Shown: positions 1 to 64,000 of the stretch, in pieces
Numbering within the stretch: position 1 is the stretch's first letter
Layout of the letters: each line of letters begins with the position of its first letter
Assembly: GCF_964355755.1 (NCBI RefSeq)
Contig: NC_092680.1
Coordinates: 6,733,001 to 6,797,000, forward strand
Length of the DNA: 64,000 nt
Direction of reading: 5' to 3'
From: Antedon mediterranea
Taxonomy: Eukaryota > Echinodermata > Crinoidea > Comatulida > Antedonidae
Notes under the pieces: generated by a model
What the model was told of the DNA's origin: nothing
Database searches by the model: none
The model's input: only the letters and a program-made list of their open reading frames with translations
Made by a program: the position numbers and the translations under genes

Positions 1-598
1 TCCAGTTATTGTCTGTTTGATAATAATAATATATATGAACAAAACATCAACAAATTATAAATACAGTTCGCTGCAGTTGAATTACTCAATGCAGTAATGC
101 ATGAGTGAATATGGACAGTATTGTTAGTACCTAATTACACGCGAGTCACGCGTTTTTCACACCCGTGTAAAATGTGTGGGCTTGGTATATGATATGTAGT
201 CAGTACTGTATGCAAATGACATTGTCTATTTTCTCTATGCATCAACAAACACCTGACATTGGTACACCTGTGATACAGGCTGATTCTATTACATGGCTGC
301 CTGACCTCAATCGCCTATCAATAAACCACTTAAGATCTAAAGATAACAATATGTAAATCATACAAAAACAGTTGTCTTTTTTATCTGGTTTTCATGCATC
401 ATCACCTATTACTTAACAAGAGAATCAATAATGATGAACGCATTTCAAGATAACAATCTATGATGCCTGTTGTCACATGTCCTGTCTTAGGATAAATAAT
501 TATCATATGTTTGTCACTAGCTTTATCCACCCTAACCAATCATCTATCACTCTATAATTACAAATATTGGAAAGAAAAGGTAAGATAAATCGACATAC
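1..598. other. SMG5 intron sequence, no exon seen
   Basis: AT-rich sequence without a convincing minus-strand exon. The plus-strand 60-codon frame at 174-356 has no supporting homology or splice context. Confidence 0.5.
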
Positions 599-674
599 CT
601 GGTTCACAGATTTGTTTCTCTCGAGGAAGCTGGTTAAGAAGAAGTGCCAAGCGAGCCCACAATGTATGTGAACT
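599..674 (-). CDS. SMG5: SMG5 coding exon 12 (last one in the window)
   Basis: Encodes SSHTLWARLALLLNQLPREK, matching human SSQSLWNRLSVLLNLLP. It ends in phase 1 at donor GTATGT. I found no further SMG5 exon in 1-598. Confidence 0.92.
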
Positions 675-3600
675 CTAATTTGTTAAAGAAAAAATAAAAA
701 AATTACTTTAATCATGGTCTCAAAATCTTTTAAAATAGTGGAAAGAGGACAAGAAATAAGAAACAATGTATTTTTTTTTTTTACCATATTTATTGAGGGA
801 CCCTCAGAGGTTCACAAGACCAACATATGCACAAGATGCTCTACATAAACAAAGTCTTATTACACGTCTTTGGGAGTGGATTTGTAATTTTGTCCTTAGA
901 AAAAATCCTGACATGTGACGGGACTTGAGTGGTAGCCAAGCATCATAACCACCAAGCCACAACTCCACTCTTTAGGGTAATATTTCAAATATGATGTTAT
1001 GTTAGTTTATGATGGCGATGGTTGCATGTAGCGTGTAGGACACTACAGTAAATAAAGATCATGATCATCAAAAAGGATGATTATGCATCAGTAGTGGTCC
1101 TCATACATTATATTATATCTATATATAAATTTTACCAATAACATGAAAAACAATAAATATGTATTACCTGAGCAGTTGTGGTAATAATATCTGAATGTCC
1201 TCTCAGCCAATCACAAAACAGCTTTACTATTGGTAACAACTCCTCATTTGCTAATACAGATATCAATTTCTGGACAGAATCTTCTTTATCTAACAGTAAA
1301 AACACACATTCATTCGAACGGTGAGAAATTTCATGATTTGTACTAACTACTTTTGCTACTACTACTTAAAGAGCCCTGAGAGTGGATTTGTTGAAAAAAA
1401 GAAACACAAATTTCATAACTAACTACTAATAACTACTGCACATGTGGTACTGTGGCTAGAGGTTTCAGTGTAAAACATTTGAGAAATGACCTAAACAAGT
1501 TCATACCACCTAAAAGATGCTATTCTCAAATTTTTTTTAAATGCACCATATATTTTAGTTTAAACAGACCTTCATTCAGAGGTTTCTCTTTAGGATCATC
1601 TTCCTTGACATCAACTGGTTCACTTTTACCTTCGACTTCTGACCTGTCATTCTCATAAGCTTCAAAGGATGGAGCAAGACGGATGTTGCGTTTTAAGAAG
1701 CTAGTGCTTGGATTCTGAGAGAAAAGCTGTGATGACAGATCTTTAAGGTTCTGTGCAATAGTGGCAGGACTCCCTCTAGCACCTGCAGGCATCTGCTCCA
1801 CAGTAATCTGAGAGGTCATCTTCACATCAGGGCTCTTATTTTCCTTTGATTTAGATATCTCAAAATCTTGACTGTCCATCAGAAAATCACTATCAGAACC
1901 AGATGAAAATGGAGCGCCCTCACTTGCCACATCGCCATCCGAAGTACTGAAATCTGATTGACTGCTGATACTGAGCTCTCCCTCGCTGAGATCAAATTGG
2001 TCACTAGATGGCTTGCTTGATTGCATGGATCGTGCACGGCGTCTGCGTAAGGACTTACTCACTTGTTTTTTGCCATCTCTAGGAATGGCTTTAGTTGGGC
2101 TACCGTCTTGGCTTTGTGATGGAGTTAATGTATTGGTTGGGCTTGCAGGCCCAGACTTCACAATTTCATCATCCTCGTCATCCTCATCAGTTGCATCTGA
2201 AAATATTAACTTCATAATTGAATCAAATTACTTACATTCATTAATTAATTTAGCAAATCACATCATTCCAATTTTCCAATTCCAATGAATTGATTCAATG
2301 TCAAAGCTCAAAATTGAGTAATAAAAATAAACATACAATAAATTAACATTTATTTTTGTTAGTTTCATCCCATATGCATATCAAGAAAATTCAATGATTT
2401 AAAAAATTTATCAAATTAATTTTAATACTATAAATAATTATTCAAATTAAACAGGTTACTACCAAATAGATACATTAGAAGTCACTAACGATAAAACAAA
2501 ATAAGCTTAAGTCTAGGTTTATTTCTTACTTGAATTCATTCATTTTAATTCATAATTTTAACAAAAGTGAATTTCCACCAAGCCTATGTAATTTTTTACT
2601 AATTACAAACAAATAGTTACCTGAAATGTGTACATTACTGTCATAAGCACTAGGTGAACTAGGATGTTGTACATCATACAGCGCCCCCTGGATTCTCATA
2701 TTCACGTGATTTAAAAGATGTGAGAAAAGTGCTAACGTAAATGCAATGGCAGCAGACACATGCTTTGAGCCTAGATTTTGAAAAATGGACACATTAATGA
2801 GATATACTAATTACATACATATCAAATTAATATTAAATTAATATTAAATTAAGGTCGTATTAGGCTACGACCTCCAAGAGCAAATCTTTGTAGAACTAGA
2901 AAATCCTTCGTTGTAAATAGCATTCATATTTTTAATTCTAATGTAAGACGTTAATGCAATTTTTAAATAGTTTTACATTTTTAACTTTTTATCTTGTATT
3001 TTTAATCTGTTATAATACTGCACGTTTTAAAGTGTTGCAATATTGTTGTTTTAATCTACCAAGCAAAGTGAATTTCCATTTTTATGGACAAATAAAATTT
3101 CTTGAATCTTGAATTTGTTTTTACTATCAAAAATTCTAAAAACTGGACTTTTCAGAAAACCATAGACTTTGAGTCAGTGTTTACTGTATCATTATATTGA
3201 TGTTTGTGAAAAAGAAGGCATTTTGTTCCTAGAGATACTTTAGTTACACTTTATAACTAATTTATATTTCCTATTTTAACATATGGAATTGAGGTTTGGG
3301 GTGTGTCATATTTAAAACGTATTTTTTAATAATACTGTTTAATTATTATTTACGGTTTCAGTTTATCACATTATTTTTATTATTTGCCATTTACAGTTTT
3401 CGTGACTTAAAGCTTTGAATTAATCTTCTTTTTCTTCACATTACATTAAATGAATTATTCAACATATGGCATATTTCATAATTATACTATTTCTTTTGCA
3501 AGCTGGTGTTAAGCTGTGATTTGTTTCTTTGAACTAAATCTTATCACCTTTTGTCAATGATGATTGTTTATGTTGGTTTTGTTGGCAATAAAGTAAAGTA

Positions 3601-6600
3601 CTATATTCATATCATCATTCTTCTTTTCTATTATTTAGGCAAGTTGCTAAAGATAACCATAAGTGAATGCATTCACTATCCATCTCAATGGTGGCAATCC
3701 TATTCACAAGACAAACATATAAACAAGTTTTTGGGAGTGGACATCTGGCAGGATTTGAACTCAGGACCGGGATAGGTATCCAAGCATCCTAACCACTAAG
3801 CTAAACTCCTTATGTTACCTGCTTTCTGAAGTTTGTAAATTGTCATCAGCGCCATCATGACTACCTTGAAAACAACATCTGCTGATACATGCTGCTCTCT
3901 GATGTCATCAAGATTCTTCAGCACAACTGGTGCAAGATGGACCTTATGGTTGGGTGGATAGTACATGCACAGATTAAAGTCATGAAGCACAGCCTGGCAA
4001 AGATTAGACAATTCTGCACTTGTGGGGTTTGACTCAGGCTGCAGGAGGTCTTGAAGACGTAGGAATTTTATCAAGAGATGCTTGATATCTTTAGGTCTGA
4101 AAAACAGTAATTTATTAAATAGTTAAAAAACCAATAGATGCACTGTGTTTAAATAACATAGTATAAAACCGACTCCAAATAACGAGAGGCAAGCCATGAT
4201 TCAACGTTTTGATCTTTATTTGATCATCATTCCTTTCATTCATTAAATATTTCGGTAATCTTTATTTTAGACAATATATATTGACTTAAGTGTAATACTT
4301 ACTTACTTAATAGTGTGTATTTCATTTAAGTACGATTGGTGAATATGATTCATAGATCAAAACAAGAAGTGTCATTTATACTTGTCACAAAGAGACAATG
4401 TTTACCTTTGGATGTCTGGTGGCAAGTCACGATTATTTATCTCTGGAAGATCTCTAAACTTCTTTCGATTTCTTTGAAATATTTTGGCAAGATTATCACT
4501 AGCGCCTTCGAATGGTATATCAGCCAGCATGCTATATAACATAAAAAATTTTTTTATAAAATACTGTTTCCAAAAATAATCTGATTTCTAATAATTATAA
4601 GTAAACGAAAGAGGGTAGAGATACATAAATAATTACTATTTTACCTAAAGCTCTGTCTACACTATCAAACTAGTTTGACAAAAAAGTGTGATGTGCCCAA
4701 ATATGGTAGTGATATGCCCAAATATGGTAGTTTTATGACATCCTCTTGTCCATATATGGGCACATCACATTGTTTGTCACATAAAGTTTGATAGTGTAGA
4801 CAGAGTTTACTTTTCACTGATAGTAAACATGTTGTTGTGTACACAGTGTACACTATACAGTTTATTGTACAAATAATGCATGTCAGAGTGCGTTAAGCGT
4901 GGTTCCCACTAGCGACGCAACGAAAGGACGTAACGCAACGCAAGTGAATTGACCAATCACAAGCGATGGCTTATTCGCTTGTGATTGCTAACTGTCTATA
5001 ACTTCGCTTGTCATTGGTTAAAACGCTTGCGTTGCGTTTACGTCCTTGTGTTACGTTCTAGTGGGAACCAAGCTTAAGTGGAGACATTGTGAATACCCAA
5101 GAGTGAGCCGCATCTCCACTAACATACAAATTTAGACTAGTGTGTACTGTTATTTGTTTTATAACATGGGTCTATGAACTATTTTGACTTACTATTTTGG
5201 GTGAATACACCTAGGCCTACCGTGGCAAACACCACTCTACTTGGCGACCAATTCCTAGCAAAACAGTCATGTACCAGAATCGACAAGATATACAAGTGGT
5301 GTGTGTTTGTTTTCTTTTTTTAAATGGGGCCGCAGGACAGACAACCTGGAAGACGATTGGTTCTACTCATAAATCGTGCAGCGCTAGCGCGATTGGTATT
5401 CTGCCCTACGATTTACATGCAGAGTACTTTTTTGCTGCACACTTTTTGCACTCCAGTGCATGATAGTAAATCAATAAAGAGCACACACATATCAGTGCGT
5501 TTTATTGACTACATTCTTGAACCCATGTTATAATACTTTATTAGTTTATTACTGCTTACCATCTAATATAGTGATATGTTGCATCAACACTCTGATGCCT
5601 GATACCAGCAAGGGTTCCAAGTTGATTGTGAGGCATTCCCACATCTGGATTATAAAGCAAGGCCTGGTGATAATAACGTTGAGCCAAGACTTGGCTGCGG
5701 TAACCATCAAAATCCTGATGGTAACGGGCTATAAGTAAATGTTAAAAATGGAAAAAATATATAGATTTATCCAATGAAAAAAGTATGTAAAATACAAACT
5801 TTTTGTAATTTTTATAATATATTTTTTTGTGGAAAAACGACTAATCCTATTTCGTTTTAATCACTATATTTCATTTGGGATAATTTGCAAGTTTACTATC
5901 AAGACACAAACTTACCCAAGTCTCCAAGATAAATAAGGCATCGATGACATGCTTTCTCAGCCCATTGTTTTGCCTTTTCACTTGGTTTCTCAGTGGCTTC
6001 TGCTTTATCTAGATAAAAAATAAAACTTTTAAAAATGACATAATACAAATGCACACACAATTATTGGTTTAATCTATGTTAATAAACCTAGAAATGTACT
6101 TTAATTTTTATTGTTTTTATAAAAATAAACATCTGATTATGAAATTTATGGAACATAACCTAAAGATTAGTATATTCAAGTATTAACGATTATAACATAA
6201 ACATACCTTTTTCAGAGATCATTTCTGATATATCAATAAGATCCACAATGCCTTTTAGATTCAAGTTAAACTCCTTCTGAAGCCTGAGCAATAAATGATG
6301 ATAGAAGCCAATAGCCGAAATGAGATGTGTACGATAGGCACACTCCAATGAAGATCCTCGTCTAACATGCTTTGAAATATAAAAAAATTATTCTTTAATA
6401 TTGCTTACAAATCACAAAATCAGCGCTAAAGCTCTGTCTACACCATCAAACTTTATTTGACAAGAAATTGTAATGTGCCCATTTTATATATGGACATGAT
6501 GATGTCATATCACTACCATATTTGGGCATATCACTACCATATTTGGCCACATTACACTTTTGCTGTCAAACTAGTTTGATATTGCAGGCAGAGCTTAAGA

Positions 6601-9600
6601 CTGTTAAGAGAACAGAGATGACTGCTTTGTGCTGGAAAAGGCTATCATAATAGCAACTTTATACCAATAACACACCACACGACTACAGTCATTCTACATG
6701 TTTGTGTGTGTGCAGAATGACAGCTGCATAGTCTAGGAATGGTTTAAATCCTTTTCCTTTATTGCAATGCACCCTGAAAGTCTGTCAAAACTGCTTTTAA
6801 ACAATAAGTACAGTAATTTGGTATTTCCTTGTTTTGTACTTTTTATTTTTATCTTTTATTTATTCAAATTCTCACAAAAATGTACAAACAAAGCAAGAAA
6901 AAGACAAAACATATAAAAAGAACAGAGTACATTCAGTGAAGGATGGGACCAACAGGTGGTAAACACCTCTAGGACGGTCCAATCCCAAATTGCACAATGA
7001 GTAAAAAAGTTAAAAACATTATAATAAATATTTTAATATAATAGTAATATATAAATTTGTATAATTTAGGATAAAACTAAGTTGGTCGACATTTACAGCA
7101 GCGACAACAGGACACCCATGTGCACATATTGCCAGTTTCATACGTATTGGTAAATAAGTCGTTGAAATATTTCTTAGCCCCTAGCTTAAACCTGTAAGAC
7201 GTAGGTGCTTTTCTAGTATCTTGGTCTAACTGATTCCACATGGGAACAATGCGTTGGAAATACATCAATTTATGTGATTCAGTATGACCAATTCTAACAG
7301 TAAGATTGAAGTCATCTACAGATGATCTTGTTGCACGACCATTATTGTCTCCGGAAAATGTAATGAAATCTTTGATATTAAGATCATTCATGTTAAGCAA
7401 GCATTGATGGAAGAAGTTAACATCCATATATTCTCTTTTATATGAAAGGGGCAGTAAATTGAGCAATGTTAAACGTTCTTTGTAATCTTGATCGGGGTAA
7501 TTCAAAATGTATTTGGTAGCTTTACGCTGTACACTTTCCAAACGTTGCATGTTACATTTGGATGTGCCACTCCACAATGAGCTAGCATACTCAAGGTCGG
7601 TTCTAATCATGGAGGTGAATAGTGTTATAGTAATACTGATAGGGGAATTGTAACCCATAGCCCGTTTAATCATACCAAGTTTGCAATTACATTTAGAGAC
7701 AACTTTGGTGACGTGCTCATTCCATTTCAGATGATTAGATATTTCGATCCCCAGATCATTGATTCAATCAGATCTAGCGAGAGAAATACCATTCATCCTG
7801 TAGTCATATATTACAGGGTTTCGTTTTCTAGTAATAGATATAATTTGACATTTAGATGGATTAAAACATAGATCCCATGTTTTGCTCCATTTGTACAACG
7901 AATTGATATCTTCTTGTAAAAGATTACAATCGGTCACTTGATTAATAGATTTCAAGCCTTTAGCATCGTCTGCAAAAAGAGCAATTGTTGCATTCTTGGT
8001 AGACGTGGGCAAGTCGTTTATGTATAATAAGAAGAGTAGGGGACCTAGGATTGAACCTTGTGGCACCCCTGAAATCACAGGTAGCCAATCGGAAAAACGA
8101 TCCTTCGATAACAACCCTTTGCGTTCTGTTGGAAAGATAGGCCGTAAACCAATGATGGCGATTACCACTAATACCGTATGATTTTAATTTGTGCAGAAGT
8201 AAATGGTGGGACACACTGTCAAACGCTTTAGAAAAATCTAGATATACGAGGTCGACCTGACCAGCACTTACTTACTGTGTGAAAAATGGTTAGTAATTGT
8301 GAAACAGTAGAACGGCCCTTAATGAATCCGTGTTGTAGGTTATACAAATAATTCTTTAAGTGCGGAAAAATAGCGTTGTAAATTAATCTTTCGAAAACTT
8401 TGTTTGAGATACATAGTAAGGATATGGGTCTGTAATTAGAGGCTTTGTGTTTGTCGCCCTTTTTAAATACGGGAACCACGTTAGCTTTAAGCCAAATATC
8501 AGGCAGTTGTCCAGTTGACATTGACATTTTGAAAATGTGACACAGTGGTGGACTGAGTTGTTTAGCGCACTCTTTAAGGACCCGTGGTGAGATCTCGTCA
8601 AGACCGACAGCCTTAGAAGTATCCAAGCTCGAAAGAATTTCACAAACATCAGTTTTATTAATAATAATGTTACTTAGATCAGGCATATTTTCTTTTGTGT
8701 TGCTGGCTTTGGGTAGAACATTGTAAATCTTTGGTGTACTGAACACCGAATAAAAATAGTCGTTAAATACTTGACAAACATTGTAAAAAATAATCATTAT
8801 TAGTTGAAATTATACCTTCCTATTTTTCTTGATTACATTGATAACATCATAGTACACTTTCCACCATAAAAACTCTTCTGCTTTTCTTCCAAATGATTCA
8901 GGTTGAAGAAACATCAATCTCTCAGACAAATCTTTCAACCTTATATCAATATAAAACAAATATAAATTAAACCATGCTTATGTTAGAGAGTGCATCCTTT
9001 ATCATTCATATTGGTATCAATAATTTTATGCAAATTATTTAGCCAGCACAATATAATAATTAGTTGAACATGTAGCAGTGATATATATAATATGTCAAGC
9101 CTTTATAGTTTTAATAACGTTGTGTAAAATAACTAAAGTATAATACATTCCCTGAAGATAATTGCAATCAAGTTAAAAAAAATCCAATACTATACCTCAT
9201 ACGTAACTCAATTGTATCTCGGTCAAACACTGCCCTGTATGCCTGCTTTATCTTTGTTATATTGCTTAACTTCTTAATTATGTCTTGAGCTCCCCTAATT
9301 CAGTAATAAACAAATTAAAAAAACAGAATTAATCATTGAAGTACTGATCATTATGGAGGTATTTGTACTGATCATTATGGAGGTATTTATACCTCCATTT
9401 ATTACGAACAACCAAAATAACTCAGATAGGCCTATACCCATGCAAGTTGTGTTGTAAATAACATTAGGCCTAGGCCTATATTTTTTTCATATTTGTGTCA
9501 TCTCGATTTTTTGTCTAGGCCCTAGGAGGCCTTACCTAGACAAAGATACGGTACTGTATCCTAACTTCCGTTTGCTAAAAGTATGGTAAAATTGCATTAC

Positions 9601-11132
9601 GTCATAATCAGCCAATGGGGTGCTGGTATGTGTATGTGTCATCGTCTAGGACTTTGATCAACCGCTTAACATTTTCTTTATGCTTCATTTATCGCTATTA
9701 TCGCCGTCTGTGACAAAACTAAATGTAGCCTACGTCTGTTATTATTGAAAAGCCAAAACATGTTGATTTATTAAATTATATGAGTTTGTGTAGGGAAAGC
9801 GGTGCCAGGCTGGGGCCAGCTACTGTCTAAATCATAGTATTTTAACATTGAATTACAATTCCTTTACTTCTAATTTGGTTATCAACAATATCAGATTATA
9901 ATACTACTACTGTATGTTGTATAATGAAATAATATTTGTGATTAAGTGCATGTTTTAAATCAACCACATGAACTTGATCTATACGGTGGCCCACAACTGT
10001 CACGCACACTATAACACAGAATCACACAATTAAAGAAGGAATTACACAATTAAAGAAGGAATCACAAAATTAAAGAAGAAATCGCACAATTAAAGAAGAA
10101 ATCGCATATAAACAAAAGAAAGCATGAAAATATAAAACGAAATGCACAAATAAAAAAGACACGCGCAAATAAAGAAGAGCTAAGCACAATTAAAGACGTC
10201 CGCAACAAATTCGAAAGCTCCTCGCACAATTAAAGAAGTGCGCAACAAATTTGAAAGCTCCTCGCACAATTAAAGAAGTCCGCAACAAATTCGACAGTAC
10301 CTCGCACAATTAAAGTACAGTAGTCAGTATGGAACGCCATCGCTGCCTCCGGCAGCAAATTTTAATTCTATTCGGCTCGTTTACTATTACGTTCGGCTCT
10401 TTTAGCATTCAGCGCATTTCTATTCGGCCCATTTACCATTACGTTCGGCTCTTTCTGCATTCGGCGCATTTCTATTCGGCCCATTTACCATTATGTTTGG
10501 CTCTTTCAGCATTCGGCTCTTTTTTATTCGGCCCATTTACCACTACGTTCGGCTCTTTCAGCATTCGGCTCTTTTTTTTTCGGCCCATTACCATTACGTT
10601 CGGCTCTTCCTTATACGATGACGTTACACACGTACCAGCACCCCCATTCTGATCATGACGCAATGCAATTTTACCGTACCTTTATTTAGCAAAGGGTTGG
10701 ATACGGGGGACGGTACCGTATCTTTAGCCATGGCGATATATTATAATGTATAAACATTTATAATTTCTACTACTGTAGGCCAGGAGGACTAGGATCAAAC
10801 ATCTGCTCTGCGTGATCTCCTGGCCCATCTATGCTAGGCTAGGCCTACCTAGTACCCTAGGCTAGTAGTAGGCTTGTTGGTCCCCTGGATAATACTAATA
10901 GCCTGGCCTTAGTAGTAGTAGTAGTACTAGGCCTAGGCTAGTAGTGTAGTAGTAGTAAGTGGCCTAGGGCTAGGCCTACCTAGGCTAGGCCTAGTTGCCT
11001 AGCTAGGCCTAGCTAGCTAGCCTGGCCCAGGGCCTGCTAGAGGCCTTATATAACCTACCGACAAATACGTTTTGTCTGCTGTAGCTTCTCAATATCTGGT
11101 TTAGAAACGTTTCTTTTTTCTTTTTCTTCCAT
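599..11132 (-). CDS. SMG5: SMG5 (nonsense-mediated mRNA decay factor), partial: exons 1-12, 3' end off the window
   Basis: Twelve coding exons on the minus strand join in one frame with GT-AG splice sites: 11059-11132, 9196-9294, 8816-8939, 6207-6369, 5916-6008, 5560-5728, 4406-4531, 3819-4096, 2621-2770, 1570-2196, 1168-1289, 599-674. They give about 633 residues. SMG5 works with SMG7 to recruit decay and phosphatase activities to phosphorylated UPF1. Recognition rests on the 14-3-3-like/TPR N-terminal half (FGRKAEEFLWWKVYYD; ACHRCLIYLGDLARY; PHNQLGTLAG; LCQAVLHDFNLCMYY; SAAIAFTLALFSHLLNHVN), the acidic/serine-rich linker in exon 10, and LLPIVKLFCDWLR in exon 11. All align in order with vertebrate SMG5. 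The C-terminal PIN-like domain must lie left of base 599. The start ATG (11130-11132) is the first one in frame with TKRICR, the counterpart of human TKRLYR. Confidence 0.95.
772..972 (-). repeat. tRNA-derived SINE, family A, copy 1
   Basis: Read on the minus strand, it starts GTGGAGTTGTGGCTTGGTGG (box-A-like) and runs through GGTCTTGTGAACCTCTGAGG to a poly-A tail (the T run at 771-782). Copies 2 (3672-3812) and 3 (53748-53905) share head and body. Confidence 0.75.
1168..1289 (-). CDS. SMG5: SMG5 coding exon 11
   Basis: Encodes SVQKLISVLANEELLPIVKL and FCDWLRGHSDIITTTAQ, equivalent to the human segment before the PIN-like domain. The donor is GTAATA. Confidence 0.93.
1570..2196 (-). CDS. SMG5: SMG5 coding exon 10 (acidic/serine-rich linker)
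   Basis: Begins with a run of Asp/Glu (DATDEDDEDDE), then a basic KSLRRRRARS patch and serine/acidic segments with DLSEGE, and ends in NIRLAPSFEAYEN near the human FRLAPTFSN position. The proposed donor is GTCTGT at 1569-1564, a weaker GT site. It preserves phase with exon 11, while reading through meets a stop. Confidence 0.9.
2621..2770 (-). CDS. SMG5: SMG5 coding exon 9
   Basis: Encodes GSKHVSAAIAFTLALFSHLL and NHVNMRIQ, almost identical to vertebrate SMG5. It ends at the start of the variable acidic linker. Confidence 0.96.
2860..3115 (+). mobile_element. Probable 3' end of a non-LTR retrotransposon
   Basis: A non-coding segment ends in ATGGACAAATAAAATTTCTTGAATCTTGAA, with an AATAAA signal and short degenerate terminal repeats typical of jockey/CR1/L2-type tails. 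No coding part remains. Confidence 0.4.
3672..3812 (-). repeat. tRNA-derived SINE, family A, copy 2
   Basis: The minus strand reads GGAGTTTAGCTTAGTGGTTA (box A) and, about 35 bases on, GAGTTCAAATCCTG, a good pol III box B. It then continues with the body CTTGTTTATATGTTTGTCTTGTGAA shared with copy 3. It abuts SMG5 exon 8. Confidence 0.8.
3819..4096 (-). CDS. SMG5: SMG5 coding exon 8
   Basis: Encodes PKDIKHLLIKFLRLQDLLQP, LSNLCQAVLHDFNLCMYYPP and an alpha-helical end at LQKAG. The donor is GTAAC. Confidence 0.95.
4406..4531 (-). CDS. SMG5: SMG5 coding exon 7
   Basis: Encodes CMLADIPFEGASDNLAKIFQ, equivalent to the human CIQSEVSFEGAYGNLKRLYD stretch, then a basic segment. The donor is GTAAAC. 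Confidence 0.93.
4646..4810. mobile_element. MITE 'GCTCTGTCTACACTATC', copy 1
   Basis: The terminal inverted repeat AGCTCTGTCTACACTATCAA reappears inverted as GATAGTGTAGACAGAG. The interior holds CATATTTGGGCACATCAC-like repeats in both orientations. Five related copies lie elsewhere in the window. Confidence 0.8.
4893..5077. mobile_element. MITE 'GCGTGGTTCCCACTAG', copy in an SMG5 intron
   Basis: A 185-bp near-palindrome bounded by TTAAGCGTGGTTCCCACTAG and its complement ending GGGAACCAAGCTTAA. Three adjacent copies occur upstream of CDK7. TTAA at both ends suggests TTAA target duplication. Confidence 0.8.
5560..5728 (-). CDS. SMG5: SMG5 coding exon 6
   Basis: Completes LARY and encodes YYHQALLYNPDVGMPHNQLG followed by TLAG, the TPR-like signature shared by SMG5, SMG6 and SMG7. 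The donor is GTAAGC. Confidence 0.95.
5916..6008 (-). CDS. SMG5: SMG5 coding exon 5
   Basis: Encodes KQWAEKACHRCLIYLGDL, the hallmark CHRCLxYLGDL helix of SMG5/6/7. Splice sites are TATCTAG and GTAAG. Confidence 0.95.
6207..6369 (-). CDS. SMG5: SMG5 coding exon 4
   Basis: Encodes SSLECAYRTHLISAIGFYHH and a helix ending in DISEMISEK. The acceptor is TTTCAAAG and the donor GTATG. Confidence 0.95.
6428..6598. mobile_element. MITE 'GCTCTGTCTACACTATC', copy 2
   Basis: Same TIR and interior as the copy at 4646-4810, with a degraded right TIR (GATATTGCAGGCAGAGCTTA). Confidence 0.75.
6830..8800 (-). pseudogene. 5'-truncated, frameshifted LINE (jockey/CR1-like reverse transcriptase)
   Basis: Minus-strand fragments at 8228-8797, 7764-8214 and 7077-7673 lie in successive frames and match the reverse-transcriptase ORF of jockey/CR1-type non-LTR retrotransposons. 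Visible motifs are KANVVPVFKKGD, SNYRPISLL, HGFIKGRSTVSQL, SGVPQGSILGPLLFLLYIND, the catalytic FADD, and a cysteine-rich C-terminus (CTWVSCCRCCKC). The endonuclease half is missing. At least one frame change lies near 8.2 kb and another near 7.7 kb. A 3' UTR with a T-rich (poly-A) end reaches about 6830. It is nested in SMG5 intron 3, in the same orientation as the gene. Confidence 0.9.
8816..8939 (-). CDS. SMG5: SMG5 coding exon 3
   Basis: Encodes LMFLQPESFGRKAEEFLWW followed by KVYYDVINVIKKN, the 14-3-3-like helical core. The donor GTATAA at 8815 lies only about 20 bases from the truncated 5' end of a LINE in the next intron. Confidence 0.95.
9196..9294 (-). CDS. SMG5: SMG5 coding exon 2
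   Basis: The acceptor is TTACTGAATTAG and the donor GTATAG. The exon encodes IKQAYRAVFDRDTIELRM, matching the YRAV..VFKPENISLR stretch of vertebrate SMG5. Confidence 0.93.
10018..10316 (+). repeat. Tandem repeat of CACAATTAAAGAAG-type units
   Basis: Units of about 21 bp (CACAATTAAAGAAGGAATCA) grade into longer units (GTCCGCAACAAATTCGAAAG plus CTCCTCGCACAATTAAAGAA). The array sits inside the TIR element at 9542-10725. Confidence 0.85.
10367..10612 (+). repeat. 52-bp tandem repeat, about 4.5 copies
   Basis: The unit contains TTCGGCCCATTTACCATTAC followed by GTTCGGCTCTTTC and GCATTCGGC. The open 107-codon frame here is a by-product of the repeat, because 52 is not a multiple of 3 and each copy is read in a different frame. 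Confidence 0.85.
10780..11045. repeat. CCTAGG/TAGGCC-rich simple sequence
   Basis: Low-complexity run of CTAGGCCTA, TAGTAG and CCTAGG words ending about 15 bases from SMG5 exon 1. The same words are scattered at 12.95-13.17 kb and 28.98-29.28 kb. Confidence 0.8.
11059..11132 (-). CDS. SMG5: SMG5 coding exon 1
   Basis: The ATG at 11130-11132 opens a lysine/glutamate-rich start ending in LQQTKRIC. The donor GTAGGT follows at 11058-11053. The exon ends in phase 2 and joins exon 2 as an Arg codon. Confidence 0.88.
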
Positions 11133-11567
11133 TTTTTCACTGACAACTGAAAGTGGGATAATCACACACTTCTTTTTTTCGCAGCAGCGAGAAAAACAAG
11201 AAAAGAGGTCAGTCCAAATGTAACGGCGCCCTCTACAATACTAAAAAGTCCAAACTTTTTTAATTGAACAATGATATAAAAAACTAAAGGGTGCAGCAAA
11301 ATGTCACGAAAAATACATCGCAATAAACAACAAATATAAAGTTAAACAACTCAAAATAAAATACGACGTGTTGGTATTATATAGTTTGTATATAATTTGT
11401 AATGTTCTATCAATTTCCGAAAATAATATCTACACATGATGGTTACGTGTATATAACAAACAAGTACATTTAGGCATATCATATCCTATCCATTTTTACA
11501 GCGCCTTTCTCATACAACGGTTTATTTTATAAGAATGTTATTATTAATTTGTTCTTTCATGAAATCG

Positions 11568-11750
11568 TTACTTTCTGTTGTCGTCCATCCTACTGACCCA
11601 CATTTTAATGTGAGTTCTTGTTGGAGGTCTTTTTGTTTGTTTTGGAGCTCGGTTTTTGTAGCATTTTAATGGCCTTGGAGATGGTGGCTTCTCGAATGAT
11701 ATTTTTGGATCCATCTTATCACACACGGTCTTCTTCTTCCACTTAAACAT
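11568..11750 (-). CDS. Possible small basic protein, 60 aa, unidentified
   Basis: An ATG at 11748-11750 opens 60 codons (MFKWKKKTVCDKMDPK...), rich in Lys/Arg and Pro, with no membrane or signal segment. AATAAA on the minus strand (11521-11526) lies 42 bases past the stop, as expected for a compact 3' UTR. It sits between the divergent SMG5 and 12.67-kb genes. It could equally be the last exon of a larger gene or a chance frame. I do not recognise a family. Confidence 0.35.
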   Translation of the reverse strand: MFKWKKKTVCDKMDPKISFEKPPSPRPLKCYKNRAPKQTKRPPTRTHIKMWVSRMDDNRK

Positions 11751-11759
11751 GTCGGCCTA

Positions 11760-12650
11760 ACAAAGCCTAAACCTTCAAAAGTAAACATTTTAACAATTAT
11801 ATATGTATTTATGTATTAATTTACAATACAAGCTCAACAACACAATAAAACAATGATATAACTGGTTTTATCGACAGTAGTGTATATCACCATGGCCTGG
11901 GCGCGTGCGTGCTTAGCGAAGTTTTAGAGGACTACCATGCCTGTTATTCATAAGTACCTTATCACTGTTTTTAGAGTAATGTGTCGAGCAACTAGCTACT
12001 AATTGAAGACGATTTTTTTTCTCAAAGTGGATAAACGTCGTGTGTGGTATGGCCTACAAACTCTTCTTTAACTAAATAACGCGGCGCACTAGTTACCTAG
12101 CAATGCTTGGTAACAACGCTACTAAGAACGCAATGTGCAACGCGACACTCATCTTGGTCAGTCAAATTAGATTGGATAACAGAGGGTTTTGTACTAAAAT
12201 TTAATATAATTATATTGTCTTTTATTCATATATGTTAATAGCCTATATTATTTATATATTATTACGAGAACATTTATATTAAGTTGTAAACGATTATTAT
12301 TGATCTGTTTATCAACAGTTGCTATGTTAAGCTTCCCAAACAAAAGGAACGCAAGAATGTACGCGCAGCACAAATTGTCATTTGTGATTAGCCAAATGAC
12401 TTGCGTTGCATGGCGTCCTTGCGTTGTGCCCTAGGAAACTAAGATGTATCCATCAACAATACGTTGCGTAGATATTCTACTCATTCTATACTACTCACCG
12501 TGCGTTATAGAAACTTCGTAAGAACGAACTCCTCAACATTGGAACCATCGTTCGAAACATGCATTTGGTAAATTATTATTTTTAAAAAGATGTTACATCA
12601 TAATTTCAACAAGGTAATATGAAATATAATGTAGCGGCGCTGGCTATAGA
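11760..12650. other. Intergenic region between small ORF/SMG5 and the 846-aa gene
   Basis: AT-rich. At 12330-12445 there is a worn relative of the GCGTGGTTCCCACTAG MITE (AAGGAACGCAAGAATGTACG ... CGTCCTTGCGTTGTGCC). Both flanking genes probably have their promoters here, but I see no clear TATA box. Confidence 0.45.
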
Positions 12651-12671
12651 ATATCTTTGGTAATAATTAAT

Positions 12672-12853
12672 ATGGCACATTCTTATAAAAACCAACAACC
12701 ACCTCAGCAAGAAGAAAATATTGCTAACGAAGACAAATCGAACGAAACAGAACTTGACAGGGTAATTACAAGAGAAGTGCTTAAGCCTAGACCTAGTTCT
12801 AATGGACAAAAACAAGTATCTAGGCCTAGTGAAGCATGTGAACACACAACAAG
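12672..12853 (+). CDS. Unknown acidic protein, exon 1
   Basis: Sixty codons plus two bases. The ATG at 12672 is preferred over the upstream in-frame TTG at 12657. Ends ACAACAAG|GTTAGC. Confidence 0.72.
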
Positions 12854-15460
12854 GTTAGCTTTATACTGTGGTTGGCCTAAATGTAATTTTTGACCGTTCA
12901 CATCATTGTTAATGTTGAGAGAATGTTCTAGATACCTACATGCTAATTAAGAAAACTCAGCCTAGGCTAGGCCTTACCTGCATGCTAAAAAGTTTAAAAA
13001 GATGCACAAAAATATAAATATTGATAGGCCTATAGGCCTAGGCTTACGCCTAAATTAATAATATATTATATTCAATCGTATCGTTGTTTTCTCGATTTTA
13101 GAGGTTGTACAGAAGAAACGAGCTCTTTCGAATTTGAAAAACTTTGGCCTAGGCCTAGACCTAACCCTAGATCTTTGTATGAAATTGCTCATCAGTCTCC
13201 AGAATACAGTTTTCCTGATAACGTAATCTATGATGACGCCATGTTCTCATCAGATCTTGAAGACAACAGTTTATCGCTACGCAGTTCTTCACAAGCGACG
13301 CCTGTAGATGACTTACCGACCGAGCAAAAGGAAGATAATTACATTTGTATAGAAGACAACGTCAATCAGAGGATAGCGTCTAATGGTTTTAAAGAAACGA
13401 AAGCAGACTCGGATATAATGATTAATATGGCCGAAAATGAGGGCAATATTCAGATAGTAGGCTTGTGTGGCACCAGTAATAATAGGTCATATAGGCCTAG
13501 TGATCATTGTACTACTGTACTTAACGATGATGAACTGACCATTGTCGAGGAGACGAACATCGAGAATCTGGCAAGTGATGAGAAACAACGCACAACACCG
13601 TTAAACTTCACAAACTACCTGCTTTCAGGCGTACAAGACTACTTAGTACCAATTGCTGCACATTGTCGACCCTACAAGCACTCGTCGTCTGATGATAATG
13701 TTCTCACGGTGAACAATCATGTAACCTCTCATAATAGCATTGTCAGAGAATCATCATCAATAAGTCAAAAGAAGAAACGAAGAGACAAATATAAGGATGC
13801 AAACACTGTTAGATTAGAACCTATCGAAGAACGTGGGAAAGATAGGAGTCCTCCGCCGGCATCTTCCCTCCCGCCAGTTCCAGTCAGGTGGCTTGAAGAT
13901 ATAACAATGTCTTTAGCAGGTATGCTAGATACTTGCAAACAAGTTGTTTCTAAAAGTATCGATTCAGATTCTACTACGCCGACTCCACCGCTACCTGCAG
14001 AAATTATGGCTGTTGACGAATCCTGGTATTTCGGTGGTGGGCCCACTTTAGCCGATAGTCTGCTGAATGACGAAACCTTGCCGAAATTAGAAACTCTGAC
14101 TTCGGCCTTTATACCCGTTTGCGGAACCGTACCTTGTGATCAAGATGATGTGTTTCGTATCGAAGACACCAAACAGGTAACTTCGGAAGAATATACACGA
14201 GAACGTATCGGTCAAAGTAACGTAGATCCAACACTATTTTCTGCACCTACGAACCTGACGCACATAGATACCAATGATATCTTAAATATTTATCCTAGTT
14301 TTGGACACACTCATCCCACAGACACAGAAAGCGATGATATGTTAAAGGAAGATTTCTCCAAATACAACCGCAAGAATGCACAGACTACTGAACAGAAATT
14401 TGAAAATGTCGACGACCAATGGTTTGAACATTCAGCAACTAGGAATGTAGAGGAATTCTACAATATGATATACTCTGATGATCGACATTGGGATGAGATA
14501 ATCCCCTGCAATACCAATAGAAGCGCTGTTGAAGAAGTTGAATCGGAAGACGATGTTACATTAATCGATGTTTACCAAAGACCAATCAACAGAACGTCAG
14601 CTGTAACAGAAAGTGCTGCTGATGACTCTGGAGAAATAAATAAGGAGAATAATGTTGAAGAAACTTACGACGTCAACAATCTCCACATCGGAGTTTTTGC
14701 TTCAGAAAAAAAGTTCGATAACTTGCCCGAAAGCGATCACATTTTATTTGGTAATGGAAATTTTATATTAGAATCAGAAACATCTTCTCTTGACTATCAA
14801 CCTCTTCCTCTGGTCGCCTCGTCGCGTGTCATAGACTGTGAAACAGGTGAAATGAAGTCAAAATTGAATGTTCAACAGACATCTGCAGACGACGTACCTG
14901 CAGCATATTCAAATCATGTTAAGAATAGCGAAAAACCTGTGTTAAAAAGACATCATCTTAACGTTAGAAGTGACACCGTATTGACACATGTGACAACAAA
15001 ATGTGACATGTCAGGGAATGAAGATGTGCAGTGTAAATCATACCTATCGCGAAAAGTTTCGTTACAGGAACCGTGTTCACAATACAGCATAAACTCATTG
15101 GCTGATGACTCCATTGAGGATATTCTGATGGTGGAAAAAAGATGCATTGGCGGTGGTGGGAACATGGAGGTAAAGAAAAGAATTTACAGTAGCGTTTCAG
15201 AAGATAAACAAGTCAATCATACGACCGAAGAACAGATACGACTACTAGACGATGCTCTGCAGGATATTTCTCTCATTAACGAAGAAAATGTTGAGTGTTT
15301 ACAAGTTGAAAGGGATGGGTGCAACACAACGATTTCTAGGTCTAATCAAGATGAAATCCAGGACGACATTCAAGAAGAGGGATTGGTGCATACTGGCACT
15401 GCTTTCGCCGGGAGATACACTAACCAGGTGGATGATAAGGTTTCATCGCATATGAAATGA
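12672..15460 (+). CDS. Two-exon gene for an 846-aa acidic protein of unknown function
   Basis: Exon 1 (12672-12853) starts at ATG in MAHSYKNQQPPQQEE. Donor AAG|GTTAGC and acceptor TTCTCGATTTTAG|A join it in frame to exon 2 (13102-15460). The product is about 846 residues, strongly acidic, Ser/Asp/Glu-rich and low in hydrophobic segments, so it is probably largely disordered and intracellular. It has no signal peptide or membrane helix. The more ordered-looking patches are FEFEKLWPRPRPNPRSLYEI at the exon junction, PVPVRWLEDITMSLAGMLDT near residue 305, and ESWYFGGGPTLADSLL near residue 350. AATAAA lies at 15497-15502, 37 bases after the stop. The length of the open frame and coherent splicing argue for a real gene. 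I recognise no family. Confidence 0.75.
13102..15460 (+). CDS. Unknown acidic protein, exon 2
   Basis: A 2359-base exon open from the acceptor at 13101 to TGA at 15458-15460. Its first codons are built from the AGGCCTAG simple repeat, giving PRPRPNPRS. Confidence 0.78.
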
Positions 15461-15496
15461 AACAGTCAACTTATAAAAAGAAAGAAGCTTTTCATG

Positions 15497-15502
15497 AATA
15501 AA
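15497..15502 (+). terminator. Polyadenylation signal AATAAA of the 846-aa gene
   Basis: Canonical hexamer 37 bases downstream of the stop codon. Confidence 0.6.
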
Positions 15503-15509
15503 TAAGTTA

Positions 15510-16826
15510 CCCATTTCTGCTGCTGAGAATATTGCAATGTCACAGAATCTAATATGACGACAATGTTTAAGATATTTTGTAACAATACTTGTATTATAGT
15601 ACTAAGAGCTGAATCCACTTTTACTAAAGTGGGCATACAGTAATTACATAGAGATATTTTGGATCTAGATGCTAATCAAAAATAAATATAGTATTTTAAA
15701 TTGAGACAATATTGGACGTTATGTAATCAGGGACAAGCTGGGAGTGAAGATGCAGACAAAAAGGTCAACTTGTTTAGGCCTAGATTTATATTTTTCAAAG
15801 TTTTATCAGCGAGGCATGCAATTCATGCATTATTCATGCAGTCATCATGACGGTAATTCAACAGAACAAAGGCGAGCCCAATTGCAGTACGGTATCGACT
15901 GAGATAACCGATCATCTTCTCGTTTAGCATAATATAGCTAGATTAATACTATACTTTCATTCAATCAAAATGACGTTCATGATTGCATATTATACAATAT
16001 AATGCATATTTATGACGTAACGATTTGAGGCTAATTTGTTCATTTTTATGTGTTTGAACGTCTTGCAAGAAAATATGTGTTAAAAAGTTAAAATTTGTTT
16101 TAACTGCTAATTGGCTGAAATGAACCAAACTCCAATTTGAGGCTAATTTGTGCCATTTTTTATGTGACAGAAGGGGGCTGGAACCTGCCGCGGGTTGTAA
16201 AAGACATACGTTGTCAAGAGGTATCCCCTATCTATAATAGAAAACAATTACTGTGATAGTGATTATGTATGCATCATGAAAAATCCTATATCCTAAAAAT
16301 TGAGTAATTTGTGTTTTTTATGTGACAGAAGGCGGCAACCTGCTGCGGGTGGCAAAATACATACGGTAAAAAAAAAAAAGAGGTATTCCCTATAATAGAG
16401 AGCGATTACTGTATTGACGGTAATGGTAAAGATAGCTTTTATTTTTAAAATAGTTAAGTTAAATATTATTTCCTAAATTAACTTAACCCTCGAAATATCT
16501 CTCTTTTAAAATAAAAGAAAATATTAATTTTTATATTTAAAAAAAAGATTAGAAAGCAAGCTGGCACTCAAGAGTACTCAAATAGAACATTACCCGTTAA
16601 GCCACAAAGTACATGACAAAAACAAATGACAATATATGTATACGTGCTTCATAATGCGTAATTCATCAGACTGAGCGTCGTGAATAAAGGTTGAGATAGT
16701 TGCAGATCTCTCTGCAAGCGGTCGAGATGTAAAAAGGCGTCGAACACCTTGGATGCCGAACCAAACGATGCTGACGTCCCCTGCGCAACTAGTGGCGCCG
16801 CCACTGATTTACTACTACACCTTTGG
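15510..16826. other. Intergenic; diverged repeats
   Basis: At 16026, 16138 and 16300 the words GAGGCTAATTTGT...TTTTTATGTG recur. Two of these are followed by ACAGAAGG-GGC...CCTGC-GCGGGT...AAAGACATACG and a GAGGTAT-CCCTATAATAG block, so about 150 bp is tandemly repeated with divergence. No gene seen. Confidence 0.55.
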
Positions 16827-16835
16827 TGCCGGGGC
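16827..16835 (+). repeat. Left 9-bp target-site duplication TGCCGGGGC
   Basis: Exact direct match to 26994-27002, immediately outside the TIR end GCGATTTTTTTTTTCGTAC. Confidence 0.88.
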
Positions 16836-16930
16836 GCGATTTTTTTTTTCGTACATAAGTTGGGGACCCCCTCATGAAACGTCACAAAATAAACATGAAT
16901 AATTCATCAGTTAAATTTTCTTGTTCCGTG
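16836..16930 (+). repeat. Outer terminal inverted repeat, left
   Basis: 95 bp, 93 identical to the complement of 26899-26993. Starts GCGAT, then ten T, then CGTACATAAGTTGGGGACCC. Confidence 0.88.
16923..16930 (+). repeat. 8-bp target duplication of the nested minisatellite element, left
   Basis: GTTCCGTG here and at 18886-18893. The uninterrupted right arm (complement of 26899-26906) has it once, which defines the empty site. Confidence 0.85.
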
Positions 16931-16939
16931 CGTATCCGG

Positions 16940-17632
16940 ATATTCACCCCCTGGACATTTACCACCCGGAAAACTACCCCCCGGACAACCACCACCTGGA
17001 CCACTACCCCCTTAGGACAACTACCCCTTTAGGACAACTACCCCCCGGACAAATACCCCCCGGACAACTACCCCCTTAGGACAACTACCCCCTTAGGACA
17101 ACTACCCCCCGGACAACTACCCCCCGGACAATTACCCCCTAGGAACAATTACCCCCCGGACATTTACCCCCCGGACAATTACCCCCCGGACAATTACCCC
17201 CCGGACAACTACCTCTGACACAATACTCCCCGTAGGACAACTACTTCCTGGACAATACTCCGAGGGAAAATAATCTTTTAGGACAACTACCTCCGTAGGA
17301 CAACTAACCCCTGGACAACTACCCCCCGGACAATTACCCCCTAGGAACAATTACCCCCGGACAATTACCCCCTAGGAACAATTACGCCCTGACAACCCCC
17401 TCCCCCCCCCCCCACCCGGGTAATTACCCCGCGGACAACTACCTCTGACACAATACCGGGTAGGACAACTACCTCCTGGACCTGGACAATACTCCGAGGG
17501 CAAATAATATTTTAGGACAACTACCTCCGTAGGACAACTAACCCCTGGACAACTACCACCCAGAAAACTATCCCTTTAGAACAACTACCCCCCGGACGGA
17601 CAACTACCACCCAGACCATTCAACAACCTGAC
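16940..17632 (-). repeat. C-rich minisatellite, units of about 13-18 bp
   Basis: Dozens of variants of GGACAACTACCCCCC and CCTTAGGACAACTACCCC. The opposite strand can form runs of five to six G. The 72-codon frame at 17132-17350 is an artefact of the array. Confidence 0.9.
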
Positions 17633-18252
17633 TCTGCAACAGTGTATAATAGGAATTAATAACTATATTTTAATTCGTTACTTTGACGAATTACTATTCA
17701 TTATTGTAAACAAAAGTAAAAGATTGAACATAAATATAGCCTGGTTTAAACTGAAGATTGTCACACATGATCATAGGATAGTCGAACGTATTATATAGTA
17801 CTCCCTGTATTTACTGTAAAGACTGGGTTCGCTAATAATAATAATAATGTTTGCGTCAGGACAATGCTTCGATAACCACTGGTTTTAAAAGAATTAATTT
17901 TTGTCTCAAATTTGTCATATATGTATTTTTGTACACTTGAAGAATAATATCACTTTTGATATTTGACCTCAATGTTCACTCACCGAATAAACGGCGATCT
18001 TTAAATAAATTCCCCTCAAATAAACGGTGATCATGTCACTCCCATGAAACATCATATGGAATTAATAATCGGCGTCTATTTCCATTAGATTATACCCCCT
18101 CCCATTGAATAAACAACTTTCTTCCAATAAATGTCCACCTAAAAACCACCTAAACAATAAACAGCCCAGGCCGTTTTGTCAATAAATACGGTACTTTAAA
18201 TCTAGCACATCTAGGGTCTAGCGTGCTGTTAAACAGAATAATCGGTTAAAAA

Positions 18253-18569
18253 CGGGTGTTTCGAAACTAGAGACCCGAGACCAGAGACCCGAGACCCAAT
18301 ACGAAAAGGGAGACCTAAATATACGAAAAGAGAGACCCACGTACGAAAAGGGAGACCCTACTATACGAAAAGAGAGACCCTAATATACGAAAAGGGAGAC
18401 CTAAATATACGAAAAGGGAGACCCAAATTATACGAAAAGGGAGACCCCACTATACGAAAAGAGAGACCACACTATACGAAAAGGGAGACCCTAATATACG
18501 AAAAGGGAGACCCAAATATAGGTCTCCCTTTTCGTATTGGGTCTCGGGTCTCTAGTTTCGAAACACCCG
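18253..18569. mobile_element. Foldback element with an internal 22-bp GAGACC array
   Basis: TIRs CGGGTGTTTCGAAACTAGAG and CTCTAGTTTCGAAACACCCG enclose about ten copies of TATACGAAAAGGGAGACCC-like units. TTAAAAA occurs on both sides (18246-18252 and 18570-18576) as a possible 7-bp target duplication. A relative lies at 31491-31775. Confidence 0.78.
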
Positions 18570-18623
18570 TTAAAAACATATGATTTCATTTTTACAGAAA
18601 CCGTTTGTCTACTTTTGGATTGG

Positions 18624-18878
18624 GGGGGGGGGGGTAGTTGACCGGGGGGTAGTTGACCGGGGGGTAGTTATCCTAAGGGGGTAGTTATCCTAAGGGGGTA
18701 GTTGTCCGGGGGGTAGTTGTCCGGGGGGTTGTTATCCGGGGGGTTGTTATCCTAAGGGGGTAGTTGTCCTAAGGGGGTAGTTGTCCGGGGGGTAGTTGTC
18801 CGGGGGGTAGTTGTCCTAAGGGGGTAGTTGTCCGGGTGGTAAATATCCGGGGGGTAACTGTCTAGGGGGTAGGTGTCC
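18624..18878 (+). repeat. G-rich minisatellite, inverse of 16940-17632
   Basis: Units GGGGGTAGTTGTCCTAAG and GGGGGGTAGTTGTCC. Runs of four to six G recur every 13-18 bp. Confidence 0.9.
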
Positions 18879-19160
18879 TAGAACCGTTCCGTGTGCACCC
18901 AAGCGTATAGCAACAAGAAGTGATTACACAAGTGCGGTACGATTCTAGGCCTATCTCCGCTGTTGAAGAATAGCGGCGTTTTGTGTGGATTGTCGAAATA
19001 ATCGGCCTTTAGTTTATGGTGTTTTTAATATAATTTATTACTAAAGAATTACGTGTTAAAATTATAGTTTCTATTAATACTATTAGGCCTAATTATTAGT
19101 CTCTAAACCCATGTCTATTCTAGTAGTAGCTGTGTGTGACGTGTGTGTGCGTTAGGTATG

Positions 19161-19187
19161 ACCAAAGATAGTTACACTATCTTTGGT
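19161..19187. repeat. Short perfect hairpin
   Basis: ACCAAAGATAGT and ACTATCTTTGGT separated by three bases, flanked by GGTATGAC on both sides. Probably a remnant of a small insertion in the left arm; absent from the right arm. Confidence 0.6.
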
Positions 19188-19412
19188 ATGACACAATCCG
19201 AGTAATAAGTCAGCAAAATTAAACAATAAACATTACACAAAATTACATTTTTTATTCTCGTGGGTCAAATCTTCCCATCTCATGTGTTCATATACGCGCA
19301 TTTTTAAAGTTCCTTTGAGTACATTGCATATTGTTTGATAATTGATAGCAGAATTAAAAAAATACAGTACACAAATTATACACATTCTTTATTCTTGTGG
19401 GTCTAAGCTTTT

Positions 19413-20279
19413 AGTCTGGGAGCCCAGAAGGTTTTAATTAGCAATTTGAGTACAAAAGGTTTGAGGTGTGGAGTGTGTAGATATGGTCTATGGGACCCAG
19501 AAATGGCAATTCTTAAGTGACGGGTCCTGTTCAATTTTAGGGGGGAACCACCCAAATGACCCCTAAAATTGAATTTAATTAGCATATCGAGTACATCGAT
19601 CAAACCAATCCTAAAATGTTCTCCTAACTATCAGGAATCAAGATCCATAATTCTTAAGTGACCATTCCTGTGCTAAATTAACTTAAGAACGCACTTAATT
19701 AGTGCTGATTAGACATTTAATTAGCATTTTGAGTACATCAACGAAATTCACATGACATATACTTATGAACATACTGATTAAGGATTCATCATTCTTAAGT
19801 TTGAAATCCGGGGCCAAATCCACTTAAGAATGGGTCAAAGGTTAAAATAATTAAAATTCAAATTTAATTAGCATATCGAGTACATCGACCAAACCAATTC
19901 TAAAATGTTCTCTGACCTATCAGGAACCAAGATCCATAATTCTTAAGTGACCATTCCTGTGCTAAATTAACTTAAGAACGCACTTAATTAGTGCTAATTA
20001 GACATTTAATTAGCATTTTGAGTACATCAACGAAATTCACATGGCATATACTTATGAACATTCTGATTAAGGATTCATCATTCTTAAGTTTGAAATCCGG
20101 GGCCAAATCCACTTAAGAATGGGTCAAAGGTTAAAATAATTAAAATTCAAATTTAATTAGCATATCGAGTACATCGACCAAACCAATTCTAAAATGTTCT
20201 CTGATCTATCAGGAACCAAGATCCATAGTTCTTAAGTGACCATTCCTGTGCTAAATTAACTTAAGAACGCACTTAATTA
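19413..20279 (+). repeat. Inner subterminal arm, left: 289-bp tandem repeats with CTTAAG palindromes
   Basis: CAAATTTAATTAGCATATCG starts at about 19859 and again at about 20148, a period of 289 bp, with a partial earlier unit from about 19571. Each unit has four CTTAAG hexamers in both orientations (ATTCTTAAGTGACC, AACTTAAGAACGC, ATTCTTAAGTTTG, CCACTTAAGAATGG). The whole arm is inverted at 25573-26427. The minus-strand frame 19403-19603 and its twin at 26236-26532 are mirror artefacts. Confidence 0.88.
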
Positions 20280-20309
20280 CACTTGACTGGATTGTTTGAA
20301 TACGGTTTC

Positions 20310-20315
20310 TTTATT
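20310..20315 (-). terminator. Polyadenylation signal of the element ORF
   Basis: AATAAA on the minus strand, 155 bases past the stop of the 1550-aa frame and still inside the element. Confidence 0.5.
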
Positions 20316-20469
20316 TGGTATATCACAAAATCCACTTAAGAATATTTCTCTAAATGAATATTTCACTAAATGTCAAAATGTAAAAAAATCTATCATAAAA
20401 GTCTACATAAACTTCAGATAAAATCCACAACAACAGTTTTTTTCTTCTAGTGTCGATATTGTAATAACA

Positions 20470-23400
20470 TTACTGTTGATCATCTTCATTCTCTGATGCA
20501 GATTCATCGTCTGATGATACAGTCATATCATCCTCCTCGTCATCATCATCTGAATCTGAATCTATGTCTTTATTCTCTGGAATTAATGAATCTGGAAGCT
20601 GAGCCCCTTCATGCCAAATAGGTTGATAAAGACCACTTTGAAAGTCCCAGCCATTTGAAATAATTGGATGTTGTTGGATTGTTGTCTGGTCAGCATCTGC
20701 CCACATTTTAGCAATGAAAGATACACGTTTAATATGGCAATTAAGTTCAGCTTCGCATGGTGGAATGACACTTGCATTAATGCCTTTCAGTTTCTCAAGT
20801 GGATTCTTTGACGTTGCACTTGGACTATAGCCTCGTTCAAATATGCTGTACCGGAATTCATTCAGTGTGCCTTTATATGAGTTTTTGGCACCATATACTT
20901 GAGCGGTAAACGTTTGAAGAGTAGTTTGTGCATCTCCACTTAATGAACCTTCACATGTAATTTCATTGAATGCTTTTTGGGCTTCAATATTCTTCAACAG
21001 TTTAGCAAATGGTTGCACTTTGCCTTTCCGTACAAATGAAGAGGTATAATCACACCCAGTAAAAGCATGAAATGCTGGTAGTGATAAACATAACTGCAAA
21101 CCAAGTATCTGATGTATACTCGACAAACAGATGTATCTACGACTATTTTTAGCAGATATACCAACATCCATCCACAATTTAGAGGCAAACTTATTGCAAT
21201 GATACAACATTATAACTGCTATGTCGGTGTCCGATGCTCGTATGACTATATCTCCTCTCAGACCAATACTTTCAATAAACTTAGCATGCAGACATATTTT
21301 GGTATCTGCTTCTTCATGGTTGCTTCTGAGGGCTGCAACATCTTCTCGAGTAACTACACCATCAAAAACTCGAAAAAGGTAGCACTCTCCAGGTACATCA
21401 AGAAACACCTTTTTATCCCGGAATATGTCAGCATAAGTCTGGTCCTGCCATTCTTTTGCGAGAAATTGAGGCAATTGAGATTTAAATGATCTGGATTTCA
21501 AGGCATCATTGATATGTTTTGGTCTAACTTGTTCTGGTCCTGTTATTAGATACTCTCTTTCTTCAACTCCTCTTCTACCTCTCTCAAAATCTTTCAGTGA
21601 TGGTTGTGGATAATCATCAAAGAGCAGGTGGACTTCCTTGGTTTGTGTGTTTGCTGATAAAGCCTGAATCAACACACTTCTGGCTAGTCCTCCATAGTTT
21701 GGTGGAATGTATGGTGGTAACGTATGTAATAAGAATTGGCCATCTATTATGTAGGCACATGGATATTGAGGATTAATATTCCCATCTTTCACTTTTGACT
21801 CAAGTACACCAAGCAGTGAACTTTTTGGTGTTTTGGTCATAGTTCCATCTGCATTACAAAGAGAAAGCGGAACAGGCGTCAAGGGGTAGCTAAATATATA
21901 TGGCAGGTCAAGGTTGCGTTTGGTCGCTAACAACACTAGTCGACCCATTAGATCTCTGCTACACTTGAGCTCTGCTATGCGTTTATCTTTTGTGCTCTTG
22001 TTGCTGGCACAATCATATGCAAATGTCTTTATTGGCGTCTTCTTGATTCTTTGCTCAAATCTGCTAGGATCTTTGACACAAGACTGTACAAACTCCTGAT
22101 GTCTAGACTGTCCGCATTGAGGTATGTTCAGTAAGCTTTCCTTTACCACAGTACTGACGGCTTTGCCTGTGTTGATATTAAATAGTTTAGTAGATGTGTC
22201 TATCACTCTATCAAAAGGATTATGTGTATCCTCTATGTGTTTTATTACAGCAGTTAGATCCCGGTTGTCACGATGTATTCGTGCAGGTTTAATCTCTGAA
22301 GCAATGTCGTCTTTTGAAAGCAGTCCTGCCATTTCATGAACAATGCTAACAAATGACGCACGGGTGGATCTTGTAATCATCCATCGTAGACGAGCACCAT
22401 AGTTGTTAGTTGCAGATGTTATTCCACTAAGTCTAGAAGCAGCATCGGCATTTACTGTTTGCTCAAGTGTCAGATCTACTGGTATTCGACTAAAAGCATT
22501 GTCTGTACGCCGGATACTGAATGCACCTTTCTCTAATATACTCCGGAGTCCAGGATGCGAGTTATCAATATTGGCGAGATCGAGTTGGAATTTTGTTAAC
22601 CATCGTGCATAGTTGATGTGATTTGTGGCAAAAAACAGACCAATAATGGGAGTAAGAGAGTAGATGTAAAGACTGATGTTATTGGTTCGGATTGACCTCT
22701 CTAGGTTATGATAGCTACGGATATAGTCAATGTACATAAGCCAAAATTGAGCAGTGAATCCATGTGCTCCCGAACGTGTCAAATCTGCAAACTGTTTGTA
22801 TGCTGTACATGCATGACTAAATGTAGCGGAGTTGATGGCTTCTTCATGACTTGGTTCATTGGTTAATTCCGTTAGCTGTTCTCTGTTGCTATAGTCTTTC
22901 ATGAATTCCCGAAAATGTAGAATTTCAAAAGCAAGAGCCAATATGGGGTGTAAACGTTTACATCTATTGAAATGTTTTCCACTTAGAAAACCGTTAAGTG
23001 ACCCGGGAGCAAGCACATCAGTATTGGTAAGCATATCAGGACCTCCTGAATTAGAAAGAAGCTTTCCAACAGCTTTAAAAAAGGCCATTTCCACATGGAA
23101 AGCACCTAACATAATAAATATGTCATCAAACCTTGGTTTTTCTGTTGCTTGTATTTGCATAGCTGGCTTTGCTGCATTTAAATCGTAAGTCACGATTCCG
23201 AATTTCTGCTCACATTCATTAGTGCATCTTTGGGTTATCAAGAGTGTCTCTTGTATGACATCTAACCTAGTGATTGGTTGTTGCAAATTTGGCATATATA
23301 GAACTGCCTGTTTTGGCAAATTGTCTGAATATGATGCAGCATTGTAACCGACCCACATAGGAATGTAATTCTCTTTCAAGGCATGTTTTAACACCCAAAG

Positions 23401-25122
23401 GAAGTCCATATTCCATGCCACTGCGCTGACATCAGGGAGACTAGAAATATCTGTAACATTGTAGTTAAATTCGGTCATTTTTGGTTTCTTACGATATGGC
23501 TCTAGAGCAGACATCTGTGGCGCTAGTGATCGCTTTCTACCTTTCTGTTGTTTGTTAGTTACACAGGAATGGCCTTCTGTGACATTTGTTTCATTAGTTT
23601 CTTGCTCGTCTGATATATTTTGGTATAGTATTCCCATTGTGTCATGAAGTGTGTTGGCACCCGAAAGTGTCTGAGTCATTTCATCAAAATTATCAAATGC
23701 AAGTCCCATTGGTATGTGTTTAACGGTTCCAATGGGGCATGCCAGCATCCTCTCTTGTATTTTCTCAGCCGTATTTGTTTCAAGTTCTTCAAGGCAGTTG
23801 TAATTTAGGCTATGTCCAAACCTATTTAGAACCTGTACTAACTTTTTGCTACCTGTAACAGTCTTTACAGCCATACCCAATGCCACTTGCTTTGCTGGTT
23901 TCACTTTACCTCTTTTGACAATGAAAAGTGCATCATCACAAGATGATTTAACACGTCGCTTCACCTGCTCAGAACACTTAGTTTGTTCTGCTCCACTGTA
24001 CAATGCAGTGAAAAATGTGGATAACAACTTGGGGGGAAAAGCATCCCCTTCCTTTAAATCATCCAGGGTAGGATTTTCAGGAAGGTCTTTCTTTTGAATG
24101 CCAAATATGTTTTTACGAAGTAGAAAAGCTGCCTTGGTAACAATGTGTTCATCATCCGATGCATAGTCATATGCAACACGTACAGATTTATCGGCAGTGT
24201 CAGAATTGTAAATAATAATTCCCAGTTTCTTTGTTTCTGTGTGGAAACGTAGTTTCTTACCAAATTTGTTTATCAAATTACGCATAAGACTCTGTGCACT
24301 ATTTATGGGTGTTGTTTCAGAAAGTGTACACATATCAGTATATCTGGCATACACTGATGTCAAAAGCTCAGGTCTTTTGTTGCAGATGATTGCTTTTTCT
24401 ACATAGTTATGGATATTTTGTATCATGGTTAGTTTGGATGACTCATTTGAATCCAATTCGCTCTGACTTGAAACCCTTTTGGCCGACATCAAATATGCAC
24501 TTTTACAAGAGTGGTGATATTTTGCTTCTTTGGCTACTAAGTCAATACCACTTATTTTGGATAACAGTTTGGAATCATTTAAAGCAGAAGCTGCCTCATG
24601 GATGCTCTGACCAGCTTCAATTGTCTCACAACTACCAGCTACTTCATACTGACCTTTCTTGCGTTTTCTTGCATTCCCACAAAATATACATTGAGGAGGG
24701 AAAATACCAGATGTTGATGACAGCGACCTATCGCTTTCGGGTGTAGCTGAACGTAAATGTGGACTCTCAGCAGTGCTTCCTAACTTGTGTGTATGTGGTG
24801 CCTTATCCGTGGATGCAGTTTCTGACGGTATAGCAGTAAAATTCTTGTAACACATCACATGATAACCTTCATTTTCGTCAGGAGATGACGGTAATTTTTG
24901 CACAATGTTGTGATATACAGATTCCACAAAATTACACTTTTTACGTCTACTTTCTGCTGCCAGTAAAACCGCTTTCCAATGTTTATCACTGAATGAGAGG
25001 ATATTTCCCCACTTTGACTTTTGCTTGGGCTTTTCAATGTGGAGAATGCAAACGTTGGACGATTTCATCTGAGTTTCAGCACTACTTTCAAGAGTCTGAT
25101 CTGGGTCCGTAAAGCTTTCCAT
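20470..25122 (-). CDS. Element-encoded 1550-aa protein with C-terminal FEN1/XPG-like nuclease domain
   Basis: A single intron-less frame, ATG at 25120-25122, stop at 20470. Zinc-ligand-like motifs occur near the N-terminus: C91 in MCYKNF, C145-x2-C148 in CIFCGNARKRKKGQY, and KYHHSC with C206. A middle region (about 570-950) has D647 (VTYDLNAAKPA), H676/E678 (LGAFHVEMAFF) and E887 (LTLEQTVNADAAS), possibly an RNase-H-like fold, which is unproven. Residues 1120-1400 match the FEN1/XPG order of metal ligands: D1127 (YIIDGQFLLH), D1169/D1170 (LLFDDYPQPSLKDFERGRRG), E1270/E1271 and D1273 (NHEEADTK), D1298 and D1300 (ASDTDI), and D1358 (TGCDYTSSFVRKGK). These mirror human FEN1 D34, D86, E158/E160, D179/D181 and D233. 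The tail (about 1520-1548) is almost all Asp/Glu/Ser. Unnamed relatives with HEEADT...SDTD...TGCD blocks are common in invertebrate genomes. A role in transposition is inferred from position between TIRs. Confidence 0.85.
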   Translation of the reverse strand: MESFTDPDQTLESSAETQMKSSNVCILHIEKPKQKSKWGNILSFSDKHWKAVLLAAESRRKKCNFVESVYHNIVQKLPSSPDENEGYHVMCYKNFTAIPSETASTDKAPHTHKLGSTAESPHLRSATPESDRSLSSTSGIFPPQCIFCGNARKRKKGQYEVAGSCETIEAGQSIHEAASALNDSKLLSKISGIDLVAKEAKYHHSCKSAYLMSAKRVSSQSELDSNESSKLTMIQNIHNYVEKAIICNKRPELLTSVYARYTDMCTLSETTPINSAQSLMRNLINKFGKKLRFHTETKKLGIIIYNSDTADKSVRVAYDYASDDEHIVTKAAFLLRKNIFGIQKKDLPENPTLDDLKEGDAFPPKLLSTFFTALYSGAEQTKCSEQVKRRVKSSCDDALFIVKRGKVKPAKQVALGMAVKTVTGSKKLVQVLNRFGHSLNYNCLEELETNTAEKIQERMLACPIGTVKHIPMGLAFDNFDEMTQTLSGANTLHDTMGILYQNISDEQETNETNVTEGHSCVTNKQQKGRKRSLAPQMSALEPYRKKPKMTEFNYNVTDISSLPDVSAVAWNMDFLWVLKHALKENYIPMWVGYNAASYSDNLPKQAVLYMPNLQQPITRLDVIQETLLITQRCTNECEQKFGIVTYDLNAAKPAMQIQATEKPRFDDIFIMLGAFHVEMAFFKAVGKLLSNSGGPDMLTNTDVLAPGSLNGFLSGKHFNRCKRLHPILALAFEILHFREFMKDYSNREQLTELTNEPSHEEAINSATFSHACTAYKQFADLTRSGAHGFTAQFWLMYIDYIRSYHNLERSIRTNNISLYIYSLTPIIGLFFATNHINYARWLTKFQLDLANIDNSHPGLRSILEKGAFSIRRTDNAFSRIPVDLTLEQTVNADAASRLSGITSATNNYGARLRWMITRSTRASFVSIVHEMAGLLSKDDIASEIKPARIHRDNRDLTAVIKHIEDTHNPFDRVIDTSTKLFNINTGKAVSTVVKESLLNIPQCGQSRHQEFVQSCVKDPSRFEQRIKKTPIKTFAYDCASNKSTKDKRIAELKCSRDLMGRLVLLATKRNLDLPYIFSYPLTPVPLSLCNADGTMTKTPKSSLLGVLESKVKDGNINPQYPCAYIIDGQFLLHTLPPYIPPNYGGLARSVLIQALSANTQTKEVHLLFDDYPQPSLKDFERGRRGVEEREYLITGPEQVRPKHINDALKSRSFKSQLPQFLAKEWQDQTYADIFRDKKVFLDVPGECYLFRVFDGVVTREDVAALRSNHEEADTKICLHAKFIESIGLRGDIVIRASDTDIAVIMLYHCNKFASKLWMDVGISAKNSRRYICLSSIHQILGLQLCLSLPAFHAFTGCDYTSSFVRKGKVQPFAKLLKNIEAQKAFNEITCEGSLSGDAQTTLQTFTAQVYGAKNSYKGTLNEFRYSIFERGYSPSATSKNPLEKLKGINASVIPPCEAELNCHIKRVSFIAKMWADADQTTIQQHPIISNGWDFQSGLYQPIWHEGAQLPDSLIPENKDIDSDSDDDDEEDDMTVSSDDESASENEDDQQ

Positions 25123-25572
25123 TACAATTTGATGTCTTCACGCACAACATAAACATATAGCAATTATAATACTGAGAAAAGATGATCCTGTTGTGTTAAC
25201 TCTACTAATCTATACTATAGAGTAAAATTAGCAAATGGTAATGTTGGTTCAATGATTTTGAAATAATGGAATAGCACATGGGGATGGAATTCCTGCTGGA
25301 CACCCAAGCCTAGATAGATGTATCCATGGAGACAAATTCCTGTATCTGATATATTCCAGAGACATTCACTTAAACAATAAGATAAAATATGATGATGCAA
25401 AGGACCTGTCCTAATTCCAGACAGCCCACAAATCACATTTGGTTTTGGATCTGAATATATCAGAGAATACTCTATTTGATATTTTACCCATTCTTAAGTG
25501 AACTAATGTTCTTTGAGTATGTTCATAATTTCTCAAAATGTTAATTAAATGTCTAATTAGCACTAATTAAGT
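25123..25572 (-). promoter_or_regulatory. Presumed promoter/5' leader of the element ORF
   Basis: The 450 bases between the ORF start and the right inner arm hold no other gene. No TATA box is obvious. An isolated CTTAAG word lies at about 25494, just outside the inverted match. Confidence 0.35.
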
Positions 25573-26427
25573 GCATTCTTAAGTTAATTTAGCACAGGAA
25601 TGGTCACTTAAGAATTATGGATCTTGGTTTCTGATAGGTCAGAGAACATTTTAGAATTGGTGTGGTCGATATTCTAATTAAATTTGAATTTTAATTATTT
25701 TAACCTTTGACCCATTCTTAAGTGGATTTGGCCCCGGATTTCAAACTTAAGAATGATGAATCCTTAATCAGTATGTTCATAAGTATATGTCATGTGAATT
25801 TCGTTGATGTACTCAAAATGCTAATTAAATGTCTAATTAGCACTAATTAAGTGCGTTCTTAAGTTAATTTAGCACAGGAATGGTCACATAAGAATTATGG
25901 ATCTTGGTTCCTGATAGGTCAGAGAACATTTTAGAATTGGTTTGGTCGATGTACTCGATATGCTAATTAAATTTGAATTTTAATTATTTTAACCTTTGAC
26001 CCATTCTTAAGTGGATTTGGCCCCGGATTTCAAACTTAAGAATGATGAATCCTTAATCAGTATGTTCATAAGTATATGTCATGTGAATTTCGTTGATGTA
26101 CTCAAAATGCTAATTAAATGTCTAATTACTGTAGCACTAATTAAGTGCGTTCTTAAGTTAATTTAGCACAGGAATGGTCACTTAAGAATTATGGATCTTG
26201 ATTCCTGATAGTTAGGAGAACATTTTAGGATTGGTTTGATCGATGTACTCGATATGCTAATTAAATTCAATTTTAGGGGTCATTTGGGTGGTTCCCCCCT
26301 AAAATTGAACAGGACCCGTCACTTAAGAATTGCCATTTCTGGGTCACATAGACCATATCTACACACTCCACACCTCAAACCTTTTGTACTCAAATTGCTA
26401 ATTAAAACCTTCTGGGCTCCCAGACTA
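25573..26427 (-). repeat. Inner subterminal arm, right
   Basis: Inverse of 19413-20279. CCCATTCTTAAGTGGATTTG starts at 25711 and again at 26000, a period of 289 bp. About ten CTTAAG hexamers are intact; one is mutated to CATAAG near 25888. Confidence 0.88.
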
Positions 26428-26429
26428 TT

Positions 26430-26644
26430 TCTTTGGGCTATGTCCAAGAACGCTTGGGTGCACACGGAACAACAACTGCGATACGATTCTTTCTACAATA
26501 ATAGGCCTAGGATTCTAGGTCAATTCACGTGATTGCCTTCGCGCACTCTTCTTCACACACACGTCCACTATGCAAAATGTGTCGAGGCTAATCGACAGCT
26601 AGGCAAAACATTAAACTAAGTAGTAATTGGACATAGCCCAAAGA
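26430..26644. mobile_element. 215-bp MITE in the right arm
   Basis: TIRs TCTTTGGGCTATGTCCA and GGACATAGCCCAAAGA. The interior contains CGCTTGGGTGCACACGGAAC, a copy of part of the host element's own TIR. Absent from the left arm. Confidence 0.7.
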
Positions 26645-26898
26645 CACAAGTCACACACACCCACACAGCTACTACTAGAATATACAGGGGTTTAGAGACT
26701 AGTAATTAGGCCTAATAGTATCAATAGAAACTATAATTTTAACACGTAATTCTTTAGTAATAAACTATATTAAAAACACCATAAACTAAAGGCTGATTAT
26801 TTCGACAATCCACACAAAACTCCGCTATTCTATTATGAAATCAGCGGAGATAGGCCTAGAATCGTACCGCACTTCTTGTTGCTATACGCTTGGGTGCA

Positions 26899-26993
26899 CA
26901 CGGAACAAGAAAATTTAACTGATGAATTATTCATGTTTATTCTGTGACGTTTCATGATGGGGTCCCCAACTTATGTACGAAAAAAAAAATCGC
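26899..26993 (-). repeat. Outer terminal inverted repeat, right
   Basis: 95 bp ending TGTACG, ten A, TCGC. 93 of 95 bases match the complement of 16836-16930. Confidence 0.88.
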
Positions 26994-27002
26994 TGCCGGG
27001 GC
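26994..27002 (+). repeat. Right 9-bp target-site duplication TGCCGGGGC
   Basis: Exact repeat of 16827-16835, immediately outside the right TIR. Confidence 0.88.
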
Positions 27003-27900
27003 ATCGAGCTTGGTCGGTCACTCTCCGTGTTCTGTGTGCCAGTGGTGGCTGCTGCTTTCCCTTTTCGTCGGCTGCTTTGCGGTCGAAGTCTGGTCCACTG
27101 GCCGGCTCCTCCTCATCCCGACAACCACTCCTTTACCACATATTTACCAAACGAGGCGACGAGGCTCACCACACGATGCCAGTGTATTATGAGGGCCGCC
27201 GACGAGTGACTGATAGCCGGAGCTATCGTGAGAGGCGGCGCGGGCCTCTTTCCCCTACTAATCACACCCATGATATGCCATCATCTGGATAGCACCACGA
27301 GTTTTCCTATCTATTGGTAATACGTCGGTGCTATCACCCATCATTTCCTGGACGTTTAGGTTCCGTCTGATGTCTTCCGGTGTCCTCCCTTCTCCGTGTG
27401 CCCGTCATTGCACTCGAGCCCTCCTCGGGTGCTCCGCTCTTGTGTGGTTTGAAGCAAGCCGGAGCATGCGTCCTTATCACGTGGGCCCGCATATTGTCCA
27501 CTCTGGGCCGGGGACCGCATTCCAGAGGGCATGACGTCTTCCGCACGGCCGGGGTATCGCCACCGGGCAAGCCTCTCCCTTCTCCCCAGCCACTGCGGAC
27601 TCCTTTGGACTGGCCAGGAGCACCTCTTCCTCCATCTGTGGCGTGGAGGTCAAAAAGTATTAGCTGATGATCCATATCTTAGGAAGAAGAGAACATAAAC
27701 GTTAGTACTTAATTGCTAACTCAGGACTTGCAGTTCGCACATCGATACAGATCGATGTCGTCCAAGGCCTCAGATGGTGCAATATTTTCACACATTCCCC
27801 GTGATACAACACATTGCAATAGTCACATTGTATCATAAACCGGCCCAGGGCTGGCGACATAAACAATACAACGGTCCCGCACCATCATCTGTAGAGGTGA
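27003..27900 (-). other. GC-rich flank, possible remnant of a coding sequence or another retroelement
   Basis: Markedly richer in GC than the rest of the window. On the minus strand 27334-27675 is open and contains a C-x3-C-x11-H-x4-H pattern (CPLECGPRPRVDNMRAHVIR then TH), like a C2H2 finger. A second minus-strand frame near 27113-27003 continues in frame into 16826-16649 once the 10.16-kb element and one duplication are removed. I cannot name the source. Confidence 0.35.
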
Positions 27901-27924
27901 AGAAAAAGTAGGTAAATTAGCCAT

Positions 27925-28118
27925 TTAAGCGTGGTGGTTCCCACTACCGACGCAACACAAGGATGTAACGCAACGCAAGTGAATTGACCAATCACAAGCG
28001 ATGGCTTATTCGCTTGTTATTGCTAACTGTCTATAACTTCGCTTGTCATTGGTTAAAACGCTTGCGTTGCGTTTCCGTCCTTGCGTTACGTTCTAGTATA
28101 TAGTGGGAACCAAGCTTT
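27925..28118. mobile_element. MITE 'GCGTGGTTCCCACTAG', upstream copy 1
   Basis: TTAAGCGTGGTGGTTCCCAC to TAGTGGGAACCAAGCTTTAA, enclosing GAATTGACCAATCACAAGCG, as in the 4893-5077 copy. Confidence 0.8.
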
Positions 28119-28296
28119 AAGCGTGGTTCGTTCCCACTAGCGACGACGCAGCGCAACACAAGGACGTAACGCAACGCAAGTGAATTGACCAATCACAAGC
28201 GATGGCTTATTCGCTTGTTATTGCTAACTGTCTATAACTTTGCTTGTCATTGGCTAAAACGCTTGCGTTGCGTTTACGTCCTTGCGTTACGTTCTA
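28117..28296. mobile_element. MITE 'GCGTGGTTCCCACTAG', upstream copy 2
   Basis: Directly follows copy 1. The right TIR is shortened (ends TTGCGTTACGTTCTAAAG) and runs into copy 3. Confidence 0.75.
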
Positions 28297-28478
28297 AAGC
28301 GTGGTTCCCACTAGCGACGCAACGCAAGGACGTAACGCAAAGCAAGTGAATTGACCAATCACAGGCGATGGCTTATTCGCTTGTGATTGCAAACTGTCTA
28401 TAACTTCGCTTGTGATTGGTCAATTCACTTGCGTTGCGTTACGTCCTTGTGTTGCGTCGCTAGTGGGAACCACGCTTT
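28296..28478. mobile_element. MITE 'GCGTGGTTCCCACTAG', upstream copy 3 (most palindromic)
   Basis: AAAGCGTGGTTCCCACTAGC and its near-perfect complement ending GGGAACCACGCTTT. The arms are about 80 bp. A fourth fragment follows to about 28512. Confidence 0.8.
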
Positions 28479-28548
28479 AAGCTTGGTTCCCCTAGAACGT
28501 AACGCAAGGACCGGTTCAGTTCGGGCGGCGTCGAGGTCCCACGTTAAC

Positions 28549-28573
28549 ATTTGCATACCCCGTGTATGCAAAT
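28549..28573. promoter_or_regulatory. Inverted pair of octamer motifs upstream of CDK7
   Basis: ATTTGCAT at 28549-28556 and ATGCAAAT at 28566-28573, 245 bases before the CDK7 start codon. The octamer is the classic POU/Oct binding word. A promoter role is inferred from position. Confidence 0.45.
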
Positions 28574-28817
28574 CAAGCTAGTATCGGGATGTCGCCCTCG
28601 TTCGGCTTACACGCAAAACTAAAAATATAAATTTTTAACAACATGGGAATATTAGGCCTTATATTGGGTCATTTTGGATGTAGAATACGTTTTACAAGCA
28701 TACAACCGTCGTCGGTGGCGCTATTTATTGCCATATTTTGTGGATTTGTCATTATTCGCCAAATCTGTCATATTTGAGATTAAATTTTATAGCTGGCAAC
28801 GCTGCCTCAGCAACAAC

Positions 28818-28889
28818 ATGGCGGCTTCCATGCGCGGTGTGGATCGTTCAGATCGCTACGAAAAAATTAAATTTCTCGGAGAAGGGCAG
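28818..28889 (+). CDS. CDK7: CDK7 exon 1
   Basis: [20 protein letters not shown] then GEGQ, donor CAG|GTAAAG. Lies in a short less AT-rich stretch. Confidence 0.95.
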
Positions 28890-31800
28890 GTAAAGTTGTA
28901 AAGCAAAGTAGTGAAATTATTATTATTTTTTAAATACAATTAGCTCTCTATAAAAATATATAACTAAGGCTAACCTCTATATAGCTAGGCCTAATGGTGT
29001 GCCTTTTTAGCCAGCCGCGGGCAGCAATCAGCAGACGGAAGGACCCCTACTAGCCCTTTAGGCCTAGGAAGGGCCTAAGTAACTAGGCCTAGCTAGGGCC
29101 GGACTATGAGGAGGATACGTCAGGCCAAGTGTTATAACGCCAATTTAGATGGAAAATTTATACTTGTAATTTTATTACTGAATTCAATGGGATTATGAGG
29201 AAATTAAAAATAGCCTAGGCCTAGGCCTATTCAGTATTCTATTATAGTAGTAGGCCTAGCTAGCCTAGGCCTAGTTAGTATAAACTATAGTATAGAAGGT
29301 ATCGGATCATCTCGGTCGCGTTTCATTTCGGTCGCGCTTCCGCCGGTAAATCGAACTTCCGGCGATTTCTATGGAACGCCGATCAATGCAGTACTGTACA
29401 CTGTAGCTCTAATTAAAGATCGAAGTGTAGTCTCTATTATTTTTTATGTGTTTATTTAAAAATGATTTTATATAATAATCATTATATTTAAATAAATATT
29501 GTAAAAACAGTATGTTATTAATATTAGTTTAACTTTTTTTTAAATGTTTTTATAAGCATTATATTTTGATATATTTTGTAAATATTCTATTTGTTTCTGA
29601 CGGGATAAATAACATACAAACTCACTTTAAACTTTTGTCAATGATCATTCAATCTTTTTATTTTTAAAACAAAAACATATACACAAATATTTACATATAT
29701 TTAAAAACAAAACATAGATACGTTAATGTAATGCAAAACAAACTCGTTTCACACTGTTTTTCAATTCAATCCTTTTATTTTTAAAACAAAAACGCATATA
29801 CAAATGTTTACATTCATCATTCAAATTGAAACCTTTTTATTTACAATACATCTACAAACGTTATTTAATTTATCTATGTATTAATATTTTATTCATTAAC
29901 AATGTTTACCTCTATTTACATCTACAGACGTTATTTAATTTATCTATTTATTTAATCTTTTATTTATTAGCAATATTTACATCTATCTCATCTACAAATC
30001 GCGAACATCATTTGATATAACGCGCGATCCAGCGTAAGGAGCGATCTCTCTGATCGTTGGCCTGCGCGATACTCGTCCCAGAGGCGTAAGAGCGTTCTAG
30101 TTGCACGTCGGTAAGCTTGTCGCTGAAGCCGGTCAACATCTTCGCGATGAACTAATTCCATTGTGATGTGAACATTCTGACTCTCTTCATGCAGCAGCCC
30201 GATTAAGAGGTAGAGTTGAAGTTTTGCTGAAATAACAAAAATAACGATATACTATAATTATCATGAGCAAGTTAAAATGGACCTGAAATGGATTTTCGAT
30301 TTTTTTCATTTTAGAATGATGTTTTGGGGGCTATTAGGTGTTGCTAGAATGTATATTGTTACAAAATATAAATTGGCCCTTTTGGGGAAAGCCCCATTTG
30401 AAAATCAAAAAAATTCGCGGGTGACGTCACTTTGCGAATATATTCCTATCCCTCCAATGGAAAATTTGCAGTTTTTTGGCTATAACTCTTGAAATCTATA
30501 GAGTATTTTCTAAAAAATGCTTGTGCATTTGCAGAAACGTATTTAGAATTTTTTTAGATAAAATTATTACCGTATAAACGGTTATTCATCGAGTAAATGA
30601 CGATTTAAAATCTTAAAATCAACGGTTTTTTTCTGGCAATACCGAAGTTGGCCTGGCAACGTTGTCCGGGATACAGCTCCGTGCGCAATGATGCGTATCC
30701 ATATTTTCCGTTCGTGTATTTTGTATATCGTTCGTAATTTATACAGTACTGCTAAAATTTGTTAGTTTCTTTAGTTTTTAGTTTAGCAGAATTAAATTAG
30801 TAATATGAGATGATAATTTATTTTTCACGAATCAGGCAGTTCGAAAACGAATTTTATTCTTATTTTACTTTGGCTTGACAATGAGCGCAGCAAGTTGTTG
30901 ATATCGCTTTGGTCCTTGGATACACATGAAACGGAGCCTCGCCGCATGAATGGGTGGTGGATCGACTCCGCGCTCTGGATTATTGGGGGCCTAGGCCTAG
31001 TAAAGGTTTGGGAGGTAGGCCTTCTAAATTCGGGTTTTAGAACAAACGAAGTACATTTTAGGGACCTATATTTCAACAACATTAGATATTGAATAAATTA
31101 GTATTAGTGTCAACGCTTCGCGTATCTTTCCAGGCCGTCGATCATTCACTGACTATCGGGCGGCATACACGCTCTCGATATCATCGTATGTATATGTGAC
31201 GTCGTGAATATAGAGGCTTCCGACGGCCGTTGAAATAGAATATTGCAATGGCGTGAGTAATTTTCGCTAATTTACCATGGTATCTTAAAATTTCGTTTTC
31301 ACTCAAAATACTTTACATTTTGTTTTTATTTGTGTGGGTTTGTGTTAATTTGATACATTTAAATAACATGTGTGAATTTCTTGAAAATCGAAATTCCATT
31401 TCAGGTCCATTTTAACAACATAATACATAATATTATAATTGAAAAGTAATTTTCTTACCACGTCGTCCTTTTCGATTCAGTCTGTTGTGATACGGGTGTC
31501 TCGAAAACAGAGACCTCGAAAACAGAGACCAGAGACCCGAGACCCAGGGTCTCTGTTTTCGAGAAAATCTCGAAAACAGAGACCCCCACTAAAACGTCTA
31601 AATAATACGTTATATAGGCGGTCTCTGTTTAACAGAGACCCCCACTAAAGCGTCTCAATATTACATTATATAGGGGGTCTCTATTTTCGAGAAAAACTCG
31701 AAAACAGAGACCCCCTATAACGTATTATTTAGACGTTTTAGTGGGGGTGGAGTCCCCACTAAAACGTCTCAAGAATGACGTATCAGTAATAAACGGTAAC

Positions 31801-34800
31801 TGATATGCCGATCAAAGAACATGCCGCAACGATAAGAAGAGATTGATGAATTCTTGAACGCGTGTGAAAAGACTGTCATTTTGGAATACAAGGTCGACGT
31901 CCTAGAAGTAAGATGTATAAATGCATGCGGTGCCTTTTAGAAGCTAAAAAGCGGGAGATTATTTAAAAAGCTGACACTAGTTTCGTAACATTTATTTACA
32001 AGCATAAAAGATAATAACGTACAATGCAATAACAAAATGATATGAGGTCAGACTTTGAGGCAGACTGGAGGATGAAGACAAATATATTGTGTTGGGCGAG
32101 CCTTAAAAAAGAAATGAATTAAAAAAAAATTAAAAAATTGATAAATAAATAAACATAAATTCACGATTTTTGCGATAAAAGTTGGGTGTTCCCATTTTAC
32201 TCATTCATAATTATTAACATATTGGAGTCGTCTTCGTAAGCTACTTGTTGTGTCCTTAAATATAGATAAAAATCGTTACAAATGCAAACAGGTTTATAAA
32301 TTCGAACTGCTACACGTACCGAGTGCTGAAAGAGAGTTAAATCGGACAGTTAAGTCTCAATCCTACAATAGCATCCATTTTCGTATGCTTTATGCATAAT
32401 TGACGCGCCATACACCACGATCGATATTGTTGAAAATTGACCTTAATTGACACGCGACCGAAATGAAACGCGACCGCGATGATCGTAATTCGTATAGAAT
32501 AGGCTAGGCCTGCCTAGCTATTATATTATTAATAATGAATAATGTTATTATTAATAGCACTAGGTATACTAACTACCCTAGGGCCTAAATAAAAGTTTAT
32601 TTTAAGTTACAAAAGCTAGATAACAACAATCATTGTGAAACTATGCTGCGTAGTAGGCCTAGACAAATCTAACACTTTTTGTTATTTGGCCATTATTTAA
32701 TTGTCATAATCTTCACCCTTTTTACTCATTTTTTAATGAATTATTTCTTCTTTTTTTTAAAGTTTGCTACAGTATACAAAGCCCGAGATGTAGAAACAGA
32801 CAATATAGTTGCTGTTAAAAAAGTATGTTTTATATAAATAAAATTAATAAAATGCGGGAGAATATCCTGTGACTTGTAGCCTTCTGATCTGAATTACGCA
32901 CAAGTGTGGATGACAAATACAACAACTTCTTCATCCCCCAGCCCTCAAGTTTCTTTTTGTGTCATACAATGCCACCAAACTGCACCATTCATTTGTTCAT
33001 AGTTGATGATAAGAACTGAGATGGAGAAGTACAGTACACCGGGCTAACCTTTCTCAAAACTGTTCTTTGAAACACACAAGCCAGACAAACCTCTGGTTTC
33101 TAATCTAAGTCCTTATCCGAGAAGAATTCTTCTACCACAAGAACTATGGTCAAGAAGAGCCTTGAACTTGTGCCGAATTTATGATTTGGGGCACACCTAC
33201 TTTTACCGCTCGAACAATTTGTTTCAGTTTAGTTGAGGAAAGTTACCTTTATTCATAAAATTCATTATTAAACTAGAAGGGCACACAGAGAGTGCAAACC
33301 TTTGCCTAGGCATATGAAAATGTAATGACGTGTTCCCATACAGCTATGAAACCATCCTTTAAAATCATATGAAAATCGGTTAATAACTTTTTGAGTAATC
33401 CTGGTAACTAACAGATATAGACAGAAACAAACGCCATTCTGGCGGAAGTTTTTAAGTTGTCTGATTTGCCATACTGTACACTGAGAGTTAAATCTTTTGT
33501 TCAATATTATTACACAGATTAAATTAGGTCATAGGTCAGAAGCAAAAGATGGAGTGAACCGAACAGCTCTAAGAGAAATTAAACTTCTACAAGAACTGCA
33601 TCATGAAAACATTATTGGTGTAAGTAATTGCCAATTTAGATTTTATGCATGAGATGATAACTTTAATATAAGTATATTGGCATGTTTTTCAGAATCAATT
33701 TCAAAACACTTTACCTGCAATTTTGTCGTTTTGTAAAAATTATGTATGTAATAAATATTACTTTAAAAAAATTAAATTGCTAAAAAAATGTGGTGCTTTT
33801 ATTTGTTTTCCTTTAACTATTGATCAAAAGTAGGTGCATCACACTAAGCAAAACTAAAATATCAATCTATCTGCGTGCTGCATGCTGGTATTTATAGCGG
33901 GCAACTTAAATTATTTGAATCGGCTTACACATTTTTAAGATTTAAATATGAAAACAATTATCACAATATGCCTACAATAGTATTTGATTTTACATAAAAT
34001 GCAGTTTGTTTGATCTTAAAGTAGATGGAAAAAACGTAGAGAACGTGTTTTTAACCAAGGCTATCTAACAACAGGATGATGAGCTCCTGAAATCTAAGGG
34101 TTTATCTGTGGCTGCAACACGATCAGTTCCATGCCCCTTAACAGACACTGCTCACCACAGAGAATATGTACATAGTACAGTACTGTTGGTAATTGTCACT
34201 GCCAGAAATCTGTTGATAGATTTCCTTGGTTCAACAAATTTGTTCAGTTAAATTTATTAGATAATTTCAAATGTGTATGTTATTTTGCGTAATTTTATTT
34301 TACAGCTTGTAGATGTGTTTGGACACAAGTCTAATATAAGTCTTGTAATGGATTTCATGGATGTAGATTTAGAGGTAAGTGAATAAAGCTCTGTCTACAC
34401 TATCATACAAAATGTAATGTGCCCATATTTGGACATATCACTACCATATTTGGGCACATCACACTTTTTTGTCAAACTAGTTTGATAGTGTGGGCAGAGC
34501 TTAAGGTGAAATTAATTAATTATTGAAAGTAAAAAAAAGCAAAGTAGTTTTCTTGGCCTATATTTTCAGTTTTTTTGCACATTCTTCTTCAATTCAGGAG
34601 ATTCTTGTGTTATAAGTTCTTTGGTATTCATTACCATTAATGATTACTTAATTATTTATCACATGCTGTTTGGTATTAGTTGTACCAGGGAAGAGTTAAA
34701 TTACTATTATTACAGTAATTTCACTCTTTCCTGGTTCTATTGTTCAAAAGGAAATGATAATAAAATATAATGATGATGATAAATGAACTGAACATTCAGC

Positions 34801-37800
34801 TTTTTGTAAAAAAAAGTTTCTCTCGCATGCATAAAAAACTATCGACTATAACATGTTCTTTTCCTCAACTGTTCTTTTTCCACAGCCAAAATTTTTGTTA
34901 TAGCGTCCCCTATTTTGCTTGTCAATTAACATTCAAAATGGCACTTGATATAGTCCTTTTTTGGAAACCGATATGGTAACAATAACACAAAAATAAGAAC
35001 TTAACTCTGCCTCATTAAATAGAGCAGTCAATCGTTCAAATCAGGAAATATTCTCACCATTCATTATTTGCATACTATTGTGTTGAATGAATTAAAGTTT
35101 GTTTAAATTGATGTAGTACAGTCATTCTCATATTCTCCTATTTATTTAGGTTTTGATTAAAGACACTACACTTATTCTCACTCCAGCACATATAAAAGCT
35201 TATATGTTAATGACATTTAAGGGACTGGAATATCTGCATAATAATTGGATATTGCATAGGGTGAGTCTTTTCCAAAATAATAAATTCTATCTAATAAGTT
35301 TTATTTTGACAATCAACAATATCTCCAGCCAGTAATAATGTGTTTAGTAATATGGAACTCTGACATTAATTTAAGAGAACTTTAAGCTACACACTGTGCC
35401 CATGGACATGGTGATGTCATATCATTAGCATGTTTGGGCATATAACTACCATATTTGGGCACATCTCACGTTTTTGTCAAACTAATTTGATAGTGTAGAC
35501 AGAACTTAGATTATTCCATTTTAATAATGACCGAGTTGTCTCCAGAAGATGGTGGTAGTATTGTACATACAGAGTTGGTTCATGGTGTTTGTAATATACA
35601 AATTTATGATGGTTATCTATTGGCTAAATACTAAACACCAATGGATCAATCTATTTATAAGTTAAGTTCACCGAGTGGAGACTGGCTGAAACAAAAACCA
35701 TGTGTTTAGAAAGGGTTGTGAAATATAAAATGGCCAAAGTTTTTATCAACAAATTGATTTCGTCATGCAAACCTTTAAACAATATATATATATCATATTT
35801 TCCATTATTTTTGTCATATTTTAATTCTTTTAGTGTTTTTTTTTCAACCACAGGACATGAAGCCCAATAATTTACTTGTGAATGAGGCTGGAGTCCTGAA
35901 GTTAGCTGATTTTGGACTTGCCAAAACGTTTGGTAGCCCAAATAGAGTTTACACACATCAAGTTGTTACTAGGTGTGTGATCTACTTGAATTTTTAAGAA
36001 TATTTTATTGCATTGTTTGAACACCTATACATCTACATTTAATTTCTTGGCCATTTGTACTTTTCTCGTAGTGTAAACCATGGGGTTGATTTTATAATTT
36101 CACCGTTTGGTGTGGGAGTACCTTCTTATTCCGAAATATTCTCATCATTTAACTCATAAGCATTCAATGTTTGCAGAGAGGTCAATAATCAAATCAGTTA
36201 ATTACCATATTACAGGTGGTACAGATGTCCAGAACTGCTGTTTGGTGCCAGGATATATGGTACTGGAGTTGATATCTGGTCAGCTGGATGTATTTTAGCT
36301 GAACTGCTTCTACGAGTACCATTCCTTGCAGGTGAAACAGACATTGATCAACTTGGTAAAATATTTGAGGCTTTAGGTACACCAACAGAGCAAGACTGGC
36401 CTGTGAGTTTTTCTTTTTTTTCATACGCATCCAACAGCGAGTAATTCACCAATTACAGGATGGATAAACTATTTTATAATTTATCTTGCTTATAAACTAA
36501 GTCGTTTGAGGATTAGAGAGTGGAGGTGAAAGAGTCATGAGTTACAACCCTGGCACTAGGTCAGGATTGAACCCTCATGGCACTAGGTCAGGATTGGAAG
36601 GCAAGCACATTAACTTTAAATCTTCACTTTAATCTTTAATTATGTCATCAAAAATAAGAGTCACTATTTCAACATTAATTATGTCATCTTCAGGTATTAT
36701 TATTATTAAATATGTTGATACAGTACATTGAATTTGTATCAGATAATTTCCCAAGTGATTGTGGGTTTGGTCTACTAGCATTCCTGCTCCCAACTAATCC
36801 ATTTTATCGTTATGACATCTGTTTGTGAATTACGCTCTACATTCATTTAATCTTTAATTAGGGTTCAGTATGTCAACATTTTAGAATCTTTAGCTGTATG
36901 ACAAAATAAATAGGTCTTTAAAACATGATGATGACATTTCATAGTGTTGAAATTAGTGTATATTTTATTGCTTATTTTTTAAAATGTTTCTCATTATTAT
37001 TATATTAAAATTTTACTTTCAAGGGAATGTCTTTACTACCAGATTACATTACATACAAGTCGTTCCCGGGTACGCCATTAAGAGATATATTTACTGCGGC
37101 CGATGATGCCCTGCTGGATTTACTACATAAACTGTTAAAGCTTGATCCTTCGCAAAGATGCACTGCCACCCAGGTAAGTTGAATAATAACTAGCATTTAT
37201 CAATTATTTTGCTTAAGTCAAATAGTTAAGAAGTGAAAGTCATTAAGTTTTTATTTAATACGGTTTTACCACGTTAAAATACCGGTTTTCGTCAGATCAC
37301 CGAATTTAAGCGACGTTAGGCCTGGTTAGAGCTTGGATGGGAGACCATCTGGGAATATCGGTGTATTGCTGTATATGGAGCTAGGGTCCCGTTAGGCATT
37401 GAAATCAGCATTGCTGACTCTTGTGGCAGCCCCTGCATCTAGTAAGTGCCTCAGACGTATTGGCTTATTCCTTTCCTCTTGTCAAGGTGGACACTGGACA
37501 AAAGAAGCCCTTGATCAATGTTAGGACCAATCAAGGTGCTTTAAACAGTCCTGGCTTTGTTTGTATCAAACCTGTTAGTGGCGGTATTGTTGGTTTCGAT
37601 TTAATAAAATAAAATTTAAAAAAAATTAAAAAAATTAGTTAATTTCCTGGTGACATTTTTTTTTCTGTGGCAGCTCCAATCCTGTGGAATTCCTTACCAA
37701 TTTCAACAGACAATGTGCCACTCTAAATATGAATAATATAATATAATCTCAATAACTGTATATTTAAAATAATTTTGTATTTAAAGGCCTTACAGATGGC

Positions 37801-40656
37801 GTTTTTTAGCAATGAACCTGGTCCAACACCAGGGCATAAGTTGCCTAGACCTGGACAACCAATAGCAGTCATCAAAGAAGAAGACAATAAAAGACCCTCA
37901 CTTAAAAGGAAGGTTATGGAAGAAGCAGGTAATTGAATTTATTATAAAAAGTGTTATAGTTTATGAATTCAGTGTGCCTAGATTTTGATTAGAGGAAGGT
38001 TATGGAAGAAGCAGGTAATTGAATTTATTATAAAAAGTGTTATTGTTTATGAATTCAGTGTGCCTAGATTTTGATTAAAGATGGAAGAGGCGATTTAATT
38101 AGATAAAAGTCTTTTTAACACATCTACTGTTCTAGAGTAAACACTAATAATCGGCTTCCATTTTGGAATTGATTGTCAAAAGCTCTGCAAAAATTGCACA
38201 TGGATTATGGCCATGAAAGCAGAGCGGTGCACTCTTCAGGTGGCCTTCCTGTTCCGCAATATTCAGGCTTACCGTTTTACATAAAGAAATTACAAAGAAG
38301 TTACAAATACTACATTTTCACAGACAATTGAAATAAAATAGAGATATATGAATATATGGATCGAGTGTATAAAATAGATGATAACAATAGTTATAACTGA
38401 TGATTCATTGAAACAGAAAGATAAAAATAAAACAGACAGACAGCAATTAACTTGTTATATTTCAAACAATTTTTTTGCTGTTAAGAACTTGAAGATATGA
38501 AATATTTGCTTCATCATTGTATCACCATTCCCTGGAGAATATAACACTCATAATATTCTTTACAAAAATGTAATTACATTTATTTGTCAATGCGGGTTGC
38601 TGATGCCTTTTGCCAATAAATAGTTTTTCTTGCGTTTGTATCCTACAGTAATGTTAGGAAAGAAATAGGTGCTGCATAGGCAGGATCATGTATAAAAATA
38701 AAACAGAAAAAGTTATTGTTTCTGCCTCAAAATAAAATATTTATTTTGCTAGTACTTTTGACCATAGGTCATCAACAGTAATGTTATCTTGATTGAAGAA
38801 AAAAAACTTACAATTTGTCTATCAAGGCCGTTTTGATGTTGTTCTGAAATGTTATAATAATAATAATAATGCATAGTGTATCACGGTGCTGAAGTCATAA
38901 CGGTAGGTGGCGCTGCGTGGTTGCTATAGCGCAACCAAAAATGCGTTCAGCCTGCCTGATTGACTCCAAGGTCACCAATGGTTTGGAATAGGCTTATTGA
39001 AGTAGTCATTTTAAAACTTAATAATTTTTTATAAAAACAAACTAAAATTTCAAAAGATTCTTCAACTACAGTTTAAGTTTAAAAAAATCAAGCTAAGATA
39101 CATAATTTTGATAGAAATACATATCTTTACTGTTTATCAACATAGTAGCGCTGAACACATTTTTTGGTTGGCTAGCAACTATGCTGCGCCCTCTATCGTT
39201 GTGACGTCACACCAGGATACTCTATATATCCAATCAATGATTGCTCATAGGCACAGTACATACATGTATAAACCATTATAAGAATTGAAACAATTTTAGA
39301 AAGCAAGTTAAAATACCATAAAAGTTTACGACAATTAAATTGGTGTATTGTTAATAGATAATGAAAAACTAGATAAAAAAGGTTAGGTTAGCTCTATGAA
39401 TGAAGTTTCTCTTGCTTGGTTTTGTTAAATTGTCTATCTTGTTCTGCTTTATCACTGACGAAAATAGATTTTTTCTAACAAATTAATAATAAAAATTTTG
39501 AAACTTGGAGCTACACTTTAAAGCAAAACAAAATTCTTTTTTTAATGTACTGTTAAATATCTTTACCACTGATGAAAAATAATTTTTTATATTTTTGTAC
39601 ATTATCATGTTTATCATCATTTTACTTACTACTGATGAAAAATCTTTTTTTAATAAATCATAGAAATGTTTAAACTTGGAGCTAAACTTAAGAGCAAAAG
39701 AAACTTTTTTTTTAAAATGTGCTGTTAAATATCTATACCGACAAAAAAAAGAATCTAACACTACTGCAAGAAAAAAATGAGTTGCTAGTAGGAAGCAAGG
39801 GCATTTAAAGGAGATTATTCTTGATAATGATAAAATTGTTTAAAGTACAAACAATTTTGTCATTCAGGTTATTGCCATGCGATCTAGATGTTACTCAGTA
39901 CTTAATAATTAAATTTACACTCAAGGAAATTAATTGATATCAGTACTTTTAAAGTACGCTGAGTCTCGTTCTGGATGGAGAAGGGATAATTATAGATTCC
40001 GGGGATAATGATAGTCTACATGTCTACCACCTGATAGACGTTAGGTCCATTGGGAGAGAAAAGCCTTGAGGATAAATGAAGGGAGGCTCAAAGCCAGGAG
40101 AGGCAGGTGTTAAAGGTCATGTTTTGTATCTTTAACAAGACCTTTGTATAGGTGAAAGTGACATATTTTAAATGAATTAATTAAATGGAATTAATATCTG
40201 TAAATAAATATCCTCAATATTTTTTAGTAACTGTTTACTTTGGTTTTCATTTGATTATCTATAATATGATTCTTTTCACTTTAAACAATATATTTTTTTT
40301 TCTAAAACAGGACATAGTTGTACAAATCAAAATGTAGAAATGTACTTTTAGTTTTAAATCTATAAAATAAATTTGCTATAACTATCATTCTACACATTGT
40401 AATACAGATTTAGTAGTGCGTGATTGTATAGGGGACATTACTAGTGTTTGGAATGGTCAATTGTTACATCCATATTCCTTGGGTAGTCAAGCCCCAACCC
40501 CCTCACCCAAACCTCTCTCCTTCCACCCCACTGCACTGAAAATAACTTTTTACATTATGACAACTATAATTTTTATCCAAGAATTATCTTTTTCTTAATT
40601 AATTATTCTCCAATTTAGGTTCAGTAGGACATATGGTTAAGAAACTTGTCTTCTGA
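28818..40656 (+). CDS. CDK7: Cyclin-dependent kinase 7 (CDK-activating kinase, TFIIH subunit)
   Basis: Ten coding exons join in frame: 28818-28889, 32763-32822, 33518-33619, 34306-34374, 35150-35260, 35854-35972, 36216-36402, 37024-37173, 37787-37928, 40619-40656. They give 349 residues (human 346). CDK7 with cyclin H and MAT1 phosphorylates CDK T-loops and the RNA polymerase II tail. Visible are the glycine loop [15 protein letters not shown], the VK of beta3 (VAVKK), the [14 protein letters not shown] helix, the catalytic HRDMKPNN across exons 5/6, [14 protein letters not shown], the activation-loop T in [29 protein letters not shown], and the C-terminal GHMVKKLVF like human GGLPKKLIF. The usual APE is CPE ([11 protein letters not shown]). 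Start: the ATG at 28818 is the first in frame before [18 protein letters not shown] follows at 40683. Confidence 0.97.
28980..29290. repeat. CCTAGG/AGGCCT-rich sequence in CDK7 intron 1
   Basis: Repeated TAGGCCTAG words like those at 10.8-11.05 kb. No other signal seen. Confidence 0.6.
29988..30226 (-). CDS. Unidentified last coding exon, minus strand, inside a TIR element
   Basis: A good acceptor (TTTTTGTTATTTCAG at 30241-30227) precedes an open stretch of 79 codons ending in TGA at 29988-29990. The product is helical and charged, with [20 protein letters not shown] and [20 protein letters not shown] as its clearest parts. A possible upstream exon starts after CTTACTTCTAG at about 31905 and reads [20 protein letters not shown]. 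The phase between the two is not solved. It may be the gene of the 29305-32484 element or a captured host exon. I do not recognise the family. Confidence 0.45.
30272..31415. mobile_element. 1.1-kb TTAA-flanked TIR element, nested
   Basis: TTAAAATGGACCTGAAATGG at the left and its complement CCATTTCAGGTCCATTTTAA at the right. The TIR extends about 35 bp. No transposase frame. TTAA ends suggest piggyBac/Kolobok-type insertion. Confidence 0.75.
31491..31775. mobile_element. Foldback of GAGACC family, second locus
   Basis: Starts ACGGGTGTCTCGAAAACAGA like the 18253-18569 element. Contains nested hairpins built on GGGTCTCTGTTTTCGAGA and its complement at 31546-31590 and 31672-31714. Confidence 0.65.
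32763..32822 (+). CDS. CDK7: CDK7 exon 2
   Basis: [20 protein letters not shown], with the ATP-binding lysine. Acceptor TTTTTTTTAAAG, donor GTATGT. Confidence 0.95.
33036..33215 (-). repeat. tRNA-derived SINE, family B, worn copy
   Basis: Shares AGTCCTTATCCGAGAAGA and the flanking order with 42190-42495; the box A end (CCGCTCG) is degraded. Confidence 0.6.
33518..33619 (+). CDS. CDK7: CDK7 exon 3
   Basis: [20 protein letters not shown] and [14 protein letters not shown], including the NRTALRE helix with its conserved Glu. Confidence 0.97.
34306..34374 (+). CDS. CDK7: CDK7 exon 4
   Basis: [20 protein letters not shown] then DLE. The donor GTAAGT is followed 12 bases later by a MITE. Confidence 0.96.
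34386..34505. mobile_element. MITE 'GCTCTGTCTACACTATC', copy 3
   Basis: Near-complete TIRs, AAGCTCTGTCTACACTATCA and GATAGTGTGGGCAGAGCTTA, 12 bases after CDK7 exon 4. Confidence 0.8.
35150..35260 (+). CDS. CDK7: CDK7 exon 5
   Basis: Encodes [20 protein letters not shown] and [11 protein letters not shown]. Ends inside the HRD motif, donor GTGAGT. Confidence 0.96.
35382..35510. mobile_element. MITE 'GCTCTGTCTACACTATC', copy 4 (left end worn)
   Basis: Interior GGACATGGTGATGTCATATC and the right TIR GATAGTGTAGACAGAACTTA are clear. Confidence 0.7.
35735..35790 (-). repeat. Dispersed repeat AGGTTTGCATGACGAA, copy 1
   Basis: The minus strand reads AAAGGTTTGCATGACGAAAT, matching 48249-48300. Possibly the end of a Penelope-like or other retroelement; the family is not certain. 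Confidence 0.35.
35854..35972 (+). CDS. CDK7: CDK7 exon 6
   Basis: [20 protein letters not shown] then [19 protein letters not shown], carrying the catalytic loop, DFG and most of the T-loop. Donor GTGTGT. Confidence 0.97.
36216..36402 (+). CDS. CDK7: CDK7 exon 7
   Basis: [20 protein letters not shown] then [20 protein letters not shown] and [15 protein letters not shown]. Cys replaces Ala in the APE motif. Confidence 0.97.
36515..36605 (-). repeat. SINE fragment with box B and a 26-bp tandem duplication
   Basis: The minus strand contains GGGTTCAATCCTGAC, a good pol III box B. GGCACTAGGTCAGGATTG is present twice. Confidence 0.45.
37024..37173 (+). CDS. CDK7: CDK7 exon 8
   Basis: [20 protein letters not shown] then [20 protein letters not shown]. 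Donor CAG|GTAAGT. Confidence 0.96.
37257..37612 (+). repeat. 5S rRNA-derived SINE (SINE3-type) in CDK7 intron 8
   Basis: Bases 37257-37373 match nearly the whole length of 5S rRNA, including CCGGTTTTCGTCAGATCACC and GCTTGGATGGGAGACC, i.e. the internal pol III promoter. A tail of about 240 bases with no 5S similarity ends in an A/T-rich stretch (TTTAATAAAATAAAATTT). Substitutions across the 5S part and the fused tail mark it as a SINE, not a 5S gene. Confidence 0.85.
37787..37928 (+). CDS. CDK7: CDK7 exon 9
   Basis: [20 protein letters not shown] then the charged C-terminal extension ([14 protein letters not shown]). Its last 22 bases plus donor are duplicated 86 bases downstream. Confidence 0.93.
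37907..38078 (+). repeat. CDK7: 86-bp tandem duplication of the CDK7 exon 9 donor region
   Basis: 37907-37992 and 37993-38078 are almost identical. The unit includes the last 22 bases of exon 9, the donor GTAATTG and 64 intron bases. Confidence 0.92.
38874..39224. mobile_element. 350-bp MITE in CDK7 intron 9
   Basis: The left end AGTGTATCACGGTGCTGAAG with GGTTGCTATAGCGCAACCAA and the right end CACACCAGGATACTCT with TTGGTTGGCTAGCAACTATG form imperfect TIRs of about 75 bp. Confidence 0.65.
39489..39770. repeat. 171-bp tandem duplication, AT-rich
   Basis: AAACTTGGAGCTA at 39501 and 39672, with matching flanks (TACTGTTAAATATCTTTACC and GTGCTGTTAAATATCTATAC). The period is a multiple of three, so the minus-strand frame stays open through both units. 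Confidence 0.6.
40619..40656 (+). CDS. CDK7: CDK7 exon 10 (last)
   Basis: Acceptor CTCCAATTTAG, then 38 bases encoding [11 protein letters not shown] and TGA. The reading matches the human GLPKKLIF terminus. Confidence 0.9.
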
Positions 40657-40682
40657 AAAAAAATGTGAAAAATCAGGCTATT

Positions 40683-40688
40683 AATAAA
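40683..40688 (+). terminator. CDK7: Polyadenylation signal AATAAA of CDK7
   Basis: Canonical hexamer 27 bases past the stop codon. Later signals may also be used. Confidence 0.5.
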
Positions 40689-40699
40689 CTGAAGTTGGA

Positions 40700-43600
40700 G
40701 CATGTGCAGTGAGATGAGAAGCTGTCCTCTCATCTGTCCAGGTGAGATGTATGGAATGCCTATGATGTCATAATGATATTGGTACTCAATGTTTTTGAAT
40801 GAATCTTTTGTACTTATTTATTTACATAACATTCAAACTGCAAGATGGCAAAGTTTACTAAACTCTTGGTACAAAACTCTGATTGTGGTGGTTTTGCTTG
40901 ATACTTGCCAACTGCAGAATGACAAGTCCTTGTACAAGGCTTATATGGTACTGGTTATGCTTTGAAACTACCACCTTGAGTGTGAAATTTGTACTGCTAA
41001 ATCATAGTATTAAAATTCATCAACCACTAAAATTGAGATTTAAAAATTCCATGATGTGGTTTTATATTATGAAGAGCTATTTGTTGTCTGAATCTGAAAT
41101 ATTACGGGTGGCGTTATAATATCCGAAAGAGCTCTAGTGGAAGCAGAAAATTAGAAGATGGTGTCAACAAAGATTGTTGTAAATTCCAAAATGAGTATTA
41201 TAAACAAACCACATAAATCATGACAATACAATACACTTTTTGCAGATTAATTTTTTTTCTAGAATGACAATTACATGAATATTTTCTTGGTAAAACTTAT
41301 TTGCACAGAGGATCAGTTTAGAATTTAGTACTATTGTGGTATTACATTCTTGTAACTTGGTAGGCGCAGAGTGCAGGCATAGTGGTACATGACCTGTAGC
41401 AGAGTTTGAAGTTTCAATCTTGCATCTGATTGGCCAATTTACAGCTGTCGTATTTTAAAAAGAACATTACATCTGTATCTAATTCGTTTTGAGTTGATTT
41501 TTGCTATCAGCTTAAATATAACATTTAAATTTCACAAGTGTTATATAGATTTGAGAATAAATAAAGAAAAATGTTGTAGCATGTGAGCATGTTGAGAAGT
41601 GTACCTTACCAAAATGGAGCACGATTTTCAAATCTCTTGTGTTATGCTTACGTCGTTGCTTTGCATCCAAGTGTACCAAGCTTTAGTATTAATTTATTGC
41701 AACACTCAAATTTCAATACATTCGTATATTATCAGCAAGACTAAAAGCGGCAGAATTTTTTCTGCAGAGCTATATACATTCAAAGATATTGTATAATTGA
41801 AATACTTTGTACATGTCATGCAATGTGATGTCAGATTTGAATCTGTCATTAAGAAGAAACCTTTAATAATATTAAATATTTTAATAGATTTGTATATGAA
41901 TCATATGTCGTCTGTTACTTCATTTTATTACATTTTTTTAGCTACACAAACACAATAAAACTGAAAGTTAAACTCTCTAATTCTAATGTAATGCCCAAAC
42001 GTCTGTCATTTCTGATATGTGTAAAAATTAATGATTTCCTTTTAGAATTAAAAAAGAAATTATAAGAATATTTAAAATATTTTAAGAAAGGGAGCTATAA
42101 TCTAAAACATATTTCGTTTTTAAATTTGTAAAAATTAGATCTGTTTATTTTTTTTGCTTTTTTTTCCCCAGAACAAATTGAAATATATATTTATACTGGG
42201 TAACCTCTTCAGTCAATGACTGGTTTCCCAGAGGGCCCAGTTGGTGATCAGTGGCTGTGATGTACTAATACACCGGGGTAACCCCCTATTTGTCTCGTAA
42301 GATGTACTAGGTTCTTTAAAGTGCACATGAGCTAGATGTGTACACTGGACCTACGGTTTATAGTCCTTATCCGAGAAGACTCGTTCTACCACCAGAACCA
42401 TGGAGCGATGAGTGAGCCTCAAACCCCTGCCGTTGTTATGGCTAGGTAATTACGGTTCCACTGTCTTAACCGCTCGGCCACTCACTCACTCATATAATAA
42501 TGTCTTATTTACATTAACTTTCACTATAGTATAGTTCGTATTTACATTTGAATTAATGCTTTAATTTTTCTTCACCCTTTTATTTTATTTGGTTGCTTTT
42601 TACATTTCAAATGCTAAGAAGAAGTATACCGTATTCTTGCTTTGTATTTTTAGAGATTTTTGCAAGATAACATCCACAATTTTCAAGTTATCATCCTAAA
42701 GACATTTGATTTGTTGATGACAACACAAAAGCTTTATTAAATCTTGAGTAAATCAATCCTAAAATCTTTGTTGCTCTTTGTATTTTGCCAAGTAGTTTCC
42801 TCAGTTTTATTTTTTCAGCAATTGGTTTCAGGAAAAGCTAACGAATCATGATGCATTGATTCTGCTAGGAATTTTTTAGAATCTTTGATAAATGAGTAGC
42901 CATTGTATATATTCAAGTCATGAATACCAAGCTAATGTTTTCTTTACTGTATACATTGTTAAATCTAATGTAGTGATATGTCGCCAGTGTCATTTGTGGA
43001 TGTCTATATTGTGATGTATTATTAACAATTAAACGTTAGCTAGCTAAAGGAAAACAAGTCTTCTAGATGTTGTCAAAAAATGTTCTTCGTGAAGAAATAA
43101 GTACCAAACCCATTTTATTCTCCAAAGATCTGAAAACCATTGAATTAAATCGGTTATTTTAAATGATATAATGAAATATCAATCATATTGTGAAAATTTA
43201 TGTTCATATCCTTGCAAATAAGCTTGTTCAGAACAATTTTTTTTGGACATATATGTAGACACATCCACACCCAGATCTGTTAGCAATTCCTACATACAAG
43301 TCCATGTGTTATGTATGAAGTAATTACCTCCCTAACAATTTCTCTTTTTCTAGTAAGCAAGTCTGCAATGCATGTACACATTGAAATGATTTAAAACCAA
43401 TGCTAATTTAATTTGATATAGAGTATTAATTTAATAATAATTTAATGTTTACATATTTAATAATTTGGTTCTCCTTCTTGGTGAATATTAAACATCCACA
43501 CATCCTATTTCGCATTTACAACATGAATCATAATTCCTGCTTTAGACATGTAATTTTTGATTCTGGAAGTCATAGTTTATGTTCAATTACTCTGGAGAAA

Positions 43601-44540
43601 AATTCAGGGTCATACACGAGTATTTTAATGTGAAGTCGTGCATTCATCTGGGAATACAGTATATGCCTATCCCGGACAGTAGTCACCAGTATGGTTGGTC
43701 TGGTTTCAACCTGACCACTTTTTGAAAGGGCACATTGATTATGCTGCTAGAGATTAATTGATACATTTTTTCAATTTCTATTTAAGAATATCGTTGGCAG
43801 CTGAAAAATGTTAGTAATATTTAATTGCTGTTTTGAAGGGAGGGAGTGAAAGGGTTGTGGGGTGGGAGGGGTTTTTATTGTAATGAATCTCGCAACCACA
43901 CCACTTTAAGTTGTGTGGTGGCTATGTCTCTGATAATGTTTACATTCTGTGTGTCCACAAGGCATTTGCTGAAAATCATACCATACATGGAAATTCAGGA
44001 AAGGCGAGCTTCAATACACTATTGTTGTGAAACTACGTTAGGATCGCTTGGAATGAATTAATCATGGTGGTATACGTGCAAGGGTTTGAAGGATGACCAA
44101 AAGCCATGCATTCAGCCGTGAAAGGGTCAAAACTCTATGAAAATTGTGAAATGTAACAATTGGAACGTTTGATGAAAATGATTTAAAAAAAATTTTTTTT
44201 ACCCAAAAGCAAAGAATCTAAAGCACTCTATTAAATATATATTTTTCTGGAAATAAATAGTTTTGTTAACAGATAAAATGTTGCCTCTCTGTTTAACTTT
44301 TAATGATGATGATGAGTTCAGTATTTAACCAATCTGTTGTCGATATCACCCTTGATAGACTTGGTGTCGACACATGCAATTGTGTTCCTGTTGTATATGA
44401 CAGTGACAGACAACTGTTGCTTATTTGGGTGCATTTTTGTGGCCTAAGGGTAGTGAAGCCAACTTTGTTATTATTTAAAAGAATGAATAGTAGGCAGTGT
44501 TGTCAGTTTTAATGATCTGAAGAAAAAAAATACACAATAA
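40700..44540. other. Intergenic, no gene seen
   Basis: Long AT-rich stretch. Besides the SINE at 42190-42495, a short phrase (GGTTTCAACCTGACCACTTTT) at 43706 recurs at 46795, indicating worn dispersed repeats. Confidence 0.5.
42190..42495 (-). repeat. tRNA-derived SINE, family B, best copy
   Basis: The minus strand begins GAGTGAGTGAGTGGCCGAGC then GGTTAAGACAGTGG (Ser/Leu-tRNA-like box A) and has a box-B-like GGGGTTTGAGGCTCACTC about 55 bases on. A body of about 200 bases follows, with GAACCTAGTACATCTTACGA and GGGGGTTACCCCGGTG. Confidence 0.8.
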
Positions 44541-44552
44541 AAAAAGGGAACT

Positions 44553-45460
44553 TTATCTCATTGATCTCAGTAGAACACTTAATTTGGGACACCCCTATGC
44601 AGGGGACACCACTATTTAATGAGGTTTTATTATCCCTATTCAGAGGACACCCTTATTAAGAAGAGGGTTTGTTTCTGGCTCCCTAAGGTGTCCTCTTAGT
44701 AAGGGTAGCCAACATTTTCCGTGGACATCTTTTATAAAGTAGACACCTTGTAGGGGTTAGCCAACCTTAGTCGTTAGACACCCTTATTAATGAGATTTAT
44801 TGAGTCCCAAAAGTGTCCCCTTAGTAGGAGTTAGGATGAAATGCAATGGTAATTTAAATAATGTAAAATACTTACATAAAAAGAAATGATACAGAAAGTA
44901 GAAATCATATTTTTGAGTGACAGGATATGTATATTAATTTACTATCACAGGAATTCATCTTATAAACATATGCCACCATGGGACATTAAAGTTATCGAGA
45001 AGGCCTGGCATTTTAATTTAAACATTCCTTATTTATAATTCTATTAACTGTTTATTAATAATAATGAGATGGAAATTATCTCATATGTCATTACATACAT
45101 ACATGTCATTTCATATCAGTAAAAATACTTTCTGTTTACAAATAAATGTTTAAAAAACATGCAAATAGACGGTATAGTGTTTAAAGCTCTGCATATACTA
45201 TCAAACTTAATGTGATGTGCTCATGGACATGATGATGTCATATCATTACCATATTTGGGGATATCACTACCATATTTGGGTACATCACACATCAAACTAG
45301 TTTAATAGTGTAGACAGAGCTTTACTTTATGATTAGAGTCAATCAAAGTGTCCCCTAATTAGGGGTGTCCCCTGAACAAAGGTCTCCCAAGGAAGCCTTA
45401 CTACTACTGTAAAGTGTCTCTGTACTATGATACCTAAAGTAGGAACACATTAATGAGATA
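44553..45460. mobile_element. Possible TIR element built of GACACC words, interrupted by a MITE
   Basis: TTATCTCATT at the left end and AATGAGATAA at the right. The interior repeats GTGTCCCCTTAGTA and GACACCCTTATTAA in both orientations. The MITE at 45183-45325 sits inside it. Confidence 0.45.
45183..45325. mobile_element. MITE 'GCTCTGTCTACACTATC', copy 5
   Basis: AAGCTCTGCATATACTATCA to AATAGTGTAGACAGAGCTTT. Confidence 0.75.
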
Positions 45461-45476
45461 ATGAAATACAGACCAG

Positions 45477-46440
45477 TTTAATTATCCTGTGTTGATTATT
45501 ACCAACCATTGCTGATCTATAGTGACAGTAGTGTGAACTTTCTGTGAGGGGTTAACCAAACCAGAAGACAACGTAACAAACCATTAGCCCTGGTGAAGGA
45601 ACACTGTTTTCCTAAAGCTTGAATGTTCTTTCCGACTGTTTTACTTATGTATTTTGTTTAGCTTATTTTATGTATATCTCTATTGAGATCTAGCCACTGA
45701 TACCCACAGCATTGTCTCATTTTTTTTGTTAGTAGTTTGCCTTTGAAATGATTTAGAGTACCGGTAGATATATTTATTCTTTCTTTATACTGTTACAAAC
45801 AGTAGCCCAGATCAATGATAGCACGTTGCCCTCAAATCAATCAACACATCAAACATGCAATATTAATGATATGACCCTAATTTAATTAGTGTACATCGTT
45901 TGTTAACAATTCACAGTTTCAAATTATTTTAATTTCATTATTAATACACCATAAACAAAATATCATTTAATTAATGAATCAAAATATATTGAATATTGCA
46001 TAAAAAGAAATAGCAGTACAAACAAATAATATAAAATACTGTAGTAAAATCATACGTTACATTTTTAAAAGATAACAGACACTTGATTGTTCAATGTGAT
46101 TGGTTATACTAATGCCAACTATTTTGTACAAATACCAGAGGAACGTAATTAAACAGTGAAGCCCAAATCCCTTTCAAATTATCCTGTGTTAATTAAAAGC
46201 TAACAATAATTTATTTATTTTGACAGTGGTGTGAACTCCTTACCTTCGTGTGGTTACCTAATTTGAGATAAGAGTTGCGCTGGGTTCAAATGGGAGGTGG
46301 ACTGAGGGTTGAAAGGCTAAATTGTAACTGTCATCACAAGCGTTGTTTAGTATTACTTTAACTTAAAAAACCTAGGAATACATAATTAAATCATAAACCC
46401 AGTTCCCTTTTAAATTATACTGTGTAAAGAAATCAGATCA
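45477..46440 (+). repeat. Three spaced direct repeats of a TTATCCTGTGTTAATTA phrase
   Basis: The phrase followed by GACAGTGGTGTGAACTCCTT occurs at about 45477 and 46175, with a shorter copy at about 46410. No coding signal. Confidence 0.4.
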
Positions 46441-46659
46441 TGGCCATTATCATTATAAAGGCTGTTTATGCTTTAGTCTACTTTTACAAACTTCTGTTTA
46501 AAAACCCTGAGTTTGCCACTCTATGGAGAAGTTCTTTAAAACTATCCCGGTGTCTGTGGAGACTGTCACAGTGTCCTGCAGGACCACATAGTACAAAAAC
46601 TTTCATATAGCTGACTCCCCAAACAGTTTTTCAAGAAGGTGCTTGGCCTAACTTTTGCA

Positions 46660-46755
46660 CTACCCTTCTGATCTACCCTTCTGCACTACCCTTCTGCTCT
46701 ACCCTTCTGTACTACCCTTCTGCTCTACCCTTCTGTTCTACCCTTCTGTACTACC
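46660..46755 (+). repeat. 13-bp minisatellite, about 7 copies
   Basis: Unit CTACCCTTCTGNN with two variable bases at the end. Confidence 0.9.
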
Positions 46756-47227
46756 CTCCAGCAGCCAGGGCCATAGCCACCAGTACAGTTGGTAAGGTTT
46801 CAACCTGACCACTTTTTCACCTTCGACAACCCAGTGGCTTGAACAGAGATTGATCACTGTCTGCTGTTGGAGTTTGTTTAATTTAGATACTAACAGCTAC
46901 ATTTTTACTTTTTTTCACCTTTTTCTTTCTAAATAAGTGGTATTATTCAAAATCATATGTGTGGTCTTTGTAAGAAAAAAATAGTAAAATCTTCGACCAC
47001 TTCTGACATTATTTTGCGTTACATACAAAATGGTGTTCCAACAAAATTGATAGATTTTTTAACCATTATTTTGACAATGCCATGTATATTTAAACGGTTT
47101 AGAAATGCTGCATGTAATTTATTCACATCCCATTGGTTATTATATTAGTAAATAATTGGTATGTCGTTATGATATCCTGAAAATTATCTTTGATTTATTT
47201 ATTATTTGAGGCTTTATTTGATATATT

Positions 47228-47370
47228 TTAAGCTCTATCCATACAAACTAGTTTGACAAAAAATATGTAATGTGCCCAAATATGGTGGCGATATTATGTC
47301 ATCGTGTCCACATATAGGAACATTTATATTTTTTTGTCACATAAAGTTTTATAATGTAGACAGAGCTTTA
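47228..47370. mobile_element. MITE 'GCTCTGTCTACACTATC', copy 6
   Basis: TTTTAAGCTCTATCCATACA to TAATGTAGACAGAGCTTTAA, in the opposite internal orientation to copies 3-5. Confidence 0.7.
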
Positions 47371-48248
47371 AAGACTACTTTTTCATAGGCATATACTTAA
47401 TACATCTAATTAGATATTTGTTCAACTACAATACAAAACTTCAATCTCCACATGTTTGTATCAGTGTGTATTGAAAGTGACTACATTAACATTAAAATTT
47501 CTTATCTTTTTTTTTAAACTAAAAGGTTGAATGCACCACTTTCCTGTGTGCTACCAATATAAAAGGTAAATGTCACAACAATTTGTATCAGTAATATTTA
47601 CACAAACCATAAGGAACTAAATGTACAAATGTGAGTACTCCCTCTATAGTTTAATAAGCATGAACTTTAAAACTATTTACTTGACCCATGTAATAAGTAT
47701 ATTCAAACTTGATATTAAGTACAGTTGTAAATTGACAACAAAACACATTTTAGCAAAATTATGTATTATATTATTGTACTTTATTTATTAAAAAAAAAAC
47801 ATTCACATTTGAAGAAAGACATAGCAAGTTGTGTTAACCTTTACATGCAAGAAAAAAGTTTCAGCGGAAGAAGAAAAAAATATATATATTTTGTTTAAAA
47901 TGAAAAGTAGGATTTCAGGCTGATTCTCTGTAAAATAATCTTTAAGGAAATTATTTTCCTAGTCTGTGTGATAGGATAAGTTATAGGTAAACGCCCACGT
48001 ATCATGCCATTAGGAAGTGAACAGTTAATCAGAACTAAGTACAATTGCTTTCAATATTATTTTCTTATTCATTTTGGAAACATGCCGCAATTTTTAAAGT
48101 AGTTTATATCAGCTGCTGCTTTTACAGATTTTTTCAAGAGTTTTTTAAGTCCTTCACCGAAGTGTTTAAGGTGATGTTACCAAATTATTATTACTCCCTC
48201 TCTTTTGGTCTAACATTCGTATTGATATTCATAGAAAAATTTGTTTGA

Positions 48249-48300
48249 AGGTTTGCATGACGAAGTCTATTGAGCGAAACGTTGAGAAAATCAACATTTC
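48249..48300 (+). repeat. Dispersed repeat AGGTTTGCATGACGAA, copy 2
   Basis: GGTTTGCATGACGAAGTCTA then TTGAGCGAAACGTTGAG. The GACGAA...CGAAAC spacing recalls the 3' parts of Penelope-like elements, but the evidence is thin. Confidence 0.35.
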
Positions 48301-49114
48301 AATTCAAACTTTATATCAACATAGAAAAATTGTAAATGTAAATAAACACTACTCTATGATCAAATGAAAAGATATTTGGAGATTTTGTTTTCCAATGTTA
48401 GTCAGCAGAGACTGTATGTGTGTCTTTTAAAAAAAAAAACCTATAACATTTGATTAAATATTAAATAGGCCAGGTTTTGACCATCACACTCTAATAACAG
48501 CAAAAAAGAGTAAATAGCAGTAAAATAAATATGCTTATATATATGTAAAATAAGTGGATGATGATCTTTAATAAACAATTGAACATTTTTGCAATAACTT
48601 ATTTTAACAAACCTATAAGTTGATTACAATTCAAATACTGACAATTCATTTAGCAAACCGATGAGTCGTTATGTCCTGACAATAATATACAAATTAATTC
48701 GAAACTTGAATTTTTATTATTGATTTACATAAACACACAAAATAACAAATTGGTTTGGCTGAGTAATTCGTTTAAAAAATTGCCTCTTCTCTCAGTCAAA
48801 TCCACAAGGTTAAGGCATGGAGGAAAAAATCCTCCATGGTTAAGGGTCACTAAAATCTATAGACCGGCAAATGGAAAGGTTGAAATCAAAATGGATATTG
48901 CATTCTAAACTGTTAACGTCTTGCACGCAGGTAAAGCTAAACAAAAATAAACCATTTCCTGTTTGTGGCAGATTCTAAATAATTACTCCATTTGCTTATT
49001 TCTGATCAATTAATTAGAAAAACACCACTTCATGAATTTATAAACAAACTGCCACATGTCATGTCAAATTGTAAGAAGCCATTGTCAAAAATTATAAAGA
49101 CTCTCCTCCAGACT

Positions 49115-49370
49115 TACTGGAAGTCTAGTGTACACATCTGACTTGTGTGTACTTTAAGAACTTAGTGCACCTTTCGGAAGAGTAGGGGGTTACACGAGTG
49201 CACTGGTCCATCTCAGCCTCCATCATGGACTGATTTGGTTGCTGTTCAGAATGAATGGACCATATGGGGAGAAGGAAAGTGTTGTATGTGATATCATCTA
49301 GTTTGTATAAAGTGCATTATCCACTGTGAAGGGCTGTAATAGAGAAAATGCTATAAAGCAACATATAAGG
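49115..49370 (+). repeat. tRNA-derived SINE, family B, 5'-truncated copy with full tail
   Basis: TCTAGTGTACACATCTGACT then AAGAACTTAGTGCACC and TAGGGGGTTACACGAGTG match the complement of 42250-42370. The tail ends in CTGTAATAGAGAAAATGCTA. Confidence 0.65.
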
Positions 49371-49529
49371 TTCCTACTGTATTTATCATGAAATATTGAA
49401 CTGTACAAACACTTTAATTATTGGAATCCTATTTTTATTGATTAAATTCTAATTGATACGGTATAATTTAATTTTTTGCACATATGAACCATTTTAACTG
49501 CAAATAATATATATATATATTTTAAATGA

Positions 49530-49890
49530 TTCATCTGTTTTGACACTACAGTTTAGCTGTATCATCCTCTGTCGGATGTAGCCCTCCTCATGCTTCTGCC
49601 AATCCCGTCTGTTCTGTGCTGTCCTCGCCCACGTGATGCCTGCATACTTTGTAATGTCGTCCCTCCATCGCCGTTTCTGCCTTCCCCTTTTTCTTGTGCC
49701 GGTTCTTGGTTGCCATTCCGTCATACGTTTTGTCCACCTGTTGTCATCCCTTCTTGCCAGGTGTCCCGCCCAACGCCATTTTGCTTCTTTTATTTTGTTC
49801 ATTATATCTTTGACTTTAGTCAATTTGCTTATTACTGTGTTTTTGATTTTATCCCTAATTGTCACTCCAAGCATCTGCCTTTCCATAGCT
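49530..49890 (-). pseudogene. LINE fragment: C-terminal end of a reverse-transcriptase ORF
   Basis: The minus strand encodes MERQMLGVTIRDKIKNTVIS, KVKDIMNKIKEAKWRWAGHL then ARRDDNRWTKR, and RRWRDDITKYAGITWARTAQ. This is the well-known tail of endonuclease/reverse-transcriptase ORFs of insect and marine invertebrate LINEs. The catalytic domain is absent. Confidence 0.85.
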
Positions 49891-49919
49891 CTTTGTGCAG
49901 TGGTTAGATGATTATTAAA

Positions 49920-51230
49920 TTAAATGAAATAAAAAAAAATAAAATAAAATCTGAATAAAGAAAAAACAATTGAAATCTTGTTTTTGATGCGTAACCATTG
50001 ACTTCTTGAGTTGTTTTAATAGTTAGATTTTAAGTCGTTTTAAATAGTGCAATTCATTATTTTGATTCATCAAATATTTTATTGTTTTTGCTTAGATCCT
50101 TATGAGGTAAATATTAAAAATTTGTAAAGGAAGTTAGGTCGTATGAGAGTACAAGTTGCCCTTAGGCCGTACTTGTCAGCAAATATTTAGGAGTGCATTA
50201 TTCAGGTACACCTCGCAGGGGGATGTCACCAACATCAAAAGTCACTTTGCTTCAGGCCTAAAATTAACTTTTGATAACATAAGGTCATTTCTTATTTGTT
50301 TAAATCTGCTTATTTTTTTTGTCAGGTAAACTGTTCTTAATGTCCAGAAATTAATTAAAATATTTGACTCATTCATAAATGCTTTTGTCTGAATTAGAAA
50401 CTCCTATTTTCTTTTTCACTTCAAATTCATGCTGTATTTTCTTTTTCTAATTTTTACTAGTCTTTGTTAAAATTATTCCTTTTTTTATTTAATATTTGTT
50501 AAAAAGTAACAGCCCCAATGACTATTAGTCAAAGGGAAACTTTAAGAAAATATTGCGATAATTAAAATTGTTTGAATCTAAGATTAAAAGGAAATTAAGG
50601 AATATTTTAACTCAAATTTGAATTGAAGTATAATTTCTTTAAATTTTGTTGTATTAATAAATAATAAAAATAAGTATTTGTGAGAAATAGCGGTAAATTT
50701 CTTTTGTTGTACTTTTAAATATTTTTTATCATTTTATGAATAAATTTGTTCGTATTCATTTTTGTTTTAGCCTTGCCATTCGAACATTACTAACCAGAAG
50801 TTGATTCGTTGTTTAGGTCACAACTTACCGAGTAAAAACCTATTACAGTACTCTCCTACATTGGTATGATACTTACAAAAAGAGAATTTCCCTTACAACA
50901 AATTTGAACCATTACAACCGTTTATTTACAGCAAAGTAATAGATGTCGCATTCCTGAAAATGAACTGAAATCAGTAATTCCTAAAATTATATATTTCCTG
51001 AAATTTAACTTTAGATCTGTTTTTAAAGATATCACAAATTGTATGTCCAATACAAGGTTAAATTTCATTCTATAATCCACATAACTATCATTATTTTACA
51101 AATTCTATTTCCAAGGACATCTTTTGATATAGGAGCATGTTGAGCAATAATATCACAGAGAGATTTCAGTTTATGATATGTTTGTGTGTTTGAGAAGTCC
51201 GTTTAGTTTTCATTTTAAATTCTCAATTCT
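49920..51230. other. Intergenic, nothing recognised
   Basis: AT-rich sequence without splice-bounded frames or clear repeats. Confidence 0.4.
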
Positions 51231-51860
51231 TAAGGCCATCTTGATTAATAGATTGAATCAGTTGTGAAAATGCAATCACGTTCGGATAAAAGAAACTCCG
51301 AGATTTTGGCAGCGATAAACTAATAGAGATGAGACAATTGGAAATCATTCAAGTTAAAAGCTGACAAGTCATTAATTGGAGCAATTTGTCTATCGCTGGC
51401 GGGGTTGCCCTCTACTTTGAGCAATTCAAACATACACAGCATGCTATCAAAGCTTTCCCATAGTGAATGCCTAAATAGCAGGTCCTGAACAAACATCAAA
51501 CGATCATCTTTAAGGATGCGGACATTCCAACCTGACCCCCCATCCATTTTTTAATTCATCAAGCCTGAACCGTATCAATCTATTATCGCCTTTTCACACA
51601 AATAACCAAATTGTTCACTGCGTAATGATGGCATATCTGTTCAGACACCCTGAGGCTAATATTATCTCAACTAGGCTGTTTAATCACCGGATATTGTACG
51701 GCCAATCATAATTTGTCATTATAATTAGTAATGACTGAACTATGATTAGCATCAGTTGAAAAAACAGCATTTCATGTGAAATTTGATGTTTTTATTGCCT
51801 CATGTTTAAATTCCTATTGATTATCCCAAAGACTTTTTATCACACCTCAAATTACAGTCT
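51230..51860. promoter_or_regulatory. Candidate conserved non-coding element or small coding exon
   Basis: An island of complex, less AT-rich sequence in a gene desert, with homeodomain-type words (GACAAGTCATTAATTGG, TAATTAGTAATGACTG) and GCATGCTATCAAAGC. The minus strand also has a 75-codon ATG frame (51320-51547, MDGGSGWNVRILKDD...) that I cannot identify. Both readings are inference. Confidence 0.3.
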
Positions 51861-52739
51861 TTTAAATAAAAAAAAGTGACTGAGAAAATTAGAGGGATTT
51901 TCTGAATGGAAATTGGCTTGAGAATTTGAAATTTAATTATATATGGAAGAACATTAGAAACTCATGCTTTGGTATTATATATTCATCTGCACAATGTCTT
52001 AGTATTTAAATGTCCAGTGTCACAATGTAACATTTTTATTATTCAATTTGCAATTACTTTATTTTATTTTATTTCATCAAAACCAACAGCAACGAAAGTT
52101 GCCACTTAAAGGTAATTTCATTGTAAAATTCTTATTATTTGAAAGATATGTTTTGTAAAAATTTGGATAGGAATGGGAAATTGCTATTGTCAGTTGGTTT
52201 ACACATAAATGTAACATTTAATTTTGTTCATAACATGCATTTTATGATTTTTTCAAGTTTATTAGTATTACTTTTAAATTGATTAATTCACAAAATACTG
52301 TAGTTATCTTTTTTATAAAGATGCTTATTATATACTTTTTTATCCTTACAAAATGATAACATTTTTATCTTTAGACGCATAATATTTTATCTTTTTGTAA
52401 AGCATAGTAAAACCTACAGATTTTCCCACACGCTAAAGTAAGAAAGACATTTTTCCAAGAAACGTGTTTCGTTTTTATAGATATATTTTGCAATGTTGAC
52501 AAACAGACTGTGAACATATGTACAGTAGTAAGATCCACTTGAGTTTGTCCTGTCCAATGTCAAACTGTTATCCACTTGTCCAATGAACTAAAGAGTGTTA
52601 GGTCAAATAAAATGAATTAATAGATGATTGTCGGCTTCCTCATCTTTTTCACAGCACAAGTTTTCTTCTAATTTTAAATAATCTAATTTTTAGAATCTTA
52701 TTCTGATACACAATTAGATTAGATAGTGTTAGGTATTTT

Positions 52740-52870
52740 CAATTCAATTCAACTTTTATTTCAGAAAATTGTCCATATGGTATAATACATTACACACAAA
52801 AAAAAAGATGAAGGAGAGAGGACCAACACTTTTATCTATTGGTATTAAATGCCTCTATCCATTTGTAGTA
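52740..52870 (-). mobile_element. LINE 3' end fragment
   Basis: Same order of words as the 3' UTR of the LINE at 6830-8800: a T-rich start, ACACAAAAAAAAAGATGAAG, GAGGACCAACACT, then TTAAATGCCTC. Confidence 0.4.
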
Positions 52871-53747
52871 CATGTTTGAATCCATCAACAAATATTTATA
52901 TATACAAATTTAGTTTCAAGTTAGTTAGTTGCAGTAGTTAGTTACTTACTTAGTTACAGTAGTTAGATAATAGCCTAATGAGTAAACTTTGTATAGAGAT
53001 GCTGCTGACACTACTCTAAATGGGGAAAACGACGAGTAATTCTTAATTTTAATAGTTTCAATAAGATGGAAATAGAAAATCACTGATGATACATCAAATA
53101 AAGGATAGAAAAAAAAACCACTACCAACAAAATTAGAGATTTTCGATAATGAATCAAATGAGGCTGGAATGATAATAAAGATCTTGAGGAACAAATAATT
53201 ACAATAGATTAGTGAGAAACAATTTTAAAAAAAGTAAAAGAACAGAACAGAAATCAAACATTTTAAAACAAATTTATTTAATGCAACAAGTATCATGTTT
53301 TTTGTCCAGTTCTTGATGATAGCTTGATAGCGTCTATAGGCCTTTTTGCCAAAATAAAATATCTTAATCGTTTCTTTAAAAATGCACAACTTTTACTTAT
53401 TTTAGTGTACACAGTTGCTAGCTGTTGATGGATGGATATTAAACTGCTGTTTTTAGGAAATCCCCTGTTGACAGCCTGGCTTTAAATCAGTTGTTGTTAA
53501 TTAGTCAATATTTGTTTTCCTTTTTTTATTTCTTTCCCTTTTCGCTGTAAAGATATAGGGTTCTTGACTGTGTGGTCACAAGTTCTAGGCTGCTAATAGT
53601 TTGTTTGCTATCCACTATGTTCTACTGCTATTATTACTACAGCATTAGGTTTATACATTTTTTTAGGGCTGCGAAGTTTGAGCTAAAGTGATGACATCAT
53701 AATGTGCTTGAAATTAAAAACACAACTTTTACAATAATCTTCATTAA

Positions 53748-53905
53748 GGAGTGGAGTTGTGGCTTGGTGGTAATGATGCTTGGCTACCACTCCAAGGGTC
53801 CTGGGTTCAAGAACATCTTGTGTATATGTTTGTCTTGTGAACCTCTGAGCGTCCCTACTGATCAGCAATTGCTGGATGGATCATCCTCATTAAATATGGT
53901 AAAAC
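53748..53905 (+). repeat. tRNA-derived SINE, family A, copy 3
   Basis: GTGGCTTGGTGGTAATGATG (box A), GGGTTCAAGAACA (box B, partly worn), then GTCTTGTGAACCTCTGAGCG and TTAAATATGGTAAAAC. Confidence 0.8.
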
Positions 53906-54289
53906 AAAAAATTACCATTTTTCTTGAAACTGTGTTATTCTAAATTATGGAAAAAAAATTGGGTAATGACCTAAAAACATAAATTATTTTTCAATTAAAT
54001 CATACAGTATTATCATCAAATACGTCCCTCATCTTATATGTGTTCCAAACTATCTTTATTTAAGTGAGTTTGAATACTCATATTTGTATATTAACTTTCA
54101 TATGATAAAGTATTTTTACTTTTTTGTGTATTATATATTTGTGATCTAGTGGCCTACTGTTTTTTTTTTTATTACTTTTTTAGCATATTTTTTCCATATA
54201 TTTAGAAAGTTTTTTTATAGCGTTGTTTGAAAACACCTTGAAGTGTAACCAAAAGTATATTATTATAGATCAATTAGACACAACTTTGC

Positions 54290-54430
54290 GCTGATTACTA
54301 GCTGCATTATGGAAGCATGTTTCCATACGTGTTTGATTAAAAAAAATGACAGGGGTAATAATGTTCAGCGCATTGAGAGATTGCTTATATGCGCTATATA
54401 AGAATGAACTATTATATTATTATTATAGTT
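54290..54430 (+). repeat. SINE/LINE 3' tail ending in an ATT microsatellite
   Basis: TTCAGCGCATTGAGAGATTG then TATATGCGCTATATAAGAAT and ATTATTATTAT, a common retroposon tail in marine invertebrates. Confidence 0.5.
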
Positions 54431-55336
54431 GTATATCTATTTGTAAAAGTGTTTATGGTGAAATAGAATCATTACCTTACTTGACCAAACTTCTGAGTAC
54501 TGTGTGAACTTAATGCCGACTTAAATAATATGACATACAATAATAAAAAAAACATCAGTTTGAACGCCATACTCTTTTGGGTGGGATTATTGATTCTATT
54601 GTGGGTGGGTAAATGATTCTGCCAAAAGCAATTTGCCAGTCAATTTAGTTGTGATAAACTTTATAGCTCACTTTAAAATTTATGGGAGGTGATAGAAGAC
54701 CCTTTAACCTACATCTGTTTCCCTGTCCACATGCCACAGGTAAAAATACTTCCACCTTTTCCTTACTAACTTAACCAGTATAATGACAAAGTCATGATGT
54801 GACGATGCATGTTATGACTAAAAATGTTTAGGTTCGTTCTTCCTGCTTCCTTTCTCTCACTTTGAAGTGGGTTCCATCTTGATGTATAAGTAACACCTAT
54901 ATCAGTAACACCTGTACTCAATATGCCTACTAATGATTATTTACATATTTCTGAATTTCCGATTAAACAGGATCCTCTGGTATCCAGTAAATTAAACAAG
55001 ATTTGAGGTCATGCCTGTAGACCTGATTGAACAAAGATATGGATTATTTTCCCCAAAAGAGCAGATACTGTACCACAAATTGTTAATTAATAAATTAATT
55101 GAGATATTAACATTAATAATAGTATTAAAATAACATAATCAGGAAAAATAAAAAAACACTGACAATTTATGATAAATTTCTACTGTAATTTTAATGGTTC
55201 TGCAGATAGAACCCAACTAAAAAAATTCACAAATAAAATGTAAAGTAAAATGTTTGATGAAATAAATTGTTAGTTGAATTTCAATTAACTGGTAAATTAT
55301 TTTGCATATTAACCAACCTTGCATGATTTACAGTAT

Positions 55337-55365
55337 GCAGGGAGTTGTTAATAACAACTCCCTGC
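55337..55365. repeat. Perfect 29-nt palindrome flanked by CAGTATGCA direct repeats
   Basis: 14-bp arms GCAGGGAGTTGTTA/TAACAACTCCCTGC with one central base. CAGTATGCA lies at 55331-55339 and 55365-55373. Confidence 0.85.
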
Positions 55366-56309
55366 AGTATGCATGTAAATAATTTTCCAATTTTTGATCA
55401 AAGTATTAAGAGCCGTTGTCTGTAAGAATCAAAGAAATATCAAAAAGAGTGGCAGACTCAAAAAAATGGATTTCTTTCAAATTTTGCACATGGCTATATA
55501 TGTGTTGAGAGAAATCAAATATGAAGTATTTTTTATTTCACACGTATATTTCCATGGCAACGGCCAAATTTGTGTTTTTGACAAATTTTGTCCTTTTTTA
55601 AGGTTTTTTAAAATGGATATTGGTACTACTTTGATGAACGATATTTTTGTGTTGTTCATTTAATTATAAAAAATAATTAGTGTATGCATAATAACAATGC
55701 ATTGTGTACCTGTTTCAAATTTTTTTATTATTTTTTATTTCATACTTTGGGAGATACCATTTATTTAAAAAGGGGTGTTTTTCACTTTTTTTAAATTGTT
55801 CAATGCAACTAAACTTTACTTCACCATAACGCCCAAAGTGGTGTATTTTTTTAGCTGATTTATTACAAATAGGTAGTTCTAATGTTTAATAATTGATTTC
55901 TAAAATAAAATACTGGGGTAAATTAAAAATCTACAAGCAGTGTTGCGAGAAACATAGGCATTTTTATAAAAAAAAAACATGGTATATTAGTAAAAACATT
56001 TTATTTTCTTTGATTATTTGATTTGAAACTCATTGGTCAGAAAAATTCTTAATGTTTTATATAGTTCTAGTTGTGTTGTGAGAAAAAAAAATTAATTTTT
56101 AATTATAGATTCTGTAATTCCCAGTTTTAATGTCATTTTATAAGTTATATCCTCTGGAAATTTGAATAAATTATCAGATCGTTGTGAATTTTAATCTTTG
56201 CAACAGATTACTCCTCTCTTATTTTGAAGCTCCTCTTTCATTTGTTTACTTCTTTTATTTGCTAACCTAAGCAGATCCCACATGCCCATCCACCACCACT
56301 TTCGACTAC

Positions 56310-56330
56310 CACCCCCCCCCCCCCCCCCGA
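56310..56330 (+). repeat. Poly-C run
   Basis: About eighteen consecutive C between CTACCA and GACTATAACC. Confidence 0.9.
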
Positions 56331-56799
56331 CTATAACCACAAAAAGATAAACTGCAACACTTTGGTCGATCATCCACTATAGAGTGTCAAATGCATGCAT
56401 TCAAGCACCACCCACACTGCCGCTACCATCGCCCCAATGAATAGACGGATTCAAACTCCTCCATCCCACTCCATCCCACCCCTCCCCCTTTCTCCAAGCC
56501 CCCACCCACCCCAAGTTAAAAATTGCAATGCAAAAGATAGGACATAAAGTTAAGTTTTTAGACCCTCGCCTTCAACCACCTAACTATTTAAAAGTCCTGC
56601 ATCCACCACTTCCCCCTCCCCAAAATAGAACCAATCAAAAGTCAATGATATACTCAGGTATGTTAATGCTACATAACAAATATTGAAGCCCTGATTTGAA
56701 ATTTCAATTCATTTAAGGTCAGCATGTAAAATATCACACTTTATTATTAAATATTGGTTTTAAATTCTATATTTTTTTTACTGTGATGGTTGGATTCAG

Positions 56800-58470
56800 T
56801 ATTAATTATTAATTAATAATTATCTGATAATTATTTAATTTCCCTTAGTTATGCATAGCAACAGTTACTATGGTAACAAAAAATGAGATATTCTTTTGCA
56901 TATTTATCTCATACAAATTTAAATTTGTAGATTATTAGCAGGCATGCCTTATTTGCATTTTCAAATTACCGTTTCACAAGGTCATATTCGTAAGCACTTT
57001 CTTCTGTGATTATTTTTATTCATGAAAACCCCATATTTTATTTACAGCGGCCACCTCCCTTAACGGACGCACTTTGAAAAGCCTGTTTGTTCTTCCTATC
57101 TAATTAGTGCATTTGGTGCTTACCGTAAGCAGCTGCGGGCACCTTTTTATACTAAAAATGAGATTTTTTGTAAGCGGCCAATCGAAAAATGTGATACTTA
57201 TTGCATGGACCTATGAATTAGAGGTGCATGTTTATTGTATTTCTTTATATATTAGCTTTATTTTGAAGAGGTTTTAAAAACATTACTTTGAAGAGATGAG
57301 AAAACTACACAGATTTTGACCGACCATTTTTCATATGATAAAAGTTTTTAAAATTTGTCTGAAAATGCTAAAAAATAGTAAACCACCTGATTATAAATAA
57401 TAATAGGCCTACAATTAGCTGGAAAATTGAGACGCTCGTTTCGTTAAGAATATCGTATATAGCCATAATAAGTGATTTTGGCCCTTTATCGGCAGAACCT
57501 CCCGTAAGGGGTCACCGCCCGTAAGCGGCCACTTTTCCAGGTCCCGAGGGTGGCCACTTACGGGAGGTTCAACTGTATTTAAAAAAACAATTATCCTTAG
57601 TTACGCATAGAAACATGTTCTAAGATAACATAAATAATACATTTTGACATAACTTGACCCAACAAATGACCCTTTCACAAGGTCAGACATTTTCTGGGAT
57701 TCAGTAGATAAGTAAATTTGGGAAAAGGTAGTAAAGCTATGTAATCAATTGTTTGTAGTCATGAAACCCCATATTAAAAATATTGTACTTAGTTACGTAT
57801 AGAAACAGTTGCTACAATACACTATAGGTAAAATGTTGATGTCATTTGACCTCAATATGTAAAATTTTTTTTTTTAAAATATCATTTGTTACGTAAACAG
57901 GTTTAAGATAACAATAAACGCTTTTTTACCTTCATTCAGATTCGTCAAGACTTTCTTTCTGAGATTATTAGGATTCAGTATTTAAAGTAAATTTGGCAAA
58001 AAGTAGAAATGTAAAACTATGTAGAAAAAATGTTTTGTATTTATGAAAACCCCCTATTTTTTTTAAATTTTCGCATAGAAACAGTTACTATGGTAAAATG
58101 TTGACCTCAAAATGAATGAATTTACAAGGTCAAGTTTGTCATTAATGGAATGCAGTAGAAGTCAAATTGAGAAAAATTACAAATGCAATCAATTCTTTGT
58201 ATTTATAAAAACGCCATTTTTTACGTTTTTTTTAAAATTACTTTCCTTAGTTACACATAGAAATGGTTGCTAAGGTAACACTATAGGTAAAATATGAAAA
58301 TTGTTGAGAATTGTTATGAACTATCTTGTAAATTTTGATCAAACATTAATAGTTGTAGTAAAGTGGGGACCTGTCCTGTTTTGCATTCTGACCCCTTTTG
58401 ACCTTAAATGACCTATTTACAAGGTCAGATTTTTTGGGAGGTCTTTCTGTATCTCTTTACACAAAATAGA
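56800..58470 (+). repeat. Diverged tandem repeat of about 200 bp inside the foldback element
   Basis: CTTAGTTACGCATAGAAACA-like words recur at about 56846, 57594, 57786, 58070 and 58247, each followed by TGACCTCAA and CACAAGGTCA with AACCCCATATT before it. Confidence 0.7.
57045..57575. mobile_element. TA-flanked MITE nested in the foldback element
   Basis: TA then CAGCGGCCACCTCCCTTAAC at the left; GTTAC-type CTTACGGGAGGTTCAACTG then TA at the right. GTAAGCGGCCA words are repeated inside. The ends resemble Tc1/mariner (pogo/Tigger) elements. Confidence 0.6.
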
Positions 58471-59299
58471 TTTAAAAATTTATAAAAACCATTGACTCAA
58501 TTATTTCCAAGTTTAACATTATTTTCCATCAACTAAATATTTCAATGCAAAATACTGTTTTTCTGGCAATTAATTAAAATAAACCTGGCAACACATTCTC
58601 CTATTTTATCTAAACTATTCGTATGACTCTAGTAGCATTATGACAAGCCATATATACATTTTATTATTGGATTAGTCATATTTAAATTGTGTTTCATGTG
58701 TTTTGTTTGTTGATATTTTGTTATATTTTTTGTATTTTTCGTATATTCCTGGCAACACAAAACCTATGTACGAAATTTACCCCAGTATTTTTTTCGTGAT
58801 TATTGTTAACAAACCTATTGACTATCAAATTAAAAAACCTCATTGATTTAAAAACACCACTTTGGAAGTTATAGGTACGTTTATGAGGTATACTTTTATA
58901 AAAAAAATATTTTTTAAAAACACCCCTTTTTAAAATAATGGTATCAACCAAACTCCATTTTGTAATTTATTTTTTTTCTACATTAAATGGAACTCAATAC
59001 ATGTAAAAAAAACTGTATACTGTAAGTATTTTTGGTTAGAATAAGTATACAAGTTTGTACTTTTTCACTATAGAAAATCTGTGAAAAATGGCAAAAACAT
59101 CAAAATTTGGATAATTGACTGTTGTCATGGCAACGGAAGCTAAAAATTAAAATGAATGTTGTAGATATGCTTTTTATTGAAATGTCTATTCATGGTAAAA
59201 ATTTGAGAGAAATCCATTTTTTTACATCTGCCACCAAATCTTTGATTTTTACAGACAATGGCTCTTAACTATTTAAAAAAATTGTTTTTTAAAATTATT

Positions 59300-62200
59300 A
59301 TTTATTTTGATAAAATATTTTTTATGTACTGTATGAGAGTTGAATTAAGAGTTACAAGTTTCCTTAAGTTTGTACAGTTCAAATCTTTGTGGTCTACTCC
59401 AAGTAACTAAGTTTGAAAGCAGTTTAGTGATATGCCACTCTCCAAATTAATGTTAATTTGTGGCTATTCTTCCACTCAAAATGATCAGGATGTTTAATGA
59501 TTAATGTCAAAACTTAATTAAAAGTACTGAAACCATGTTATGGTTTGGTTCTATTATTCTCCTCCTTTGAGTCAAATATTTGTTTAATTTCAATCTAAGT
59601 CTTACATGCATTTTTAACAAAAATGTGCAATCATTGGGACTTTGGCAACAAACTTTGTTATGCCCTATCATTCCTTATTGTACAAAATTGTTTGTAATGT
59701 TAGATATTTTGTTTGCAGGTTTTCTTTTTAAAGTAAAAATGTTGATGTTTTCAAACCCTGTCTGAAAGCTGTAACTAAAAAAAATGTCAATATGATTAGT
59801 GTTATTTACTTTCAGCCGAGATATGCCATCATTAGTCGGGGGTTCAAAAACATTTCATTTTAAATTGAGAGCCGAACGTCTATTATCGACCAATAAATGG
59901 TAAGCGGTGACTGTTGATATGAATTCAACCGATAGAAGTTTATGTTACGCCATTAACAGCTAAAAGAAGCCGCTGGTAAAATATAGCATTTTGGTGTTAA
60001 CCTTTTAGGCTGTTTATTATTACGAGCATAGACACTGAATCAAGTAGTTGAGATATTTTGACAAGAGGGATGTCTTAGGATTTGCGGTTTTGTTTGGTGT
60101 CCTCTCAGTTGAAGCACTAATAATTTATTATTTTCTTAGTGCATATTGGCTGTTTTCAAATAGGAACGCATGTTTGTTTCTTTTTATAACTTTGTATATA
60201 AAGCAAAAAACTCATGAACTGAGGTGGATTTATAGGATTAGAGGTGTAGCAAGTGGGGCCATGGGGAGTTGCAATTGTACTGGATACCTATTCTTACATT
60301 TAAGTACATAATTTACCTACTAGAAGATAGAAGACTATTTTTTGAATGGTTTTTAGGCCTTTTTCTGCTGCATGTCAAGAACAACTGTTTATTTTAAATT
60401 TAAAAAAAATACAATTTATATAGCAATATGTACATTCTTTTGTCCTATAAACCATTGAAATTTTAATATAGAGTCAAAATGCAATGCAGTCATGCGGTCA
60501 AATGGTAAAGATACTCTGATGGTGAATTGAAGGTCAATGGCGGTCAACTAACCATTATTTTATATATCTAAAATATGCACAGCTAAATGACGTCTCAAAA
60601 CCTAATCATTTGTATGTTTTTAACCATTATTTTTAGGCGGCCTCTAACCGGTTAATTGAATGTGTCGTTTTTCTGCTGCCATGAAGTTGGGGGTAATTTT
60701 TTTGACACAGTTATTCGCTTGCATCAGAAACAGTCCCATTTAAAATGTCATTTCAAAAACACAGAAATATATCTGTTAAGTTTCAATCAACACTGCATGA
60801 ATAAATTGCTTTGAAATTGAGTCAAATCGCTTGAACCCACAACCTTGATCTTAGAAGGCATGGTTAAACTTGTCTATACCACAGTTCACTCACTGTCCTA
60901 TTGTGAACTTTATTATATCTTTTAATAAATTAATGAAAAGGATATTGAGTGTTGGCAGGAGGAAAGTGTTTAAATTTAATGTTGATTTTAGTTTTGTGGT
61001 TAAAATTATATACATTTTTTAAATCCCATTTTGCGTGTTGAAATAAAGTCAGGTGAATGCCAAACAATTACCGAAACTCGTATTTGTTTATGTTTACTTA
61101 TTTGTTTACTTGTATAGCGACTCTTGTAATGTCTATTGAGAGCCTCTCGTTTATAGACTCTCAGAAATTTCTTAAATGAATTGTATACATTTTTTTTTCA
61201 GTCTTTATGAGCCAAAATAAAAGTTTACTTTGTTTTCTTCTGTATTTTGGTCTGCTAAAGAACTTTACCAGTCTGTAATTTCCAGGTTTTTCATAACAAT
61301 TGATTTTTCTTTTTACTTTTACTGTACTTTCTTTTAATCATAGCTTTATTCTGCGTGGTCGAAGAAAGTGTGGTCAAATCCACTTAGTATTATAAATTAG
61401 TTGGAAATGATCCTGTCAGGTTTTAGTATCAAATTGAAATATACAGCTCAAATAGAATGCATAACATGAAGACTAATGAAGTTATTATGGGTGTGACCAT
61501 CTCAATTAAATCCTCTGTCAAAGGGTCACTGTCTCTATTAATGTTTCCGTTATTTGGTTGCCAGGAATGGTTAGTGGTTTATCACAATTTATAACAAACA
61601 GTTGCCGATCATTCCTACTAGTGTAATTCTTGAATTGGAAAAAGTAAATTTGTATATAGCTGTAATTTTTGTTTCTTTCACCAATGTTTCTTCTGAATAT
61701 TTGGTTGCCAGGTAAAATAATAATCAGATAAATTGAATACTAATTTCAATTTTTATGGGCAGGTTACAATCTAAAACATTTATGTTTGTATTGTTTTGAT
61801 GGAAACACGACAAGGCTTATTTCAGCTGGTGTGTATTCAGAAACCTTGCCTTTTCTTTATTTCTTGAGGAGTTCTTTTACTTTACATTTTTATCATGATG
61901 GGAAGGAAGTTATAAAGTCATTGGAGGACTAGACATAAATGTAATAACAACCAAGAAATGAACGTATATGAACCATTGCTTAAACTTTTGAATGTTCTAT
62001 ATTCCAAAAAACAGCAAATTTTGACATTTCAAGTTCAAGAGAAATATTTCATTGGCCTTTTTTTCTTATGTTCTATATTTTTTATTTAATTTACCTTTTT
62101 TAATTTGATTTTTTACAAGGATAGATTAGTCCGATTATACCTTAGATCAAGAAAGTTTAAAAAAGCGGTATGGGAGTATGGATATCAAGAAAATAGTTCC

Positions 62201-63700
62201 AAGCCATTCTTTATTTATTCACTGGTTGCATTTTTCGAAACATACCAACTCATCTAAATTCAGATCTGTTAATAAAATTATTATATTTTTGAAAAAAAAA
62301 ATTTGAATCATATTTGTAACAGGAAGAAACCACAATATTCAATCATTCACTAATGTCACTTGTACGTCATTGATTCCTACTCATTTGGTGACGTCATGCA
62401 TTGTGTCCTTGTGGGAATTAATGTACCCAACAGAATATCAATTCATATTCTACAGTTAGAACTACATTTTTAAAAGTAAAAACTTATTTAAATTGTGCGT
62501 TATATGTCACAATGAATTCCTGCCAGCTGGTTTGAATCAATAGCATAGACACGAAGTTACATACTTCACCATTAATAAGAAGTTAAATGTCAGTTTACTT
62601 TGATACAATTAATTTCAATTAATGTTAAATTCTTTACTCTTAAGTTTGGCATAAAGTAGTTTATGTTTTGGCATTATATTTTAGTTGTAATTTTAAATCT
62701 CAAAAGTAGTAGTAGTAGTAGATACTTGATTGTTAGCACTTAATATTTGATTTGTGTTAGAGATTGTATTAGACTTAGAGGAAATAGATTAGATAGAAAG
62801 TAGTGAAAGTGTACATAATAAAATACTACTAATTTGATCAGATTCATTTAACAATAAAATATATATGGCAAAATAAATAAAATGGTAAGTTTCACACCTT
62901 TCATGCCTAATAAAGTTTTAAAGCCCTTTCATATGACTTTTTTTTAATTGTTTATTTATTTTTTTTTTTTAAAGAATCATTCAATTTTATGCCTATATCA
63001 AAATGTTATGATTGTGTAAACAGCAACTGGACTTTTAAAGTATCATTCTCATGTTGGTACATTAGAACCATGTTTTTAAAAATGTGAAACTAAATTATTT
63101 TTATTTGGCCTATACACAGTAACATTTAATTTTGGAATGGTCAAATAAACAATATGTACCTGAAAACAGTGTTGTATTTTCCTTCTTATCCTGTACAAGA
63201 GAAAACATTTTGCCAAAAGTTCAATCAATTGATTTTGAATTACAGACATAAGTTAGACATACAGGAAATTTCAATTCATTGAAATGTCCTGTTTCTCCTG
63301 TAGTTTTTGAAGGCATACACAAGTTTATAAAAACCACTATTTCAAGAAATGACTTTATATTCACATACAGTAATAACTTTCTGCCTTATCAAATTATGTG
63401 GTACATTTAATTTGTTAAACGAGACAGAAAGATGGGTTAACTTTTAAACCTAGGTTGTTCAGTGCTGAATCATATTGCAATGCAATCTCAAAGGATTTCT
63501 TGAACAAGTTTAGAAAATTATAAAAATATTATGCAGTTAAGATCTGCCAATTGAAGAATGCCAAATCATGGAAAAGAAAGCGATTTCATTGAGAAATTAT
63601 TTTGAACTGGAAAAGTCAACATTTAAACTCATTCTACATTGTGTAGCTGGGCTATAATATTTCATGCTTTCAATTAAACATGAAGGGTACAGTACCTTTT
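59300..63700. other. Intergenic, no confirmed gene
   Basis: AT-rich with several more complex islands (59.81-60.11, 60.59-60.76, 61.36-61.62 kb) that could be regulatory. A short TAGTAG microsatellite lies near 62707. Confidence 0.4.
59816..59899 (+). CDS. Weak candidate exon of an unidentified gene
   Basis: TTTACTTTCAG precedes and GTAAGC follows an 84-base segment that is open in one frame (RDMPSLVGGSKTFHFKLRAE then RLLSTNK). It has no partner exon in the window and no recognised family, so it may simply be part of a complex non-coding island. Confidence 0.2.
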
Positions 63701-63701
63701 C

Positions 63702-63789
63702 TTAAAGGGTAGCTCCGGGTTTAACTATAGTTGGATATCATCAATGTATGCATTTCATAAAATAGAAACCGGAGCTACTGTCCCTTTAA
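63702..63789. mobile_element. 88-bp TTAA-flanked MITE
   Basis: TTAAAGGGTAGCTCCGGGTT and AACCGGAGCTACTGTCCCTTTAA. A related end (CTACAGCTATCCTTTA) closes the window at 63985-64000. Confidence 0.75.
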
Positions 63790-64000
63790 TGTTGATCGGA
63801 AATTCACCAATATCACCAGTATATAAATCAAAAGAACAATCAATTTTTTGAAATACTATTTTTTTACAAAAATCTTAAATCGTTTAATGATTGTAAGTCA
63901 TTTTTTTCTTATAACATACAAAAAATGTAGCACATTCAGAGTTAATTTTCAATGTTAGAAAGGTTTTAAATTTTTATTTTAAAACTACAGCTATCCTTTA

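Follow-up and report, generated by a model that had tools for sequence, protein, structure and literature searches.

Does this locus hold a single 10-kb transposon moved by a flap nuclease, or several elements lying one within the other? In the window (the whole stretch of DNA that was analyzed, 64 kb), the preliminary description had recognized one 10.16-kb element, bounded by terminal inverted repeats (TIRs) and a 9-bp target site duplication (TSD), whose only gene would encode a FEN1/XPG-like nuclease. The locus is made of several nested insertions, and is not one new 10-kb element (Table 1). Two insertions went into a TIR element that is non-autonomous, present in high copy and flanked by duplications of 9 bp, namely an autonomous-looking 7.0-kb transposon, most likely of the Academ kind and AcademX-like, as judged from published descriptions, and a minisatellite block with an 8-bp TSD. 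The nesting and the AcademX assignment, taken jointly, are very probable.

Table 1. Features of the nested locus, in window coordinates.
Feature	Position	Strand	Remarks
Outer TIR element, non-autonomous, unrelated to the inner one	16836..26993	.	received the insertion assigned to Academ
Outer-element backbone, about 1.2 kb	16836-16930, 18894-19411, 26431-26993		
9-bp duplication TGCCGGGGC, outer element, left	16827..16835	.	
9-bp duplication TGCCGGGGC, outer element, right	26994..27002	.	
Outer TIR left, distal part	16836..16930	+	resumes at 18886-19149, past the minisatellite insertion
Outer TIR right, continuous	26652..26993	-	
Minisatellite-rich insertion, outer left arm	16931..18885	.	1955 bp; absent from L052
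8-bp duplication GTTCCGTG of the minisatellite insertion	16923-16930, 18886-18893		
Complete DNA transposon, most likely Academ-type (AcademX-like), 7016 bp	19412..26427	-	termini TAGTCTGGGAGCCCAG...CTGGGCTCCCAGACTA
3-bp TSD TTT, left of inner element	19409..19411	.	single TTT at the uninterrupted L052 site
3-bp TSD TTT, right of inner element	26428..26430	.	single TTT at the uninterrupted L052 site
Left TIR, inner element	19412..20279	+	97.4% to right TIR, 873 columns
Right TIR, inner element	25564..26427	-	
ORF P0001, 1550 aa	20470..25122	-	sole protein of the element assigned to AcademX
Putative DDD/E transposase, residues 345-1010	22093..24090	-	
FEN1/XPG-like region, residues 1040-1480	20683..22005	-	

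The components on which the single-element description relied were all found. The outer TIRs agree at 93 of 95 bases (16836-16930 against 26993-26899, 97.9% identity), the duplicated 9-mer occurs exactly at the two outer borders and, with both strands considered, nowhere else in the 64-kb window, and the 1550-aa frame is single and unbroken. A transposon of 10.16 kb with 9-bp duplications, moved by a FEN1-like nuclease as its sole gene product, without or alongside a DDE transposase, is nevertheless extremely improbable, since a second genomic copy (C10) terminates at the inner TIRs, the gene is missing from the fetched copies of the outer element, L052 has the site uninterrupted, and the inner element carries a 3-bp duplication of its own, as do all but one of the eight other elements for which both ends could be placed.

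The outer TIR is widespread in the genome. Three copies of the outer element were fetched; the gene is absent from all of them, and the 9-bp duplication is present in two, with none at L051. L052, a copy without insert, spans both insertion points, where it shows one TTT and one GTTCCGTG, and matches at 97% over 899 columns. TSDs of 9 bp fit Mutator-type elements, and such a label was considered for the outer element and dropped, as no transposase had come to light to back it. The outer left arm is split by the 1955-bp minisatellite insertion, which the preliminary description had missed; inverted 15-bp arrays lie near both ends of this insertion, and a 22-bp array between them (TRF). Nested TIRs are thus a possible source of convincing, yet false, element boundaries.

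Boundaries and TSDs of the inner element are well established, as are its further genomic copies and relatives. The C10 copy, from the same genome, matches the window at 19412-26428 only, and neither outer arm, with 99.1% identity over its longest piece (6866 columns). Because this copy covers only the stretch bounded by the inner TIRs, 19412-26427 was taken as the gene-bearing element. Differing boundaries among further copies had been proposed as the mark of a host gene caught within unrelated repeats; the boundaries do differ from the outer ones, but the gene belongs to another transposon, and is not a host gene. The inner TIRs are about 870 bp long and start with TAGTCTGGGAGCCCAG; the left one contains, at 19564-20279, 2.5 copies of a 289-bp unit (TRF). 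The terminus has 18 genomic matches, 13 of them exact. Eighteen flanks were inspected by eye (14 fetched, two from the window copy and two from C10), and in each of them similarity breaks off at one and the same position. Twelve elements were examined; leaving aside three whose ends were not both placeable (c10b, c2 and c9), the TSD is 3 bp in 8 of 9. Five were read directly (TTT, TAT, ACA, ACA and CCA), and the other three (AAT, AGA and TAC) once the end had been shifted to the shared TAG terminus. No 3-bp duplication is found in the flanks of the C10 copy (CGA and TTG).

Relatives in the same genome look recently mobile: two of them, c8a and c5, lie on separate contigs, in different flanks and with different TSDs (ACA and CCA, respectively), and a single difference separates them over 7742 positions. 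In the frame, the window and C10 copies are separated by 9 synonymous and 12 nonsynonymous differences, the latter affecting 11 residues and none of the seven acids described below; these counts, from two copies 99% identical, are no demonstration of strong constraint. Relatives from outside this genome were sought only through the search of related-locus contigs. Among viral contigs, none of 55 pattern matches was confirmed with the nuclease alignment, and none of 73 with the transposase alignment. Among contigs of prokaryote genomes, 2 of 36 were confirmed, L048, in a Planctomycetota MAG, and L049, broken, in a mussel-symbiont assembly; both are probably animal DNA mis-assigned.

The protein contains, in order, N-terminal Cys/His motifs, a putative transposase region (about 345-1010), a FEN1/XPG-like region (about 1085-1400) and an acidic tail. 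Conservation was evaluated on 10-row alignments, omitting the C10 copy (99% to the window), c5 (nearly identical to c8a) and the broken L049; c8b and c8c belong to one family, and count as nearly one independent row. In the central region D477, D647 and D883 are invariant in all 10 rows, and E887 is found in 8; D477-D647-E887 may form the catalytic triad. DUF6589 weakly matches part of this region (E<=1 in 4 of 6 members), and a literature search on DUF6589 found no paper. The only match in a PDB profile search was a kinase (E=0.089), and the structural model, built on a 2-row alignment, reached a pLDDT of 31.0 and was too poor to use. The residue pattern suggests a DDD/E transposase in this central part of the protein, which would excise and insert the element. 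The proposal that a nuclease acts instead of a DDE transposase is unlikely, as its supposed sole agent also contains this extended stretch of conservation, with its weak DUF6589 match, D477, D647 and, mostly, E887. The two putative domains lie in one frame in 9 of the 10 aligned proteins, and are split across two frames in c3b.

In the C-terminal region the pattern of conserved residues is clear. The acids D1127, D1169, E1271, D1273, D1298, D1300 and D1358 are the only invariant acidic columns of the 10-row alignment, and occur in the order D, D, E-x-D, D-x-D, D in every row. The acids originally named are all present; where alternatives had been left, the invariant residues are D1169, not 1170, and E1271, not 1270. 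The seven acids are kept in rows that share 27-40% identity with that of the window, also in the foreign contig L048, and three of their motifs can be seen by eye in the L049 pieces. Basic residues are found at K1177, R1181 and R1184.

Profile comparisons gave fainter signals. In the PDB profile search of the C-terminal region, Exonuclease 1 ranked first, with a weak overall E of 0.0093, from two aligned stretches with E of 200 and 0.57; unrelated kinases followed from E 0.12. Within this alignment D1169 and D1358 fall on EXO1 D78 and D225. No XPG family was listed by Pfam for 6 members, and the Pfam XPG_I model identified 4 genomic places, resembling host repair genes, with no Academ copy among them. 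Because of these two results, any homology to the nucleases must be remote. When exon pieces of host FEN1/XPG/EXO1 were compared with the nuclease profile by hhalign, only a GCD-motif match was obtained, with a score of 33.1; 1 of 200 column shuffles reached 33.1, scoring 134.7, and the match is weakly suggestive of homology. The model of this region, also from a 2-row alignment, had a pLDDT of 41.5 and a pTM of 0.37; Foldseek returned with it no match at E<=0.001, the top ones being hexokinases, not FEN1, but a model this poor weighs neither for nor against the FEN1 fold.

The FEN1/XPG-like character claimed for the C-terminal region of this transposon gene thus holds at the level of the sequence pattern, with a weak EXO1 match. 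The inner element could be AcademX-like and its C-terminal region still not be an active FEN1/XPG nuclease, the acids being kept in another PIN-like or unrelated fold, for example for structural metal or DNA binding. Such a reading would agree with the missing Pfam XPG match, the weak EXO1 score, the lack of a usable fold match and the weak, local similarity to host exons, but the order of the seven acids and their being the sole invariant ones, their persistence in divergent copies and in L048, with three motifs in L049, and the register of the PDB alignment make it very unlikely. The pattern favours a structure-specific nuclease, presumably fused to the transposase.

How such a nuclease would serve the element can be stated only in tentative terms. 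It might act outside the cut itself, in donor-site repair or end processing, such as 5' resection before gap filling. This is possible, if rather doubtful: FEN1-family enzymes act in repair, and nothing here links the domain to any transposition step, whereas the nuclease shares a frame with the putative transposase in nearly all the aligned proteins, and the TSD length is tied to the accessory enzyme encoded, according to PMC10045372. In the flap-trimming scheme, the mechanism that we prefer, though at low probability, the transposase would free the 3' ends of the transposon and join these ends across a stagger of 3 bp; the nuclease would next cut the non-transferred strand, the old donor DNA on the transposon 5' ends forming a 5' flap which it would remove. 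That the XPG-like domain of AcademX at large is a dedicated nuclease for the non-transferred strand is, likewise, a conjecture of low probability. If true, one polypeptide would make the two strand cuts with separate sites, one of DDE and one of FEN1 type, a eukaryotic counterpart of Tn7 TnsA/TnsB in logic, not in descent. The near-identical copies in the genome would make the flap-nuclease reading testable, and offer a suitable basis for studying the part played by a FEN1-like nuclease when DNA transposons move.

No new transposon superfamily can be claimed any longer, but the locus does provide a well-bounded family, most likely of the AcademX type, with apparently recently mobile relatives in the same genome. 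The nuclease of AcademX is of the XPG type. No named superfamily was thought to be defined by this domain, which is wrong if the element is an Academ: AcademX elements encode a nuclease and have TSDs of 3-4 bp, AcademH elements a helicase and TSDs of 9-10 bp, as stated in PMC10045372, which cites Kojima 2020. The inner element was assigned to AcademX because the putative transposase region, the nuclease-like region and the 3-bp TSDs match; the TSD length agrees in 8 of 9 elements, and the association of nuclease and transposase at the level of residue pattern. TIRs, one large protein with a C-terminal nuclease-like region, and a eukaryotic genome are also common to both, and no clear difference was found. 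The element is longer (7.0 kb) than curated bivalve Academ elements, whose mean is 5.6 kb in PMC10294476. Its tail is acidic, whereas in some of its relatives within this genome the tail is Cys-rich; TCR/CXC weakly matches 2 of 6 members (best E 0.0091). AcademH, in the same superfamily, would have fitted the 9-bp duplication first credited to this element; that duplication belongs here to the outer element, the inner TSD is 3 bp, and no helicase family was found in 6 members at E<=1. Academ is listed among the DDD/E superfamilies in PMC9587614. The same paper covers KolobokE, KolobokD and KolobokP, comparable in their way of working, as they pair a DDD/E transposase with an accessory nuclease; they belong to another transposase superfamily and have other nuclease folds. 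With the host nucleases FEN1, EXO1, XPG and GEN1 the inner element shares the order of the seven acids, and with Exonuclease 1 a weak profile similarity; Pfam XPG_I matches the four places resembling host repair genes, and no Academ copy. The spacing of the seven acids is also similar to that of the FEN1 metal-binding positions.

The preliminary description placed the gene within a single 10.16-kb element, bounded by TIRs and flanked by a 9-bp duplication. The terminal features were found as described: the outer TIRs are identical at 93 of their 95 terminal bases, and the flanking TGCCGGGGC has no further occurrence within the window. The assignment of the gene to this element did not hold. 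A protein search of the genome (354 Mb, 18 contigs, its size and repeats pointing to a eukaryote; at least 35 matches listed, 30 of 713 candidates scored) identified an intact, 99% identical copy of the gene on contig C10; when the surrounding 20 kb were compared with positions 16000-28000 of the window, the match covered only 19412-26428, and none longer than 150 bases was found elsewhere. Neither outer arm was found near the C10 copy in separate searches with the flanks. Positions 19412 and 26428 mark the limits of an inner inverted repeat whose arms, about 870 bp long and 97% identical, start with TAGTCTGGGAGCCCAG. Allowing up to 2 mismatches, the genome contains 18 matches to this terminus (reversed control, 0), and in all 18 flanks inspected similarity breaks off, by eye, at the same terminal base. 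The outer element is distinct from the gene-bearing inner element.

Features of the window
Feature	Position	Strand	Remarks
LINE-like reverse transcriptase frames	7077-8809	minus	broken; RVT_1 E 2.9e-7 in 8231-8809
810-aa open frame	13028-15460	plus	no Pfam match at E<=0.01; perhaps a large host-gene exon
9-bp duplication	16827-16835, 26994-27002
Outer element	16836-26993
Minisatellite block	16931-18885		1955 bp, in outer left arm; 8-bp duplication GTTCCGTG at flanks
Inner element	19412-26427		7016 bp
1550-aa frame	20470-25122	minus	open throughout
Dispersed repeat	~27934-28500		beyond outer element; recurs ~450 bp past C10 Academ copy, both orientations
5S rRNA match	37256-37374		Rfam RF00001, 53.1 bits

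The inner element is flanked by TTT on both sides in the window and by TAT in a copy on contig C5 (L034/L035); related families of the same genome are flanked by ACA (c3a), ACA (c8a) and CCA (c5). For c3b, c8b and c8c, the duplications AAT, AGA and TAC are obtained once the end is placed at the TAG terminus common to the other elements, a shift chosen post hoc, after inspection. The C10 copy has no duplication at its ends. All together, 12 elements were examined, and a 3-bp duplication is present in 8 of the 9 with both ends located; for c10b, c2 and c9 both ends could not be placed. A further locus, L053 (C5:21476893-21483894), has Academ termini and a TAT duplication and does not match the Academ protein; its interior frames resemble, by eye, a gypsy-type retrotransposon polyprotein.

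The first 87 bases of the outer element are found at 100% identity in at least 40 genomic places (best 40 of 1169 candidates). Three fetched copies (927, 928 and 2206 bp) are all shorter than that of the window; 9-bp duplications flank two of them (CGGCGGGCC, GGCCCGGTA) and not the third. With the window arms they form a very high-copy, non-autonomous TIR family with termini GCGATTTTTTTTTTCG, whose 9-bp duplications, in the window and these two copies, are GC-rich. One of the three, L052, aligns with the outer backbone, both inserts removed, at 97% over 899 columns, and carries a single TTT at the Academ insertion point and a single GTTCCGTG at that of the minisatellite block. The left arm is therefore split by the block, and the right arm is unbroken. 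The block resembles an independent mobile element that has inverted minisatellites as its termini; 15-bp minisatellite arrays in inverted orientation lie close to either end, and a 22-bp array lies between them.

Two Academ-type elements carrying a 1247-aa frame, c8a (contig C8; L019/L020) and c5 (contig C5; L021/L022), are 7742 bp each and differ at one position, and their flanks and duplications (ACA, CCA) differ, which implies very recent transposition. Over the frame, the window and C10 copies show 21 base and 11 residue differences (protein identity 99.29%). AcademX-like genes were also found in two contigs assigned to prokaryotes: L048 (JAJRVU010000273.1), from a Planctomycetota MAG, where the frame is open for 1466 aa, and L049 (NZ_CAHJWD020000426.1), from a mussel gill symbiont, where the gene is broken. 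Both are probably animal DNA that contaminates the prokaryote assemblies.

The frame proved open throughout, as had been described. Its sole Pfam match is DUF6589 (residues 650-887; E 5e-4, under the Pfam cut-off); at E<=1 this domain was detected in 4 of 6 members of the family, the best value being 7.9e-8. Across the central part of the protein, all 10 aligned rows keep D477, D647 and D883, and 8 of the 10 keep E887; we infer a D477-D647-E887 DDD/E triad. The acids proposed to follow the FEN1 pattern (D1127, D1169, E1271, D1273, D1298, D1300, D1358) are the only ones invariant in a C-terminal alignment of 10 rows (window, eight other genomic copies or pieces, L048). A profile of these rows, searched against PDB, ranked Exonuclease 1 entries first at E 0.0093, a weak match, as its two aligned stretches singly gave 200 and 0.57 and unrelated kinases followed from 0.12. 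It pairs D1169 with D78 and D1358 with D225, both catalytic residues of EXO1. K1177 and R1184, seven apart after D1169, are also invariant and are placed like the basic residues of the FEN1 arch helix. The predicted structure of the nuclease region (pLDDT 41.5) was too poor to use, and Foldseek with this model was uninformative.

The putative transposase would cut and then insert the inner element across a 3-bp stagger, and the fused nuclease may cut the non-transferred strand. Donor DNA that stays attached to the transposon 5' end once strand transfer is complete would form a 5' flap; we propose that the fused nuclease performs this flap-cutting step.

Pfam XPG_I matches four places in the same genome; where both exons were found, these loci read EAEA...TEDMD...GCDY and similar, whereas the Academ protein reads EEADT...DTD...GCD. 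The AcademX nuclease is XPG-like, and the inner element fits AcademX. Academ is counted among DDD/E-transposase superfamilies in an excerpt of PMC9587614; an excerpt of PMC10045372 gives duplications of 9 or 10 bp for AcademH and 3 or 4 bp for AcademX, relating the lengths to the encoded enzyme, helicase and nuclease, respectively. Had the 9-bp duplication truly belonged with this gene, it would have departed notably from AcademX; it belongs instead to the outer element.
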